Of a stretch of 64,000 bases of DNA, positions 1 through 64,000 are shown one piece after another. The first letter of the stretch is position 1. Each line of letters opens with the position of its first letter. The notes beneath the pieces are model-generated. The model searched no databases and was not told the DNA's origin. It saw only the letters and a list, made by a program, of their open reading frames with translations. The DNA is taken from the NCBI RefSeq assembly GCF_963668385.1, contig NZ_OY764327.1, positions 6,146,724 through 6,210,723 on the forward strand, read 5' to 3'. A program made the position numbers and the translations under genes. Origin of the DNA: an uncultured Carboxylicivirga sp. GTDB taxonomy: Bacteria; Bacteroidota; Bacteroidia; Bacteroidales; Marinilabiliaceae.

Positions 1-737
1 CCTGCTGGAATTGATCCACTCACATACCAATTATCCATTTGAGGATGACCATAAATATAGGCGCTGTCTTTATTTACTGTAGAACTCTTTACAAAACATT
101 TAAAATGCTTATCAATAGGCGGATCAGTACTTACAACCTTACACGTTTTACCTATTTTTTGGGGTGACGATAACGTGAGACGAAATGTATTTTCCTTAAA
201 AGTTAAAGCATTGGGAGCAGCCCCATAATAATTAGCTATATCTTCCCAATTTCTTTTTGATGGATAAGTGATGCCTGAAAATAGATGATCATCCAGAATT
301 ATGTCTTCAATCACACGTACCTTTTTCTTTTTTAAATAATTAACTATTTCACTAAACAGATATTCTTCTTTTGTTTCATCCCATCTATCAGAGCCCAAAG
401 TGGGATCTCCTACTCCTTGAATAATTAATGATTGTTTATGGGCTGATTTTTCTGTGTGAAGAAAGAATTTTGTTGAAAACCGATAATCATTACCTATCAA
501 TTCAAAAGCAGCAGCACTCGTAAATATTTTTGTAAGTGAGGCTGGTACCAATCGCTTTTGTTCATTAAATGTAACTATTTCCTCACCCGTTGTCATGTCA
601 ATCACCGAGGCACTGACAAAACCATTTTTACTTATTTCATTTAATCGATTGCTATAACCTTCTTCTTTGGGTATTAAATTAGAACAAGCTATCAAGCCAA
701 AAATTAATAAACTTGCCCATTTTTTGTATTTATGCAC
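1..737 (-). CDS. dacB: D-alanyl-D-alanine carboxypeptidase, PBP4 type (peptidase S13), 3' end outside window
   Basis: Serine peptidase expected to act on peptidoglycan cross-links in the periplasm. About 245 codons are present; the C-terminal part lies beyond position 1. The frame opens with GTG at 737, giving VHKYKKWAS then a hydrophobic stretch ending in a lipobox (LIAC, Cys18), so it is probably a lipoprotein. The active-site SxxK motif is visible as PASLTKIF (Ser67, Lys70), followed by a region resembling the S13 family (GVGDPTLGS; later AAPNALTF). The SxN and KTG motifs would lie outside the window. The GTG overlaps the stop of the upstream lipoprotein gene by 8 bases, so translation is probably coupled. 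The nearby ATG at 718-716 is out of frame and hits a stop quickly. S13 assignment is by motif and overall resemblance. Confidence 0.85.
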   Translation of the reverse strand, partial: MHKYKKWASLLIFGLIACSNLIPKEEGYSNRLNEISKNGFVSASVIDMTTGEEIVTFNEQKRLVPASLTKIFTSAAAFELIGNDYRFSTKFFLHTEKSAHKQSLIIQGVGDPTLGSDRWDETKEEYLFSEIVNYLKKKKVRVIEDIILDDHLFSGITYPSKRNWEDIANYYGAAPNALTFKENTFRLTLSSPQKIGKTCKVVSTDPPIDKHFKCFVKSSTVNKDSAYIYGHPQMDNWYVSGSIPA

Positions 738-1764
738 CACCAACTTGTTTATCCAGTTTTTCGATTTCTTTTTTACGATGAGTAAGATACACATAATAAT
801 TGGTAGCGTCCTGAACTTCTAATTTTCTATTTTCCTTAGTCATCAATTTATAAAGCTCATAACTCTTATAAGCCCAAACCAATGCATTATCAATATCACC
901 TTCTCGTTCTAATGTAACTGCAATATTATGAGCTGCTCTACATTTATCTATATCTTTTCCATTCTCGTATACATAGCCCCAAAGCTTACGAGCTTCTTCA
1001 GGATTATTCTTTCCCAACCAATCATTGGCAGCCACAAAATAGCCATTGCCTTCAACATATAATTGACGCTCGATCACTTCCCATTCCGGCACAATCTTCC
1101 GCGAAAATTCATCTCCCATATAAAATGCAAATTCAGCATTAGCATCAACCACTGTTGGAAATCCGAGTAAGGATAAATCTAACGATGGTCCATCGCCATA
1201 CCAATAAATAGTATCAGCCTGCAAATCTTCTAAAAGCACATTTGAAGTTTGACAATCATACATTCGCCAATAATTATAACCATGGACACCCATAGTTGAG
1301 TAATACATATCTGGAGATTTCTTAACGTCTACTTTTGTACCATAAACATACGCTTCTAACGACAAAACAGCATCTGCATCATACTTTTTACTAACAGAAT
1401 CGATCACCTGCTGAGATAATTTACCAATAGGATTACCTTTTAACTCTGTTTTATAATGTGTAGTATCTAAATAAACAGTATCAAAAAAACTCTTTTGCAT
1501 TAATGAATATTCGAGGCTTAACAATAATGAATCGGGATACCCAGCATAAATCATCGTATCAATCACCTGAGTTTCTCCATCAATTTCGGCAACATGTACA
1601 TCTTTTCGATCATACACAAGACTATTATTAATTAAAACAACTGACTTTATTTCGGGTGCTATAGTATATTTAGCCGGACGAAGTACTTCATAACTAACTA
1701 GCGAACCCGACGAAGTACAAGCTGCCAAAACTGCCACTAAAGTTAATACAATCAAATATTTCAT
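730..1764 (-). CDS. DUF6340-like lipoprotein
   Basis: A 344-residue lipoprotein of unknown function. The N-terminus is a short SPII signal with lipobox LAAC (Cys16). The body resembles the DUF6340 family of Bacteroidota (LRPAKYTIAPEIKSVVLIN near the start), and the C-terminal third (about residues 255-340) looks like tetratricopeptide-type helices (ARKLWGYVYENG, AHNIAVTLEREGDIDNAL). DUF6340 is a name without a known reaction. It overlaps the downstream PBP4-type gene by 8 bases, so the two form an operon, which places it in an envelope context. A hairpin terminator separates it from fabG upstream. The family name is from memory; lipoprotein status is clear from sequence. Confidence 0.75.
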   Translation of the reverse strand: MKYLIVLTLVAVLAACTSSGSLVSYEVLRPAKYTIAPEIKSVVLINNSLVYDRKDVHVAEIDGETQVIDTMIYAGYPDSLLLSLEYSLMQKSFFDTVYLDTTHYKTELKGNPIGKLSQQVIDSVSKKYDADAVLSLEAYVYGTKVDVKKSPDMYYSTMGVHGYNYWRMYDCQTSNVLLEDLQADTIYWYGDGPSLDLSLLGFPTVVDANAEFAFYMGDEFSRKIVPEWEVIERQLYVEGNGYFVAANDWLGKNNPEEARKLWGYVYENGKDIDKCRAAHNIAVTLEREGDIDNALVWAYKSYELYKLMTKENRKLEVQDATNYYVYLTHRKKEIEKLDKQVGGA

Positions 1765-1880
1765 TATCGAACTTTTCTAAACAAGAGAGTTAATAACAGA
1801 CACGCAAACCCCATTTATCTCTTGATTATTGGTTTGGTTTGTATCAGTTTTCTTTACAAAAATTAAACCAAATGCCCCAT

Positions 1881-1914
1881 AAAAATAAAAAAGGGCGGTT
1901 AAAAAACCACCCTT
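1881..1914 (-). terminator. Intrinsic terminator of fabG
   Basis: On the minus strand a 9-bp stem (AGGGTGGTT pairing with AACCGCCCT, one G-U pair) is followed by a T-rich run. It lies just after the fabG stop. Confidence 0.85.
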
Positions 1915-1935
1915 TATCTATAATTTTATAAAATC

Positions 1936-2682
1936 TTACATATTCATACCACCACAAACATGAATAGTTTGTCCACTAACGTAAGATGATAAGTCTGATC
2001 CTAAGAATACACAAATATTTGCTACATCCTCTGGAGTACCTCCTCGTTTTAAAGGAATTTTAGCTTCCCATTCTTTTTTCACATCTTCTGGTAATTTACC
2101 TGTCATTTCTGTGATGATAAAACCTGGAGCAATTGCATTACTTCTGATTCCGCGAGAACCTAACTCTTTGGCAACTGATTTAGTAAAACCAATCATACCT
2201 GCTTTTGAAGCAGAATAGTTAGCCTGACCAGCATTTCCGCTAACACCAACTACCGAACTCATGTTGATAATTGAACCAGAACGCTGACGCAACATAGTTG
2301 GTTGAACAGCCTTAGTAAAGTTAAAAACCGACTTTAAGTTAACGTTGATAACTGCATCCCACTGATCTTCAGTCATGCGCATCAACAAAGTATCTTTAGT
2401 AATACCTGCATTGTTTATCAAAACATCAACAGTACCAAAATCTTTTACGATTTCAGCCACTACTTTTTGAGTGTCTTCAAAGTTACTTGCATCAGAAGCG
2501 TATCCTTTAGCCTTAACTCCAAGTGCTTCAAGCTCTTTTTCAGTTTCCTGAACAGCTTCGTTATAAGCTAAATCGGTAAATGCAATATTACAACCTTCTT
2601 GAGCATAACGTAAGGCTATTGCTTTACCAATTCCGCGACCAGCACCTGTTACTATGGCTGTTTTTCCTTCTAATAACTTCAT
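1936..2682 (-). CDS. fabG: 3-oxoacyl-[acyl-carrier-protein] reductase
   Basis: NADPH-dependent reductase of the fatty-acid elongation cycle in the cytoplasm, a short-chain dehydrogenase/reductase of normal length (248 residues). The Rossmann nucleotide-binding motif TGAGRGIG is at residues 12-19, NNAG at 90-93, and the catalytic tetrad is Asn115, Ser143, Tyr156 and Lys160 (YSASK). The spacing Ser-13-Tyr-4-Lys matches the family. The C-terminal SGQTIHVCGGMNM ending is typical of FabG. It stands alone on the minus strand with its own terminator; no other fab genes are adjacent. Other SDR functions are possible in principle, but the whole-length match to FabG makes this assignment strong. Confidence 0.95.
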   Translation of the reverse strand: MKLLEGKTAIVTGAGRGIGKAIALRYAQEGCNIAFTDLAYNEAVQETEKELEALGVKAKGYASDASNFEDTQKVVAEIVKDFGTVDVLINNAGITKDTLLMRMTEDQWDAVINVNLKSVFNFTKAVQPTMLRQRSGSIINMSSVVGVSGNAGQANYSASKAGMIGFTKSVAKELGSRGIRSNAIAPGFIITEMTGKLPEDVKKEWEAKIPLKRGGTPEDVANICVFLGSDLSSYVSGQTIHVCGGMNM

Positions 2683-2930
2683 AATCTTGTCTTATTTAAG
2701 TTATAAATATGCTGAATAATATAAATGCATTCAGCTATTTCGCGCATTAAAAACTCGTTTGAATATTTAACTTTAATAGTCGAATATCACTGAGTATCAA
2801 ATGCAGCCACAAAAATATAACAATTCTCAGCTTTTTACCATATTTTTTAAAAAATGCACTCATATCTGTAATTACCTATTATTCTCATTTTAATTATCAA
2901 GTACTTATAGAACACATTTTATCTCTTACA

Positions 2931-2960
2931 AAAAAAGTCGGAACAACTTTGCTCCGACTC
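2931..2960 (-). terminator. Intrinsic terminator of sucD
   Basis: Minus-strand hairpin with perfect 7-bp stem AGTCGGA/TCCGACT (2936-2942 and 2953-2959) followed by seven T, 20 bp after the sucD stop. Confidence 0.9.
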
Positions 2961-2979
2961 TTTACTAAAACCAATTTTA

Positions 2980-3852
2980 TTATTTATCCAGTGCTTTTTT
3001 CATTGTTGAACCAAGATCGGCAGGCGATTCAACAACATACAAGCCACATTCTCGCATTATTTTCATTTTCGCAGCTGCAGTATCATCCTTCCCTCCAATA
3101 ATTGCTCCTGCATGTCCCATTCGTCTTCCTTTAGGAGCTGTTTGACCAGCAATAAATCCCACCACCGGTTTCGTTCCATTCTCTTTTATCCAACGAGCTG
3201 CATCGGTTTCCATACTTCCACCAATCTCTCCAATCATAATGATTCCTTCTGTGTCTGGATCATTCATTAATAACTCAACAGCCTCTTTGGTTGTTGTTCC
3301 TATAATAGGATCGCCACCTATACCAATACAAGTACTTTGTCCCAATCCTTGCTTGGTCAATTGATCAACAGCTTCATATGTTAAGGTGCCAGATCGACTT
3401 ACAACTCCAATGGTCCCTTTTTGATGTATAAAACCAGGCATAATTCCCACTTTGGCTTCACCCGGAGTGATAACTCCCGGACAATTCGGACCGATTAGCC
3501 TTACTTTTTTATTGGATAAAAATTGCTTTACCTTCACCATATCAGATGTAGGAATACCTTCAGTAATGGCAACAATTACAGAAATTCCGGCATCTGCAGC
3601 TTCCATAATTGCATCTGCAGCGAAGGCTGGTGGCACAAAAATAGCAGACACATCAGCCTTTGTCTTTTTTACGGCCTCTGAAACAGAATTAAAAACAGGC
3701 AACTGCAAATGTCGTGTTCCTCCTTTGCCCGGTGTTACTCCTCCCACTACATGAGTTCCATATTCAATCATTTGTGTTGCATGAAAAGTACCTTCACTAC
3801 CGGTTAATCCTTGTATAATAACTTTTGAATCTTTTTTAACTAATACACTCAT
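2980..3852 (-). CDS. sucD: Succinyl-CoA synthetase alpha subunit
   Basis: ADP/GDP-forming succinate-CoA ligase alpha subunit, which carries the phosphorylated histidine that relays phosphate between succinyl-CoA and the nucleotide (citric acid cycle). Length (290 residues) equals the family norm. Visible signatures are the CoA-binding start ([11 protein letters not shown], residues 14-24; [10 protein letters not shown], 37-46), GPNCPG (121-126) and the phospho-histidine loop GHAGAIIGG with His247. sucC is not next to it: upstream lies a divergent forward-strand gene, so the beta subunit must be encoded elsewhere. It has its own terminator and appears to be transcribed alone. Confidence 0.95.
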
Positions 3853-4082
3853 AGGGTAAATAGATTTATTAGCATTTCTAATTTAAGAGTTTTCATATTT
3901 GTTATTGTAAATAACCGTTTAACAAGCACTTTGTTTCATTTATTATTAAAAGAAAACAACTGTAAACTTCTACTTCCAATATTATTGGATTAAACTTTAG
4001 TCTAACACTTTTATATGAATGCTAACTTTTCATATCTTTACTTTCAAATCATTCATTACTTAAAAGCTTTTGTTAACAAGCA

Positions 4083-5177
4083 ATGATATTCAAAACACTA
4101 ACTATTCATCTTCTATTATTTTTATTCGGATGTTCGTTAATGGCAGAATCGTTATCTGACGAATTCAAAAAACATCTACTAATAACTCATCCCACAAAAG
4201 GAACCATTGAAGTATTATATGCGCTTCAGAAAGACAGCCTCATTGATTTTAACTCAATGCAACTAACTGGTGTTTTCCATCAAAACGAGAAATATAATTA
4301 TACTCAATCTCAATCAATGCTGGATACAATAACGTGTTTCAGAATGAATCTTGTTAAACTAACCGACAGCTTGTTTATTGATAGCCTTTATTGTAGAAAC
4401 AGATGTACAGACACTTTTACCCATTTATTTGAAAGCAGTGATGGAGTTATTTTCTTTGGAGGACCGGACATTCCACCAGCCATGTACAATAAAAAACATC
4501 ATGCTACAACAACAGTAACAGATACTTATCGTCATTATTTTGAGGCCTCTTTTCTATTTCATTTGTTGGGAGGATATCAGGATGCAGGTTTCATTCCTTT
4601 ATTAGAGGAAAAACCTGACTATTTTATTTTAGGCATTTGTTTGGGAATGCAAACCATGAATGTTGCAACAGGGGGGACTTTAATTCAGGATATTCCTTCT
4701 AAAATATATAATAGTGATGAAGCAAAGGGGCTTGCTAAATTAAATACAGAAGAGGTCCATCGTAATTTTTATCCACACTCAACAGGTTATAAAAATCTGG
4801 CAGGATCGCATTTTCATCACATCAGATTTAAGGATTATTTTTTCATTGATTTATTGAATATCGATCCCGACCAAACACCAATTGTAAATAGTTATCACCA
4901 TCAGGCGGTAGATGAATTAGGAAAAGGATTTAAAGTAGGTGCTACTTCAATGGATGAAAAGGTTATTGAAGCCATGTTTCATGTTCATTACCCTAATGTG
5001 ATGGCAGTTCAATTTCACCCAGAGCGCGCTCAGCTTTATCTACCTACAGCCAATTTCCAATTTGAGCCTCATGGAGAAAAGAAAACCCTAAATAAATGGA
5101 TTGATGAAGAAAGTATGAACTTTCATATTCTATTTTGGAATGCAATCAATACGATTTTAAACGAAAGTTATCTATAG
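4083..5177 (+). CDS. Lipoprotein class-I glutamine amidotransferase-like hydrolase (peptidase C26)
   Basis: A 364-residue protein of the gamma-glutamyl hydrolase / gamma-Glu-GABA hydrolase type. The nucleophile elbow is GICLGMQ (Cys186), preceded by FFGGPDIPP (125-132); the histidine/glutamate pair is in VQFHPE (His312, Glu314), and NSYHHQAVDELG (269-280) is a C26 hallmark. Unusually for this family, the N-terminus is a secretion signal with a possible lipobox (FLFGC, Cys17), so the enzyme is probably exported and anchored. Residues about 35-115 precede the amidotransferase fold and are not recognised. Followed 9 bp later by a leucine-rich-repeat gene, probably co-transcribed. A substrate such as poly- or gamma-glutamyl peptides in the envelope is inference. 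Confidence 0.8.
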   Translation: MIFKTLTIHLLLFLFGCSLMAESLSDEFKKHLLITHPTKGTIEVLYALQKDSLIDFNSMQLTGVFHQNEKYNYTQSQSMLDTITCFRMNLVKLTDSLFIDSLYCRNRCTDTFTHLFESSDGVIFFGGPDIPPAMYNKKHHATTTVTDTYRHYFEASFLFHLLGGYQDAGFIPLLEEKPDYFILGICLGMQTMNVATGGTLIQDIPSKIYNSDEAKGLAKLNTEEVHRNFYPHSTGYKNLAGSHFHHIRFKDYFFIDLLNIDPDQTPIVNSYHHQAVDELGKGFKVGATSMDEKVIEAMFHVHYPNVMAVQFHPERAQLYLPTANFQFEPHGEKKTLNKWIDEESMNFHILFWNAINTILNESYL

Positions 5178-5186
5178 GAATTAATT

Positions 5187-5798
5187 ATGTCGGATATTCA
5201 ACTGATAGAACAATTAAATACTCAATTAAAAAGCCCGCTGAAGCAACACCAACAACTAACCTGGTTTTTAAAAGGGTATCAATTGAATGAAGATGATAAT
5301 GTAACTCATCTTAATCTTTTCAAATGCGGCTTGGATAACATTATCCCTCTGGAAGTTTTTCAGTTTAAACACCTTCAACAACTTGATTTACGAAATAATA
5401 ACCTCACTCAATTACCGCAGGAAATCAAGCTACTTGAAGAATTAAAAATACTTGATATCAGACATAACAAACTAAAATATCTATCCCAAACTCTTTCTGA
5501 ATTATTAAATCTCGAAAAGCTTTATTTGGCCAATAACCTCTTCGAAAGCATCCCTGCTGTTATTGCCGATCTAGAATCGCTTTGGTTGATCGATTTTAGT
5601 GAAAATCTAGTTAATTCAGGGATTGAATACCTGTTAAGAGCCGAAATGTTAACTAACATCTATCTTAAGGATAATAAAATTGAGTATTTCCCATTCGAAA
5701 AAATAGAAGGTTATATTGACGAGCTTATTTTAAGCGAGAATCCGCTGTACGACAAATCAGTTTCAGCTCATGATAGAATTAATAAACTCATCTACTAA
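5187..5798 (+). CDS. Leucine-rich repeat protein
   Basis: A 203-residue protein with about five leucine-rich repeats (roughly residues 37-170) of the LxxLxLxxNxLxxLP type, for example LQQLDLRNNNLTQLP and LEKLYLANNLFESIP. There is no signal peptide, so it is probably cytoplasmic. Such repeats usually bind other proteins; no catalytic part is seen. It lies 9 bp after the C26 hydrolase gene in an apparent two-gene operon, and its stop is only 7 bp from the stop of the convergent PorP gene. Function is unknown. Confidence 0.8.
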   Translation: MSDIQLIEQLNTQLKSPLKQHQQLTWFLKGYQLNEDDNVTHLNLFKCGLDNIIPLEVFQFKHLQQLDLRNNNLTQLPQEIKLLEELKILDIRHNKLKYLSQTLSELLNLEKLYLANNLFESIPAVIADLESLWLIDFSENLVNSGIEYLLRAEMLTNIYLKDNKIEYFPFEKIEGYIDELILSENPLYDKSVSAHDRINKLIY

Positions 5799-5805
5799 CA
5801 TACAC

Positions 5806-6741
5806 TTACCTTCTATGTATTCGTCTGCCATTCCATTTTCGATCAAACAATCCATCATAATTATAGCTCAGGACTATTTCATGACTCCCTTTGTTAAATG
5901 AGTTTATTGCCGACACACTAAAATCGTATGAATATCCGATAAAAAACTGCTCACCAACTTTCATATTAGCCAAAACGGCAACAGCATCACCAAAACGGTA
6001 TGAAGCGCCCAACCAATACGTATCTTGATATATTACTTGTGCAGCCAAATCTGTTGACGGAGGGGCTCCGGTAACCATTTTATTAATAAACGAAGGTTTG
6101 ATTTTCCAATCTCTGTCTAATTCAAAAGTATAACCTGCCATTAAATAATAGTGTTGCGAAACCTGAGCAAATACATTCGAGGCACTCTCATATTCGCCAT
6201 TATCAAGCTTCGAGGCAATCATACGAGGTACCGAAAAACCTGCATAAAATTTATCATCATACAAATAAACACCAGCTCCTATATTAGGTTGAAATTTACG
6301 ATCAATCTGTCCTTGAAATGCAGGATCTGAATCTGTTCCATCCAACAACAAACCATCCAAACCTACATAGTAATTATAAATACCTCCTTTAAGTCCAAAT
6401 GACAAACGAAGTTGTCTATTAAGTTGTAATTGATAGGAATAGTTAAAATTTAGATAATAATTTTTTACAGGCCCTAAATTATCCGCTACCATTGATACAC
6501 CCATCCCCATATCTTGATTTTCGAATGGCATTTGTGCCGAAAAAGAATACGTTTTTGGGGCTCCCTCTAAACCTGCCCATTGCATACGAGAAAGAAATGT
6601 AACGTTCAACGTTTCTTCAACGCCAGTTGTTGCCGGATTAACCGACATGGCATTAAACATATATTGCGTATATAAAGGTTCTTGTTGTGCCAATGCCTTT
6701 ATTGATAACAAAAGCATTAGCACAATTAGAGATTTTCTCAT
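5806..6741 (-). CDS. Type IX secretion membrane protein, PorP/SprF family
   Basis: An outer-membrane beta-barrel of the PorP/SprF family (about 311 residues from Met8). The start at 6741 gives MRKSLIVLMLLLSIKALAQ, a clean signal peptide; an upstream ATG at 6762 would add seven residues before it. The hallmark N-terminus QEPLYTQYMFNAMSVNPATTG and the alternating aromatic beta-strand pattern to the C-terminus fit the family. PorP/SprF-like proteins are commonly encoded next to proteins with a type B T9SS sorting domain and help place them on the surface. Here the upstream gene, 28-49 bp away, is a giant protein with exactly that domain, so this is its likely dedicated partner. Confidence 0.9.
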   Translation of the reverse strand: MRKSLIVLMLLLSIKALAQQEPLYTQYMFNAMSVNPATTGVEETLNVTFLSRMQWAGLEGAPKTYSFSAQMPFENQDMGMGVSMVADNLGPVKNYYLNFNYSYQLQLNRQLRLSFGLKGGIYNYYVGLDGLLLDGTDSDPAFQGQIDRKFQPNIGAGVYLYDDKFYAGFSVPRMIASKLDNGEYESASNVFAQVSQHYYLMAGYTFELDRDWKIKPSFINKMVTGAPPSTDLAAQVIYQDTYWLGASYRFGDAVAVLANMKVGEQFFIGYSYDFSVSAINSFNKGSHEIVLSYNYDGLFDRKWNGRRIHRR

Positions 6742-6790
6742 CTTATATTTTTGATTGGTCATTATATTAGGTTCTAGATTAATAGTTAGG

Positions 6791-9700
6791 TTAACGATTT
6801 AGATAAATATATCCAGTTAGTTTCTTTCCTGTTTCTTTAATTGTAATGATATAATAGTAGGTTCCTACAGGTAAATCATCACCAATAGTCATTCCTACAT
6901 TTGCTTTACCACCCCAACTGTTATCATAAATATCATTGGAATATACTTCATTACCCCACCTATTAAAAATCAATAAGCTAACTTCATCATACTGATTTAA
7001 CCATGGAATAACATAGGTATCATTAATCCCATCTTCATTCGGAGAAAACCCCTTTGATAGTAATAGCTCATCATAACACTGATCGGCATCTAAGAAATCA
7101 TAAATACCATCTTCGTCACAATCTCCTAAACCTTCTTCCTTATCAGTTTTGCCATCATCATCACTATCTAAGTCTAGATAATTTGGCTGACCGTCACCAT
7201 CAACATCATCAGTACCTTCAATATCATCAGCAATGGTATCGGCATCGGTATCTTTCACTATAACAGTAATTGTTACAGTTGCAAAAGCACATTTTGAATC
7301 TTCGGCATCATCACAAACCTGATATGAAAATGTATCTTCTCCAGTAAAATCGACATCTGGTGTATAATTGAAGGTACCATCAGTATTAATTTGCAATTGT
7401 CCATTAATCACATTTATTATAGGTTGAATAGCTATTATCAGATTATCTCCATCATCATCAGAATCATTTTCTAATACATTTAAGTCAGTCAACACTTCGT
7501 TTCGTCCCACAATATATTCATCATCAACAGCAACCGGAGCATTATTCGGAATAGTCTCTTTCGCTGTTATATTGATATTAACCCCTTTGTTTACACATGC
7601 TTGTGGTGTGCCATTATCACAGATTGTAAATTCAAAGTAATCAGTACCTGCATAATCTTCATCTGCAGTAAACGACCAAGAACCATCAGAATTTATAATT
7701 AAAGAACCATGACTTGGTTCAATTGAAGGCTGAGTAGATAATGTTAGTTCATCGCCATCTACATCAGAAGCTGTACTCAACAAATTAACACCGGATGCCG
7801 TTGATCCTTGTTTGACATCTAATGAAAAGACTCCGTTAACTTCTGGAGCATCATTAACCGGCGTAATTGTGACTTTTACAGATGCAGTAGTACAATCATT
7901 ACCGGAATCACAAACCTGATAATCAAATAAAACTTCGCCATAGTAATTGGCTTGTGGAACAAAACTCAACGTATTATTTGAATTAACGGTTACATCGGCA
8001 TAATCAGGTTGTGCAACAATAGTAAGAGTCAATGGAGTATCATCTAATCCTGTATCATTAGCTAATACATCAATTTCGATAGCTTCATCCTCCAACAAAC
8101 TCACTTGATCATCAGATAAAACAGGTACTGGATTAAACACATCGTTATCTTCATTATTAACTATTACAACTGCATTTAACCCTTTAAAATCAGGATCAGA
8201 TAATTCACTATTAACTGTCAATGTTAAAGTATAAGAAATTATTCCATCTAATTCATCATCATCAATACCTGTAACTGATACCGTTTGAGCTTCATTCCAG
8301 TTATCCGGAGTAAATATTAAGTGACTTGTAGAAAGTGATCCTTCTGTATTATCAAGCCCAGTAATATCAACAATAACATTAGAGCTTGGCTGAGCCTCTA
8401 ACACTAAAGTGAAACTATCAACTGAACCATTTTCTGAAGTAAGAGTACTTTGATCAGACTCAGTTAATAACCAACCTGCCACATCATTATCATTAATACT
8501 TAATGTTGCTTTTGCTGAAGCATCTACGGCATTGTTAGATGCAACTAAATTAATTTGTAATGTTTCTGTTTCTTCAACCCTACTATCATCCAATGTTTCA
8601 ACAGTTAAGCTATAACTTTCGCCTGCCGTTCCGTTAAAAGTAAGAGTGCCTGTTTTATCTGTATAATCTACACCAGGTGTTGCATCTATTGATAAAAGAG
8701 AGTAATCAACAGTGAAACCTCCTACCACTTCTCTGCTGAGTGTAACTGTAAAAGTAGCACTCGCACCTTCAGTAACACTTACATCGGATATTAATAAGTT
8801 AGAGCTATCTTCGTCTGTGATATTTACAGTAGATACTCCATCTGTTACAAGTTGCGTTGAATTACTTGAATACTCTACAGTAAAACTCTCCGCGCCTTCT
8901 ACAAGATCATCAGTATTTGCCTGAATTGTTATTGAATGACTTTCTAATCCTGTAAGAATTATCGATTCATTAATAACATTAAAATCAGTTTCATCAGCTG
9001 TACCTACTACCGAAACATAGTTTATTGTTACACCACCTTGCACCTCTTTATCGAGTTTAATGGCTATATCAGTAGATTCACCTTCGGTTAAGGTAGCATC
9101 TTCAACTATTAATGTAGCAACACCATCATTATCATTAATATTAACAACAGACGGAGTGACTGTTTCTACCAATGTATTATTCGTTGTTACCTCAACAGTC
9201 AAACTTTCCTGCTGTTCAACTACAGAATCATCATAAGTCGTAATTAATACCGTATGTGATTCATTAGCTTCTCCAACAAAATTTATTGTTTCAACAATAG
9301 GAATATAATCAGTTCCTGCATTGGCTGATATATCAGAAGTATGTATGTTAACATTAAAACCTCCCTGCACAGCCTTATCTGATATCAACGTTAATTCTGC
9401 AATATCTCCTTCTATAACCGATATATTTGAAATCGATACCGTAGCTAATCCATCATTATCAACAATGGTTGCTTGCGTTTCTTCAACAGGTATTATCGCA
9501 TTATTATCAGAACTCAATATAAGGCTAAACATTTCGTTCGACTCAACAATTTCATCATCTAAAACTGTAATTTCTATAGTTTGTTGCTCCAAAGCATCAC
9601 CTTCAAAATGTACAGTTCCTAATTGATTTACATAATCTTGATCGGAAATTGCTGTACCTGCAAGCAAACTATAGTTTATATCACAACCACCTACAACTTC

Positions 9701-12700
9701 ATCAGAAAGAGTTAATGTAAATACGGCATTATTTTCCTCATTTACCAACACCTCATCTACTGTTACTGCTGTAATATCATCATCCTCAATTGTTACCAAA
9801 GAAACTTTTGATGCATCTACTAAACTATTAGTACTTGAGTATTTTATTTGGAAAGTTTCATCACCTTCTAGAATTGTATCATCAATTCCTCGTATTGTAA
9901 ATGTTTTTTCTTCAGCTGGTAAACCTGAGAAATTAAGGACACCTGGAGTGTCTTCGAAATCGACACCAGTCAGAGCAGTTCCATCCTCAAATAAATAGTT
10001 AATATCAAAGCCTCCTTGTATAGCTTTATCAGAAATTACTGTAACAGTCGTAATTCCATCTTCCTGTAAACTCACATCATCTACCGAAATGCTAACAATT
10101 CCATCATTGTCTGTAATGTTTGCCTGAGCCTTTGTATCAACATCTACTAAAGAATGCGCACTTGATAAGTTTATATTAAAGGCTTCTTCTGCCTCAACCA
10201 CCTCATCATTATTAATATCAATTGTGATAGTTTGTTTTTCACCAGCTAGCAAAGCATTAAAGTTTATGACCCCAATCTGAGATATATAATCAGATCCAGC
10301 ATTGGCTGATAAATCAGATGTATTAAAATTAATCTCAGCACCTCCTTCAACTGCTTTATCAATAATTAATTCAAAAACTGCATTCTCTTCTTCATTAACT
10401 GAGATATCGGTAACAGAAACTGTAGCTCTACCATTTGAATCAAGTATTGTACCGATTGCGGTATCATCATCTCCAACACTTGGTTTTGACGAGCTTAATT
10501 CAACCCTAAATGTTTCATTACCTTCTACTAACTCATCGCTTAATAATGATACTTTAAAGGTTTGCATTTCACCAGCTGTACCAACAAAATTCAAAACTCC
10601 TCCTGATAAATCAGAATAGTCTAGTGTTGATAAAGCGCCAATTGATATCAGAGAATACGAAACGTCAACTCCACCAGCAACATCCTGAGTCAACGTCACA
10701 GTAAATGTCACCTCTTCTCCTTCATTTGCAGTAGCATCTGCTACTAGTAAGTTTGCCGTATCATCATCAATAATTGTAATTGTTGATTCAGCTGATGCAT
10801 CAACAAGAGAAGAGGAAGTACTATAGGAAACGCTAAATACTTCACTGCCTTCAACCATAGAATCGTTATATGCATCAATTACAATAGTTTGAGAATTGGT
10901 ACCCGATAAGGTAACTACACCACCTGCAGCATCATAATCGTCACCACCAGTAGCACTTACATCATTCATATTATAAGTAACGTCTACATCTCCTTGAACT
11001 TCTTTATCCAAATGGATTGAAAGATTTGATGAACCGCCTTCATTTACAGTAATATTCTCAACAATTAATGTTGCTTGGCCATCGTTGTCAAGCATAGTGA
11101 CTTGTCCTGTTCCTGAAGTGGTAATTAATGCATTAGATGAAGAAATTAATACATTGAAAGTCTCAGTTTCTTCCACAACAGAATCATCGGTAGTTATAAC
11201 TGTTACCACATGAGATTCTCCACTATTGCCTACAAAGGAAACTGTATTAATATTACTATTATAATCGGTACCACTCTTTGCTGTTCCATTAATTGTTGAA
11301 TAAGTAATATTACACCCACCTTGAACAGGTTTATCCAATGTTAATGTTAACAAGGCATCCTCCCCTTCTGTTATACTTATATTACTAATTGAAACGTTGG
11401 CAGTTCCATCATTATCTGTAATGGTAGCTAAGGCTGAATTTTGAGCATTAACAAGAGAATGAGATGATGTAAGATTTATTCTTAATTTCTCACTTACTTC
11501 AACAATATTATCATCAACAGTTTGTACAGCAATAAGTTGCTGTTCTCCTTCTATACCAGAAAACACAACGGTACCTGAATTATTAGAATAGTCTTCATTT
11601 TCGGTTGCTGTTAATCCATTTAAGGAGTAAGTAATTTCACAGCCTCCAACTATTTCTTTATCCAATTGCAGAGTAAATACAATATTCTCACCTTCATCAA
11701 CAGTAACATCACTTACTGATACAGAAGCCTTATCGTTATCAAGTATTGTTCCTGTTGCTGTTACTGATGCATCAACCAAAGTACTAGCTGAAGACAATAC
11801 AACTGTAAATGATTCATCTCCTTCAACAATATTATCATCGACAGCATTAATATTAAATGTTTTTGTTTGTCCAGCCGTTCCATCAAAACTAACACTTGTC
11901 CCGACTCCATTATAGTCAACCGATTCTATTGCAGTACCATTAGTAAAAGAATAGTTAACAATAAACCCACCCTGTACTGCTTTATCAGTACTTACTGTAT
12001 AAGTACCAACTCCGTCTTCATTAAAACTAATATTCTCAATACTTAGCTTTGCAACTCCATCATTATCTTTTATAGTTACCTTAGCACTAGGATCCGTGTC
12101 AACCAAATTATGAGCTGTTGAAAGATGAACAGAAAAGTTTTCATCAGATTCAACAACCATATCATCATTAATAGTAATTGTAACTACCTGCGTTTCTCCA
12201 GCATTACCTAAAAACACAACATTACCAGTACTTGTTGCAAAATCACTTGGTACAATAGCCGAACCAGCACCAGTACTATAATTGACAATTACTCCACCTT
12301 GCACAGATTTGTCGAGAGTTAAAGTAATTGAAGCATCTTGATTTTCATTTATAACGATATCGTCAGCACTCACAAGAGCCCTTCCATCATTATCCGTAAT
12401 AGTTGCAATTGCCTCATTATCTAATGTCACCAACGAGTTAGTAGTTGTAAGTACTAAACGAAATGACTCATTTGCCTCTACAATGACATCATCAACAATA
12501 GGAATAATTATAGTACCGACTTCGTTTGCTGTGCCAACAAAATTAATTTGGCCAGATAAGTTATTATAATCGTTTACAGCAGTAGCACTGATGGGCTCTA
12601 AGGTATAATTTACAACAACGCCACCTTGTACAGCTGCCGAAAGATTGAGATTGAACTCCGCATTACTACCTTCAATAATAGTTACATCACTAACTGAAAT

Positions 12701-15700
12701 AGAAGCTGCATCATTATCATTAATAGTTCCGGTTGCTGTTGCAGAAGCATCTACTAAATCACTTGTTGTACTTAAACTTACACCAAAACTTTCTGAAGAT
12801 TCAACTAGATTATCATCAATAGCTGCAACACTAAAAGATATTGTTTGGTTAGCTGTACCATCAAAATTTAATGTTGATGTAGTTTCCTGAAAATCGATGC
12901 TACCAGTAGCAGTTATATCAGTAAATGAATAATCAACATCGAAACCACCTTGCACTGCCTTATCAACATTTACATTAAATGATCCTGAACCATTCTCATC
13001 AAATTCAATATTACCAATTGTTAAAACTGCGACTCCGTCATTATCAGTAATGGTAGCTTTGGCCTGAGCTACTGTATTAACCAATGTATTAGAACTACTA
13101 AAATTTACTAATAAATCTTCTGTTGCCTCAACTAAATTATCATCATTTACAACAATGGTTATTGTATGTGATTCGCCTTGTGTACCTGAAAACACAACAT
13201 TTGAAGAAGCTGAAACATAATCAGTACCAGCATTAGCTGATCCATTTTCTGTTGCATAATCAATAGAAAAACCATCTTGAACATTTTTATCCAAAGTTAG
13301 GTTAAATGATGCATTCTGATTTTCATCAATATTAATATTAGTAACTGTTACTTTTGCCGTTCCATCATTATCAGTAATAGTAACGGTTGCCTTATCATCA
13401 GCTCCAACCAATGGATTGCTGCTAGCAAGACTAACTTCAAAACTTTCATCCAATTCAACAATATTATCGTCATTTAAAGCCACTGAAAAAGTTTGTATCT
13501 CACCTGCTGTACCAGAAAATACAACACTACCACCTACATTATGATAATCTAACCCTCCTACTGCAGTTATATCATTAAAACTATAAGTTATGGTTGTTCC
13601 CCCAACAACTGCATTATTAAGCTTTAAAACAAACTCAGCATTATCACCTTCAGTTGCGACAACATCATCAATGGTTACATTCACAGCATCATCGTCGATT
13701 ATACTTGCCAAAGCAGTAGCCGAAGCATCAACCAAAGAATGCGATGTATTTAATTTTATCGTAAATTGCTCTGTTCCTTCTACAATTGCATCATCAATAC
13801 CAGCTACAGTAAACTCTTTATATTCACCGGCAAATCCTGAAAAGGATAATAAAGAACTAGCGTTCGAAAAATCAGTTCCGGCAACAGCCGATCCATTCAC
13901 AAAAGAATAATTAACAGAAAATCCATCCTGAACGGCTTTATCAACTGTAACTCTAAATGTACCTGATTCATTTTCACCAAACGAAACATTAGCAATACTC
14001 AAAGTGGCTGTTCCATCATTATCTATTATTGTTCCAGTAGCTTCATCCGACGCATCAATTGAAGTATTTACTGTTGAAAGTTGTATATTGAAATTTTCTG
14101 AATTTTCAACAATGGCATCATCTGTTATAGGAACACCTATTATTTGCTTTTGTCCATTAACTCCCGAAAAAGTTATTGTTCCTGTCGAAGTATTAAAATC
14201 AGCCCCACCTATTGCAGTACCATTTGATAATGAGTAAGAAACATCAAAAGAAGATGCAACAGTTCCAACTAAAGTAATTTCAAAATCAATATTTCCATCG
14301 TTCTCATTAGCAACAGCATTTTCTATCGATAATGTTGCATTATCGTTATCATTAATAGAACCTATTCCAAAACCTGAAACAGAACCTGAACTAGGAGAAC
14401 TTAAATCGACTCTGAATGTTTCAGTTCCTTCAACAATATTATCGCCAACTACCGGAATTGAAATCGTTGTTGATTTTTCTCCCGAATTAATTGTAGCACT
14501 ACCAGTATTAACGGTATAGTCCAGAGGATATGTTGCGGAAATATCACTAACACTAAAACTTACCGACAAATCAGAAGCTACTATCTCTGAAGACGAAATA
14601 GTGAATATCATATTAGAAGTACCTGCATCTCCTTCTGTTATTGACTGGTTTGATATTGTAAGTACAACATCCGAATCACTATTACTTACATTGATGGTTA
14701 TTACAACATCAGTAAATGAGCCATTTATATCTGTTGCTCGTACTACCAAAGTGTACTGCTGAGTAGTTTCATAATCAATACTAGAAGCATTATTAACAGT
14801 TAATAATCCTGTTGTGGTATTAATTGTGAATACAGCACCTGTATTACCCGAAAAAATACTGTAACTAATAGCCTCACCATCTACATCAACGTCACTTCCA
14901 GTCAGTTTATCATTCAGATTAATTATAGATGAACCATTGATTGCATCCTCACTAACACTTACTGTAGCATCGCTTATTGAAGGAGAATCATCAACAGCTG
15001 ATACTGTTAAACTCATTTGACTTGATGATGACCATAAAGCTCCATCACTAGCTGACCAACTGAAAGATGTTACTCCATTCCAATTAGTTGAAGGTACAAA
15101 AGTTACTGATCCAATACTTCCAGATGGAATTACTTGTCCTGCAGAAATAGCAACACCCCCTAATTGTAATTCGCCAGAGCTTGCATTTGGTATAGCATCA
15201 ATTCGTATTTGACTTAATACATCTCCATCAACGTCAGTAAATAAGTCTGTAAAATCAGAAAGACCAAAAACAAAAGAATTATCTTCCTGTAACGATTTTG
15301 AATCTGTACTTATAATTGGAGCATCATTTTGTGCCGTTACATTAACTGTTACATCAGCTGATACACATGCATTTGGTGATTGATTATCGCAAACCTCAAA
15401 AGTAAAACTATCCGTTCCATTGTAGTTTTCATTTGGTGTATAAGTAAACGAACCATTAGAATTGATTGTAACCACACCATATTGAGGATCTCCACCAGTT
15501 TTTAATGAAGCTGCCATCACACCTCCATCATCATCAGTAGCTCCATCGAGTACATTCCCATGATATGGAGTATCTTCGTTTGTGGTTATTGAAAAAGAGG
15601 ATACTATTGGAACTTGGTTTACATTAATATTTGCATCATTAACTAATTCAACAGTACAATTACCATTATCACCTTCTATTCTAAAATTATTTAAACCGCT

Positions 15701-18562
15701 AACTAAATCACTACTTCCAATAGTTAATATCAAGTTGTCGCCCGTTGTTGAATTTGATCCTGAGGCAACAGCATTATTATCACTATCGTAAACGGTATAA
15801 ATAACATCTTGCTCAGCACTTATAATAGTAATATTTGCATCGCTACCCGAAATAACATCCTCCGTACTTACTCCCACATTAATATCAAGCATTTGAATCA
15901 CTGAAACAGAAAATGGTGCAGAAGTATTTGCACACCCTTCTTTTTCAACGAACAAAGTGTAATCATTACCGGCATCAGCAAGAGTCAGATTATCTTTTGT
16001 AAATACTTTTTGATTTCCAATTTCGGTACCAGCTCTTCTCCACGAATAAGTAGTTGCCACAGTTTCGTCGGCACTTAACTTAATTGTTTCGCCTACACAA
16101 AGATCTACATCACCTGTAAATGAAACAGCCGGGGCTATTGAAACCATAAAATCCTTAGTGGTTACACAACTTCCTTTAGCCACTGTTAATGAATACAATC
16201 CAGCATCAGAAAGATTAACGGAATTTATACTTAACTGCTGCGTTGTACTTAGAGTTGTTCCATCTTTCTGCCAAATATAGGAAGCTCCAACCTCTTCTGC
16301 TGTTAATAATAAATCGCCTCCAACACAAACCGACATATCGCCATTAATAACAACAGAAGGCCCAACATGAAGTGCAAATTCTTCAATGGTTTGCGTATAA
16401 CCGTCATCCACTAAAACATATATAATGGCAAAACCAGATTCATCATCCACAGGAGTTACATTCACGTAACGAGTTGAACCGGATCCTGTAACTTCAATTT
16501 TATTGTTTTCAACAAAATTAGGATCGTGCGAATAGGCAATTACTGTTAATTCGTCTGCTGGCGTTTCGGCATCACCAACATAAACAGGGTAATCGATTAA
16601 TCCATCGTTAGTACATATTGTCTGATCAGAAATAGGCGTTATAGTTGGGGCTGTATTACTAACCAAATACACATAATTAGATTGTAACGAATAATTATCC
16701 TGATTAGAAGCTTTATATTCACAAGGAACAGTCCCACCGAATCCAGCTACTGGTGTATAAGTCATATTATTAATATCACTCGCATTTATTTCCTGGTTAA
16801 CCGACACCAAAACACCATTCAAACGCAGTTCTCCTTGATCGGGCAAGGCAACAATCTGAATTTTTATCAAAGGCAAATCATTAGGATCGTAGTACTTTTC
16901 GGTAAAATCATCTAACGAAAAAGACAAAACCTCATCAATATCACCTACCTTATGAACATCACCAATTACAGGAGCTTCTCCATTAACACATTTGGTTTCA
17001 CTGGTAATAACATCAAAATTAATTGATGACATACCTAAATCAATAGCATTAAACCACGAATTTAAGGTAGTTCCATCACCATTGTACGCATTATTATTAT
17101 AAGTCCAAACACGAGGAACATGATTATTAATAACCAACTGGCTCTGGGTAGTCTCTGCCATTGTTCCTGATCCTTGATCGCCCCAATACTGCACCTGACT
17201 ATCATCCCAATATAAAGTAGGACCTAATTTATTAAATGGTCGGACCGAGTATGTCGATATTCCACTCAAACTTTCCACATCATATAACGGGAAGTGCGCA
17301 GGCCCTCTGCCTAAAAAAGTTCCCGAGGCAGTATAACTACCGTCAGAAACTATATTTCCATTATCATCTTTAAAATCCCAAAGAACATAATTCTCTCCGG
17401 CTATTATTGGCAGTTCTAACACTCTGTCATTTCCATTGGTTGAATATCCTCCACCATCTAAATCAAGCATAATCGTAGCAAAACCATCAATATTTGCCAC
17501 TATTTTAAACATAGTAACACTTTTATAAGGACAGCTTACATTGTTTTTCTCAAGTATAATTGTTGACGAAGGAATAGCTAATGTTTGTGGTTCTCGGTCA
17601 TAATCATAATCATAAAGTAAATCATCATCAAACCAAACCTGAACAGCTGGTGGTGGAAGTGCTGTATTTTGCCAAACCCCTCTATCCGGATCATTCAAAA
17701 ATATTTTATACTCAGAAATATTTGAAGTGTTTGTTAAATCGCCATCCTGACTTTGAGCTTTTTCAATTACATTATCGTTTACATCTAATGAAACACCATA
17801 CGAATTTGCAACAAAGTTAAATGAGTAAGGCTTCATTTCATATTGAACTTTATTAACAAACTCATCAGCCGTAAAAACATAAAAATCAGTTTTTACTGGA
17901 TAATCATAATAACTTGTAGTGGTAAAAGCCCAACCTTTTGACCACAAACGACCTGCTGAAACATTAGGATTTCCGGGATTTGTTATAACATTATTAGATG
18001 CATCGGTAACCGTAACATCAAAAAATTCAATACCAAACCTACGAGTATATCGCCAATTATTATTTCGTCCATAATCATACCGCCATGTTTCAAATTCAAT
18101 ATAGTGGTTACCACTAGTCGTTGCAGTATAAGTAAGAGCATCATACCCCCCCGAAATAGGAGTATTGTTCAACAACACTCCATTTGGCCCTTTTACAGCC
18201 GCATTGTATGAAGATATATACCCATTGCCAGATTGAGGAAAAACTCTTTCAGGAAAAACTACATTTCCATTTTCATCTTTTATCCTTAAACTGGTTCTTG
18301 AAGGATAACCAGATGAATAATTTGCCATTTTCATACCAAAATGCATGGTCTCACCTGCATTTAAGTATATATAGAGTCTTTCTTTATCAGAAGCTGAATA
18401 AGTAGCAAAATATTTATTGTAATCCCTATATATCTCAAGCCACAAACGGTCACTTGAGTTAGGCATAAATTGCTTGGTTCCTTCTTGCGCTCTTACTTGT
18501 AAAGCACAAATAAATAATACAAAGGCAAGAATTCGTTGTAGAATCAGTCGATTTATTTTCAT
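6791..18562 (-). CDS. Giant T9SS surface adhesin with 19 Calx-beta repeats
   Basis: A 3923-residue secreted protein. Order: signal peptide (1-25, ending RAQ); unrecognised N-terminal region (about 26-650); two Ig-like domains (about 740-880, each with paired Cys, e.g. VCVGGDLLLTAEE); cadherin-like/VCBS domains (about 990-1290); 19 tandem Calx-beta repeats of about 108 residues (about 1296-3358), each ending near a DNDG-type loop; one divergent related unit (3359-3475); three cadherin-like domains (about 3478-3765, e.g. EDEAIEIDVLANDTG); aspartate-rich TSP3-like calcium loops (DGDGQPNYLDLDSDDDGKT); and a type B sorting domain (FSPNEDGINDTYVI, IFNRWGNEVY, last ~90 residues). Calx-beta and TSP3 motifs imply calcium-stiffened rods. 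Probable role: adhesion or gliding at the cell surface. The ligand cannot be read from sequence. The PorP/SprF gene follows directly. Confidence 0.92.
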   Translation of the reverse strand: MKINRLILQRILAFVLFICALQVRAQEGTKQFMPNSSDRLWLEIYRDYNKYFATYSASDKERLYIYLNAGETMHFGMKMANYSSGYPSRTSLRIKDENGNVVFPERVFPQSGNGYISSYNAAVKGPNGVLLNNTPISGGYDALTYTATTSGNHYIEFETWRYDYGRNNNWRYTRRFGIEFFDVTVTDASNNVITNPGNPNVSAGRLWSKGWAFTTTSYYDYPVKTDFYVFTADEFVNKVQYEMKPYSFNFVANSYGVSLDVNDNVIEKAQSQDGDLTNTSNISEYKIFLNDPDRGVWQNTALPPPAVQVWFDDDLLYDYDYDREPQTLAIPSSTIILEKNNVSCPYKSVTMFKIVANIDGFATIMLDLDGGGYSTNGNDRVLELPIIAGENYVLWDFKDDNGNIVSDGSYTASGTFLGRGPAHFPLYDVESLSGISTYSVRPFNKLGPTLYWDDSQVQYWGDQGSGTMAETTQSQLVINNHVPRVWTYNNNAYNGDGTTLNSWFNAIDLGMSSINFDVITSETKCVNGEAPVIGDVHKVGDIDEVLSFSLDDFTEKYYDPNDLPLIKIQIVALPDQGELRLNGVLVSVNQEINASDINNMTYTPVAGFGGTVPCEYKASNQDNYSLQSNYVYLVSNTAPTITPISDQTICTNDGLIDYPVYVGDAETPADELTVIAYSHDPNFVENNKIEVTGSGSTRYVNVTPVDDESGFAIIYVLVDDGYTQTIEEFALHVGPSVVINGDMSVCVGGDLLLTAEEVGASYIWQKDGTTLSTTQQLSINSVNLSDAGLYSLTVAKGSCVTTKDFMVSIAPAVSFTGDVDLCVGETIKLSADETVATTYSWRRAGTEIGNQKVFTKDNLTLADAGNDYTLFVEKEGCANTSAPFSVSVIQMLDINVGVSTEDVISGSDANITIISAEQDVIYTVYDSDNNAVASGSNSTTGDNLILTIGSSDLVSGLNNFRIEGDNGNCTVELVNDANINVNQVPIVSSFSITTNEDTPYHGNVLDGATDDDGGVMAASLKTGGDPQYGVVTINSNGSFTYTPNENYNGTDSFTFEVCDNQSPNACVSADVTVNVTAQNDAPIISTDSKSLQEDNSFVFGLSDFTDLFTDVDGDVLSQIRIDAIPNASSGELQLGGVAISAGQVIPSGSIGSVTFVPSTNWNGVTSFSWSASDGALWSSSSQMSLTVSAVDDSPSISDATVSVSEDAINGSSIINLNDKLTGSDVDVDGEAISYSIFSGNTGAVFTINTTTGLLTVNNASSIDYETTQQYTLVVRATDINGSFTDVVITINVSNSDSDVVLTISNQSITEGDAGTSNMIFTISSSEIVASDLSVSFSVSDISATYPLDYTVNTGSATINSGEKSTTISIPVVGDNIVEGTETFRVDLSSPSSGSVSGFGIGSINDNDNATLSIENAVANENDGNIDFEITLVGTVASSFDVSYSLSNGTAIGGADFNTSTGTITFSGVNGQKQIIGVPITDDAIVENSENFNIQLSTVNTSIDASDEATGTIIDNDGTATLSIANVSFGENESGTFRVTVDKAVQDGFSVNYSFVNGSAVAGTDFSNASSLLSFSGFAGEYKEFTVAGIDDAIVEGTEQFTIKLNTSHSLVDASATALASIIDDDAVNVTIDDVVATEGDNAEFVLKLNNAVVGGTTITYSFNDITAVGGLDYHNVGGSVVFSGTAGEIQTFSVALNDDNIVELDESFEVSLASSNPLVGADDKATVTITDNDGTAKVTVTNINIDENQNASFNLTLDKNVQDGFSIDYATENGSANAGTDYVSASSNVVFSGTQGESHTITIVVNDDNLVEATEDLLVNFSSSNTLVNTVAQAKATITDNDGVAVLTIGNIEFDENGSGSFNVNVDKAVQGGFDVDYSFTDITATGSIDFQETTSTLNFDGTANQTISFSVAAIDDNLVESSESFGVSLSTTSDLVDASATATGTINDNDAASISVSDVTIIEGSNAEFNLNLSAAVQGGVVVNYTLEPISATAVNDYNNLSGQINFVGTANEVGTIIIPIVDDVIVEANESFRLVLTTTNSLVTLDNEAIATITDNDGRALVSADDIVINENQDASITLTLDKSVQGGVIVNYSTGAGSAIVPSDFATSTGNVVFLGNAGETQVVTITINDDMVVESDENFSVHLSTAHNLVDTDPSAKVTIKDNDGVAKLSIENISFNEDGVGTYTVSTDKAVQGGFIVNYSFTNGTAIESVDYNGVGTSVSFDGTAGQTKTFNINAVDDNIVEGDESFTVVLSSASTLVDASVTATGTILDNDKASVSVSDVTVDEGENIVFTLQLDKEIVGGCEITYSLNGLTATENEDYSNNSGTVVFSGIEGEQQLIAVQTVDDNIVEVSEKLRINLTSSHSLVNAQNSALATITDNDGTANVSISNISITEGEDALLTLTLDKPVQGGCNITYSTINGTAKSGTDYNSNINTVSFVGNSGESHVVTVITTDDSVVEETETFNVLISSSNALITTSGTGQVTMLDNDGQATLIVENITVNEGGSSNLSIHLDKEVQGDVDVTYNMNDVSATGGDDYDAAGGVVTLSGTNSQTIVIDAYNDSMVEGSEVFSVSYSTSSSLVDASAESTITIIDDDTANLLVADATANEGEEVTFTVTLTQDVAGGVDVSYSLISIGALSTLDYSDLSGGVLNFVGTAGEMQTFKVSLLSDELVEGNETFRVELSSSKPSVGDDDTAIGTILDSNGRATVSVTDISVNEEENAVFELIIDKAVEGGAEINFNTSDLSANAGSDYISQIGVINFNALLAGEKQTITIDINNDEVVEAEEAFNINLSSAHSLVDVDTKAQANITDNDGIVSISVDDVSLQEDGITTVTVISDKAIQGGFDINYLFEDGTALTGVDFEDTPGVLNFSGLPAEEKTFTIRGIDDTILEGDETFQIKYSSTNSLVDASKVSLVTIEDDDITAVTVDEVLVNEENNAVFTLTLSDEVVGGCDINYSLLAGTAISDQDYVNQLGTVHFEGDALEQQTIEITVLDDEIVESNEMFSLILSSDNNAIIPVEETQATIVDNDGLATVSISNISVIEGDIAELTLISDKAVQGGFNVNIHTSDISANAGTDYIPIVETINFVGEANESHTVLITTYDDSVVEQQESLTVEVTTNNTLVETVTPSVVNINDNDGVATLIVEDATLTEGESTDIAIKLDKEVQGGVTINYVSVVGTADETDFNVINESIILTGLESHSITIQANTDDLVEGAESFTVEYSSNSTQLVTDGVSTVNITDEDSSNLLISDVSVTEGASATFTVTLSREVVGGFTVDYSLLSIDATPGVDYTDKTGTLTFNGTAGESYSLTVETLDDSRVEETETLQINLVASNNAVDASAKATLSINDNDVAGWLLTESDQSTLTSENGSVDSFTLVLEAQPSSNVIVDITGLDNTEGSLSTSHLIFTPDNWNEAQTVSVTGIDDDELDGIISYTLTLTVNSELSDPDFKGLNAVVIVNNEDNDVFNPVPVLSDDQVSLLEDEAIEIDVLANDTGLDDTPLTLTIVAQPDYADVTVNSNNTLSFVPQANYYGEVLFDYQVCDSGNDCTTASVKVTITPVNDAPEVNGVFSLDVKQGSTASGVNLLSTASDVDGDELTLSTQPSIEPSHGSLIINSDGSWSFTADEDYAGTDYFEFTICDNGTPQACVNKGVNINITAKETIPNNAPVAVDDEYIVGRNEVLTDLNVLENDSDDDGDNLIIAIQPIINVINGQLQINTDGTFNYTPDVDFTGEDTFSYQVCDDAEDSKCAFATVTITVIVKDTDADTIADDIEGTDDVDGDGQPNYLDLDSDDDGKTDKEEGLGDCDEDGIYDFLDADQCYDELLLSKGFSPNEDGINDTYVIPWLNQYDEVSLLIFNRWGNEVYSNDIYDNSWGGKANVGMTIGDDLPVGTYYYIITIKETGKKLTGYIYLNR
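8485..14680 (-). repeat. Tandem Calx-beta repeat array (19 copies, ~325 bp each) with three-copy super-period
   Basis: Nineteen coding repeats of about 325 bp follow one another without spacers. They fall into three alternating classes. Class A contains the DKAVQGGF-type strand and ends with LVDAS then DDD or DND. Class B has the YSL/SLxxxTA strand pair. Class C has an ESH/ETQ strand and ends in DNDG. Classes recur every third repeat (repeats 3, 6, 9, 12, 15, 18 are A), giving a unit of about 976 bp. Copies are clearly diverged. Confidence 0.85.
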
Positions 18563-18875
18563 AAGATCAAATAGGTCTATTTTGTATCTCTAGCATTAAA
18601 AGCCTTTACGCCCATAACGTTAATTTGTTACTTTCACACTTTTTTATTGGATAAAACCTGATTTTAAGTAGTTTAATTAATGGAAAACAATGATGAATAA
18701 ATTAAGTAGAAGTAAACACCTTTATCTAATAAGCAGGATGACTAAAAAAAGAACTCACTCTTATAATACATATACATACCGATCAACATATATATTACAA
18801 TAACTAATTATATATTACAGGCATAATATTTAAATAACTAATCAAATTCTTACTATTTTTGCAAAAATTTCTTTT
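18563..18875. other. Divergent intergenic region between adhesin gene and mnmE
   Basis: 313 bp, strongly AT-rich, holding the promoters of two divergent genes. Apart from a possible mnmE -7 element near its right end I see no gene, RNA or repeat. Confidence 0.6.
18854..18861 (+). promoter_or_regulatory. Possible Bacteroidota -7 promoter element for mnmE
   Basis: TATTTTTG fits the Bacteroidota -7 consensus TAnnTTTG. It is only 14 bp before the start codon, which would leave a leader of about 8 nt, so the match may be chance. No clear -33 TTTG is present at the expected distance. Confidence 0.3.
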
Positions 18876-20285
18876 ATGCAATTCAACGATACAATATGTG
18901 CAATTTCAACAGCCCAGGGAATGGGAGCAATTGCCGTCATTCGTCTTTCAGGGCCTAATAGTTTTTCAATTTGCCAAAGCATCTTTACTCCTGCCAAGGA
19001 AGGAAAGGTTTTAGCAAATCAAAAGGCAAATACAGTCCATTTTGGAACCATTGAAGATGGCGAAACAAGTATCGATGAAGTATTAATCAGCCTTTTTAAA
19101 AACCCACATTCGTTTACTGGTGAAGATATTGCTGAAATTGCTTGTCATGGATCTCAATTTATCCAACAACAAATTTTACAGCTATTAATCAGAAAAGGTG
19201 CACGACTTGCGCGTCCTGGTGAATTCACTCAACGAGCATTTTTAAACGGAAAAATGGATTTGAGTCAGGCTGAAGCTGTAGCCGACCTTATTGCTTCAAG
19301 AAGTGAGGCAGCTCGACGTGTTGCCTTGCAACAAATGCGCGGAGGCTTTTCTAATGAACTGATCAATTTAAGAGCTCAGTTATTAAATTTTATTTCATTA
19401 GTTGAACTTGAACTTGACTTTAGCGAGGAAGATGTTGAGTTTGCGAATCGTGATGAATTAACAAAATTGATTGATAATATATCAGGATTACTATCTAAAC
19501 TAATAAAATCCTTCTCGTTAGGTAATGTAATTAAAAACGGTATTCCCGTTGCCATTGTTGGGCATACCAATGCCGGAAAATCAACATTATTAAACACTCT
19601 TCTTCAAGAAGAAAAAGCTATTGTATCAGACATACATGGAACAACACGTGATGTAATTGAAGATACTATCAATATTGAAGGTATTACTTTTCGTTTTATT
19701 GATACGGCTGGAATACGTGATACAGCAGATAAAATTGAGTCTCTTGGAATTGAACGCACCTACAACAAAATAAGCAAAGCACAAATTGTACTATTAATGT
19801 TGGATGTCAATGATCCGGATGATAAAATTCATGAAGCCATTGACAATGTTAAAAATAGGATGCATGAGGGGCAGCAATTAATTGTGGTTGTCAATAAAAC
19901 TGACCTCATGGAAATTAGTATTGTAGAAAATCGTTTTCATGAAGCCTCTTTCCATGAATTAACAGGCACAGATGCCATTGTTCCCATCTCGGCTAAGCAA
20001 CACATCAATATTGAAGGACTTACGGCAGAACTACTAAAAACGGTCAACCTTACTGCTTTAGATAACGATGAAGTAATTGTAACTAATGCACGACATTACG
20101 AAGCTTTACAAAACTCATATGAAGCAATCATGAGAGTCTCGCAAGGCTTAACTTCAGGAATTAGTGGCGATTTCTTGGCTCAAGACATCAGAGAAGTACT
20201 TCATTTCTTAGGTGAGATAACAGGACAGATAAACACTGACGAAGTATTAGGTAATATCTTTAAGAACTTTTGTATCGGGAAATAA
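18876..20285 (+). CDS. mnmE: tRNA modification GTPase MnmE (TrmE)
   Basis: GTPase that with MnmG installs the 5-carboxymethylaminomethyl group on the wobble uridine of several tRNAs. Length 469 residues, normal for the family. The N-terminal formyl-THF-binding domain begins DTICAISTAQGMGAIAVIRLSG and includes GEFTQRAFLNGKMDLSQAEAV-type sequence; the Ras-like domain has G1 GHTNAGKST (about 228-236), DTAGIRDT (switch II) and NKTD; the C-terminus ends with the conserved FCIGK, whose cysteine is a family hallmark. It is the only forward-strand gene in a long run of reverse-strand genes and appears monocistronic. Confidence 0.97.
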   Translation: MQFNDTICAISTAQGMGAIAVIRLSGPNSFSICQSIFTPAKEGKVLANQKANTVHFGTIEDGETSIDEVLISLFKNPHSFTGEDIAEIACHGSQFIQQQILQLLIRKGARLARPGEFTQRAFLNGKMDLSQAEAVADLIASRSEAARRVALQQMRGGFSNELINLRAQLLNFISLVELELDFSEEDVEFANRDELTKLIDNISGLLSKLIKSFSLGNVIKNGIPVAIVGHTNAGKSTLLNTLLQEEKAIVSDIHGTTRDVIEDTINIEGITFRFIDTAGIRDTADKIESLGIERTYNKISKAQIVLLMLDVNDPDDKIHEAIDNVKNRMHEGQQLIVVVNKTDLMEISIVENRFHEASFHELTGTDAIVPISAKQHINIEGLTAELLKTVNLTALDNDEVIVTNARHYEALQNSYEAIMRVSQGLTSGISGDFLAQDIREVLHFLGEITGQINTDEVLGNIFKNFCIGK

Positions 20286-20487
20286 TGTTATGCATTTGAT
20301 TTTCATCATGCTACACATAAACCTTACTTCAAAAACCCTATCTACTTAATACATACCATTTATATTATCATACGTAATTTTCAGGAATATTCCTTTTTTC
20401 AACACTTTATTAAAAAACATATGTTCTTTGATACTACACATTATAAACATTTATCAAGCACACTTAATAATTATCTAATACATAAAT

Positions 20488-20530
20488 AAAGAGACTATCT
20501 CTACATCAATGATAATTGGACAGTCTCTCT
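20488..20530 (-). terminator. Probable terminator between mnmE and the PA14 phosphoesterase gene
   Basis: AGAGACT (20490-20496) and AGTCTCT (20522-20528) can pair around a 25-nt loop; on the minus strand it is followed by TTTATTTA. It lies in the convergent gap and could serve the minus-strand operon ending at 20562. Confidence 0.6.
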
Positions 20531-20561
20531 TCTTAAACCTAAACTACTGTGGAATTAAATC

Positions 20562-22022
20562 TTATTTTGTTTTTGAAATAAAAAGCATATCTGGTTTTAT
20601 TGGTCCTTTTTTAATACTTCTGCTTTCGAGGCCTAATTGAAGCTCCTGTCCCATATAATCTTCGAAATACAATACTTTAATATGATGCATTCCTTCTGCT
20701 AATCCAATGCTGCCTTTCTTAGTACGGGCACTATGGCCGCCATCATTATCAACTACTTTTTTACCATCAATATATAAACAACTGCCATCATCCGATCTCA
20801 GATAAAAAGTATAAATATCCTGTGCCGGCATCTGAATATAAGCCTCAAATTCATAGGCAAAATGATCTTCAACCGGAGCTGATTTAATGGTAAAACTATC
20901 AAACACGCCGCGCCTTTTAACAGGTAACGATGCAATTTCATTTACCGATTCTACCTCTCCTTCGTAATAACGATAGGCCACTCCGTTTTGCAACTTATCA
21001 TTTACTTCAACGGCTGGTAGATATTCAGTTAACACGGGCATATTTACCGGATAATGATAAAAATATTCTCTGCGCGAAGGAATACTTATCCAGGTATCAA
21101 AACTAAACTGATGCGGATATAGAGTGATGACTCGAGCTCCGTTTCGTAATTCACCATAGGCATTTGAACCGGTGCAACGACCATATGCCAAAGCAATGTT
21201 ATTAACTTCACCTATAAAATCATTGTTATGATCGTGCCCGCAAAAAACACCCATTACATCTCCATTCAAAGCCATTGCTGCAAACAATCCTGTATTAATT
21301 TCAGGTGAAGAAACACCTTCAAAAGCATGCCCGACAATTTTATCTTGCTGACTGATTACCTGCTTATATTCAGGCAGTGGAATATGAAAAAAGGCTAAAG
21401 AAGGCACCGGAGTATTCTGATGTTGTTTTGCCAATTCATCTGATGTCTGCTGGTATCTTTCAATTTGATCTCTACCTATCCAACCATACTTACCCGGTTG
21501 ATACATGCTGGCATAATCGTTAGAATCGAACAAATAAACAGCCGCACCAATTTCACCTTTACCTGTTTTTACTGGTAATGTAAAATCGTGCAATAATCCA
21601 TTGGGCTTTGGGTTGATATTATAATCCAATGAGCTAAGAACTTTATACACATCATCTCTGGAAACCTTGCCTTCTGAATCGTGATTACCCAGCATAGCAA
21701 TCCATTTCACCTTATGATTACGCACAGATTGAGTCACTTCTGTCCAGGCTTTTTGTAATTGCTTCAACGATTCCATTTCCGAAAGAACCACGTCGCCAGT
21801 ATAAACCACCAAATCGGGTTTTTCACGATCCAAAATATCATTTATCAAAGCTACATTTGAGGCATTGCATACCTGATCAGATACCCAATGAACATCGGTA
21901 AACTGAATTATTTTAAAAATTGAATCATTTCTGAAAAATAACTCCTTAGGTTTACTATTCTGAGCGATACTGTTTATACAAAACAGTAGAATCAACGGCA
22001 TTAAAAAGCTTGTTAAGCGCAT
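20562..22022 (-). CDS. Calcineurin-like metallophosphoesterase with C-terminal PA14-like domain
   Basis: A 486-residue secreted phosphoesterase. Signal peptide 1-20. The two-metal site motifs of the calcineurin superfamily are all present: FTDVHW (Asp43, His45), YTGDVV (Asp77), LGNHDSE (Asn113, His114) and CGHDHNN near residue 262. The last ~135 residues look like a PA14-type beta-barrel (FYLRSDDGSCLYIDGKKVVDNDG, then HHIKVLYFEDYMGQELQLG), a module that often binds carbohydrate. The catalytic part resembles purple-acid-type secreted phosphatases that dephosphorylate sugars or nucleotides, but the substrate cannot be deduced. Starts 15 bp after the alkaline phosphatase gene and is the last gene of the phosphoesterase SusCD locus. 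Confidence 0.85.
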   Translation of the reverse strand: MRLTSFLMPLILLFCINSIAQNSKPKELFFRNDSIFKIIQFTDVHWVSDQVCNASNVALINDILDREKPDLVVYTGDVVLSEMESLKQLQKAWTEVTQSVRNHKVKWIAMLGNHDSEGKVSRDDVYKVLSSLDYNINPKPNGLLHDFTLPVKTGKGEIGAAVYLFDSNDYASMYQPGKYGWIGRDQIERYQQTSDELAKQHQNTPVPSLAFFHIPLPEYKQVISQQDKIVGHAFEGVSSPEINTGLFAAMALNGDVMGVFCGHDHNNDFIGEVNNIALAYGRCTGSNAYGELRNGARVITLYPHQFSFDTWISIPSRREYFYHYPVNMPVLTEYLPAVEVNDKLQNGVAYRYYEGEVESVNEIASLPVKRRGVFDSFTIKSAPVEDHFAYEFEAYIQMPAQDIYTFYLRSDDGSCLYIDGKKVVDNDGGHSARTKKGSIGLAEGMHHIKVLYFEDYMGQELQLGLESRSIKKGPIKPDMLFISKTK

Positions 22023-22037
22023 ATTGAATGGGTTTTG

Positions 22038-23576
22038 TTATTCTTTTTTATATTTCTGATATCCGTTTCGGGCATAGAATAGCAAAGCAGCTTCTTCGGA
22101 CGTTAGATGCACCTTGGCATGTTTTTCCAGCTGTTGTTTTAACTCTTCGGCACTACCCGATGATGCAAAAATGGAAGATAAAGTTCGATCTTGCCCCTCC
22201 AACATCTGAATATAATCATGATAATGCAATGGATTGGTATTGTTTTCCCAAACCACGTTATCAGATAAAGTACGTTTTTCGTAGGTATGTTCTTTTTTGT
22301 AAGCTATTTCCAAACCACCTGTTTCATGATCGGCAGTAAAAACCAATAAAGTCTTTGCTGGATTACTTCTGTATTGATTGTAGGCGATTTTAAGTACATT
22401 ATTCATTTCCTCAACCGCCTTATATACCGAAACCACATCGTTATCATGTGCTTCCCAATCAATGCGTGCACATTCAATCATAGTGCATGTTGGTTGTAAT
22501 GATTCTTTAGATAGAGCGAGTCCTTTTTGTGCCATTTGCGTAACTGTAGGAATACTTGCCGACTTACTATTATAATCAATTGCCGGTGGCAAACCTCCTC
22601 CTTCAAAAAGACCAATGACTTTACCTGATGCTACACTATTCAACTCATTCAATGTAAAACATAGCTGAAAATCTCTACTCTTCAATTGAGCAAATAAGTT
22701 CAACGAATCTTTTCTTGATGAATGATAATCCGGATACTCTGATCCACTGTAATAATCACACAATACCTTTCCCTGAGGTAAAAATTGCGAACCACCACCA
22801 CCTAATACCACATCCACGCATTTGCTTTTTGCCAGTTGAAATGCGATATCCGATTCCCAATCGCGATTGGCAGCATGTGCATAAAAGGCTGCCGGTGTGG
22901 CATCTGTAATTCCAGCATCACTGATGATGGTATTAAAATAACCTTTGGACTTAGATAGCTCCATCAGACTTTGAAGTGCATTGCCCAAGGTATCCAGTCC
23001 AACCATATTCATCAATGTTTTTGATCCGGTGGCAATGGCTGTTCCTGATGCAGCCGAACCGGTAACCAGGCCTCTGGCCGTACTGGTATATAAATACCCA
23101 CAGGTACCTTCGGCCATTATTCGTTCGAAATAAGTTTTTTCATCCGACTTCTCAGCATATCGTTTATACACAGGCAATGCCATATGCATATTTCCCATTC
23201 CATCGCCAATCACCAAAATAACATTGGTCCCTTCATTCACAGCTTGTTTTAGTACTCTTCCCAAAGAGTCATTGTGAACAATCCCTTGTAATTTCTTCAG
23301 ATATTTTTGTGGTCCCACTGCACCTAAAGGCACTGGTGCAGCCGTGTGAAAATTGGTGCTCCATAATACCTGGCTATCCTCTGAAATTAAACGATTATAC
23401 AAAGCATGAGCCAGCGATCGCTTAAACCAGTAACCAGATTCTTTATCAACAATTACCTCATGTACTTTTTCGTCGGTAATACCGTCTGTATTTGCACTTT
23501 GCTGACAACTAACCAATACGAGAAGTATCAGTGTAAAACCCCATGAAGCCATGCGGTTAAATATTTTGTTTATCAT
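22038..23576 (-). CDS. Alkaline phosphatase family lipoprotein
   Basis: A 512-residue phosphomonoesterase of the PhoA superfamily. N-terminal SPII signal with lipobox VLVSC (Cys24), so membrane-anchored. Motifs: first metal ligand in VIGDGMGNM (Asp125); nucleophile region VTGSAASGTAIATG, in which Ser174 would be the phosphorylated serine, preceded by Gly rather than the Asp of the E. coli enzyme; second-half ligands in IDWEAHDND and FTADHETGG. Releases phosphate from monoesters at the periplasmic face or surface. Upstream in the operon is a phosphodiesterase, which would create its monoester substrates; downstream, 15 bp away, is a PA14 phosphoesterase. The 340-bp gap before it holds an odd repeat-rich stretch, so it may also have its own promoter. 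Confidence 0.9.
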   Translation of the reverse strand: MINKIFNRMASWGFTLILLVLVSCQQSANTDGITDEKVHEVIVDKESGYWFKRSLAHALYNRLISEDSQVLWSTNFHTAAPVPLGAVGPQKYLKKLQGIVHNDSLGRVLKQAVNEGTNVILVIGDGMGNMHMALPVYKRYAEKSDEKTYFERIMAEGTCGYLYTSTARGLVTGSAASGTAIATGSKTLMNMVGLDTLGNALQSLMELSKSKGYFNTIISDAGITDATPAAFYAHAANRDWESDIAFQLAKSKCVDVVLGGGGSQFLPQGKVLCDYYSGSEYPDYHSSRKDSLNLFAQLKSRDFQLCFTLNELNSVASGKVIGLFEGGGLPPAIDYNSKSASIPTVTQMAQKGLALSKESLQPTCTMIECARIDWEAHDNDVVSVYKAVEEMNNVLKIAYNQYRSNPAKTLLVFTADHETGGLEIAYKKEHTYEKRTLSDNVVWENNTNPLHYHDYIQMLEGQDRTLSSIFASSGSAEELKQQLEKHAKVHLTSEEAALLFYARNGYQKYKKE

Positions 23577-23916
23577 TATTTTGTTTTAAACTCAATTCTG
23601 TCCTAATTATTTTTCAAATTGGCGCTTCGCCCAAACCCGACTTCATTTAGTTCACGTTTACTTATTTTTAATGGTGTTCATGATTTCCGCTTTGCTACAA
23701 TTCTTGCCTTGATGCAAGAAACGGAAGCAAAGAAAATCAAGGCTGCATCTGTCTCACTAAAAAAAACTACGGTCAATTGACTGAAATCGTTTAAAATCGT
23801 TGGCTTCGCTCAACTCAAACAAAAAACGATTATTAATCGTCAATTCAACCTTGTTTTTTTGCTCGCCAGCTGAGGCCATTTATACACAGTAGCTTTCTTT
23901 CCTAATCAAATATTAT
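23577..23916. repeat. Repeat-rich intergenic element within the phosphoesterase operon
   Basis: No coding frame. The middle part (about 23610-23880) is richer in G+C than other gaps and packed with inverted repeats: TTCTTGC/GCAAGAA (23701-23707, 23714-23720), GCCTTGAT/ATCAAGGC (23706-23713, 23736-23743), the palindrome GTCAATTGAC (23772-23781), and ATCGTT copies facing ACGATTATTAATCGT near 23825. It reads like a remnant of a dispersed intergenic repeat; other copies would have to be found elsewhere in the genome. Confidence 0.45.
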
Positions 23917-24702
23917 TTAGGATGCTATTGTTTTAAACTCATTAAATAACATCGGAGCATCCGTTCCAATTAAATCAACTCCAGCCGACGTTAAAACTTT
24001 CCAGAAAACCTCTGCCTGTTCTCCTTTACCAGGGTATCCCCAAAAGCGGATCATCTTATTATGTTTTTTGCAAACACTCACCATCTCTTCAAGCTTCTGA
24101 AATTCCTTCTTAGAAATTTCCCCTTGCCCACTCCAAGTAAAATAATTGTACCAATCATCACTAATTAATGGAATAAGAGCACTCTCTTCCTGCAGCTGTT
24201 CTTTGTTGTATCTTCCATCAATAAAAACCATGCGTTGTTTTTCGTTTCTTACTGTTTCTATGGGGCGATCGCCAGACAGAATGATGGTAACCAAACCTTT
24301 TTCAACTTTACCGTTGCGATAAGCACTTAGAATTTGTTGATAAGGTTCCAATTCCTTCTTTAATATTTTATAGGCCTGCTCCGCTTTTTCTTTAATATCA
24401 ATCATCAAAATCACTGATTGATTACCTGTATTTCCATCTTTAAAATGGTCAAACAATGGTTGCAAATACAAATTAACCAGATTACTTTTGTTGCTTAGCT
24501 CCTCTTTATCGTGCCCTACTAACAAAGTTCCATCAACAGGATACACATCAGCCTCTATACTTACCAAACCGGCTTCTAAAGCATCAGTTAATGGATGAGG
24601 GCGATGATAGTCGTTATGCGAGTGTCCACCTGAAAAAGTCAATTGGGCATTAGCGAAAGTAAAACAGAAAAGAATCGATATAAAAGTCAAACAGTATTTC
24701 AT
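23917..24702 (-). CDS. Secreted GDPD / PI-PLC-like phosphodiesterase
   Basis: A 261-residue TIM-barrel phosphodiesterase with signal peptide 1-19. GGHSHNDYHRPHPLTDALEAG begins the domain; the catalytic histidines are His27/His29 and His64 (LVGHD), and the metal ligands Glu50 and Asp52 (IEADV), the layout shared by glycerophosphodiester phosphodiesterases and PI-specific phospholipase C-like proteins (the AIM6-like subgroup). It would cut a phosphodiester to a phosphomonoester, feeding the phosphatases encoded just downstream. It follows susD after 64 bp containing a strong hairpin. The exact substrate (glycerophosphodiester, phosphoinositol or a glycan phosphodiester) is not decidable from sequence. 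Confidence 0.82.
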   Translation of the reverse strand: MKYCLTFISILFCFTFANAQLTFSGGHSHNDYHRPHPLTDALEAGLVSIEADVYPVDGTLLVGHDKEELSNKSNLVNLYLQPLFDHFKDGNTGNQSVILMIDIKEKAEQAYKILKKELEPYQQILSAYRNGKVEKGLVTIILSGDRPIETVRNEKQRMVFIDGRYNKEQLQEESALIPLISDDWYNYFTWSGQGEISKKEFQKLEEMVSVCKKHNKMIRFWGYPGKGEQAEVFWKVLTSAGVDLIGTDAPMLFNEFKTIAS

Positions 24703-24710
24703 ACAACAAT

Positions 24711-24746
24711 TTTTAAAACCAGGTCGTTACCATAGAGTAACGACCT
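24711..24746 (-). terminator. Hairpin after susD of the phosphoesterase locus
   Basis: A perfect 10-bp stem AGGTCGTTAC/GTAACGACCT (24721-24730, 24737-24746) with a 6-nt loop, followed on the minus strand by GGTTTTAAAAATT. It sits between susD and the phosphodiesterase gene and may be a partial terminator or an mRNA-stabilising 3' structure that lowers expression of the enzyme genes relative to susCD. Confidence 0.7.
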
Positions 24747-24766
24747 AATCTAGAACACACTATTAA

Positions 24767-26356
24767 TTAATTCCAACCTTTGTTTTGAGGAATACCGGAA
24801 CTTCTTATTACTTCGTTTGGAATAATCCAAACATTATGAACTTCAGGATTATAATTACGAGCCGGCCATATTTCTTCAATGGTATATTCTGAGTCCGGAT
24901 CTGTTTTATCAGCATGAATACGTCCGTGCAAAGGCTGACTATACACATCTTTGGCATCACCCCAGCGCACTAAATCGCGATGACGATTGGCAAACTCACC
25001 TGCTAATTCAACTCTTCTTTCTTGTTTTAAATCAGCTAAAGTACAGTCAGATTTATCAGCTAAACCGGCTCGATTACGAATCATATTAATCTCTGCATCC
25101 GCATTCTGACCTTGCATCAATTTTGCTTCTGCTTTCATCAGAATTACTTCGGCATAGCGTAACAAAGGCATATCATAAATGGTGTATAATGCATCACCAT
25201 TGGCATTGATCAATCCATTACCGATAGGATCGTCGTATGAGTAAATATCCATGTATTTATTGAACTGAAAACCAGATAATGAGTTAGTTGAATAATAACG
25301 ACGTGACTCTCCCCAGAACTGAAATTCATCACCAAAATTTAAAATGGTAGCCGAACGACGGTAATCACCTTCTTCAAAAGCATCGTATAATTCTTCGGTT
25401 GGCATAAAATAACCCCAACCGTTGTATACTCCCCAACCTTTGTTTTCGAGCATTACTCCTTGCAATTTACTTCCGCGGTCGATACCACCAACAACCGACC
25501 AAATATATTCTGATCCGAAATCATTAGTATATTTAAATACGCTTCTGTAATCTACCGAAGGAGTATCGGTATCAATTAATGCTCTACCCGATCCTGAATT
25601 GGTAACCAAATCGCAACATTCTACAACATTTTTCCATTTTGTAGCATCGTACTGCGCCCAATACAAATAGGTTTTAGCCATATAAGCATAACACGCATCT
25701 TTATGTGCTCGCCCCATATCATCGGAGCTATAAGTAGTGTACAATGGCAGCAACTCAGCAGCTTTGGTCAAATCCTCGATTATTTGCGCATAATTATCGG
25801 TTACACTTGCCGGACGAACAAACGAAGTATCTTTGTAATTGTCTTCGGTAACGATAGGTACACCACCACTTACATCATTACCGTATGTTGAAGCCACCCA
25901 AAAGTAATGGAAAGCTCTCATGAAATAAGCTTCACCTAAGTAACGATTCTTTAAATCCTGATCGATATTCATTGGAGTAACATTCACAATTACATCGTTG
26001 GCACGACGAATAATTTTATAACTCTGAGGATACATCCAGCTGGCATAACCTTCATCACCTGTCATGTTGAAGTTCTTGATGTTTTCAGGCACCGACTTTG
26101 GACGACCGGTTACCATATCATCACTGGCATTGATATACCACATAAATCCGCGCGAAAACATATCTTCATCGCCCATGTAGTAATACATTGCGTTAACTGC
26201 ATTTTCGGCATCCTGAGCCGTTTGATAATAGTTTGCTTCACCGGCAGCTCCCAATGGAGTTCGCTCCAGGAAATCATCTGAACAAGAGGTGCTACCTAAC
26301 ACCATTAATGCTGCACAAGCACTTAAGTATATATTCTTTAATTTCATTGTTGTCAT
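24767..26356 (-). CDS. SusD/RagB-family nutrient-binding outer-membrane lipoprotein
   Basis: Surface lipoprotein that forms the lid of the SusC transporter encoded just upstream (9 bp gap). 529 residues; the start may be Met1 or Met4 (MKLKNIYLSACAALMVLGS), with lipobox STSC then SDDFLERTPLG, a standard SusD N-terminus. The TPR-like helical N-terminal half is visible (AEAYFMRAFHYFWVAS-type sequence, AKTYLYWAQYD), and the family C-terminus (MPLLRYAEVILMKAEAKL, NMIRNRAGL, ERRVELAGEFANRHRDLVRWG) is intact. Because all other enzyme genes of this operon are phosphoesterases, its ligand is probably a phosphorylated compound or glycan; that is inference. Confidence 0.95.
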   Translation of the reverse strand: MTTMKLKNIYLSACAALMVLGSTSCSDDFLERTPLGAAGEANYYQTAQDAENAVNAMYYYMGDEDMFSRGFMWYINASDDMVTGRPKSVPENIKNFNMTGDEGYASWMYPQSYKIIRRANDVIVNVTPMNIDQDLKNRYLGEAYFMRAFHYFWVASTYGNDVSGGVPIVTEDNYKDTSFVRPASVTDNYAQIIEDLTKAAELLPLYTTYSSDDMGRAHKDACYAYMAKTYLYWAQYDATKWKNVVECCDLVTNSGSGRALIDTDTPSVDYRSVFKYTNDFGSEYIWSVVGGIDRGSKLQGVMLENKGWGVYNGWGYFMPTEELYDAFEEGDYRRSATILNFGDEFQFWGESRRYYSTNSLSGFQFNKYMDIYSYDDPIGNGLINANGDALYTIYDMPLLRYAEVILMKAEAKLMQGQNADAEINMIRNRAGLADKSDCTLADLKQERRVELAGEFANRHRDLVRWGDAKDVYSQPLHGRIHADKTDPDSEYTIEEIWPARNYNPEVHNVWIIPNEVIRSSGIPQNKGWN

Positions 26357-26365
26357 TATTAGTAA

Positions 26366-29300
26366 TTAAAACTTCATTGATACACCGGCAGATAATGTTT
26401 GAGCTACAGGATATTTACCCATATCTAAACCAATACCTCCCACTTCAGGATCCATGCCTGTGTAATCAGTGATGGTAAATAAATTCTCGGCCGATACATA
26501 AACACGGAATGATGATCCTTTTACCAAGCGATCCATAATATTACCCGGGATAGTATAACCTACAATCAGGTTTTTCATTCTGAAATAAGAACCATCTTCC
26601 AAATACCAGTCAGAAGTAGTCTCGAAGTTTTGATTAGGGTCATTCAAACGCAACATTGGAATATCAGAGCCACTGTTTTGAGAACTCCATGCACCCATTA
26701 CCCTGTTATCAAGGTTATATCCTTGCTGAGCTGCGTTATAAGTCGTAAACTTCATGGCATTAAAGATCTTAGATCCGCTTACACCCTGGAACGACATTGA
26801 GATATCAAAACCTTTGTAATCAGCTGATATATTAAATCCATAAGTAAAATCAGGGAAAGCATTACCCATAAACACACGGTCGTCAGTATTAATAATTCCG
26901 TCATTGTTTTCATCCACAAATTTTAAATCACCAGGTTGTGCATTGGGTTGAATTAACTCACCATTATGTGTGTAGTTGTTAATTTCTTCCTGCGATTTAA
27001 AAGTTCCTTCGCTTTGAATCAGGTAATAAGAGAATAAAGGTTTACCAACCTCTGAACGATATGGATACAATACCGAACGGGCATTATCGCCATGATCAAT
27101 ATAATCTGTATTGAAATTATCAAGGTTCTTAAGGGTATTTTTAAGTGTTGCCAGGTTACCATTAACTGAATAATTCACGCCTCCTAATTTACCTTTATAA
27201 GTAGCTGCAAATTCAAAACCTTTGTTCTCAACCAAACCACCATTTACATCGGCTCCACTTGAAATACCGCTATGCGAATCCACGGTAGTTTCCATAATCA
27301 TATCACGGGTATTTTTTACGAAGTAATCGGCTGTCAATTCAACTTTTCCTCTTAAGAAAGATGCATCGATACCCACATCGGTTGATTCGGATGTTTCCCA
27401 GGTAAGATCAGGATTTGAATTTTTGTTGACATAGTAACCAGCCACTCTGCTTGCATCACCGGCTCCCATGGTAGCAATCTGGGTCGACATGGGTACATTA
27501 TAAGCATAGTAATAAGCTGAATTGATGTTACCAATTTTACCCCACGATGCACGAAGTTTTAACATGCTAATCCAATCCACATCACTCATAAATGATTCGC
27601 TGGAAATTTTCCATGCTCCTGAGAAAGACGGGAATACATCGCTGTTATTATCTTTATACAAACGTGATGAAGCATCGCGACGCACACTGGCTGTTAAGAA
27701 ATACTTGTTTTTAAAATCGTAACGTAAACGGCCAATCATCGAAATTAATGCATCTTCGTAGGCATCGCTTGTCCAGGTATCCATTTGTCCGGCATTTTCG
27801 AGGTATTGATACCATTCTTCTTCGCGGGCAAAATCAGATGAACCAATGTAATTGTATTCGTATTTGGTTAACTGACTTGAATAAATACCGGTCAAGTCCA
27901 GGTGATGACTTCCAAAATCCTTGTTGTAAGTAACCTGGTTATCCCAAATCCACTTGTTGCGATTAGCCCAGCTTTGGTATAAATAATTCATTTCAGAAGG
28001 ACGTCCGTTCTCTGGTCGTTTTGGCTGAAACTCTTTATAATCGTTTTTATTTTGCGAAAGACTTAAAGCTGAACGGTATTTCAATCCGTCAATAACTTCC
28101 CACTCGCCATAGATATTAGCATTAATATTGGTGGTTGGGCTTTTAATAGTCGGACGCAACAATAAGGCTACCGGGTTATAAACATCACCGTAAGCACCGG
28201 CAAAATCAGAACCTTCGGGAGCTACTCCGTGGAAGTTTCCCTCTTCGTTGTAAACAGGTGCAGCAGAAGGCATGTACATCGCATTAATAATCACGCCTGA
28301 ATAACCTGAATTAGTATTGGCTCCTACAGCTTCTTCGCGCGTTACATAAATATTTTCACCTACTTTAATACGGTCTGATATTTTATAATCAGATTTCACT
28401 CTAATACCTAAACGTTCTGATGATGTTCCTTGCAACACACCTTCTTTATCCATGTAATTAACCGAAGTGCTATAAGTAACTTTATCAGATCCACCATAAA
28501 CACGTGCATTGATATTATTAACACTTGCCGTTCTGAAAATCTCATCCATCCAGTTTGTGCGAGTAATCGTTCCCCATGGATTTAGATCAGCATTATGGGC
28601 ATCGTAACGATCCATTCCACTGTTATCGGCAGCTGTGTTGTATGCCCAGCTTTGTTGTTCGGCAGTTAACGGAGTTGGCAGGTTGGTAGCTTTTTGAATA
28701 CCGGTATAAGCATCGATATCAACCCCCATTTTACCGGTCTTCCCGCTTTTAGTAGTAACCACAATTACACCGGCACCCGCCTGAGCACCATAAATTGCTG
28801 CTGCTGAAGCATCTTTTAATACATCAATGCTTTCAATATCATTTGGGTTAATGGATCCGCCATCATAAGGCATTCCGTCTACCACCCAAAGTACATTTTC
28901 GCTACCTGAGTTTAAAGTTCCCATACCACGAATGGTAATTTTTGGAGCACTGCTTGGATCTCCTCCCTGATTAACCACCGTTACGCCGGCAATATTACCT
29001 TGTAGAAAACTCTCGGCATCCGTTATCGGACGACTATTAATTTGATCAACGTTGCTGGCTGAAGCAACCACATTGGTTAAATCTCCCTTTTTTGATGTAC
29101 CATAACCAATAACCACCACATCATTTAATGCAGTATATTCGTCTTTCATTACCACATCGATGCTTGCATCACCACTAAACTCTTTTTCATTGGTTTCCAT
29201 TCCAATAAATGAAAAAAGTAAAATACCCTCTTTTTCATTGGTTACAAAAGAGTAATTTCCATCCGCATCGGTAATGGTTCCTTCAGTTAGTCCTTTTATC

Positions 29301-29422
29301 GAAACACTTACTCCTACAACCGGGTTTTGTGTTTGATCTGTTACCCTTCCCTTCAACTTCGTTTGGGCAAAGCTCCACGATGAAAGCAACACGGTTAAAC
29401 AAATAACAAATAATTTTTTCAT
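26366..29422 (-). CDS. SusC/RagA-family TonB-dependent outer-membrane transporter
   Basis: A 1018-residue TonB-dependent importer. Signal peptide 1-19 (ending SFAQ), then a CarboxypepD_reg-like domain (KGRVTDQTQNPVVGVSVSIKG, residues about 24-105), the TonB box/plug region (DVVVIGYGTSKKGDLT, about 100-230, including IRGMGTLNSG and AAAIYGAQAGAGVIVVTTKSG) and a 22-stranded barrel to the C-terminal Phe. No STN domain is present, so it is not the anti-sigma-coupled type. First gene of the phosphoesterase operon, under the HTCS encoded 305 bp upstream. Energised by TonB-ExbBD to import ligands captured by the SusD partner. Confidence 0.96.
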   Translation of the reverse strand: MKKLFVICLTVLLSSWSFAQTKLKGRVTDQTQNPVVGVSVSIKGLTEGTITDADGNYSFVTNEKEGILLFSFIGMETNEKEFSGDASIDVVMKDEYTALNDVVVIGYGTSKKGDLTNVVASASNVDQINSRPITDAESFLQGNIAGVTVVNQGGDPSSAPKITIRGMGTLNSGSENVLWVVDGMPYDGGSINPNDIESIDVLKDASAAAIYGAQAGAGVIVVTTKSGKTGKMGVDIDAYTGIQKATNLPTPLTAEQQSWAYNTAADNSGMDRYDAHNADLNPWGTITRTNWMDEIFRTASVNNINARVYGGSDKVTYSTSVNYMDKEGVLQGTSSERLGIRVKSDYKISDRIKVGENIYVTREEAVGANTNSGYSGVIINAMYMPSAAPVYNEEGNFHGVAPEGSDFAGAYGDVYNPVALLLRPTIKSPTTNINANIYGEWEVIDGLKYRSALSLSQNKNDYKEFQPKRPENGRPSEMNYLYQSWANRNKWIWDNQVTYNKDFGSHHLDLTGIYSSQLTKYEYNYIGSSDFAREEEWYQYLENAGQMDTWTSDAYEDALISMIGRLRYDFKNKYFLTASVRRDASSRLYKDNNSDVFPSFSGAWKISSESFMSDVDWISMLKLRASWGKIGNINSAYYYAYNVPMSTQIATMGAGDASRVAGYYVNKNSNPDLTWETSESTDVGIDASFLRGKVELTADYFVKNTRDMIMETTVDSHSGISSGADVNGGLVENKGFEFAATYKGKLGGVNYSVNGNLATLKNTLKNLDNFNTDYIDHGDNARSVLYPYRSEVGKPLFSYYLIQSEGTFKSQEEINNYTHNGELIQPNAQPGDLKFVDENNDGIINTDDRVFMGNAFPDFTYGFNISADYKGFDISMSFQGVSGSKIFNAMKFTTYNAAQQGYNLDNRVMGAWSSQNSGSDIPMLRLNDPNQNFETTSDWYLEDGSYFRMKNLIVGYTIPGNIMDRLVKGSSFRVYVSAENLFTITDYTGMDPEVGGIGLDMGKYPVAQTLSAGVSMKF

Positions 29423-29727
29423 GTTTTGAGTATAATTATTTACACATTTTCAATTTTGAATCATCCTGTTTTTGTAGATTAAATCTGGTACCTTAATTCA
29501 ATCTGTTTTCAATACTTAATTTGAAACTTATGCAGATGATTCGTTTTTCAATCCAATGCGAAACTACTATGAGACAAGACTTTTTGAGGTAGACATATTT
29601 TGCAAACAGTTGGATTATTCTTGCATTTACGGTAAAAAACCATCAATCTTTCGCACATATTTTGCAATAATATTGAGGTAACATTAGCGTAAATGAGGGG
29701 TAATAATAGAAGAACTAAAATTCAGAA
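29423..29727. other. Regulatory gap upstream of the phosphoesterase susC
   Basis: 305 bp between the HTCS stop and the susC start. It should contain the susC promoter. A clear TAnnTTTG element was not found on the minus strand, but paired direct repeats lie near 29584-29680. Confidence 0.6.
29584..29680. promoter_or_regulatory. Candidate operator: paired direct repeats upstream of susC
   Basis: ACATATTTTGCAA occurs exactly twice (29593-29605 and 29655-29667), and TTGAGGTA occurs exactly twice (29584-29591 and 29673-29680). In the first block TTGAGGTA precedes ACATATTTTGCAA, in the second it follows. Repeats 62 and 89 bp apart, 170-260 bp before susC, are plausible binding sites for the adjacent HTCS AraC domain. 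Binding is inference. Confidence 0.45.
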
Positions 29728-32700
29728 TTACACCTGCATTTCGGTAGCCTGTTTTCTGAAAGAATTTGGACTTATTCCATACTCTTTGGTAAAGCAACGA
29801 CTGAAGTACTTCGGATCGTTAAAGCCAACCATAAAGCTTACTTCGTTTACGGAAAACTTACCTTCAGAAAGCAAAGCCTTTGCCATTTTTACGCGATACG
29901 ATCGGATTAGCTCATTGGGAGTATTTTGCATATGTTCTTTCACTTTACGGTACAACTGCATTTGACTCACTCCTAATTCTTCCGCCAGAATCTGCTGATT
30001 AAAATCTGCGTTTGAGGTTTGTACAGATAGAATTTCATTGATCTTTCGCACCAGCTTTTCGTCGTACGACGATTCTTTACTTTTAGCTGGTTGAACAATG
30101 GCTTCTACTTTTAACGAATGCTCAATCTGATTACTTCGTTTAATGAGGTTATTAATTTTCAGATGCAACAATTCCGGATCGAATGGCTTTGAAACAAATT
30201 CATCAACCCCGGCAGTAAATCCCTCTTTCTCGTTTTCAACATCGCCCAATGCTGTTAACAATATAAATGGGATTTTACTTAGCTGAGACTTCCGCTTAAC
30301 ATACTTACACAAGGATATGCCGTCCATTACGGGCATCATCCAATCCGATAGAATCAAATCAACCGACTTGTTTTTAGCCAACAAGTGTTTAGCATCCAAA
30401 CCATTATTGGTTAATACAACCTTGTATTTTACACCTAATAATTCAACCAAATACTGCTGTAGTTCCACATTGTCTTCTACAATTAAAATGGTGTTTTTGT
30501 CGGGATGGTTAACTGCCGAATTTTCAACTTCAACATGTAAATTGTTGTAAGATGGATTTTCTTCCATATGATCAACTAATGGAAAACATAATTTAAATGA
30601 ACTTCCCTTTTCCATTTCACTTTCTACCTCAACTTCACCCTTCAACAACGAAACAAATTCTTTTACCATCGATAATCCAATTCCATTTCCCGGAGCACTA
30701 TCGCTTGATTTATTGATTTGATAGTATCGATCAAAAATATGCTCAATCCTGTTTTTGGGCATTCCTATCCCATTGTCAATTATCTCTAAAAGAAAATGAC
30801 TTGGCTCAATAATGAGGTTGCATTGAATAATACCACCTGGGGGAGTAAATTTAATGGCATTAGCCAACAGGTTATAAATGATTTGCTGTAGCTTATCAAA
30901 GTCGAAATTGGTAAACAATGAGGTTTGATTGGTATGAAATTGCAATTGCTGATCGTTGATTTCCACCTGATCACGAAAGGAGTTGAGAACACATCGACAG
31001 ATATCCACTAGATCGCCTCGTGTATTAATACGCTTTAATCCTCCCAACTCAAGGCTTTTCTTATCCAATACCTGATCGAGCAGTTGTATAATGTAATTAA
31101 CATTGCGTTCCATTCGATGCAGCTTTTCCTTTGTGGGTTGGTGGATGGTTTTATCCTTTAATATCTCCGACAGAGGCCCGGATATAAGTGTGAGAGGTGT
31201 GCGAATATCATGCGATACATTAGTAAAAAACTTCTCCTTAAGCAGATTTGCTTCTTCGTATTTGGTATTCATCTCCAGCAAATGGGCATGCTGAGCCAAT
31301 ATCTGATCGCGCTGGGCTTGTACCTTGTCCGACTTTCGTTCCAAATCGGAAAAAGCTTTTTGCAAATCACCCTTTTGTTTGGCTATCTTATCGGTACGTT
31401 GCCCTACCAACTTTTCCAGCTCTTCTTTTTGCTTACGCATATTTACATAGCGAATGCGAACAATTGCTAATATCAGAATCAGTACAAACACAACTGCTCC
31501 CAGATAGAAATAAAAGCTAAACCAAAAAGGTTTGGCAATGGTAAACGAAAGAACCGTATCCGTCTTCGACCAATAATTATCGGCATTTGCACCTTTAACC
31601 TTTAAATGATACTGCCCCGCCGGTAAATCGGAATACTTAACATGGGCTAAATGTCCTTTCTGAATATGAAAAGTATCATCTAAAGGTTGAAGCTTCCAGG
31701 CAATTTGAGCATTATCTAAACCGTTCATCAACACCGCATGCAAATCCAATTCAATGGCTTGAGTTGCATACGAAAAGGCATATACCGAATCGGCTTGCCA
31801 CGTATTTTTCGTTTGGTTATCCACTACCAGATGATCAGAAAACAAATTGGGGATAACCTCATCGGGTTTAATATTATCGGGATTAAAACTAATGAGTCCA
31901 CCTACACCGCCAAAGTACATTCTGCTTTCATTATCGAAAAATCCGGCTCCTTCGGTATAATTAGCCAAGGTGAATCCATCGTTTTCGCCAAAAATCCTCG
32001 TGGTTCGATTGATAATATCATACTTTGCAATACATTTTGAAGTACTTAACCAAAGCTGTTGTGCATCATCAACATACAATTTATAAACTAAAGTAGTTGG
32101 TAATTCTCTATTCAACAATGGCAACAACTTTACGTCGCCTTTTTTATTGATGCAATTAACACCGCCAAAAGTACCTAACCAGATATTTCCCTTGGTATCT
32201 TCAATAATATCGAATACACTATTGCTGGAAATTTGCCTACTTGAAGACGTTTCCGTATAGTGAGCTTCAATAGTACTATGTTTGTAATTGATCCTATAAA
32301 CACCTTGGGTTTCGGTAGCCACCCATAAATATCCCTTACTATCGAAAAAGAGTTTTCGCACATTGATATCAGGCAGGTTTACTTTTTCAAGATAGTTGGT
32401 AAAACTATCTTCTTTGGGGTTTAGCAGCTGAATTCCTTTCCAGCCACCCATAAGCAGTTTTCCATTCTTATCGCTTGCAAAACTATAGATTCGGGATATT
32501 TCATCAGAACGACCATCGAAATAAGTGATTTGATTGGATCCATCTCTAAAACAACATAAACCATCGTACGTTCCCACCCACACTGTCCCCCTAACATCCT
32601 GGTAAATAGAACGAACCCAATCCCATTTATCTCCCTTGATTTTACTAAGCGTTATCTTTTTAAATCTCTCGCCCGATCCTACAAGCAAACCATTGTTATA

Positions 32701-33612
32701 CGTACCCAACCATAAACGCCCTTTATTATCCTGAAGCATCGCACGAATGGTATTCATCGAAATAGTGGAATCGTTACTATGATAATGAATGGTTACCGTA
32801 ACCCTACTGTTATTTGGGCGCCCAATATTAATTCCCTCGTCTTTGGTACCAATCCACAGGTTATTTTCACGATCCATAAACGCAGCATAGACCTCGTTAG
32901 TGGCTATTTTTTCATCATCATCGCTTTGCATCGAATAATGAATAAACTGAGTTGACGATAAAGAAGGTAAATACCACACTCCTGAATTAATGGTTGTAAT
33001 CAAAACACAATCCTTATCCCAATCAACCTGCATATTATGAATATCGATGTCTGGATGCTGCTGTTGGAGTTGCTGTTGTAGCTTTACTTTTAATAACTCG
33101 TTGTTTTTCCATTCGTTTATTAAATAATGATTCTTTTGGAGCTTCTTGAAAGCATCCTCAGTGGCATTATAACTATAAAAAACAGAATCGGCTTTTACCA
33201 GCAGCTTTGCTTCGCGTGAAACATATAACTCAACCGAACTATTTTGAGTACTATTTGGCAATGTATAATAGCAGCAATTTCCATCCTGATTAAGAATACG
33301 CACCAACTGATTGTTATCGTACCTGACCCAAACAAAATTATTTTCGTCAATCTGTAAATCCAACGCAATACCTTTGGGCAGGTTTTGATGATACCCTTTA
33401 GGTTCGTAACGAATTATATGCATGCGCATACCATCATACACACATAATCCGTCGTAGGTCGCCATCCAGATTCTACCTAATTGATCCTGATTTATGCTTA
33501 AAACGGTATTGTTTGATAATCCATCATTGGTGGTTAAATGCGAAAAAGTATAAATGGGCTGTGCCGCAAGCCTGAAGCCAATAAAGAACAATAATAAACA
33601 GATTCCCCTCAT
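29728..33612 (-). CDS. Hybrid two-component system sensor/regulator (HTCS)
   Basis: One-protein sensor and transcription factor controlling the adjacent SusCD locus. The chosen start (Met14 of the open frame, 33612) gives MRGICLLLFFIGFRLAAQ, a signal peptide; the ATG at 33651 would bury it. About 1294 residues from there. Order: periplasmic two-propeller sensor with repeated LWIGT/IWMATYDGL motifs; Y_Y_Y domain; transmembrane helix (FYLGAVVFVLILILAIV); coiled coil; histidine kinase with FFTNVSHDIRTPLTL (phospho-His near 800) and NLLANAIKFT, DNGIGMP, GNGIGLSM ATPase motifs; receiver with ILIVEDN and phospho-Asp in LILSDWMMPVMDG (near 1090); C-terminal AraC HTH (VSQMQLYRKVKEH, FNDPKYFSRCFTKEYGISP). 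All catalytic residues look intact. The ligand is unknown, but HTCSs usually sense a breakdown product of their own locus. Confidence 0.94.
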   Translation of the reverse strand: MRGICLLLFFIGFRLAAQPIYTFSHLTTNDGLSNNTVLSINQDQLGRIWMATYDGLCVYDGMRMHIIRYEPKGYHQNLPKGIALDLQIDENNFVWVRYDNNQLVRILNQDGNCCYYTLPNSTQNSSVELYVSREAKLLVKADSVFYSYNATEDAFKKLQKNHYLINEWKNNELLKVKLQQQLQQQHPDIDIHNMQVDWDKDCVLITTINSGVWYLPSLSSTQFIHYSMQSDDDEKIATNEVYAAFMDRENNLWIGTKDEGINIGRPNNSRVTVTIHYHSNDSTISMNTIRAMLQDNKGRLWLGTYNNGLLVGSGERFKKITLSKIKGDKWDWVRSIYQDVRGTVWVGTYDGLCCFRDGSNQITYFDGRSDEISRIYSFASDKNGKLLMGGWKGIQLLNPKEDSFTNYLEKVNLPDINVRKLFFDSKGYLWVATETQGVYRINYKHSTIEAHYTETSSSRQISSNSVFDIIEDTKGNIWLGTFGGVNCINKKGDVKLLPLLNRELPTTLVYKLYVDDAQQLWLSTSKCIAKYDIINRTTRIFGENDGFTLANYTEGAGFFDNESRMYFGGVGGLISFNPDNIKPDEVIPNLFSDHLVVDNQTKNTWQADSVYAFSYATQAIELDLHAVLMNGLDNAQIAWKLQPLDDTFHIQKGHLAHVKYSDLPAGQYHLKVKGANADNYWSKTDTVLSFTIAKPFWFSFYFYLGAVVFVLILILAIVRIRYVNMRKQKEELEKLVGQRTDKIAKQKGDLQKAFSDLERKSDKVQAQRDQILAQHAHLLEMNTKYEEANLLKEKFFTNVSHDIRTPLTLISGPLSEILKDKTIHQPTKEKLHRMERNVNYIIQLLDQVLDKKSLELGGLKRINTRGDLVDICRCVLNSFRDQVEINDQQLQFHTNQTSLFTNFDFDKLQQIIYNLLANAIKFTPPGGIIQCNLIIEPSHFLLEIIDNGIGMPKNRIEHIFDRYYQINKSSDSAPGNGIGLSMVKEFVSLLKGEVEVESEMEKGSSFKLCFPLVDHMEENPSYNNLHVEVENSAVNHPDKNTILIVEDNVELQQYLVELLGVKYKVVLTNNGLDAKHLLAKNKSVDLILSDWMMPVMDGISLCKYVKRKSQLSKIPFILLTALGDVENEKEGFTAGVDEFVSKPFDPELLHLKINNLIKRSNQIEHSLKVEAIVQPAKSKESSYDEKLVRKINEILSVQTSNADFNQQILAEELGVSQMQLYRKVKEHMQNTPNELIRSYRVKMAKALLSEGKFSVNEVSFMVGFNDPKYFSRCFTKEYGISPNSFRKQATEMQV

Positions 33613-33651
33613 ATCGTCAAATTGAATCTGTAAAAGTATGGTAACCACCAA

Positions 33652-34340
33652 GAGGTATTATTAGCTCAAGGTTATGAAATCTCCAAGGAATTATTATGAG
33701 TCTTTTACAGCCCATTATTTTGGGAAAAAGATTTTACAATTTTGATTACTCTATTGATCTTTTATATACATGTTATTTTTGAAAAATATGATTGTTTTAT
33801 AAAGTCCACCTGCAATAACAGCACCTATAAGTGAATTAGCAACTTAGTATTTATATTTTTTAAAATCTTGAGATAATTTAAAACCTTCTTTTTAGAATTT
33901 TAAAGCCAGTATGGGATATAGAAAAGGTGATTTGTCCGGCAAAGAGTGGTTTATAGATGAAAAAAGGTTTCAATAATTATTACCTTATATTGTCATTTAT
34001 GCTTTATAACAAGCCAAATCAACACCGATGTAAAAACATTCAGAAATTCTGGAAAGACCTAAATTTCATTATCGCGTTTTTACAACTCAAATTACATATC
34101 TACCTGATTTACTATTTTTAGCAAAATCTACATCGACAAATAGGTAGAAAAAACAAATGACAAATCATGACGAGTTAATTTAAATACATTAGTCTATATA
34201 GTCCTTACAGCCACTTTATACAGTTCCACTTTAGCACAAGTCCAAAATGTACGTAACTTGAATCCATAATGGAGATCATAAAATAAAAAGGTTGCCTCAA
34301 ATAAATCAAGACAACCTTAAACACAACATTATTATTAAAT
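33652..34340. other. Gene-free region between the two SusCD loci
   Basis: 689 bp, AT-rich, stops in all frames, no recognised RNA. It holds the upstream region of the HTCS gene on one side and, at the other end, the terminator of the GH51 gene. It forms the natural border between the phosphoesterase locus and the arabinose/galactose locus. Confidence 0.6.
34280..34320 (-). terminator. Terminator of the arabinose/galactose PUL
   Basis: Minus-strand stem AAGGTTG/CAACCTT (34289-34295, 34313-34319), extendable past one mismatch, followed by TTTTTATTTT. Located 21 bp after the GH51 stop. Confidence 0.8.
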
Positions 34341-36304
34341 CTACTTTTGTTTAATTCTTATTACTGTCAATGAATAAGGATCTAAATCTAGTTTCAATTT
34401 ATTCGAAGATAGTTTTACTTCTTTATTTACAGGAATAATAACATTAGGATTTTCAAGGGTATTATATGCTTTTAGATCAGAAGTTCCGATTACAGTTAAA
34501 GAACCTTTGGAAGCAAATTTCTTGGCCGAATTAAGAACAAAAGAAGTGGCTTTAGCTTCCTTATTGTTATTTACAATTTTAATCACTACTTCATTTGTGT
34601 TTGCATCCCATACCGAAGAAGCATATAAGTTATTTTGCCCGGCTAGATCTTTACCATTCATTTTAATCGAAAGAAGATCAGTTCCTTTATTTACACCATA
34701 TAATTGCTGCACATAATAATTTGGCGTAGATACAGATTTCAAATTATCAAACCATATCAGATCCGGGCGCCACTGCCATGCTTCTACATGTGCAAAAAGA
34801 GGCGCATATGAACACATATAAACCACATCTGCGTTACGCTCTAAACCTGTCATAAAAGCAGCTTCAGACAAGGCACTTAACCAGTCATTGTTATTATCCG
34901 GTCTATCGTGCGACGCATATTCACCCGCAAAAATCTTATACGAATCTCTATCGTAATCATCGTATCGAGTGGCATTGTTAAAGAACCAATCCGGGGTATT
35001 GTAATAATGCTCATCTACTAAAGCAGCATTATAATTCTTTAGTTCCTCCTTAGCATAATCAAAAAACGGATCTTCAGGAAATGGCCCCGTCGTGGAAACA
35101 ATACTCATTTCAGGATATTTTTCCATGATGGCCTTCTCAAAAATAGCATAACGCTCGAAATACTGAGGCCCCCACTGTTCATTACCTACACCTATATATT
35201 TCAGATTAAAAGGTTCGGGGTGTCCCATATCTGCTCTAAGTTTACCCCATTGGGTTTGTGTTGAACCATTAGCAAATTCAATTAAATCGAGAGCATCTTG
35301 CACATAAGGCTCTAATTGATCTAAAGGCACGAGCTCTGCTGTATTAAACTGACAGGCCATACCGCAGTTTAAAATAGGAAGAGGCTCAGCACCTATATCT
35401 TCCGACAATAAAAAATACTCATAAAAACCAAGACCAAACGATTGAAAATAATCAGGAGTAGAACGGTGACTAAATTCGGTATTCCAACGATTCACCATTA
35501 CAGTTCGATCTTCTATATCTCCCACTGTTTTTTTCCATTGATAACGTCGCGAAAGATCACGCCCCTCAACAATACAACCTCCGGGAAATCGAAAAAATCC
35601 GGGTTTAAGGTCTGCCAGTTTCTGAACTAAATCAGCTCTTAACCCACCCTTGCGGTGTTTCCATGTATCATCAGGAAACAATGAAACCATATCAAAATTC
35701 ACTGTTCCTTTCCCTTCAAAATAAAGCTTTAACTTTGCTTTAGGATCTGTTTTAGAACAAACAAAACTTACTTCATACTTTTTCCAGTCTTTCCCTGACA
35801 ATTCAATATTTGTTTTTCCAATCACTTGCCCCAACGAATCCAATAACGACACACGTAAATCTACTTTTGATTGACTTACCAAAGAAGCTAACATTGAAAA
35901 ATGATAGGTATTATTATTCTTAACTCCATGCCTCTGAATCCTTCATTAACCATTGAAAAATTTGATTGTTTTTCATCCAAGAGAACAGTTGCAAATCGTG
36001 GATTGTGAGGATTTTCGCCCCCTCTATTGGTTATTAAAAAATGAAACGAATCGGGATTGGTTCTTTCTATATCCCATCCCATTTTAGGATCAAAAAATTC
36101 AAAAGAACGGTTTTTAACCAATTCGGCATATAAACCGCCATCTGCAGCAAAGTTGATATCCTCAAAAAAGATTCCCCACATAGTAGGTTGTATTTTTGCT
36201 ATTGGCTTATCTATATCTATTTGAATAGATTGAGCACTGAGTTTAAATGTAACTGTCGAAAAAAGTAACAGAACACTTAGTAAGAGTCTGGACTTGTTAT
36301 TCAT
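34341..36304 (-). pseudogene. GH51 alpha-L-arabinofuranosidase, broken by a one-base frameshift
   Basis: Reads as two overlapping frames, 36304-35888 (138 codons) and 35894-34341 (517 codons). Together they make one secreted GH51 enzyme of about 655 residues, the usual size. The first frame starts with signal peptide and IDKPIAKIQPTMWGIFFEDINFAADGGLYAELV, the GH51 N-terminus. After NEGFRGM the frame is lost; restoring one G at the CC of 35926-35927 gives GVKNNNTYHFSMLASL, which continues into the second frame. The second frame holds the acid/base Glu in GVGNEQWG (about residue 238 of that part) and the nucleophile Glu in FAGEYASH (about 324). Normally it releases alpha-L-arabinofuranose from arabinan or arabinogalactan. 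No other damage is seen, so a recent mutation or a sequencing error in a short G run are both possible. Confidence 0.9.
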
Positions 36305-36338
36305 ACTGATTTATTTTATAATTTATGATTATCAAATT

Positions 36339-36377
36339 AAAAAAGAGGTTATATAAAAATTTTACGTAACCTCTTTT
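36339..36377 (-). terminator. Terminator between GH42 and GH51 genes
   Basis: Perfect stem AAAGAGGTTA/TAACCTCTTT (36342-36351, 36367-36376) with a T run on the minus strand, downstream of the GH42 stop. GH51 may therefore have its own promoter or receive read-through. Confidence 0.85.
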
Positions 36378-36438
36378 ATCTAATCTACCTATGTAACCCA
36401 ACTATATTAAAGTAATTGTGAACAAACATTTAAGTTAT

Positions 36439-38538
36439 TTACTTATTTTCAATAATCAAAACACCCCAGGGTTCTAATGTTAAGTTTTCATTTTTTGTAA
36501 CTCTATTTCCCGATAACAGCTCTCTTCCATCATTATATGGAAATGTAATTTCTTTTTCATCGGACGAATAGTTATAGTAATAATGTATCGTCTTTCCATC
36601 ATCATTGGTTCCTGATTTGGTGATTAATGGCCAATGTAATTGCTGATCAGGTGTTGTTAAATCCAATTCTTCTAATGCGTTTAATATGATCTTTTCCTGA
36701 ATAGCATTGGAAACCATACAGCCCTCGTAAATTAATTTTCCTTTACCAAAGGTATTGGATGTTATGGCCGGATATTTACCAAAGTATTTATGATCGTAAT
36801 AAGCTAAAGGAGTAGCTGTTTCCAGAATAAGATATTCGCCCCAGGTATTTACCTTGTTATCAGCCTCACTAACATGAAACGGATTATCTTTTAATGCCAA
36901 TTCATCAAAATTGGTAAACTCCTGATAATAAAATCCGCATGCCTCGCGTAATGGTCCGGGTGCAACAACCGGACGAACCATGGAATTTTCATCACTAAAT
37001 CCACTTTTAAACTGCATAATTACATGTCCGCCATTTTTTACATAGGTACTTATTTGCTGAAGCACTTCATCACTGGCAACATATAAGGCAGGAATAATCA
37101 CAAGATCGTAATCATTTAAATCGGACTTGCCCGGAAAAATAAAGTCAACTCCCACATTATTCTCATACAAAACATTATGAAACTGATCAACCAGATTATT
37201 ACGATAAAAGCTACTATAATCTGGCCCCCATCCATGACCATTTTTATCAAAAGGCATAAAGTTTAGAGCCGCATTCGAATCATGACTGAACAAGATAGCT
37301 ACTTTATTCTCTTTCTTTAGATTAACCAGTTTTTTACCAATGGTTTTTAGCTCATGCGCCGTTTTACTCATTTCGGCATAGGCTCTGTTGGGCTTTAAGT
37401 CATGCGAAAGAATACCTTTCCAATAGATCTCCTGACCGTAGTGAATAGAGTGCCAATGCCAATACTCAACCATATTAGCCCCCGATCCTAGATGTGCATA
37501 TACATTCTGACGCAACTGTCCCGGATAAGGAGGAGCCTGAATTCTGGAATTCCAGCCCATGGTTTGTGCATTTGTTTCGGTAATTAAGTAATTTCGATTT
37601 TTCACAGATCGAAAATAATCGCCAGCAAAAGCAATTTCTTTACCAGTTAATTTATCCTGCTGATCGTGATAAACATTCACCCCCATAACATCCATTAACT
37701 CCGAACTGGCATGCTGATCAACCAATTCAACAGAAGTCATATAACACTGCATGATAAATTGATCATCTCGCTTATATTCTTTTACAATAGATGATTGCCA
37801 TGTTAAAAATTCGGCCAATGATTTACGGTTAAAGCGTTCCCATTCCAATCGATATCCAGTATTGGTAATTCCATCGCGTGGAGCCAGTTCCTCCCATCCA
37901 TCAATGGTCATTCCCCAATAATTCAACCCCCATATTTTATTCAGGTTTTGAGGTGTTTTAAACTTCTTTTTCAGATAGTTTACAAAGCTCACCTGATAGT
38001 TCTCGTTATTAACCCCACGTGTTAATGTTTCATTATCCACCTGGTAGCCAACAATACCCGGATGCTGAGCATAATGCTCCATCATTTTTCGAATAATGCG
38101 TTCGCAATAAAACAGATAAGTTGGATTGGTGATATCCATATTTTGACGAGTACCATAATATGCTTTCCCACCATTTTGATATTCAAGCAACACTTCCGGA
38201 TGTTTATGCCACAACCAGGCAGGGATAGAATAAGTTGGAGTTCCCAATATTACTTTAATACCTGCCTTATGCATTTTATCAATTACACGATCCATCCATG
38301 CAAACTCAAATTCACCATCGCGCGGTTCAAATAAACTCCAGGTAGATTCTCCTACCCTCACAACATTTATTCCAGCTTCTGTCATGAGTTTTATATCTTC
38401 GTCGAGTCTTTCGGACGGCATGTATTCATGATAATAAGCTACTCCATAAAGGATATTATCAAACTTTTGGGGTTGGGCCTTCAATTGTGAAGCAACCAGC
38501 AAAAAGGTGCATAAAATCAGTAATAGATTCTTTTTCAT
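36439..38538 (-). CDS. GH42 beta-galactosidase, secreted
   Basis: A 699-residue retaining glycosidase with signal peptide 1-21 (LLVASQLKAQ). The GH42 TIM barrel begins LYGVAYYHEYMPSERLDEDIKLM and carries the acid/base Glu in YQVDNET (near residue 167) and the nucleophile Glu in LITETNAQT (near 319). The central trimerisation-like domain (about 395-590, NDYDLVIIPALYVASDE) and the C-terminal beta domain follow. Removes terminal beta-galactose from galactan or arabinogalactan side chains. Fourth enzyme gene of the PUL; hairpin terminators flank it on both sides, suggesting separately tuned transcription. Confidence 0.93.
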   Translation of the reverse strand: MKKNLLLILCTFLLVASQLKAQPQKFDNILYGVAYYHEYMPSERLDEDIKLMTEAGINVVRVGESTWSLFEPRDGEFEFAWMDRVIDKMHKAGIKVILGTPTYSIPAWLWHKHPEVLLEYQNGGKAYYGTRQNMDITNPTYLFYCERIIRKMMEHYAQHPGIVGYQVDNETLTRGVNNENYQVSFVNYLKKKFKTPQNLNKIWGLNYWGMTIDGWEELAPRDGITNTGYRLEWERFNRKSLAEFLTWQSSIVKEYKRDDQFIMQCYMTSVELVDQHASSELMDVMGVNVYHDQQDKLTGKEIAFAGDYFRSVKNRNYLITETNAQTMGWNSRIQAPPYPGQLRQNVYAHLGSGANMVEYWHWHSIHYGQEIYWKGILSHDLKPNRAYAEMSKTAHELKTIGKKLVNLKKENKVAILFSHDSNAALNFMPFDKNGHGWGPDYSSFYRNNLVDQFHNVLYENNVGVDFIFPGKSDLNDYDLVIIPALYVASDEVLQQISTYVKNGGHVIMQFKSGFSDENSMVRPVVAPGPLREACGFYYQEFTNFDELALKDNPFHVSEADNKVNTWGEYLILETATPLAYYDHKYFGKYPAITSNTFGKGKLIYEGCMVSNAIQEKIILNALEELDLTTPDQQLHWPLITKSGTNDDGKTIHYYYNYSSDEKEITFPYNDGRELLSGNRVTKNENLTLEPWGVLIIENK

Positions 38539-38562
38539 AGGATTTTTTCATTATAAACTCAT

Positions 38563-38609
38563 GATAAAAACAACTTTTCCAAATAACAACGTTCGTTATT
38601 CAGAAAAGT
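38563..38609 (-). terminator. Terminator after the GH127 gene
   Basis: Long imperfect stem: ACTTTTC/GAAAAGT (38573-38579, 38603-38609) plus inner AATAAC/GTTATT, followed on the minus strand by TTGTTTTTATC. Lies between the GH127 stop and the GH42 start. Confidence 0.75.
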
Positions 38610-38622
38610 CATTATTGATATA

Positions 38623-40614
38623 TTACTCTACAATCGGTCTAACAGAACTAACATCTTGAGGTAACCATACCATCATATCACCACTTCCTCGATGCAACCA
38701 CGAATAATATGGAATAAGTGTAAGCTCCACATTTTTCGTTTCTAATAAACCATCCTTATTGATTGATAAAGATTGGCCTTGAGTTTTCAATTGTTTGATT
38801 CCATTTAGCAATTTTGGGTTATCAATAACCTCAACCTTTGGATTAGCTGGAACAAGTACACTAGATAATTTAAAATCATTATCAGGCCATTCTGCACAAT
38901 ATACAATAGGTCCTCTTTCAAACGAAATACGTCCCTTATCAGCCTCAACATTTTCATTGGCAGTAATAACTCTTGGTTCAAGATTAAAATTAACCTCAAC
39001 CTTATCTCCTTTTTTCCAGGTTCTGTTAATAACAAAGTATCCTTTTTCAAGCTGGCTTTCTATCCTTTTACCATTTATTTTTACGCTATAATTGCCCGAC
39101 ACGTTATCACTGAATGAATAAAGATCGCTTGGTAGCACCTTATTTTGTGCCCATCCCGGAATTCTTATCCTTAGAGCCATATCTTTTTTACTTTTAGGAT
39201 TCACTTCTATTTGCACATCACCATTCCAAGGATATCCTGTAGTTTGTTTGATATTAACCTTTTTACCTTCCACCTCAACTTCCGAAGTGTTGCCCATAAA
39301 CAAATTAACAAAAACACTATTCTCTTTTACTGCATAAACATATCCAGGTAAAGAAGGAATAAAACGACTTAGGTTAGATGGACAACAAGCACATCCGAAC
39401 CAAGGCTTACGCTCACATGCTCCTTGATTAAAATTATATTCACCATCTGATTCCAATGGATTTGGATAAAAAAATGTACCTCCATCTAATGCAACTCCAG
39501 ATATTAAACCATTGTATAAAGTACGCTCAACCACATCGTAATACTTGGCATCGCCATGCAATAAAAACATACGATGATTCCAATATACATTTCCAATGGC
39601 TGCACAGGTTTCGTTATATGCAGTAAGGTTGGGTAATTCATAATTTTCACCAAAAGCCTCGCCTTCGTGACGAGCTCCAATTCCTCCTGTTATATAAAGC
39701 TTTTTCGATACTACATTTTCCCAAATTTTGTCAATGGCCTTGATATACGCAGAATCACCTGTTAACGCAGCAACATCAGCCATGCCTGAATACATATAAA
39801 CAGCTCGAACAGCATGCCCCACAGCTTCATCCTGCTCCACCACAGGCTTATGAGCCTGACTATACTCGTCTGTTCTAGTGGTATATCCTCTCTTATCCAG
39901 AAAAAACTTAGCCAAATCAAGATACTTTTGCTCTCCGGTTAGTACATACAATTTAGCTAAAGCCATTTCTGCAATTTGATGGCCTGGAACTCTAATCAAC
40001 TTTCCTGGTGCATCCCCAATTTCTCGATCTACACAATCAGCATATTTAATAGCAATATCCAGAAAGTTTCTTTTCCCTGTGGCCTGATAGTGCGCTATTG
40101 CACCCTCTAACATATGCCCCAGATTATAAAACTCATGACTTAACTCCTCAACTTTTTCCCATCTTTCGCTACCCGACCATTCATGCGGATGCTCCGGGTT
40201 CATGGTGCGAGAAGTATATAAATAACCATCTTCCTCTTGAGCTGCAGCAACAATTACAAGTACACTATCAATATATTTATCCAGTTTTTTATCGGGATAC
40301 GTTTGCATAGAATAACTGGCTCCTTCAATGGTTTTATACACATCGGTATCATCAAACGATAATCCACCCACCTTATACTCGCTACTGGGATGTGCAGCCT
40401 TTACAAAGTTTTCATAACGTCCGGTTTCTTCACATTTGCTAAAAGCCAAAGGGATAGTTGTTTCTCTGCTAGCTTTTAATCGTTGTCCCCAAAAGTTATC
40501 TGTAATTTTTACCGAAGTAAAAGGAACAGGCGTTATTGGATATCCCGAATCTTTTTTCTGCGCTTTTAAAGGCAGTATCGCTAATAATAAAAATGGAATA
40601 ATAGATATTTTCAT
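38623..40614 (-). CDS. GH127 (DUF1680) beta-L-arabinofuranosidase, secreted
   Basis: About 663 residues from Met13 of the open frame (40614), which begins a clean signal peptide MKISIIPFLLLAILPLKAQ; the upstream ATG at 40650 adds a charged extension. GH127 enzymes use a zinc-bound cysteine nucleophile with an acid/base glutamate. Both clusters are present: YNETCAAIGNVYW (Glu and Cys near residue 335) and WFGCACCPSN (Cys pair near 410). An (alpha/alpha)6 barrel precedes C-terminal beta domains (VEVNFNLEPRVI). Removes beta-L-arabinofuranose, as in Hyp-linked arabinans of extensin-like glycoproteins or arabinogalactan. GH146, a close family, is an alternative. Confidence 0.88.
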   Translation of the reverse strand: MKISIIPFLLLAILPLKAQKKDSGYPITPVPFTSVKITDNFWGQRLKASRETTIPLAFSKCEETGRYENFVKAAHPSSEYKVGGLSFDDTDVYKTIEGASYSMQTYPDKKLDKYIDSVLVIVAAAQEEDGYLYTSRTMNPEHPHEWSGSERWEKVEELSHEFYNLGHMLEGAIAHYQATGKRNFLDIAIKYADCVDREIGDAPGKLIRVPGHQIAEMALAKLYVLTGEQKYLDLAKFFLDKRGYTTRTDEYSQAHKPVVEQDEAVGHAVRAVYMYSGMADVAALTGDSAYIKAIDKIWENVVSKKLYITGGIGARHEGEAFGENYELPNLTAYNETCAAIGNVYWNHRMFLLHGDAKYYDVVERTLYNGLISGVALDGGTFFYPNPLESDGEYNFNQGACERKPWFGCACCPSNLSRFIPSLPGYVYAVKENSVFVNLFMGNTSEVEVEGKKVNIKQTTGYPWNGDVQIEVNPKSKKDMALRIRIPGWAQNKVLPSDLYSFSDNVSGNYSVKINGKRIESQLEKGYFVINRTWKKGDKVEVNFNLEPRVITANENVEADKGRISFERGPIVYCAEWPDNDFKLSSVLVPANPKVEVIDNPKLLNGIKQLKTQGQSLSINKDGLLETKNVELTLIPYYSWLHRGSGDMMVWLPQDVSSVRPIVE

Positions 40615-40676
40615 AACAATTGGTTTTAATTTAATACACTTTCTCCTCAATGCTTTTTAAAATTCTTTATCAGTAC

Positions 40677-43460
40677 TCAAAACAGAATATTTACTTCCTG
40701 ACTCATTTCTTTTGAAGGAATATCTACTTCCCAACCCGTTTTTGATTTCTGAATTGGAAGTTTCATTCCATCGGCTATTACTTGTTTGGGTATATTTTTT
40801 TCTGAACGAATTTCAAGTAAAGTGGTATGATTTAGGTTTAACTCTCTATTTTCAAGAATAAAAGTTAGTTTTTTACCTTTTGATGAAATAACAACAGGAG
40901 CTTCTTTTGCAAACCCATCTTGTTTAAGAGCCAAATGATATCGATACTTTCCTAATATATAACTAAACTGCTGACGCACCCCATCCTTTGGAATCACTTT
41001 TAGTGTTGAACCAACTTTTGCTAGTTCTCCTCCATAAGCATGAAGCCCAAACACTGAATCTTGAACGACAATAGTACGTGCTGTTTTAAATGCAGCACCA
41101 TAACCCAGATCAATTTCTCCATCGTAATGCCATACTCCTCTTTGTTCTTTCTTCTGGAGCCATGTTTGTCCGCTTTTGGCACTCATAAAAGCCCAACCAG
41201 TTGCGCCATCATTTTCTTTCCCCGGAAACCAGTATCCATAATCAGAACTCTGATTACCTGTATTCATCAAAGCCCAAGAGCTTAAATACGAATTATATCC
41301 CAATTCAATCCAATCGGAATTATTGCTGTAATACAACCCATATTCTAATACAGACCAACCTCCCATCATAGACATGTATGACATTTCGTGCGTATGTTCA
41401 GCCGACGCACAATCAGCTCCCGCCAGATAGTATTTAGGCATTAACCATCCACGCACCGATAAACCAGCATAATGCTGCTTATCCATAAAGTATTTCGCAT
41501 CATTCACGGATACTTTAGGATGAGAATACCATATTTTTTTGTTTTTATCGAACCATAGTTTATTATCGGGTTTCATCGGATTTTCTACAGCATACTTTGC
41601 CAAGGCAAAAGATGATTCGAAAGCGGTACGATCAAAACTATGCTCCGATCGAAATGGATATTCATCATCGTAAATAAAATATTTAGCTTTCTTTTCCCAT
41701 TCTCCTCGTAAATGATCCGCTTCCTTTTGTCGCTGATTCCTTTCCAGTTCGGCAATCACATCAAGAATAACTTTTTCGTTGTAAATACCCCATTTATAGG
41801 TATCGAACCACGACCAAACATTGTATGGATAGGAATGATATGCAAGTGCTGTTTGATAAGCTCTTTCCAAATAACCTTCAGCATCCAAATAATGAGTGAA
41901 TTCGGGAGATGTTTTGGCTATCTCATACATGTGATAATACAGTTTGATAATATGCGGATAATCGTATGCTCTCCAAATTTGCATTTCTCTGAAGTCATTT
42001 GGAAAAATCATGGAATGCAATGCCGAATCGCGAGACACATGCCAGTTGGGAACACCATAAACAGCATATGGATAAGGTTTTTCATCGGAAGATCGTTGCA
42101 ATTTTCCCCACACAAAATTCTTTATATGATATTCCAATGAGGCAATCTCTGCAGAATCGGGATACACTGCATTTTTAGCTGCTACAAAAGGAGCTTTCCC
42201 CAAAATAGGATCATCGCAAGCAATTACATAGGCCCACCAGCCATCAAACCCATCGGTATCTTCAGGCCCTCTTAGCTTTTTCTGCTTCATATCGTAAACA
42301 GAATATAAACCATCCCACCATTTTCCAGGTTGTTTGTGTTGTTGATGATTTACAATAAATGAACTTCGTTTTTTAATCAGTGTTTCTATCGGTTCGGTAG
42401 AAAAGAATTCCAGAATAGAATGCTCTCCTCCATTGTAATAGACATGAACCATGTTTTCGCCCAAACGATTGAATTTCATTTCAAAAAGATGCGCTCCATT
42501 AGGTCCTTGTCCTATGCTTTTTATTGAAGTTTGCTGCGGATATTCGGCCTGCAACGAATCAATGGTGCCTTTTAATCGAATGGCCACTTTAACTGATAAA
42601 TCCTGAGGCACAGTATATCCAGGCACAGCTCTTACATCAAGCAGTCCACCTTTGCACAAAGTATTTCGCAAATCCTCGTACTTAGAGGCGGATGTAAGTA
42701 CAAATTCATAACTAATTGAATTTCCTTTTGTGCCAACTGGGGCTAAAATTTGGGTTGTATGTGGCAATCGCCAATTGCCTTCTATTTGCGGAGCTGTAGC
42801 TCCTGAGTGAATATAAATATTAGAAGTATGATTTGAATAGTCGAAAAACTCTAAAGGAGTTTGCTTCCCAGTTGTCATCAGATAAAACTCTCCTTTTCCA
42901 GAAGGCTTTGAAAAAGTTAAAAATGATGAGTTTAACGAAATACTCTGTTTTTGAATAAATGTTCTTTCAAAGATATGCTTTGGCGTGGCTTTATCCTGAT
43001 TTCTTTCTGGCGAATTCCACTTAACAGGAAGTACAATATCGCCTAATTCTATTTCACGTATACTTGTATTGGTTAATTCTATACGCAAATGCAATCCATC
43101 TTCTTTCAGTGTATAAAATCGCTTCATACATAAAGCCATATCAAACAATGAATCAGAATAAACTACCGTTTGCTCATCTATTTTGGAGAAACGTGTAGAA
43201 TTGGTAAACAGATGAAACCAATCTTCATTATTGACCCTATATTTAATTTGAATGCTTCCCCATGCATCACCTGCTGAAAAAAGGTCAGCCGAATCTGTTA
43301 ATGCCCTAAATGAAGAAACTCCACGGTAAGAAAAACCAACGTGATACTTGTTGTTTTTTAATGTTGATAACTGACCTTTTGACTGTATCTGATAAATAAA
43401 TAATAATCCTAAAACCAGAATAAGTCTATTAATTATTTTATGCGGGTAAATCATATGCAT
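40677..43460 (-). CDS. DUF5695-like secreted (alpha/alpha)-barrel protein, probable glycoside hydrolase
   Basis: About 927 residues using Met16 (43460), with Met18 (43454) also possible; the ATG at 43505 lies inside a perfect stem-loop and is unlikely. Signal peptide ends near QSKGQ. N-terminal part (to about 330) is beta-rich (DGLHLRIELTNTSIREIELGD), the middle (about 380-760) is alpha-helical with many aromatic and acidic residues (DTDGFDGWWAYVIACDDP, CASAEHTHEMSYMS, NVWSWFDTYKWG), and the end is beta-rich. The pattern recalls DUF5695-family proteins of glycan loci. The family name is from memory and the reaction is unknown. Sits between two DUF1680 genes, 26-27 bp upstream of the GH127 gene region, so arabinogalactan side-chain hydrolysis is a reasonable guess. 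Confidence 0.7.
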   Translation of the reverse strand: MHMIYPHKIINRLILVLGLLFIYQIQSKGQLSTLKNNKYHVGFSYRGVSSFRALTDSADLFSAGDAWGSIQIKYRVNNEDWFHLFTNSTRFSKIDEQTVVYSDSLFDMALCMKRFYTLKEDGLHLRIELTNTSIREIELGDIVLPVKWNSPERNQDKATPKHIFERTFIQKQSISLNSSFLTFSKPSGKGEFYLMTTGKQTPLEFFDYSNHTSNIYIHSGATAPQIEGNWRLPHTTQILAPVGTKGNSISYEFVLTSASKYEDLRNTLCKGGLLDVRAVPGYTVPQDLSVKVAIRLKGTIDSLQAEYPQQTSIKSIGQGPNGAHLFEMKFNRLGENMVHVYYNGGEHSILEFFSTEPIETLIKKRSSFIVNHQQHKQPGKWWDGLYSVYDMKQKKLRGPEDTDGFDGWWAYVIACDDPILGKAPFVAAKNAVYPDSAEIASLEYHIKNFVWGKLQRSSDEKPYPYAVYGVPNWHVSRDSALHSMIFPNDFREMQIWRAYDYPHIIKLYYHMYEIAKTSPEFTHYLDAEGYLERAYQTALAYHSYPYNVWSWFDTYKWGIYNEKVILDVIAELERNQRQKEADHLRGEWEKKAKYFIYDDEYPFRSEHSFDRTAFESSFALAKYAVENPMKPDNKLWFDKNKKIWYSHPKVSVNDAKYFMDKQHYAGLSVRGWLMPKYYLAGADCASAEHTHEMSYMSMMGGWSVLEYGLYYSNNSDWIELGYNSYLSSWALMNTGNQSSDYGYWFPGKENDGATGWAFMSAKSGQTWLQKKEQRGVWHYDGEIDLGYGAAFKTARTIVVQDSVFGLHAYGGELAKVGSTLKVIPKDGVRQQFSYILGKYRYHLALKQDGFAKEAPVVISSKGKKLTFILENRELNLNHTTLLEIRSEKNIPKQVIADGMKLPIQKSKTGWEVDIPSKEMSQEVNILF

Positions 43461-43477
43461 GTTGATTGTCTTTGATA

Positions 43478-43524
43478 AAATCAATCGGTCGTTCCATGCT
43501 AACAAAGAAAGAGCCGATTGATTT
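43478..43524 (-). other. Perfect intergenic stem-loop between DUF1680 and DUF5695-like genes
   Basis: AAATCAATCGG (43478-43488) pairs exactly with CCGATTGATTT (43514-43524), an 11-bp stem with a 25-nt loop. Only a short T run follows on the minus strand, so it is more likely an mRNA stabiliser or processing site than a full terminator. Its place argues that the downstream gene starts at 43460 or 43454. Confidence 0.6.
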
Positions 43525-43536
43525 CAATAATATATC

Positions 43537-45540
43537 CTAATTGATAGATGAATTATATAACCAAATACCATATGAAAAAGCATTGGCATGTTCATCAGGT
43601 TTTGGTTCCCCTTTACGGTACCACTGACCAATATTGGCAAAAGGGGTTAAAATCACATTCACTTCTTTATTATTATAATAGGCCTTTGTTTCATAAACGG
43701 GTCCTAATATCGATGCATCCGGTTTTGGAATCTTAATAGGGTTTATTGATAAATCTACTCTAATATCCTTTTTAAGATCGATTGTATCATTATTCAATTG
43801 CTCATTCCAAACCATATCCAAAGAATATACAATAGGCCCACGCACAAAGGCTGACGGGATTTTATCCGTTGGATTTTCTTTATACATATGTTCACCTCCT
43901 GCCAAGTAATACATTGAATATTCGCTATGATTTTTTCTCATTACCCAATGCTCTTCCATAGGAAAGGTAAGTTCAATGGTATCTCCTTTTTTCCAGTTAT
44001 TAGCAAGTTTCAAATAGGATCCTGATTTCACTTTCTCAACCGTCTTACCATTAAGCATAACCTGAGGATTGTTACACCATGTCGGAATTCGCAAAAACAA
44101 TTGCTTTTGTACTGGTTCTTCTGATTCAACCACAATTTTGATACTTTCAGACTCGGGATAAATAGTTTTAACAGCCAATTCAAAATCTTCGCCATCATAA
44201 TCTGATGCCAAATATTGGTTGATATAAAAGTTCGAGCCCTTTTCGGCAAAAGCAAATGTTGGAATCAATGAAATAATTCGGTGACCACTAGCTGTACAAC
44301 AATCGGGTCCATGAAAATATCCTTCTGGTTTACTGCCATTAGGTGCGGTATGGTATCGGCACGAACCATGCTCTGCATCCTGAGCTGCAAATACATGATT
44401 AATCATTAATCGTTCAATAGCATCAGCGTATTTAACTTCGCCAGTAATTTCAAGTAACATTTGAGTTAGTTGCATCCACGACATGGTAGCACAAGTTTCG
44501 ACTATATTTCCAGAGAGAGGTTTTACATAGCCATGCTCATAATGTTCAGCCACACTCACACCTCCAGTAATATACATTTGTCGTTTACTAATATCGTTCC
44601 AGGCTCCAATTACTTTTCGTAATAATGAGGAGTCTCCTGTAACACGATACAATCTTAAGAAACCCATAAAGTTCATATGGAAGGTATGCGAATGCACATA
44701 AGGTTGTAGTTTATCCACCCCTATTTGTCCTGAAGCTACAGAATCTAATCTTGAAAAAGAATCCCATCCACTCCATTTATCGATATTATTTACAACCCAT
44801 TTGCTCCATTTTAAATACTTTTCTTTTCCGGTTATTTCATATAATCGGGTTACTGGATCAGCAAGCAATGTGCCTTCCCAAGAATAATGCACACTATGTC
44901 CAGCAAACTGCGAAGTTCCGGCTAATTTTTTATTAATATTTTCAGGTGGTCGTAGATTTGATGGCCAGAATTCATGTTTACCTGGACCAAAATTTTGTAA
45001 GAAATAATCTGCTAATTTCTCAACAGCTACCAAAGCCTTTTCATTACCAGTTTCTTCATAAACAGTCATAAAAGCATGGAACACAAAATACAATTCGTAT
45101 GGATCCATTCCTCTTATTGGTCTTACTTTTGAGCGATAATCTTTTGCTGTTGCCCCTACATATCCACTCTCCTCTTGCGAATCAATAATTCTATCTAAAA
45201 CAGCTTGTGCCTTTTGTAATAATTCTTTATCATCGCTTTGTATGGCTGATAAATAAGCCGATTCTACCCATTTCCCATGTTGTTCTGCTTGTGTCCAGTC
45301 CCAATCGGTATGTTCTCTTTTAACTATAAAATCAACATATTTATCAATGGGAAAATTCTTGATATAATTATTTCGGTTAACATCTATCCTGTGACCAAAA
45401 AATCCAGTAATGTGTTTTACTGATGAAATGGGTACAGGCTTCTCTGTCAATTCAATCTGATCAACACCTTTCTTTTCACCAGGAGAACAGGCTACCAGAT
45501 ATACCAACATCATTATTATACTTATATTTCTCAACTTCAT
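43537..45540 (-). CDS. DUF1680 / GH127-like glycoside hydrolase, lipoprotein
   Basis: About 667 residues from Met7 (45540): MKLRNISIIMMLVYLVACSPGE, with lipobox LVAC, so anchored in the envelope. The cysteine-zinc centre of DUF1680 proteins is recognisable: IVETCATMSW (Glu, Cys near 348) and HGPDCCTASGHR (Cys pair near 412). C-terminal strands (IELTFPMEEHWVM) follow. It is clearly diverged from the other DUF1680 protein of this PUL, having GPDCC where that one has GCACC, so the two probably cut different arabinofuranose or related linkages. First enzyme gene after susCD. Confidence 0.82.
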   Translation of the reverse strand: MKLRNISIIMMLVYLVACSPGEKKGVDQIELTEKPVPISSVKHITGFFGHRIDVNRNNYIKNFPIDKYVDFIVKREHTDWDWTQAEQHGKWVESAYLSAIQSDDKELLQKAQAVLDRIIDSQEESGYVGATAKDYRSKVRPIRGMDPYELYFVFHAFMTVYEETGNEKALVAVEKLADYFLQNFGPGKHEFWPSNLRPPENINKKLAGTSQFAGHSVHYSWEGTLLADPVTRLYEITGKEKYLKWSKWVVNNIDKWSGWDSFSRLDSVASGQIGVDKLQPYVHSHTFHMNFMGFLRLYRVTGDSSLLRKVIGAWNDISKRQMYITGGVSVAEHYEHGYVKPLSGNIVETCATMSWMQLTQMLLEITGEVKYADAIERLMINHVFAAQDAEHGSCRYHTAPNGSKPEGYFHGPDCCTASGHRIISLIPTFAFAEKGSNFYINQYLASDYDGEDFELAVKTIYPESESIKIVVESEEPVQKQLFLRIPTWCNNPQVMLNGKTVEKVKSGSYLKLANNWKKGDTIELTFPMEEHWVMRKNHSEYSMYYLAGGEHMYKENPTDKIPSAFVRGPIVYSLDMVWNEQLNNDTIDLKKDIRVDLSINPIKIPKPDASILGPVYETKAYYNNKEVNVILTPFANIGQWYRKGEPKPDEHANAFSYGIWLYNSSIN

Positions 45541-45599
45541 ATCAATAGCTTTAACCAATTTGTTATTAGGTGGGACAAAATTGATTGCCCTCTATTATT

Positions 45600-45628
45600 G
45601 GCAGGCCTGTAGAAAAAACAGACCTACC
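45600..45628 (-). terminator. Hairpin after susD of the arabinose/galactose PUL
   Basis: An 11-bp stem (GGTAGGTCTGT with ACAGGCCTGCC on the minus strand, two G-U pairs). No strong T tract follows. Like the hairpin after the other susD, it may set the 3' end of an abundant susCD mRNA. Confidence 0.6.
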
Positions 45629-45651
45629 TTTAATATTCTCAATTCATCTTA

Positions 45652-47268
45652 TTAATAATTAGGATTTTGCTCTAATAAAGGGTTTGAAGTAACTACACTT
45701 TCCGGAATTGGAAATACTTTACGATAATCTCCATTAGGCTCATGAGATAACCAACTTTTGGACGTAAATACTCCAAAACGAATCATATTTCGTCGAGTAT
45801 AACCTTCCCAAGCAAATTCCCAGTTCCATTCGTCAAACATACGTCCAAATGCAACAGGAGCCTGATCTCCAGGAGTTGTAATCTGATAATTTTCAACTTC
45901 ACCCCATTGGAATGCAGAGTTTTCTTTTAATTGCTCATCTGTAACGGTTGCCAACGCAGGGTTTTCTGTAAAAGCTCTGTTTCTCACTTCAGTTACTATT
46001 GCTCCTGCTCCTGCCTGTCCTGTTCGTAACAAACATTCGGCTTTCATTAATAAAACTTCGGAATATCTAAAGAGCGGAATATCACTATCGGCACTCCATT
46101 GCGAACCCACTGCAATTTCATATTTACCCATTCTGTAGCCTTCCATTTCATTGGTATATTTACCATCGGGTAAGTCTTTGCTAAAAACAAGAGGTTCTCC
46201 GGCTTTATCGTATATTCCATACAACATATTACCATCTGCATCATACTGCTGCCCCATTAACCATGAATCTTGCAAACGAGTATCTCCATCCTGGTAAGTA
46301 TCAATAAACTGAGTAATACCTTTGGGACCTCCAGCCGCATTAGGAGGATAAACTGTTTCATATTTCTTTTGAAGTTCTGAGTGCCATGAGTTCATAAAAA
46401 GGAAATTACCAACAATACCTCTGTCATAATCGTAAGGAATAGTAAACAACACCTCTTTAGAAGTCTCTGATCCTTCTATTTTAAATGGATCTTTGTAATT
46501 GGGTGATAATTCGCATTTACCACTATTAATAATATCATTACACTGTTGAATACACTCATTCCACTTAGCAACACCAGTATAAACTTCGGCGTTTAAATAA
46601 ATATTAGCCAACAATGTTTTAGCAGCCCACTTATTAAATCGGCCATATAATTCAGCCCCCTGAACTTCACTTAAATCTGGTATTACTTCAGTTAATTCAT
46701 CAACAATAAAATCATATATTTCCTGACGTGTATTCTTTTCTGGTAGTTCTTGCGAAGTTGTTATAACCAAAGGTGCATCACCAAAATTATCACAAATCAT
46801 CCAGAAATAATATGCTCTAAGTGCTCTTAATTCAGCAATAGCAGCAAGTCTTTCATCTTCTGATGGAGCTGGAATAATATTGTTTTCCAGACGACTGATA
46901 GCACTGTTACACAAAATTACTCCTCGGTAGCTTTTATCCCATAACTGACTAATTTGTGTTGCTTCCGAATTCCATGTGTGGAACATTAGCTTTTTATAAA
47001 CACCTCCATCATCCCATCCGGTTACATTGGCTGGTAAAGCTATACAGCAACCGGTTAACTCTTGTGTTTGCCATCGTCCAAAGACATCGTTTTCGTACAT
47101 AGCAGCGTAAGCGCCTACAATATTGGGTGCAAAATCATTAAGTGTATAATTATAGGTTTTTTCTGTTATATCTGAATAAACGATTTCATCCAAACTATTA
47201 TCACATCCGGCAAACAAAATCACCGATAGTAATAAGATATATATGCTATTGAATTTATTATTTTTCAT
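45652..47268 (-). CDS. SusD/RagB-family outer-membrane lipoprotein
   Basis: Glycan-binding lid lipoprotein of the SusC transporter encoded upstream (109-bp gap). 538 residues. N-terminus MKNNKFNSIYILLLSVILFAGCDNSLDEIVYSD carries lipobox FAGC (Cys22). SusD hallmarks: RLAAIAELRALRAYYFWMICDNFGD (TPR helices), KTLLANIYLNAEVY, and PLFRYSEVLLMKAECLLRTGQ with EVRNRAF towards the C-terminus; the C-terminal DEWNWEFAWEGYTRRNMIRFG matches the family. Expected to bind the arabinose- and galactose-containing glycan attacked by the enzymes downstream. Confidence 0.95.
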   Translation of the reverse strand: MKNNKFNSIYILLLSVILFAGCDNSLDEIVYSDITEKTYNYTLNDFAPNIVGAYAAMYENDVFGRWQTQELTGCCIALPANVTGWDDGGVYKKLMFHTWNSEATQISQLWDKSYRGVILCNSAISRLENNIIPAPSEDERLAAIAELRALRAYYFWMICDNFGDAPLVITTSQELPEKNTRQEIYDFIVDELTEVIPDLSEVQGAELYGRFNKWAAKTLLANIYLNAEVYTGVAKWNECIQQCNDIINSGKCELSPNYKDPFKIEGSETSKEVLFTIPYDYDRGIVGNFLFMNSWHSELQKKYETVYPPNAAGGPKGITQFIDTYQDGDTRLQDSWLMGQQYDADGNMLYGIYDKAGEPLVFSKDLPDGKYTNEMEGYRMGKYEIAVGSQWSADSDIPLFRYSEVLLMKAECLLRTGQAGAGAIVTEVRNRAFTENPALATVTDEQLKENSAFQWGEVENYQITTPGDQAPVAFGRMFDEWNWEFAWEGYTRRNMIRFGVFTSKSWLSHEPNGDYRKVFPIPESVVTSNPLLEQNPNY

Positions 47269-47377
47269 CTCATTATAATTTTAGTTTTCAAAGGTTTTTG
47301 ATGGAATTTGCCAATAATTTTATCACTATTGAGATAAAGTTTCTCTTGGCTCATTTCATTTGATAACCTTTGAATGA

Positions 47378-50300
47378 TTATAAGTTCAAATTAATACCAA
47401 GTGTGAATGTTCTGGCTGAAGGATAGCGATATCTATCATCGGTACCAGGTGTTAAACCTTGAACATTTACCTCTGGATCGATACCAGAATACTTCGTAAA
47501 CACAGCTAAATTTGAAACACTGCCATAAATTCTCAAACCTTTAACCCAACCTTCTTTTTTGAGGTTTGGAGAAAAACCGATGGTAACATTATCTATTTTC
47601 CAATAATCACCATCTTGCACATAGTAACTTACATACTGAAGTTCCTGATCATCCGCCAATGGTCTTTTGCCATATACATTATCATAGGCTTTTTCCATAA
47701 TATTACCCTGACCTAAGTTTACTGGTACAGCATAATTCATTTCAGGCATATTAAGAATCTGGAATCCAAAAGCACCTCGCATTGTTACGCCTAAATCAAA
47801 TTGCTTATAAGTAACCGAATTATTAAAGTTTAAATATGCCTTTGGCAATCCATTACCTATAACTTTTTTATCGGTTGGTTGCTGATCAACAATTGGTTTT
47901 GGGTTTCCATCTTCACCTTCAATTATCCAATGACCATCGGCATCAATATCAATTGATTTATATCCGTAAAAATTACCAATAGGTTGACCTTCCTGAATAC
48001 GATGCGTAGGCTGCTGAATTGGAGCTAAAGTATTACCGGCATCGGCATAACCTGAAGAGATGTATTTACCGCTTGATAGAGCAGTTAATTCACTTCGGTT
48101 TGAAGAAAAATTGATGTTTGAGTTCCATCTTAGATGCTCGTTGGTAACCGGTACAAAATTTAACGCCACTTCAATACCTTTATTTCGGATAGAACCTGCA
48201 TTAGCTGTTATATTGGAATATAAATAAGGAGGTACCGGAACTGTATAACCCCAAATTAAATCTTTTGTATCTCGTTGATATACATCTACACTACCAGTAA
48301 TTCTATCTTTAAGAAATCCAAAATCAAGTCCAATATTTGTTTCTTCCTTCTTTTCCCATCTTAAATCAGGATTTGGATTTGAACCCGGACGAAGTAAATT
48401 CACCCATTCGCCATTATAATATCCATAACCTCCAAGGTTTAATTTATTCAATGATAAGTAAGGACTACCAGGCTCAGTTCCTGTTACACCAAATCCGGCA
48501 CGCAATTTCAATAGGGTAAATACATTTACACCTTTAAGAAAAGACTCCTCTTTAATATTCCACCCTACAGTAACTGCCGGGAATGTACCCCACTTATGAT
48601 CATCACCAAACTTAGATGATCCCTCGTATCTTACACTTGCCGAAACATAATACTTGCTTCTAAAATTATAATTAACTCTTCCGAAATACCCAACCAACTT
48701 GTTTTCGGATTGGGTTGAATTTTGAGCAGCAGAACCATCTTTTAATGCCGCTCCTAATCCCATATTGTTATAGGTATAATCATCACTAGGAAAATCATAA
48801 TTATCCATATAAGCATACTGATAGTTGTTGTTTGTCCAGCTATAACCAGCCAGCATCGAAAAGCTATGCACCTCTTTAAACAACTTATTGTATTGAGCAG
48901 TAAGTTCCATCAAGTCATTCTGACTGCGGTTTGTAGATCGGGAAGCAAATCCATTTTTACCCATAATTACATTCGACCTATGCTGCTTTGTTTCGTAGTA
49001 TCCGCCAAAATGATAATAGGTTTCTCTTGAGGCCAAATATTTAATATCCAAACCATCAATTGGACTATAAGTAACGGCAGAATACATTCTTAGATTGGTA
49101 GTCTTGTTTTCTCCTTTTGTTTCGTTTAAAAGAGCCATTGGGTTTTCATACATTTCGCGCGCACTCTCAGTCCAATTACCATTTTCATCTTTAATTGGTG
49201 TAGTTGGATTATATATTAGTGCATTTTGATAAACTCCATTATTATAAGGGATACCATAATTACGGTGATAACCACTTACGCTGGCATCAATTTTTAATTT
49301 ATCATCAAACATACGATGTATCACATTCAAACGAGGGAAAATCATATCCACTTTTGAACGCTTTACAATACCTTCATTCGAAGTATAATCAAAACTGGCA
49401 ATGTAGCTTGTTTTGCTTGATCCACCTTTTAGATTAACACTATATGTTTGACTAAATGGACTCTGTAAAATTTCGTCTACCCAATCAATATCAGCTCCCT
49501 GATCTATAGCACCCGGCTTTCCTAATGCTACTTTTTCGCGATATTGAGCTGTAGTCATCATCGGAAGCTTTTTGATAATCTTTTGAGTTGATATATATGA
49601 ATTTACTTCAATAGATGGCTCAATTTCTCCGCGATTCTTTTTGGTGGTAATTAATATTACACCATTAGTACCTCTGGTTCCGTAAATAGCTGCTGCCGAA
49701 CCATCTTTAAGCACATCAATCTGTTCAATATCATTAGGAGATACGGTATTAATTGCACCTGGAATTCCATCAATAAGAATTAACGGCCCACTACCTGAAC
49801 TTAATGTGGTAACACCTCTTAATGATATTTGAGAGGTTGATAAGGGGTTTGCATCAGGTGTAATTACCGATACTCCGGCAATTTGCCCTCTAACAAGTTG
49901 GGCAGCATCTGGAGTAGGAACTTTAACAAAGTCTTTGGATTTTACACTTGCAATAGAACTGGTTACATCTTCCCTACGTTGAATTCCATATCCAACAGCA
50001 ACAATTTCATCTAAACCAATAAACTCATCTTCTAAAACAACATTTATTTGTGTATTATTTTCGACGTTCACTTCTTGAGTTTTCATTCCTACAAACGAAA
50101 ACACTAAAACAGAACCTGAAGGTACATTGCTTAATATATAATTACCATCAATATCGGTAATTGTACCAACATTTTTATCTTTAACCGCAACTGTAACTCC
50201 CGGAATTGATGATCCTGTTTGATCAGTTACTTTACCCGTAACAGTAATCTCATCTACCTGAATATTTGATGAAATATTGTCTGAGGCATATACCGAAACT

Positions 50301-50398
50301 GCTGTATATGATAAGAAGCATATTACAAATAGTAATTTAAATGTCAGTTTTTGCAAACTACAATAATGTAATTTGTGACAGAAAGGATTTGTTTTCAT
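47378..50398 (-). CDS. SusC/RagA-family TonB-dependent outer-membrane transporter
   Basis: 1006 residues. Long N-terminus ending in a signal peptide (LLFVICFLSYTAVSVYAS, about residues 22-39), then CarboxypepD_reg-like domain (VTGKVTDQTGSSIPGVTVAVK, about 53-135), plug domain (DEIVAVGYGIQRREDVT; LRGVTTLSSGSGPLILIDG; GTRGTNGVILITTKK) and barrel to a terminal NLNL. Partner of the SusD encoded just downstream. First gene of the arabinose/galactose PUL; the kinase-less AraC regulator is encoded 286 bp upstream on the same strand, and a -7 promoter candidate lies in that gap. Confidence 0.96.
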   Translation of the reverse strand: MKTNPFCHKLHYCSLQKLTFKLLFVICFLSYTAVSVYASDNISSNIQVDEITVTGKVTDQTGSSIPGVTVAVKDKNVGTITDIDGNYILSNVPSGSVLVFSFVGMKTQEVNVENNTQINVVLEDEFIGLDEIVAVGYGIQRREDVTSSIASVKSKDFVKVPTPDAAQLVRGQIAGVSVITPDANPLSTSQISLRGVTTLSSGSGPLILIDGIPGAINTVSPNDIEQIDVLKDGSAAAIYGTRGTNGVILITTKKNRGEIEPSIEVNSYISTQKIIKKLPMMTTAQYREKVALGKPGAIDQGADIDWVDEILQSPFSQTYSVNLKGGSSKTSYIASFDYTSNEGIVKRSKVDMIFPRLNVIHRMFDDKLKIDASVSGYHRNYGIPYNNGVYQNALIYNPTTPIKDENGNWTESAREMYENPMALLNETKGENKTTNLRMYSAVTYSPIDGLDIKYLASRETYYHFGGYYETKQHRSNVIMGKNGFASRSTNRSQNDLMELTAQYNKLFKEVHSFSMLAGYSWTNNNYQYAYMDNYDFPSDDYTYNNMGLGAALKDGSAAQNSTQSENKLVGYFGRVNYNFRSKYYVSASVRYEGSSKFGDDHKWGTFPAVTVGWNIKEESFLKGVNVFTLLKLRAGFGVTGTEPGSPYLSLNKLNLGGYGYYNGEWVNLLRPGSNPNPDLRWEKKEETNIGLDFGFLKDRITGSVDVYQRDTKDLIWGYTVPVPPYLYSNITANAGSIRNKGIEVALNFVPVTNEHLRWNSNINFSSNRSELTALSSGKYISSGYADAGNTLAPIQQPTHRIQEGQPIGNFYGYKSIDIDADGHWIIEGEDGNPKPIVDQQPTDKKVIGNGLPKAYLNFNNSVTYKQFDLGVTMRGAFGFQILNMPEMNYAVPVNLGQGNIMEKAYDNVYGKRPLADDQELQYVSYYVQDGDYWKIDNVTIGFSPNLKKEGWVKGLRIYGSVSNLAVFTKYSGIDPEVNVQGLTPGTDDRYRYPSARTFTLGINLNL

Positions 50399-50529
50399 AA
50401 CTCTTTGATTTTAGGTACACCATTACTAATGATTTATTCACTGTTTGCTTTAGCTGATTTTCCGGAAAAACAATGAACATTTCGGTTTTAATAATGCTTT
50501 TAAAGTCAACTATCGACTTTCTCTAATAT

Positions 50530-50537
50530 CAAAGGTA
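50530..50537 (-). promoter_or_regulatory. Possible -7 promoter element for the arabinose/galactose susC
   Basis: Minus-strand TACCTTTG fits the Bacteroidota -7 consensus TAnnTTTG and would give a leader of about 125 nt before susC. No TTTG at the expected -33 distance, as is common for activator-dependent promoters. Confidence 0.4.
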
Positions 50538-50684
50538 ATGCACGATATCTATTTTTTATTTTGGTTACAAATCAATAGATTGGGGTATCTTAATCAAGGC
50601 ATATTTGCCTAAAAACCCCCATTATTTTGAACAAAAACACACCTAATTTATCGAATTTATAAGTTATGGATTCGAATAATAAAA

Positions 50685-53543
50685 TTATTCATTTTGGTTC
50701 TGTGCTTTTTGATATTCACTTGGTGAAATACCATATATACTTTTGAATGATTCGGTGAAGTTTTTATAATCATTATAACCTAACGAGATCATTACATCAG
50801 AAACTTTTGCTGTTTTATTTGTCAACATAAAACAAGCATGATGCATTTTTATCTTTTTTATAAACTGAAAGGAAGTATCGCCAGTTATCAATTTTATTTT
50901 TCGTGATAAGGTAGATCGGGACATATTCATCTCTGATGCCAGGGCCTCTACATTAAATTTTGAATCTCCTAAATGATCTACAACTATTTTAGACGCTTTA
51001 TCAATCAAAACCTTGTCAAACTCTTCAAATTCAGGAGAGATATCATTTTTACTATTCTCTATATAGCTATGCATTTTAACCATTTCGGCACTATCGGCCC
51101 ATTTTTCACTAGTCCGGAGTTCTATACGTCTACGACTAACGAACATAATATAAGCTAACAAACAAGCTATCAACACAAAGTATAATAAAAAAGCCCACCA
51201 TGATTCGTACCAAGCCGGTAAGCGTACTACATGTAACTCCGTTACTTTTTTACTCCATAAACCATTTTTATCTGTTGCTTTAACTTTAAAGATATAATCA
51301 CCCTTAGCTAATTGGTTATAAAAAGCTGCATTTTTACCTTCTCCGGTATAAACCCAATTGTCATCAACCCCCTCTAATTGATAAGTATATCGTACTTGGT
51401 CGAGGTTATGAAAATCGAGAGAGGTAAACTCAATTTCTAAATTCCGATCATTAGGATTAAGGTATAATATCTTATCAGATACTTTTTGTACTTCGGGATG
51501 ATCCCAAATACTTGTACCCATTATTTTAATATCGCTAATATGTGTTTCAATATTTTCCGGAATTCCTTCCAGACGCTGTGTTGGAGGTATTGATATTATT
51601 CCGGATATTCCACCAAAATAAATATTTTCGGTGCCATCAAAATATGTTGAACCTGGTAATAATCGTGTTAATAAGAAATCAGGGTTATTAGTGCTATATC
51701 TTCTGAATGCACCATTTTGAGGGTTATATTCTTTCACCGACTGATTGGTTGTAATCCAAACATGATTTAGCTGATCAACAATAATACTATTGATAATATC
51801 GCCGTTTAATCCACATCGTTTACTGTAATCCTCCAATTGTTGCGTAAGCGGATTAAATAATAGTACTTCACCTTTTCCTGTCCCAACCCATAACTGCCCA
51901 TCACTCGTTGCATCGGCACAAATAAAATCTTTTTTAAAATCAAACAATGTAGACTTATAATCAGAATCAATAGCGTAAATACCTTTATTATTTAATAAAA
52001 CCCAGATACGCCCATCCCCCGTTTTAATAATATCTCTAACGTCACCTATGTCTTGTGTAATCAATTGAAGCTCATCATCCTTTATATGATAAACAAATAT
52101 ACTGGTTGTCGTTCCAATCCATAAATTATCTTTATCATCCTCATAAAAAGCTGATATATAACCCGCATTTTTAGATAGTGTATTTAAGTAAAGATGCTTA
52201 TTAACTTCCATCTCCATTTTACTTCTCTTCAAACCAATCACCTCGGTATTGTACAATGTTGTCCAAATTTGATTAGCAGCACGAGATCCTTTGATGAGAG
52301 CTACATCCATCAATGGTAGATCTTTCACCTCTTTACATTCACTAAAATGCTTTAGTAATCCATGTTTTATATCGTATAAACAAAGTCCATAACGGTCTTG
52401 TGATAACCAAAAAACACCTTCATCTTCGTACAATGATACTATTGCCGGATTTGCATTAATCCTTTCCTGCAATCCAGTCAATGGGTATCTTTTTATAAAA
52501 TTATCATGTATATCAATAATAAAACTCTCCTCATCAAAGGATGACACCCACATTTTGCCAAATTTATCTTTAAAGATCTCATACAGCATTCTATTTGAAG
52601 TACCTAAAAAAGGTGAAGTATCAACCTGCTCCAGCTTAGCATTCTCGGTAATTCGGAAGGCAAAAATATTTTTAGTTGTAGTAACCCAAAGGTATTGTAA
52701 AACGTCATCGCGCACCATATGAAATAGCTGAGCTACAGGTTCACCTTTTATATCAATCGGAAGAGGTTGTGCCACATATTGTTCATCTTTCGATTTTGCA
52801 TCCGGGTTAAAACGAACAATTCCTTTACCCCAGGTTCCTAACCAATAACACTGATGAGTTTCATCCCAAATAATACGTTCTATATCTGTATACTCGCTAT
52901 TTGTAAAATATGGCTCAAACGAATTTAATGTGTTATTAAGTTTATACATACCACCTCCGGTAAGAGAGATTAGTATATTATTATTGTTATCCTCATAAAC
53001 AAAAAACACACTTCGTGCTATTCCATTAATAGTAAGATCGTATTTTTTTAAAAGCTCTCCATTAGAATTTAATCTGAATAACGTACCGGCTACACTAGCC
53101 CAAATATTTCCATCATTGGTTACATTTATAGAGTAAATCCATTTGTCGGATTGGTTGCCCAAATCAATGGATTTTAATTCATATGTTTCCTTATCTAAAG
53201 TATAAGCGCCTTTAAATGTTCCAAACCAAATTTTATTTTCATGATCTTCATTGATATAGGTTATATAATTATCTTTTAACAGGTTAGGGTTATAAAAATC
53301 GGAACGAAGAGTTTTTATACTATAGCCATCATAACGGCATAATCCGTTAAAAGTACCATACCACATATATCCCTCACTATCCTGAAAGATACGATGTATT
53401 GCATTAACCGGTAATTTATCTTGAGATGGTATATCTCTGATAGAAATATTTTGTGCGCTTGAACTAAAATGAACAAGAGAAAAAACAATTATGATATTTA
53501 AGCAAAATTGTACCGAACTAGTTGTTTGTATTTTCAGCGTCAT
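50685..53543 (-). CDS. Membrane-spanning one-component AraC-family regulator with two-propeller sensor
   Basis: 952 residues. It has the periplasmic half of an HTCS: signal region to about residue 30, two beta-propellers with LWIGT/MWYGTFNGL-type repeats, and a Y_Y_Y domain (about 690-765, YTYQLEGVDDNWVYTGEG). One transmembrane helix follows (WWAFLLYFVLIACLLAYIMFV, about 780-800). Instead of kinase, ATPase and receiver domains, about 50 linker residues lead straight to a C-terminal AraC HTH (about 855-945: VEALASEMNMSRSTLSRKIK, GYNDYKNFTESFKSIYGISPSEY). The frame is uninterrupted, so this is a real architecture, not decay. It would transmit ligand binding directly to DNA while tethered in the inner membrane. 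Located directly upstream of the PUL's susC, its likely target. Confidence 0.9.
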   Translation of the reverse strand: MTLKIQTTSSVQFCLNIIIVFSLVHFSSSAQNISIRDIPSQDKLPVNAIHRIFQDSEGYMWYGTFNGLCRYDGYSIKTLRSDFYNPNLLKDNYITYINEDHENKIWFGTFKGAYTLDKETYELKSIDLGNQSDKWIYSINVTNDGNIWASVAGTLFRLNSNGELLKKYDLTINGIARSVFFVYEDNNNNILISLTGGGMYKLNNTLNSFEPYFTNSEYTDIERIIWDETHQCYWLGTWGKGIVRFNPDAKSKDEQYVAQPLPIDIKGEPVAQLFHMVRDDVLQYLWVTTTKNIFAFRITENAKLEQVDTSPFLGTSNRMLYEIFKDKFGKMWVSSFDEESFIIDIHDNFIKRYPLTGLQERINANPAIVSLYEDEGVFWLSQDRYGLCLYDIKHGLLKHFSECKEVKDLPLMDVALIKGSRAANQIWTTLYNTEVIGLKRSKMEMEVNKHLYLNTLSKNAGYISAFYEDDKDNLWIGTTTSIFVYHIKDDELQLITQDIGDVRDIIKTGDGRIWVLLNNKGIYAIDSDYKSTLFDFKKDFICADATSDGQLWVGTGKGEVLLFNPLTQQLEDYSKRCGLNGDIINSIIVDQLNHVWITTNQSVKEYNPQNGAFRRYSTNNPDFLLTRLLPGSTYFDGTENIYFGGISGIISIPPTQRLEGIPENIETHISDIKIMGTSIWDHPEVQKVSDKILYLNPNDRNLEIEFTSLDFHNLDQVRYTYQLEGVDDNWVYTGEGKNAAFYNQLAKGDYIFKVKATDKNGLWSKKVTELHVVRLPAWYESWWAFLLYFVLIACLLAYIMFVSRRRIELRTSEKWADSAEMVKMHSYIENSKNDISPEFEEFDKVLIDKASKIVVDHLGDSKFNVEALASEMNMSRSTLSRKIKLITGDTSFQFIKKIKMHHACFMLTNKTAKVSDVMISLGYNDYKNFTESFKSIYGISPSEYQKAQNQNE

Positions 53544-53689
53544 TACCTCTAGAGAAAATATCAGATTATTTAAGAGTATTATAAGTTATACTAAAATATA
53601 AAATAACACATCCTTTTATAAATGTCAAAACTAACAAATATAAGATAAATCAATACCCATATAAAAACAATAGACTTGTAAATAATAAA

Positions 53690-53697
53690 CAAAGTTA
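53690..53697 (-). promoter_or_regulatory. Possible -7 promoter element for the one-component regulator
   Basis: Minus-strand TAACTTTG matches TAnnTTTG; transcription would start about 140 nt before the gene. No matching -33 TTTG was seen. Confidence 0.35.
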
Positions 53698-53731
53698 TCT
53701 TGAGAGAATTATTACCAACGACATCATAAAA

Positions 53732-53766
53732 AAAGTGCGATTAGCCTAAATTGGTAATCGCACTTT
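53732..53766 (-). terminator. Intrinsic terminator of the small membrane-protein gene
   Basis: Perfect 12-bp stem AAAGTGCGATTA/TAATCGCACTTT (53732-53743, 53755-53766) followed by a seven-T tract on the minus strand. Confidence 0.92.
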
Positions 53767-53795
53767 GCATTTATAATTTTACTCTAAATAAGCAT

Positions 53796-54311
53796 TTACA
53801 TGCGCTTCATTATGCTTTCCACTTCTTTTATTTGAGCTGTCAACATTTTTTGTTTATCTAATTTTTTAGCTTCCATCAGATGGATTTTAGCAACTTTTTT
53901 ATTGCGTTTTGATAAGTAGAAACCTGCAAGACTCAACCTTGCCATTGCTTGATCACTTGTCATTCTTAGTCCGGTTGATAAAGCTTTTTTCAAGCTTTTT
54001 TCAGCCATTGATAATTTTTGTGTTTGTGCCTGACTCAATCCTAAAAGGTAATAATAGTAAGCCTCTTGAGTTTTCATCATATACTCGGGATGCTTCACTT
54101 TTGAAAGTACACTTTCGGCTTTGGCAAATTTATTTTTTCGGATGAACCAAAAAGCTAACAAATTCATTTCATTTTTAAACTGAAACAACACCAACAGTAA
54201 ACCAACAAAGACAGCTAGTGTACCCCAGCCTCCCTGACCATAGATATATAAAAATACTGAGGATATTATAATAAGTACAGCCAGTACTAAACGTATAAAT
54301 TTTCTTAACAT
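53796..54311 (-). CDS. Small inner-membrane protein with TPR-like helices
   Basis: About 171 residues from Met17 of the open frame (54311, MLRKFIRLVLAVLIIISSVFLYIYG); the ATG at 54359 adds a non-typical extension. Two adjacent hydrophobic segments (FIRLVLAVLIIISSVFLYIYG and WGTLAVFVGLLLVLFQF) form a membrane hairpin. The rest is helical, lysine-rich and resembles tetratricopeptide repeats (AKAESVLSKVKHPEYM, AEKSLKKALSTGLRMTSDQAMARLSLAGFYLSKR). Transcribed alone with a strong terminator. Function not recognised. Confidence 0.7.
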   Translation of the reverse strand: MLRKFIRLVLAVLIIISSVFLYIYGQGGWGTLAVFVGLLLVLFQFKNEMNLLAFWFIRKNKFAKAESVLSKVKHPEYMMKTQEAYYYYLLGLSQAQTQKLSMAEKSLKKALSTGLRMTSDQAMARLSLAGFYLSKRNKKVAKIHLMEAKKLDKQKMLTAQIKEVESIMKRM

Positions 54312-54471
54312 ATGTCTTTCGTATATTATTTTGGCCACAAAACAATACATTTTAGGCAATAAAACAAGTTTTTTAGACTAATCATTTCAACAGAAACTTT
54401 TATTTTACTGGAATCCAAACAAGTAGAAATTAACATACCCAATTACTTTATCATCAAAAAAAACGATTAAA

Positions 54472-55398
54472 CTAGTTAACTAAGCGAGGCTTACATTTTT
54501 CAATATTAAACTCTCGATCCTTAATTGAAATGCCATACTTAGTTATATCAATATTAACAGCCATGCCTTTGCTATTAATAGACTTCGATTGATCAAATAT
54601 GAAATTTCCAATACTGTAATAAATGGGCTTTCCTTTGTAATTTTCAATTGTTTGAATTGTGTGGGAATGATGCCCGATAATTACATCCGCCCCTGCATCA
54701 ATTAGTTTATGTGCCTGCTGCTTCTGCAATGTCATAGGAGTTAAGGTATGTTCTGCTCCCCAATGCACTTGAATGACAATTACACATTGTGAAAACATTT
54801 TTCGGAGATCCACAATTGATTGGGAAAGTTCATCAACAGTGGCTTCACAAACACTAGGTTCATTGGGTAAAAACGTCCAATTCTCTGAAGGTACCAGAAC
54901 GGACGATAATAAAAATACTTTGCGTGGATAATTACTTATTAATTGAGGATAGCACGCCTCTATGTAGCTATCCCCATATCCTGTTGGTGTAATGTCTGCT
55001 GAAATTATATTTTTATGCGTATCTACAAGCCCCCGTCTCCCTTGATCCATTGAATGATTATTGGCCATATTTAAATGTGTAATACCATGCTTTTTTAGTG
55101 ATGTTAATAAAGCCGGATCAGCCTGAAAAATATACTTCTTATTAATCGGCTGCCAAATTCTTGTTGCCGGACACTCTAAATTGGCCATTACGAGATCACT
55201 TGCTGAGAAGAGAGAATCAATTGTTGAATCGAATAAAGCATCTACCCCAAAGCGGTTGATACGTTCTTTAACACCTCTGTCTAACAATAGATCTCCCACA
55301 AAAGTGAGAGTAATGGATGATTTACTTTCGGCTAAATAACAACCATCCATTACAAACAGGATGGTTATCATCGTCATTATTCTATTTATGAATTTCAT
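54472..55398 (-). CDS. CapA-family (poly-gamma-glutamate synthesis protein-like) exported protein
   Basis: 308 residues of the PGA_cap / CapA metallophosphatase-like family. An N-terminal hydrophobic signal with a possible lipobox (MDGC) precedes SITLTFVGDLLLDRG, the family's first metal motif; then ANLECPATR, ANNHSMDQG, and IVIQVHWGAEH, IGHHSHTIQ with GNFIFDQ at the end. CapA proteins belong to the calcineurin superfamily and are linked to capsule poly-gamma-glutamate export or cell-wall phosphate chemistry, but many homologues have no known role. No CapB or CapC is nearby. Last gene of a three-gene operon (9-bp gap from the DUF3160 gene). Confidence 0.85.
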   Translation of the reverse strand: MKFINRIMTMITILFVMDGCYLAESKSSITLTFVGDLLLDRGVKERINRFGVDALFDSTIDSLFSASDLVMANLECPATRIWQPINKKYIFQADPALLTSLKKHGITHLNMANNHSMDQGRRGLVDTHKNIISADITPTGYGDSYIEACYPQLISNYPRKVFLLSSVLVPSENWTFLPNEPSVCEATVDELSQSIVDLRKMFSQCVIVIQVHWGAEHTLTPMTLQKQQAHKLIDAGADVIIGHHSHTIQTIENYKGKPIYYSIGNFIFDQSKSINSKGMAVNIDITKYGISIKDREFNIEKCKPRLVN

Positions 55399-55407
55399 AC
55401 ATAAATT

Positions 55408-57846
55408 TTAACAACCTGAACTGTAGAATATTTTTTGATTGGTTTTAGGTGGAGCAATAGGAACCATAATTTCTTTCATCCAATGGGGCATCTCAGGTTC
55501 CATATTCCGTTCTAACCTTGATTGCCATTCTTCATCAGTTAATCGATTACCCGGCAGCTCACTAAACTCATAATAGCTAAACACAGCTCCTTTGGTCAAA
55601 TACAAATACCCTTCAATTTCAACTACTACATAAATATCATTTACATTTCCTGTGGCAACATGTAAAACTCCCGGATCGGGATTATTTTCCGCATTTGAAG
55701 TATATATATCAGCTACTACAGCGACCGATTTATCAGGCCCTTCAACATTATGCCATCCTTCCAGATATTGATTTTCCTCTTTTACCAGATCAAGTGTTAT
55801 CCATTCAAATGTACTCCCTATGTATTCAATCCTTCCATATTCCTGATTAGTAAGATTCTCTCCTTTTAATTCTTTTTGGCTAACCGATAATAAAAACTTA
55901 GCATTCTCTTTCATCTGTGTTGTAACACGTGAAATCGATTCGTTATAAATTCCATTTCTTTGAAATACATCACTTGTTAAATCCAGTAACTCAATAACTG
56001 CATTCCAATAGGCCGTATTGGGTTCGACATAGCCAACGGTAATAGGTTCAGGAGGACCACCACCACCACACTCAGCAGCCATTGGTTGCTCGGCATACAA
56101 TATTGCATCATGTTTTAACTCAGCCCATGAAGCCAGCGAGGAGTTTAGATTTTTCTTTTCCCATTGGTACGATTGCATAAAATAAGGATAATCCGACTTT
56201 TTCTTCTGAAGCTCTAAAAGACTGTATATCCATTTATTATAAACCGTTTTATCCCAATTAACAGTTGACATTTGTTTCTGCAAAGCAGACAGTTTCTCCG
56301 GATATAACTCCCAACTCTCATTCTCCTCTTTTTGAATTAGTTTTTTGGCCGATTCACTTCCAAATGCTGCCATTACATCCAAACCTTTAGGAAAAGGTCG
56401 TTTACAAATACTGCTTTGTACATCAACCAACTCCTGCAATATTTCGTTATCAGAAAGATATCGTTGTGGCATAAAATTGATTTTATCAACACAACTTATA
56501 GCTTGCTTAGGTTTGATGCGATTTTTACTCTTTGCAATTTGTTGCAGATTATACCTTAAAACACCTAAAGTAACGGTATCTTCCATTAGAAACTCAGCAT
56601 CCAGCGATGTTTTCTGCAGTACATCAGCAATATCCTGAAATGATATATTATCAGGCTGACCAATAATAAAATTAAGTGGTTCTAAGATGGCTTTATATTT
56701 CTTAAACAATCCCGTTTTGTTCATTGCAGCAACACTTAGTGTAGCACATTTAAGCTGGGTATCATCGTCTAAGCAAAAAGGTGCTGTCTGCAACCACATC
56801 ATTGCTTTAAAATATTTTTTAAGATGATTGTTTCGGGTATAATGACCTCTTGGCTTAAAGATACTATATGGGAAATAAACATCGGTATAGCCCAGAAACT
56901 CAGAAAAATCATCATTAACATCCTCAATATGCTTTAACTCCGCTTTGTACATTGTTTGATATGCTGATGGTACAACCAGGTTTGTATCCAATAAAGCTGA
57001 ATAAGCAATGGCATAATAAGTACTATTAAATGCAGCTAGTCTTTTAGTTTCGTCGCTCGTACTATTCAGAGCCAATTCATTCATATTTAAATACATTTTA
57101 TAACATATATCCTGCAATAAGGGAATAAACATTTGCTCTTCGGTGGTACGCAACAAATATCCAAAGTACATATGGAAAAGTTGCATATACATATCTGTTG
57201 TTACAAAACTGGGGAATTGCTGATAATCGTTTTGTTCATATACATGGAAAAGCTGAATATTGCTATTGGGTACAATTGCAAACCCATTGTTAGCAAGCTT
57301 TGACATTAGCGTTGAATGAGCACTTTCTAACTGAAAGATATTAATGATATTATTAATGTTTGGTTTTGTAGTTTCATCTTTTACAATATAGTTCTGACTT
57401 ATAAGTTCATCTTCTCTGGCTCTGAGTTTATCTATAAAATCTTGTTCTTCAATCGAATATTCTATCGGTGAAATATCATTACTTCCTTCCTCTTCAGACC
57501 AAAAACGGTCTTCCATCCGTTGATTGTACCAGCTGGTAGTTCCAAATACACCTCGCAGGTCAGCTTTCATAAAACAATATCCTTGTTTGGCAGCAAACGA
57601 ATTTCTTAAAATTCTAACATCAGAAAGACTTAGTTGTGAAATATCAAAGTTAAGATCAAAACTATCTTTTAAAGCTTCTATTATAAGTTCATTATTATTA
57701 TCAATAATGCCCGACTTTTCCAGATGTTGTTTCTTAGGCTGCTCAGGTTTTACTTCCACCTTGTTTTGTTTCTCTTTGGTTGATGACTTCTTTCCTCCAC
57801 AACTACAAAGGAATGCCACCATTACAATAAGTAAAAATCTATTCAT
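55408..57846 (-). CDS. DUF3160-family lipoprotein with N-terminal YARHG-like domain
   Basis: 812 residues. N-terminus MNRFLLIVMVAFLCSCGGKK is an SPII signal with lipobox LCSC. A lysine-rich linker leads to a YARHG-like domain (about 75-135: LRNSFAAKQGYCFMKADLRGVF, SWYNQRMEDRFW) thought to be extracellular. Most of the rest resembles DUF3160 (FQLESAHSTLMSKLANNGFAI, SFVTTDMYMQLFHMYFGYLL, then AECGGGGPPEP and NAYWNAVIELLDLTSDV). No catalytic residues can be named. It starts 5 bp after the small lipoprotein gene and ends 9 bp before capA-like, so the three are one transcript. Function unknown. Confidence 0.8.
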   Translation of the reverse strand: MNRFLLIVMVAFLCSCGGKKSSTKEKQNKVEVKPEQPKKQHLEKSGIIDNNNELIIEALKDSFDLNFDISQLSLSDVRILRNSFAAKQGYCFMKADLRGVFGTTSWYNQRMEDRFWSEEEGSNDISPIEYSIEEQDFIDKLRAREDELISQNYIVKDETTKPNINNIINIFQLESAHSTLMSKLANNGFAIVPNSNIQLFHVYEQNDYQQFPSFVTTDMYMQLFHMYFGYLLRTTEEQMFIPLLQDICYKMYLNMNELALNSTSDETKRLAAFNSTYYAIAYSALLDTNLVVPSAYQTMYKAELKHIEDVNDDFSEFLGYTDVYFPYSIFKPRGHYTRNNHLKKYFKAMMWLQTAPFCLDDDTQLKCATLSVAAMNKTGLFKKYKAILEPLNFIIGQPDNISFQDIADVLQKTSLDAEFLMEDTVTLGVLRYNLQQIAKSKNRIKPKQAISCVDKINFMPQRYLSDNEILQELVDVQSSICKRPFPKGLDVMAAFGSESAKKLIQKEENESWELYPEKLSALQKQMSTVNWDKTVYNKWIYSLLELQKKKSDYPYFMQSYQWEKKNLNSSLASWAELKHDAILYAEQPMAAECGGGGPPEPITVGYVEPNTAYWNAVIELLDLTSDVFQRNGIYNESISRVTTQMKENAKFLLSVSQKELKGENLTNQEYGRIEYIGSTFEWITLDLVKEENQYLEGWHNVEGPDKSVAVVADIYTSNAENNPDPGVLHVATGNVNDIYVVVEIEGYLYLTKGAVFSYYEFSELPGNRLTDEEWQSRLERNMEPEMPHWMKEIMVPIAPPKTNQKIFYSSGC

Positions 57847-57851
57847 TAGGT

Positions 57852-58394
57852 TTAATTTGTATGTTTCAAAAGTTTTTTGGCTTCTTCAATATCAACCTCA
57901 CGCTTTAAGTATTTGGTAAAATCAAGCCCAAAAGAACGCCAACGATATTCGGCCACTAAATAATTTCCGCTTTGCTCTTGCTCAATACTTCTAATTCGTG
58001 AACCTTCATCAATACGAGTATATGTAAAGTCAACTAAAGGATGACCTAATCGGGATCCTAACCATAACGGACGAACATATCCCTCATAGTTTTGAAAAAT
58101 AAATAATCGCTTCGACATAGTAGAATCAAACCGGGTAGTTTTAATCACTCCCACCATTATATCATCTACCTCATCATTATTAATATCGCCTATCTGAAAC
58201 TGATAAACAGGATAGGGTAACTCCCATTGATTCGTCATTGAATCTGTTTGTATTTGTAAATAATGGAGGGTATCATTTACTGATATCAATGAATACGGAC
58301 TATGATTATTTTCGTCTTTGCTATTAGTTAATTGATTACACGAAACACATAAACAAACAATAACAGAAAGGCAAAAAGAAACTCGGCTAATCAT
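57852..58394 (-). CDS. Small lipoprotein with FG-GAP-like motif
   Basis: 180 residues. SPII signal ending CLCVSCNQL (lipobox CVSC). Contains IGDINNDEVDDIMVGVIK (about residues 87-104), resembling the calcium-binding loop of FG-GAP/integrin-type beta-propeller repeats, but only one copy is present. The remainder is not recognised (RPLWLGSRLGHPLVDFTY, YRWRSFGLDFTKYL). First gene of the operon with the DUF3160 and CapA-like genes; the 5-bp gap implies coupled translation. Confidence 0.7.
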   Translation of the reverse strand: MISRVSFCLSVIVCLCVSCNQLTNSKDENNHSPYSLISVNDTLHYLQIQTDSMTNQWELPYPVYQFQIGDINNDEVDDIMVGVIKTTRFDSTMSKRLFIFQNYEGYVRPLWLGSRLGHPLVDFTYTRIDEGSRIRSIEQEQSGNYLVAEYRWRSFGLDFTKYLKREVDIEEAKKLLKHTN

Positions 58395-58436
58395 CTTATT
58401 AATAAATAGTTCAATAATTTAATAAAACCTTCAGTA

Positions 58437-59357
58437 CTACTGAAAATTATAATTAACAGGAACGGTATAACTAACCTTAACTAATTTACCATCTTGCTTT
58501 CCGGGTTTCCACTTTGGTAAAGTCTCAATCAAACGCATTGTTTCATGTAACAAAATTGGTGGTCCGGGCTTTGCGGGTAAAACATCAACAACAGAACCAT
58601 CATTATCAACAACAAAAGAAACGTATACACGTGAGCCTATTCTTCTTTTTTGTGCCGAAGGCGGAAAGTGAATATTACGGGCAATATAATTACGTAAGCC
58701 CATCTCTCCTCCCGGAAATTCAGGCATTTCTTCAGCTATAAGAATTTTATTCGGTTCTGTTTGTTCTAAACCTTGTTTAATAATCTGCTTCGAACCATCT
58801 GGCATGATATGAATGATAGAGTCCCCTTTTATTGCCTCATAAACACTATCTCTCTTACTTATTGACGAATAGAATTCGTTACCAATAAGTTTTCCGTTTT
58901 TACTAATGTACGTGTAAATCATTTGTGAACTACCATAGATAGTAGTATCCGGATTCATTTGCTTAACAATACCTAGTTCATTTTTAAATGGGTATGCTAA
59001 ATCAAATTGTGGTTTTATTATAAATTGCCCCGTTTTATCAATATAACCATACTTACCGTAGTTTGATGCATAAGCAACACCTTCGGTAAATGGTCCGGCA
59101 TCATAAAATTGATAATCAATAATAATGGTTCCGGAGGAGTCGATATAACCAAACTTTAAATCTTTTTCTACCAAAGCAAGTCCTTCACTAAACCCACTGG
59201 CAAAAGTAAATGGTTTACACTTTACTTTTTTCCCTTTAGGATTAACTAAATAATATAAGCCTTTTTTGTATTTGAAGTGATATCCAATGCTATTGGTTTG
59301 ACTAATTAATATTAGTGAATTAAAAATAAGAGTAAAAACGACAAGAGTTTTCTTCAT
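58437..59357 (-). CDS. WG-repeat protein with C-terminal TonB-like domain
   Basis: 306 residues with a signal peptide (1-20). Residues about 20-175 contain WG-type repeats of the KYGYIDKTGQFIIKPQFD and FGYIDSSGTIIIDYQFYD form, about four copies. The last ~90 residues (PEFPGGEMGLRNYIARNIHFPPSAQKR... VVDVLPAKPGPP... LPKWKPGKQDGKLVKVSYTVPV) are a TonB C-terminal domain. There is no proline-rich spacer and the N-terminus is a cleavable-looking signal, not a TonB membrane anchor, so it is unlikely to energise receptors itself. Followed by the lipoprotein/DUF3160/CapA operon 42 bp downstream. Confidence 0.82.
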   Translation of the reverse strand: MKKTLVVFTLIFNSLILISQTNSIGYHFKYKKGLYYLVNPKGKKVKCKPFTFASGFSEGLALVEKDLKFGYIDSSGTIIIDYQFYDAGPFTEGVAYASNYGKYGYIDKTGQFIIKPQFDLAYPFKNELGIVKQMNPDTTIYGSSQMIYTYISKNGKLIGNEFYSSISKRDSVYEAIKGDSIIHIMPDGSKQIIKQGLEQTEPNKILIAEEMPEFPGGEMGLRNYIARNIHFPPSAQKRRIGSRVYVSFVVDNDGSVVDVLPAKPGPPILLHETMRLIETLPKWKPGKQDGKLVKVSYTVPVNYNFQ

Positions 59358-59671
59358 GGTTTAGGAATTACCCCACTAAAATAACAATTCTAAATTGATA
59401 TTATAATAACTATAAAATTATACGCTTAATGGTGGTAATGCTCTTATTGTAATTCGCGACAACAATAAGATAACTTTGTAAAATTCAGACTAAATAGAGA
59501 TCGTGAAATAGAGTAAACTTATTTACGGCAAGCAAATCTCTTTTAAGAATTTGTAAACAATTGAGTAGAAATTTAACAGACCTATCTCTAATCTTATTAC
59601 TTTTTTTAAATATAAAATCGTAAAAAAGAGGCTACTTTTAAATAGCCTCTCTCATTTTTTTAATCAACCAA
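59358..59671. other. Intergenic region upstream of the WG-repeat gene
   Basis: 314 bp, AT-rich. Holds the terminator of the fructokinase operon at its right end and presumably the WG-repeat gene promoter, though no clear TAnnTTTG element was found. Confidence 0.55.
59621..59650 (-). terminator. Terminator of the GH36/permease/fructokinase operon
   Basis: Perfect 8-bp stem AGAGGCTA/TAGCCTCT (59627-59634, 59643-59650) followed by six T on the minus strand. Confidence 0.88.
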
Positions 59672-60541
59672 TTAGGCCAATTCCGAATACTCAGGCATAG
59701 CTCCATGTTGTGTGCAAACAAAAGCCGATAACTTAACGGCCATTTCATGCGTTTCTTTTAATGATTTTTTGGACAGAAAACCTGTAATCATGGCTGCCGT
59801 AAACGAATCACCGGCTCCTACCGTATCTGCCACCTCAACCATAGGTGTTTCTATAAAACTGACTTCGGCCGGGGTTATTAGGTAACTGCCTTCTGTTCCA
59901 CAGGTGAGCGCTACCATTTTTAAATGATAATTTTTCAGAAGAGTTTGACAGTTCTCTACATCATCACCTTGTAAACCCATCATCTCAGAAACAACCTTAA
60001 TTTCCTCATCATTAATTTTAAGAACATTACACATCATCAGCGAATCTTCTAACAACTCTTTTGAATAAAAATGCTGCCGCAGATTAATATCAAAGACCTT
60101 TAAAGCATCATTGGGTACCTGGTTTACAAAATTCCTAATGGTGGTTCGTGAAACTTCACCCCGTTGAGCTAAAGAGCCAAAACAAACAGCATCTGTTGAG
60201 TTAGCCAACTTATTATATTCGGGTTTCATATGTATAAAATCCCAGGCAACAGGTTGACAAATTTCGTATTGTGGCACTCCCTTATCATCCAAAGTTACTT
60301 GTACGGTTCCCGTGTCTTTGTCAACTCGCTGTATATCGTATTTCAAATCAACAGCATCCAGTTTATTAATAATTTCAACACCTAATTCATCATTGCCTAT
60401 TGCACTGATTGCCATGCTATCCAAGCCTAACTTAGAAGCATGATAGGCAAAATTACATGGAGCACCTCCCATTTGTTTATGATCGGGAAATACATCCCAT
60501 AATAACTCACCTATGCCTATTACTAATGGTTTCTTTGCCAT
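59672..60541 (-). CDS. PfkB-family sugar kinase, probable fructokinase
   Basis: 289 residues of the ribokinase/PfkB fold, cytoplasmic. N-terminal GIGELLWDVFPDHKQMGGAPCNFAYHASKLG has the substrate-binding GG motif, in the form typical of fructokinases; the C-terminal signature DTVGAGDSFTAAMITGFL provides the catalytic Asp (about 243) and anion hole. Phosphorylates fructose (or a related sugar) using ATP. It lies 4 bp after the sugar permease gene in an operon with alpha-galactosidase, consistent with growth on raffinose-type or other fructose-containing galactosides. Sugar specificity is inferred from resemblance and context. Confidence 0.87.
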   Translation of the reverse strand: MAKKPLVIGIGELLWDVFPDHKQMGGAPCNFAYHASKLGLDSMAISAIGNDELGVEIINKLDAVDLKYDIQRVDKDTGTVQVTLDDKGVPQYEICQPVAWDFIHMKPEYNKLANSTDAVCFGSLAQRGEVSRTTIRNFVNQVPNDALKVFDINLRQHFYSKELLEDSLMMCNVLKINDEEIKVVSEMMGLQGDDVENCQTLLKNYHLKMVALTCGTEGSYLITPAEVSFIETPMVEVADTVGAGDSFTAAMITGFLSKKSLKETHEMAVKLSAFVCTQHGAMPEYSELA

Positions 60542-60545
60542 AATT

Positions 60546-61904
60546 TTAAATCAATCCAAGTTCTTTTTCAATTTGTTCCAACGATTTCCCTTTGGTTTCA
60601 GGGATCCGGAATTTTACAAACACAAAAGCTATAACGCTGAATATACCAAAGATACCAAACAGGTAACTTAGCCCCAATTGCCCTTGTATAACAGGTGCGA
60701 AATAAACTGTCAGGAATGTACATAACCAGCTTACTGCTGTTGAAAATGACATAGCCACACCCTTAATTCTATTGGGATATATTTCTGATATAATAACCCA
60801 CATAACAGGAGCAAAGGAGGCTGCAAAAAAGGAGATATAAACCAATAAAGCAATGAGTACTCCGGCTCCATACTGGGTCTGTTTGCTAAATTCAAAAGTA
60901 AGATATGCCAGTGAAACAACCATGCCTACTGCCCCCCAAAGCAGTAAAGTCTTTCTCCCTTTTTTATCAACCAGCCAAAGTGCTACAATTGTCATTAGAA
61001 AATTAACCAGACCAACAATCATGGCTTGCATCATCGAATCTCCCTGGGCCGATCCAGCCGCTTTGAAAATATCGGGTGCAAACATGATAACTGCATTAAT
61101 TCCTGTTATTTGTTGTAGCGCAGCAATGGCTGTTCCAATGGCAACAATTTTACCTGTTTTCCCCTTAAACAGTTCTGAAACCCTAACTTTTTCTTTTGAT
61201 TTTTCCTCCTTTATAACTCTCTCTATTTGCTCCATTTCATTATTTACCAACTCCTCTCCTCCAATCTTTAACATTACAGCTTCGGCCTCAGTTTTTTTCC
61301 CCTTAGCAATTAGCCATCGCGGGCTTTCCGGAAAAGAAATTAGTATAAAAATGAAATAAAAAATACTGAATATTGCTGGTACAGCTAGCATATAACGCCA
61401 ACTGTCATCTCCTAAATCAATAAGAAAATAATCGAAGATATAAGCTAAAACAATTCCAATGGTAATGGCAAACTGATTCATTGAAACCAACCTTCCCCGA
61501 CTATGAGCAGGTGATATTTCAGAAATATACATAGGCCCCACTACCGATGTAGCTCCTACAGCCAAACCTGATAGTACTCTGAACACAATCAATATCACAG
61601 ATGATTCGGCTAAAGCACACCCCATGGCAGAAATTATATACAGTAATGCTGTTGCCTGCATCACTTTCTTTCGTCCATATTTTTCGGTGAAGTTGCCAGT
61701 AAAAAGGGCCCCGATTAAACAACCAAATGTTAATAAGGCAGCAACGGTTCCCAAACCGCCATCGGTTAAAGAAAATTCACTTTTTAGCATATCAACGGCA
61801 CCTGATATACCAGCCATATTTAATCCAAATAACAATCCCCCATTAATAGCTACAAATGTAATCCAATATAAATAAGTTGCGTGTATTTTATTATTCGTCT
61901 CCAT
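60546..61904 (-). CDS. MFS sugar-porter family permease
   Basis: About 452 residues from Met9 (61904); the ATG at 61928 would overlap the GH36 stop by 17 bp and is less likely. Twelve transmembrane helices can be traced. Sugar-porter signatures: GRKKVMQATALLYIISAMGCA after helix 2, PMYISEISPAHSRGRLVSMNQ (the PxYxxExxPxxxRG motif), PESPRWL before the central loop, QQITGINAVIMFAP in helix 7, and PETKGKSLEQIE at the C-terminus. A proton-sugar symporter of the XylE/glucose-type group in the inner membrane. Between the GH36 and fructokinase genes, it should import sugar released by the galactosidase. Confidence 0.93.
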   Translation of the reverse strand: METNNKIHATYLYWITFVAINGGLLFGLNMAGISGAVDMLKSEFSLTDGGLGTVAALLTFGCLIGALFTGNFTEKYGRKKVMQATALLYIISAMGCALAESSVILIVFRVLSGLAVGATSVVGPMYISEISPAHSRGRLVSMNQFAITIGIVLAYIFDYFLIDLGDDSWRYMLAVPAIFSIFYFIFILISFPESPRWLIAKGKKTEAEAVMLKIGGEELVNNEMEQIERVIKEEKSKEKVRVSELFKGKTGKIVAIGTAIAALQQITGINAVIMFAPDIFKAAGSAQGDSMMQAMIVGLVNFLMTIVALWLVDKKGRKTLLLWGAVGMVVSLAYLTFEFSKQTQYGAGVLIALLVYISFFAASFAPVMWVIISEIYPNRIKGVAMSFSTAVSWLCTFLTVYFAPVIQGQLGLSYLFGIFGIFSVIAFVFVKFRIPETKGKSLEQIEKELGLI

Positions 61905-61911
61905 AAATTTA

Positions 61912-64000
61912 CTATTTATTATAACCAACAGCTTTTAGTTTAAATACAGCACTATCAAACTGTTCTGAAAGAGTTAATTCTATACCCACACTCATCAGGT
62001 AAGATGCAGAAAACGTTTGACCATCACCCCAGAATTGACTATCGCCTTGTTTATTGATTTCAATAATCTGATACTCTTTATTCGTATCCAGTCCGTTTAG
62101 TTTAATGGTTGAATAAACTCCACGTGTATGCTGATCGGTACTAAAGGCATAAAGTACAGCCGATTCCTTATCCTTTGAAACAAACATTTGGGATGCATAA
62201 CCACCTTCATCATAAGGCGATTGTAATCGGTACAAATCACCGTTGGTTATTATCGGACGTATAAATTGTTTATAGTTTTTGATGGCATCTTCGGCAAATA
62301 TTCGATCCTCTCCCTGAATATCTTTAGGCTGCAATTCCATTCCCAAGCGACCGGTCATGGCCACATCAAAGCGAAATTTTAGTGGAGTAACGCGCATGGT
62401 TTGATGATTAGGACTAGTTGACACATGCGATGCTGCCCCCACTGGTGGATAAATTAAAGTGGTTCCGTATTGAATAAAAATGCGCGATAAAGGATCGGTA
62501 TTATCTGATGTCCAGTACTCATTATGATATTTTAATGCACCATAATCCAGTCGTCCACCACCTGAAGCGCAATCCTGAATTACAAAGTCAGGATATTTGG
62601 CACGAATGCGTTCATAAACAGCATACAAACCCTGCGTATAGCCATTCCATAGATGAGTCTGCTCCGAGGAAGGTAAATAAGTTGATCCGGCCTGTTCCAC
62701 ATGTCGGTTGGCATCCCACTTTATATATTCAATACCGGGGTGAGTAGTTAATAAACTATCAAACACATTGTAAACAAAATCCTGCACTTTGGGATTTGAC
62801 AAATCCAATAGCAACTGATTTCGCCAAGTAATTTTCTCTCGTCCATTACTTTGCACAATCCACTCCGGATGATTTTCGGCCAATTCGCTTTTAGGATTCA
62901 CCATTTCAGGCTCAATCCACAATCCAAATTTGAGTCCTTTTTTGTGCGCATATTTAATCAAGTAATCAATCCCGTGGGGTAATTTCTTTTTATTGGTTTG
63001 CCAATCGCCCAAACCGGCAGTGTCGCTGTTTCGAGGATATTTATTTCCAAACCAGCCATCATCCAGCACAAAAGTCTCAATTCCCATTTCGGCAGCATCA
63101 TCCATCATGCCTGTTAGTGTTTTTTCATCAAAAGTAAAATATGCACCTTCCCAACTGTTTAGCACAATATCATGTATTTTATTTCCGCCAACCATAGCAT
63201 ATGTGCGGCCCCAGTCGTGCAGATTACGTGAAACCTGACCACGCCCTTCGTTACTATAGGTGTAAATCATTTCAGGCGTAGTAAATTGCTCTCCTGTTTT
63301 TAAGGTCCAGTCCGAAAGGAATGGATTGATACCACTTACAATATTAAGCATTTTCCACTCATCCAGCTGAAAAGCCAAACGGTAGTTACCCGACCATGCT
63401 AATGCACCCCCATAGCATTCTCCCGAATTTTCTAAAGATGGATGGTTCAAACTTAAAATAAACGAAGCATTTTCAGTTTGTGTTGTTCTCACTCCTTTCT
63501 TGCAATCGATAACTTTAATGCCATTTTCAATCTTCTCTTCCACCATAGTCATTTCGCCAGCCCAGGCACCATAAAAATGTGTTAAGTAATAGCTTTGAGC
63601 TTTCAATGGCAAATAAGATGAAGCATAATTAGTGAGCTTCACAGCTCCTTCCTCATCATTTTTTATCACCGTCCACTGACTGATTACATCTTCTTTGTAA
63701 AAAGCTTTGGTATGAAGTTCAACGGTAAAGTCATATACCGGATCTTTTAATTGGATAACTGTTTCTTCGACATTTGGGTTCGATTTGTCGATATTTACAC
63801 CATTATAAATCAACTCGGTATTTAAACTACCATCGGAATGAATGACTGTTAAAGCCGGTTCATTAATATTTCCATGTCCAAAGGCCGGATAGGCTTCGTA
63901 AGAGAAATCTCTATCAGTATCCATTTTAGGATAAGCCCTTTGCTGCATAAAGTCATCGTTTGCATCAACCTTTGCTCCATAATGTTGAAATACCAGCCGT
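61912..64000 (-). CDS. GH36 alpha-galactosidase, 5' end outside window
   Basis: At least 696 residues; the reading frame continues upstream of the first in-frame ATG (63948) to the window edge with RLVFQHYGAKVDANDDF, a normal GH36 N-terminal sequence, so the gene is 5'-partial rather than starting at 63948. The catalytic TIM barrel has FVLDDGWFGNKYPRNSD, GLWIEPEMVNPKS, the nucleophile Asp in YIKWDANRHVE and the acid/base Asp in WTSDNTDPLSR, with CASGGGRLDYGAL between. Hydrolyses alpha-galactosides such as melibiose or raffinose. No signal can be seen because the start is missing. First visible gene of the permease/kinase operon, 7 bp before the permease. Confidence 0.94.
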   Translation of the reverse strand, partial: RLVFQHYGAKVDANDDFMQQRAYPKMDTDRDFSYEAYPAFGHGNINEPALTVIHSDGSLNTELIYNGVNIDKSNPNVEETVIQLKDPVYDFTVELHTKAFYKEDVISQWTVIKNDEEGAVKLTNYASSYLPLKAQSYYLTHFYGAWAGEMTMVEEKIENGIKVIDCKKGVRTTQTENASFILSLNHPSLENSGECYGGALAWSGNYRLAFQLDEWKMLNIVSGINPFLSDWTLKTGEQFTTPEMIYTYSNEGRGQVSRNLHDWGRTYAMVGGNKIHDIVLNSWEGAYFTFDEKTLTGMMDDAAEMGIETFVLDDGWFGNKYPRNSDTAGLGDWQTNKKKLPHGIDYLIKYAHKKGLKFGLWIEPEMVNPKSELAENHPEWIVQSNGREKITWRNQLLLDLSNPKVQDFVYNVFDSLLTTHPGIEYIKWDANRHVEQAGSTYLPSSEQTHLWNGYTQGLYAVYERIRAKYPDFVIQDCASGGGRLDYGALKYHNEYWTSDNTDPLSRIFIQYGTTLIYPPVGAASHVSTSPNHQTMRVTPLKFRFDVAMTGRLGMELQPKDIQGEDRIFAEDAIKNYKQFIRPIITNGDLYRLQSPYDEGGYASQMFVSKDKESAVLYAFSTDQHTRGVYSTIKLNGLDTNKEYQIIEINKQGDSQFWGDGQTFSASYLMSVGIELTLSEQFDSAVFKLKAVGYNK

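Follow-up and report, generated by a model that had tools for sequence, protein, structure and literature searches.

A SusCD locus with an HTCS regulator and phosphoesterase genes as a candidate organophosphodiester utilisation system in an uncultured Carboxylicivirga

Introduction

The closest described systems are the PUS loci of Flavobacterium, which are Pi-responsive SusCD pairs joined to PhoA or phosphodiesterases (PMC8115612). In F. johnsoniae, the same study reports, PUS I and II combine SusCD with phosphodiesterases or PhoA1 and are both induced by Pi depletion; it also describes, among PUS, a PhoA with an additional domain of the GDPD_2 type (pf13653). A second study (PMC8812569) states that pNPP activity was regained in a phosphatase mutant with F. 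johnsoniae PhoA1 and PhoA2, and that both enzymes were judged not essential for P scavenging from phosphomonoesters. For HTCS regulators, Ravcheev 2013 (PMC3878776) predicts direct-repeat operators at a distance of about 21 bp.

Here we analyse a locus in a 64,000-nucleotide stretch of the genome of an uncultured Carboxylicivirga sp. (contig NZ_OY764327.1), hereafter the window. We consider it rather probable that this locus serves organophosphodiester utilisation under HTCS control, as a variant of the Flavobacterium PUS in which imported organophosphodiesters are degraded in the periplasm.

Results

An earlier note, made from the DNA letters, had described six genes on one strand without a glycoside hydrolase or lyase. 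All of these ORFs are present (20562-33651, minus strand), together with the following features.

29728-33651, minus strand: HTCS; Pfam/NCBIfam matches to Reg_prop, Y_Y_Y, HisKA, HATPase_c, Response_reg and HTH_18
29565-29646, minus strand: candidate operator of four degenerate sites spaced 22-20-22 nt, borderline in the window
26366-29422, minus strand: SusC/RagA TonB-linked outer-membrane transporter (TIGR04056, 827.5 bits)
24767-26356, minus strand: SusD-like surface lipoprotein (PF07980, PF14322), of a clade tied to GDPD/ALP
23917-24702, minus strand: GDPD/PI-PLC-like phosphodiesterase with a Sec signal peptide, from motif residues and an AlphaFold2 model
23577-23916, no strand: 340-bp spacer that contains dispersed repeat sequence of the genome itself
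22038-23576, minus strand: PhoA-type alkaline phosphatase (ALP) lipoprotein, apparently circularly permuted (PF00245, 7.6e-55)
23238-23381 (residues ~66-113), minus strand: ALP segment matching the canonical PhoA C-terminal zinc-His segment, from sequence
20562-22022, minus strand: calcineurin-type metallophosphoesterase with a C-terminal PA14 (PF00149, PF07691)

Pfam and NCBIfam searches found no CAZyme among the six proteins (zero in 20562-33651), the enzymes by which a glycan PUL would be recognised, and the gene content is that of a PUS: a SusCD pair and phosphomono- and diesterases, with no CAZymes alongside. The HTCS holds propeller sensor, kinase, receiver and AraC-type HTH within one chain; its TTG start (33651) is a mechanical call, and an ATG lies 13 codons inward, followed by a signal-peptide-like stretch. 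The spacer between the GDPD and ALP genes is absent from the related loci L129, L130 and L151. Another locus, with GH51, GH42 and GH127 genes and a SusCD pair and regulator of its own (34341-53543), begins 690 bp upstream of the HTCS. We rejected this arabinan-type locus as a component of the system, as it is absent from the 2.5 kb before the HTCS in L129 and L130; in L130 this interval is occupied by MTHFR and methionine-synthase genes, homologues of both of which occur in L129. Neither Rfam families (gathering score) nor tRNAs were found in the window.

The GDPD-like ORF gave zero Pfam, NCBIfam or PDB-sequence matches, PF03009 and PF13653 included, and the label given to it in the earlier note was therefore a motif reading. 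That label holds on several grounds: (I) the HND, EAD and H residues are invariant across 13 aligned GDPD sequences, the window's included, (II) the best structure matches of its AlphaFold2 model (pLDDT 89) belong to the GDPD superfamily, and (III) some of its homologues do match PF13653 or PF03009. Judging from the model and the alignment, the protein shares the barrel fold and the His / Glu-x-Asp / His pattern with superfamily members such as E. coli 1t8q and S. aureus 8ghh, but it differs from them in its HSHNDY motif, whose superfamily counterpart we take to be HRG, and in matching no Pfam GDPD model. The conserved GDPD residues and the modelled fold rule out a hidden CAZyme in this ORF.

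The ALP of the window appears, from its sequence, to be a natural circular permutant of PhoA. In canonical PhoA the GDGMG core is followed by TADH and then by the HTxxxVPV segment; the window's ALP does not follow this order, and an H412-type zinc motif stands ahead of the GDGMG core, as found in six such proteins. In other words, the segment that bears the zinc His at the C terminus of canonical PhoA sits here at the N terminus. Residues H77, D125, S174, R238, E368, D373, H377, D416 and H417, which we take to correspond to E. coli PhoA numbering, are invariant in the six permuted ALPs; the catalytic and metal residues of PhoA are present in the window's enzyme, and the core alignment agrees. 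Core and catalytic residues are thus common to this protein and PhoA enzymes (PF00245), of which Halomonas 3wbh and Vibrio 3e2d are its best PDB matches both by sequence and by the structure model. The model is poor (pLDDT 57), with listed Foldseek matches that are all alkaline phosphatases but at an rmsd of 8 to 14 Å, and the case for permutation therefore stands on sequence. In permutation scoring, one truncated control (L118) came out highest, its cut having been misplaced by a second TSDH string that lies within the C-terminal segment. A literature search for natural permuted alkaline phosphatases returned nothing relevant among the titles listed.

Mature SusD of the window starts CSDD. 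In the window and in nine relatives that were inspected, the enzymes carry Sec signals or a lipobox with no acidic run, and the three window enzymes are consequently predicted to be periplasmic, probably leaving no visible means of cutting a polymer outside before import. This bears on the earlier note's proposal that a high-molecular phosphodiester polymer, e.g. teichoic acid, is taken up. SusCD systems often serve polymers, and the modelled window GDPD resembles GlpQ-type enzymes; however, a surface-export signal like the CSDD of SusD is missing from every enzyme inspected in the window and the nine relatives. A polymer as substrate is weakly supported, and we regard its uptake as very unlikely. 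The part of the earlier reading that is supported is a SusCD locus devoted to phosphoesters, with a diesterase acting before a monoesterase.

Conservation was assessed at 85 SusD loci, 80 loci being the best-scoring of at least 573 relatives, so that counts over this set favour close kin. Within it, GDPD and/or ALP genes lie in the operon at 58 loci, mostly as a GDPD-ALP fusion, and within 6 genes at 62; all 16 HTCS-type loci have them in the operon. Neither is in the operon at the other 27 of these 85 loci: L124 has other phosphoesterases, L144, L162, L163 and L165 have GH92, and at many no enzyme was identified. L140, which falls outside the 85 as the overlap filter lost its SusD ORF, has both GDPD and ALP on inspection by hand; in L125 an ALP lies beyond an assembly gap of N, which accounts for an apparent SusD-ALP fusion there. 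The earlier note's coupling of diesterase to phosphatase finds support in the many relatives with GDPD and ALP fused: in 17/24 cases the fused gene sits in one operon with susC, versus 67/381 for other ORFs of the same regions (Fisher p 6e-8; L083 was left out, with no GDPD called there). For GDPD genes that stand unfused, no enrichment next to susC is seen (3/14). Conserved synteny, which the note had proposed as a check, was found (L130), and the six-gene order recurs in a Labilibaculum MAG; synteny of related SusD loci rules out a chance neighbourhood. In the SusD tree, drawn with L140, L125, L166 and L146 omitted, the window groups with 15 other HTCS loci in one (starred) clade. A literature search by the PDB codes of the closest SusD homologues with solved structures yielded no relevant paper.

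The sensor search covered 47 other genomes, chosen for GDPD, MPP-PA14 or permuted ALP, with at most 23 candidates per genome. Among its 40 matches outside the genome itself, the top three are HTCSs of GDPD-ALP loci, and these alone align over nearly the full length of the sensor. Five sampled GDPD regions (L096-L099 and L120) contain an HTCS match below 1e-30; the search recovers three of them and misses L096 (a 625-aa piece) and L120.

Direct-repeat, operator-like arrays with a repeat distance of about 21 bp precede susC in the HTCS relatives, clear in most and borderline in the window. The candidate operator lies 224 nt from susC in the window and 216 nt in L129 and L130. Against shuffles that preserve base content only, equally good arrays to the window's arose in 31/2000 and, in a second test, 15/500. 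L129, L130 and L151 served to seed the operator matrix by eye and are therefore training data; the array beats all 500 shuffles at 9 of the 13 remaining HTCS loci, versus 1 of 90 control strands. The near-copies L133/L134 and L139/L171 choose differing best registers, so the shuffle test does not fix the register. The sequences upstream of susC in the window, L129 and L130 have no identical 9- to 12-nt string in common.

These data allow a competing account, possible although clearly less probable than the reading we favour, in which the locus is a plain PUS that obtains Pi under starvation, the HTCS being a second input and the carbon part incidental. Three Pho-box-like strings are absent upstream of susC in the window, L129, L130 and L151, a result of little weight since the box consensus used is not an established one in these bacteria. 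The sensor goes with the enzymes, which are kept at all 16 HTCS loci, while 69 of the 85 loci (best 80 of at least 573) are without HTCS control. The enzyme classes equal those of PUS I and II, which PMC8115612 describes as induced by Pi depletion. The earlier suggestion that the organic moiety is sensed accordingly has the tie between HTCS sensor and GDPD-ALP loci in its favour, and against it a sigma/FecR-like pair as regulator in 43 of the 85 loci (best 80 of at least 573), a class assigned by gene length and order, with Pfam confirmation for one FecR protein (L189) and sigma factors called by length and order alone.

GH92 mannosidases beside some relatives keep a phosphomannosyl substrate as a candidate, one we consider improbable: phosphoesterases would remove the phosphate of alpha-mannosyl phosphodiesters, as in yeast phosphomannan or GPI-like glycans, and GH92 would be encoded elsewhere in the genome. 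The genome has five GH92 matches; the MPP-PA14 family shares loci with GH92-PA14 and GH63-like enzymes (L042, L047), as well as GH125 in L047, and in genome G167 a permuted ALP is flanked by GH92-PA14 and metallophos-PA14, an order repeated in G507. However, the window ORFs scanned contain no GH92. Among the 85 loci (best 80 of at least 573), GH92 lies within 6 genes of 9, L151 included, and near just 1 of the 16 HTCS loci; the 9/85 is not significantly more than the 1 of 41 SusD matches with GH92 within 10 kb in the genome itself (Fisher p 0.16). GH92 is thus too infrequent to be a standard partner of these SusD loci, and glycoside hydrolases of the families sought do not consistently lie just outside the locus, the observation that the earlier note had named as counting against it.

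Discussion

The favoured reading, organophosphodiester utilisation under HTCS control, builds on the genes observed, their conserved synteny, the coupling of GDPD to ALP, the linked sensor and the conserved catalytic residues. From these we infer where the enzymes act, the order of steps, and the ligand and inducer. Surface SusD would bind a small or oligomeric phosphodiester, e.g. a glycerophospho-alcohol, a phospholipid head group or a short phosphoglycan, which SusC would bring into the periplasm. There, the GDPD enzyme would convert diester to monoester, the permuted alkaline phosphatase would take phosphate off the monoester, and the calcineurin-type PA14 enzyme may act on a further ester. 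The HTCS would detect the substrate or its organic product in the periplasm and drive transcription from the direct repeats before susC. More tentatively, and at somewhat under an even chance, the HTCS senses the phosphodiester or organic product whatever the phosphate status, and the locus uses a permuted PhoA that was perhaps re-cut from a GDPD-PhoA fusion.

If true, SusCD/HTCS logic would reach beyond glycans and cover organophosphorus, substrate sensing included, in a Bacteroidota group many of whose members in the present sample are marine. The linked sensor and operator would offer a route to finding the inducer, and a natural permutant of the much-studied PhoA fold would give work on folding and evolution a useful point of comparison.

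HTCS-bearing glycan PULs (B. thetaiotaomicron type) have HTCS, SusC and SusD in common with the window, and the direct-repeat operators with a distance of about 21 bp predicted in PMC3878776 resemble the arrays of the relatives. In contrast to those PULs, the window locus is without CAZyme, and L129, L130 and L151 show four repeats, not two. Similar to PUS I and II as described in PMC8115612, the locus sets SusCD beside PhoA and/or phosphodiesterases, again without CAZymes; the pairing of SusCD with phosphoesterases is in this respect partly known already. We note that the likeness to PUS, with PusCD1/PusCD2 and Fjoh_3249-3251 of F. johnsoniae as possible orthologues, was judged by gene content. 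In L208, a relative from Flavobacterium, SusC, SusD and a GDPD/ALP fusion accompany two small genes whose lengths are sigma/FecR-like. Whereas PUS respond to Pi depletion, the window's clade is equipped with an HTCS whose sensor is linked, and unlike in PUS the GDPD and ALP of the window are encoded separately, the ALP apparently permuted. Relative to PUS, HTCS control and the circularly permuted ALP are what is new here.

Gene content and conservation of the locus

The six genes that the earlier note had described are borne out, all on the minus strand.

Genes of the locus (20562-33651) and its downstream neighbour
20562-22022, minus, calcineurin-type metallophosphoesterase with C-terminal PA14 (MPP-PA14)
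22038-23576, minus, PF00245 alkaline phosphatase (ALP)
23917-24702, minus, glycerophosphodiesterase-like (GDPD-like) protein
24767-26356, minus, SusD
26366-29422, minus, SusC
29728-33651, minus, hybrid two-component system (HTCS)
18876-20285, plus, mnmE, downstream neighbour

About 690 bp upstream, a second polysaccharide locus begins, with GH51, GH42, two GH127-type proteins, DUF5695, SusCD and an HTCS-like regulator. The latter (50685-53543) combines a propeller with an AraC HTH, with no kinase or receiver domain detected, and the GH51-type gene (34341-36304) consists of two ORFs overlapping in different frames (35888-36304 and 34341-35894). The spacer between the GDPD-like and ALP genes (23577-23916) holds dispersed repeat sequence, with partial matches at 30 other places in the genome, most sharing a core of ~50 bp; the same site lacks the repeat in the related loci L129, L130 and L151. 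Elsewhere in the window, the product of 6791-18562 is 3923 aa long and contains 19 Calx-beta stretches as well as cadherin-like domains; it bears a type IX secretion signal of the CHU_C type, and a PorP/SprF-like gene adjoins it.

We scanned with a SusD alignment and took the best 80 of at least 573 relatives plus six from the phylum sample, 85 of these 86 being scorable. Among these 85 loci, 58 carry GDPD and/or ALP in the operon and 62 within six genes. The in-operon fraction is 16/16 for HTCS-type loci, 29/43 for sigma/FecR-like loci and 13/26 where no regulator was recognised. In a quick tree, a starred clade unites the window with 15 HTCS loci from Labilibaculum, Echinicola, Algoriphagus, Arenibacter, Maribacter, Cellulophaga, Wenyingzhuangia, Tenacibaculum, Pustulibacterium and Myroides; the sixteenth HTCS locus, L151, is placed outside this clade. 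All six genes recur in the same order in L130 (a Labilibaculum MAG), and L129 (L. manganireducens) has five, MPP being absent. The third enzyme slot is often occupied, in six other HTCS loci (L131, L133, L134, L135, L147, L176) by a protein clustering with that of L131, which is MetallophosN/Metallophos/MetallophosC by Pfam. At L124:8298-15535, the genes after a close SusD relative are not GDPD/ALP but a type I phosphodiesterase-PA14 and one that clusters with metallophos proteins.

The diesterase, and the fusion of relatives to phosphatases

Searches of Pfam, NCBIfam and the PDB sequences gave no hit for the GDPD-like protein (261 aa); a relative is present in 44 of the 395 genomes sampled from the phylum (window counted) and in 7 of the 149 sampled from the order. 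The residues S28-H29-N30-D31-Y32, E50-A51-D52 and H64 are conserved across thirteen aligned sequences. By structure, its AlphaFold2 model (pLDDT 89) comes closest to GDPD/PLD-type barrels, among them S. aureus lysophosphatidylglycerol phospholipase D and E. coli GDPD (E 2e-6 to 5e-4, TM mostly 0.45-0.57); barrels of other kinds, an enolase for example, rank lower. Many relatives carry the GDPD part fused N-terminally to a PF00245 phosphatase. In the regions around 43 GDPD genes, 17/24 fused GDPD-ALP genes share an operon with susC versus 67/381 other ORFs; the counts are 3/14 for single GDPD genes and 0/5 for longer ones without a called ALP.

A circularly permuted alkaline phosphatase

By phmmer, ALP residues 113-480 pair with the N-terminal portion of Halomonas ALP 3wbh, whose C-terminal end (472-526) pairs with residues 59-113; Vibrio ALP 6qsq gives the same swapped order, the second pieces being weak alone (independent E 0.1 and 0.017). 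The motif order is HTAAPVPLGAVGP at residue 77, GDGMG (124), then TADHE (414). A strict motif test on an initial collection of 89 ALP-like sequences, with two own-genome paralogues added, returned 3 permuted, 54 canonical and 34 undecided for want of an exact motif; among the undecided, the L130 ALP is permuted by alignment. Searching with the junction matched 21/395 genomes of the phylum sample at 1e-3, strongly across the junction in the own genome, G167 and G507 and weakly and partially in the remainder. Among 198 genomes of the order the own genome was the sole match at 1e-8. The canonical C-terminal profile matches residues 58-105 in 6/6 permuted proteins, weakly (L129 scores lowest, and one of 600 shuffled controls nearly equals it). 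In reverse, a profile of the permuted N terminus matches 67/70 other ALPs, each time in their C-terminal part. The profiles thus agree in both directions in supporting a permutation, and no catalytic residue varies among the six permuted ALPs.

In G167 (L229:10791-18463) and G507 (L231:6302-12856), GH92-PA14, permuted ALP and metallophos-PA14 stand in a row, the last being purple-acid-phosphatase-like in G167; no SusD relative was found in these stretches. Further on in G167 (L230) lie a TonB-dependent receptor, NAGLU and a sodium:solute symporter.

Transporter, enzymes and regulator

The transporter part may have a history partly separate from that of the enzymes and regulator, since nine flavobacterial and cyclobacterial HTCS loci are close to the window in SusD (60-67% identity) and SusC (52-54%) but distant in GDPD (29-36%), ALP (31-39% over 254-320 residues) and the HTCS kinase half (25-28%). 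Identities to L129 and L130 are 51-54% for the kinase half and 55% for ALP, and to L151 41% (kinase half), 47% (ALP) and 49% (SusD). In the nine loci the sensor half (27-30%) slightly exceeds the kinase half; the Labilibaculum pairs are reversed, with 34-37% for the sensor half. Domain exchange among these HTCS genes (L129-L139, L147, L176) is possible.

The HTCS sensor (residues 1-735) served as query against 48 genomes selected for carrying GDPD, MPP-PA14 or permuted ALP, with up to 23 candidates scored per genome. At 1e-30 this gave 40 matches beyond the own genome, spread over 26 genomes. The top three (3e-66, 8e-64, 1e-58), the only ones aligning near full length, are the HTCSs of GDPD-ALP loci in G318, G370 (interrupted by one internal stop) and G330 (L097, L099 and L098). 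Because SusC identity to the window is only 36% for L097 and 35% for L099, the sensor tracks the enzymes and not SusCD. At 1e-30 the search misses two further HTCS genes in GDPD regions, those of L096 (a 625-aa piece) and of L120, as well as the second one in L099.

Upstream of susC in L129, L130 and L151 are four pyrimidine-rich sites spaced by 22, 20 and 22 nt; predicted HTCS operators are direct repeats ~21 bp apart (PMC3878776). A matrix built from these three loci was scored on the other 13 HTCS loci with 500 shuffles each. It beats all shuffles in nine, is equalled by one or two in L131, L132 and L150, and fails in L135; the scored loci include near-copies (L133/L134, L139/L171) whose best registers differ. 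The controls were 90 strands, taken in both orientations from other intergenic stretches in the same loci: one exceeded all its own shuffles, three were equalled by at most 5/500, and none scored 10 or more. The window's candidate is borderline (score 3.5, equalled by 15/500 shuffles and by 31/2000 in another run), at nearly the same distance to susC as in L129 and L130. No such array was seen before susC of the window's second locus (118/500 shuffles as good).

Site of hydrolysis and substrate

An acidic run after the lipobox marks surface export. The window's mature SusD begins with CSDD, as it does in seven of the nine relatives examined (L147 has CSSD, L151 CSED). The enzymes of the window and of these relatives have Sec signals or, for the ALP of the window, L129 and L130, a lipobox that no acidic run follows. 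Because of this difference, import would precede hydrolysis, the phosphoesters being cut in the periplasm. Such an order would suit phosphodiesters of small or oligomeric size better than intact polymers, the earlier note having proposed uptake of a phosphodiester-bearing polymer. The substrate may be phosphomannosyl: GH92 lies within six genes of 9 of the 85 scorable SusD loci (from the best 80 of at least 573 relatives plus six), accompanies the MPP-PA14 family in L042 and L047, and adjoins the permuted ALP in G167 and G507. In the own genome, however, GH92 lies within 10 kb of 1 of 41 SusD matches, a non-significant difference from the 9/85 loci (p 0.16).

Comparison with known systems

A literature search covering few subscription papers found no report of HTCS control of a PUS-like SusCD/phosphoesterase locus and no natural permuted PhoA. 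Such loci are themselves already known: PMC8115612 describes Flavobacterium phosphate utilisation systems (PUS) as SusCD with PhoA and PDEs under Pi control, including a GDPD_2 domain on a PhoA. It places this domain (PF13653) on PhoA1 (Fjoh_3249), in conflict with Table 1 of PMC8812569, which places it on PhoA2 (Fjoh_3187).
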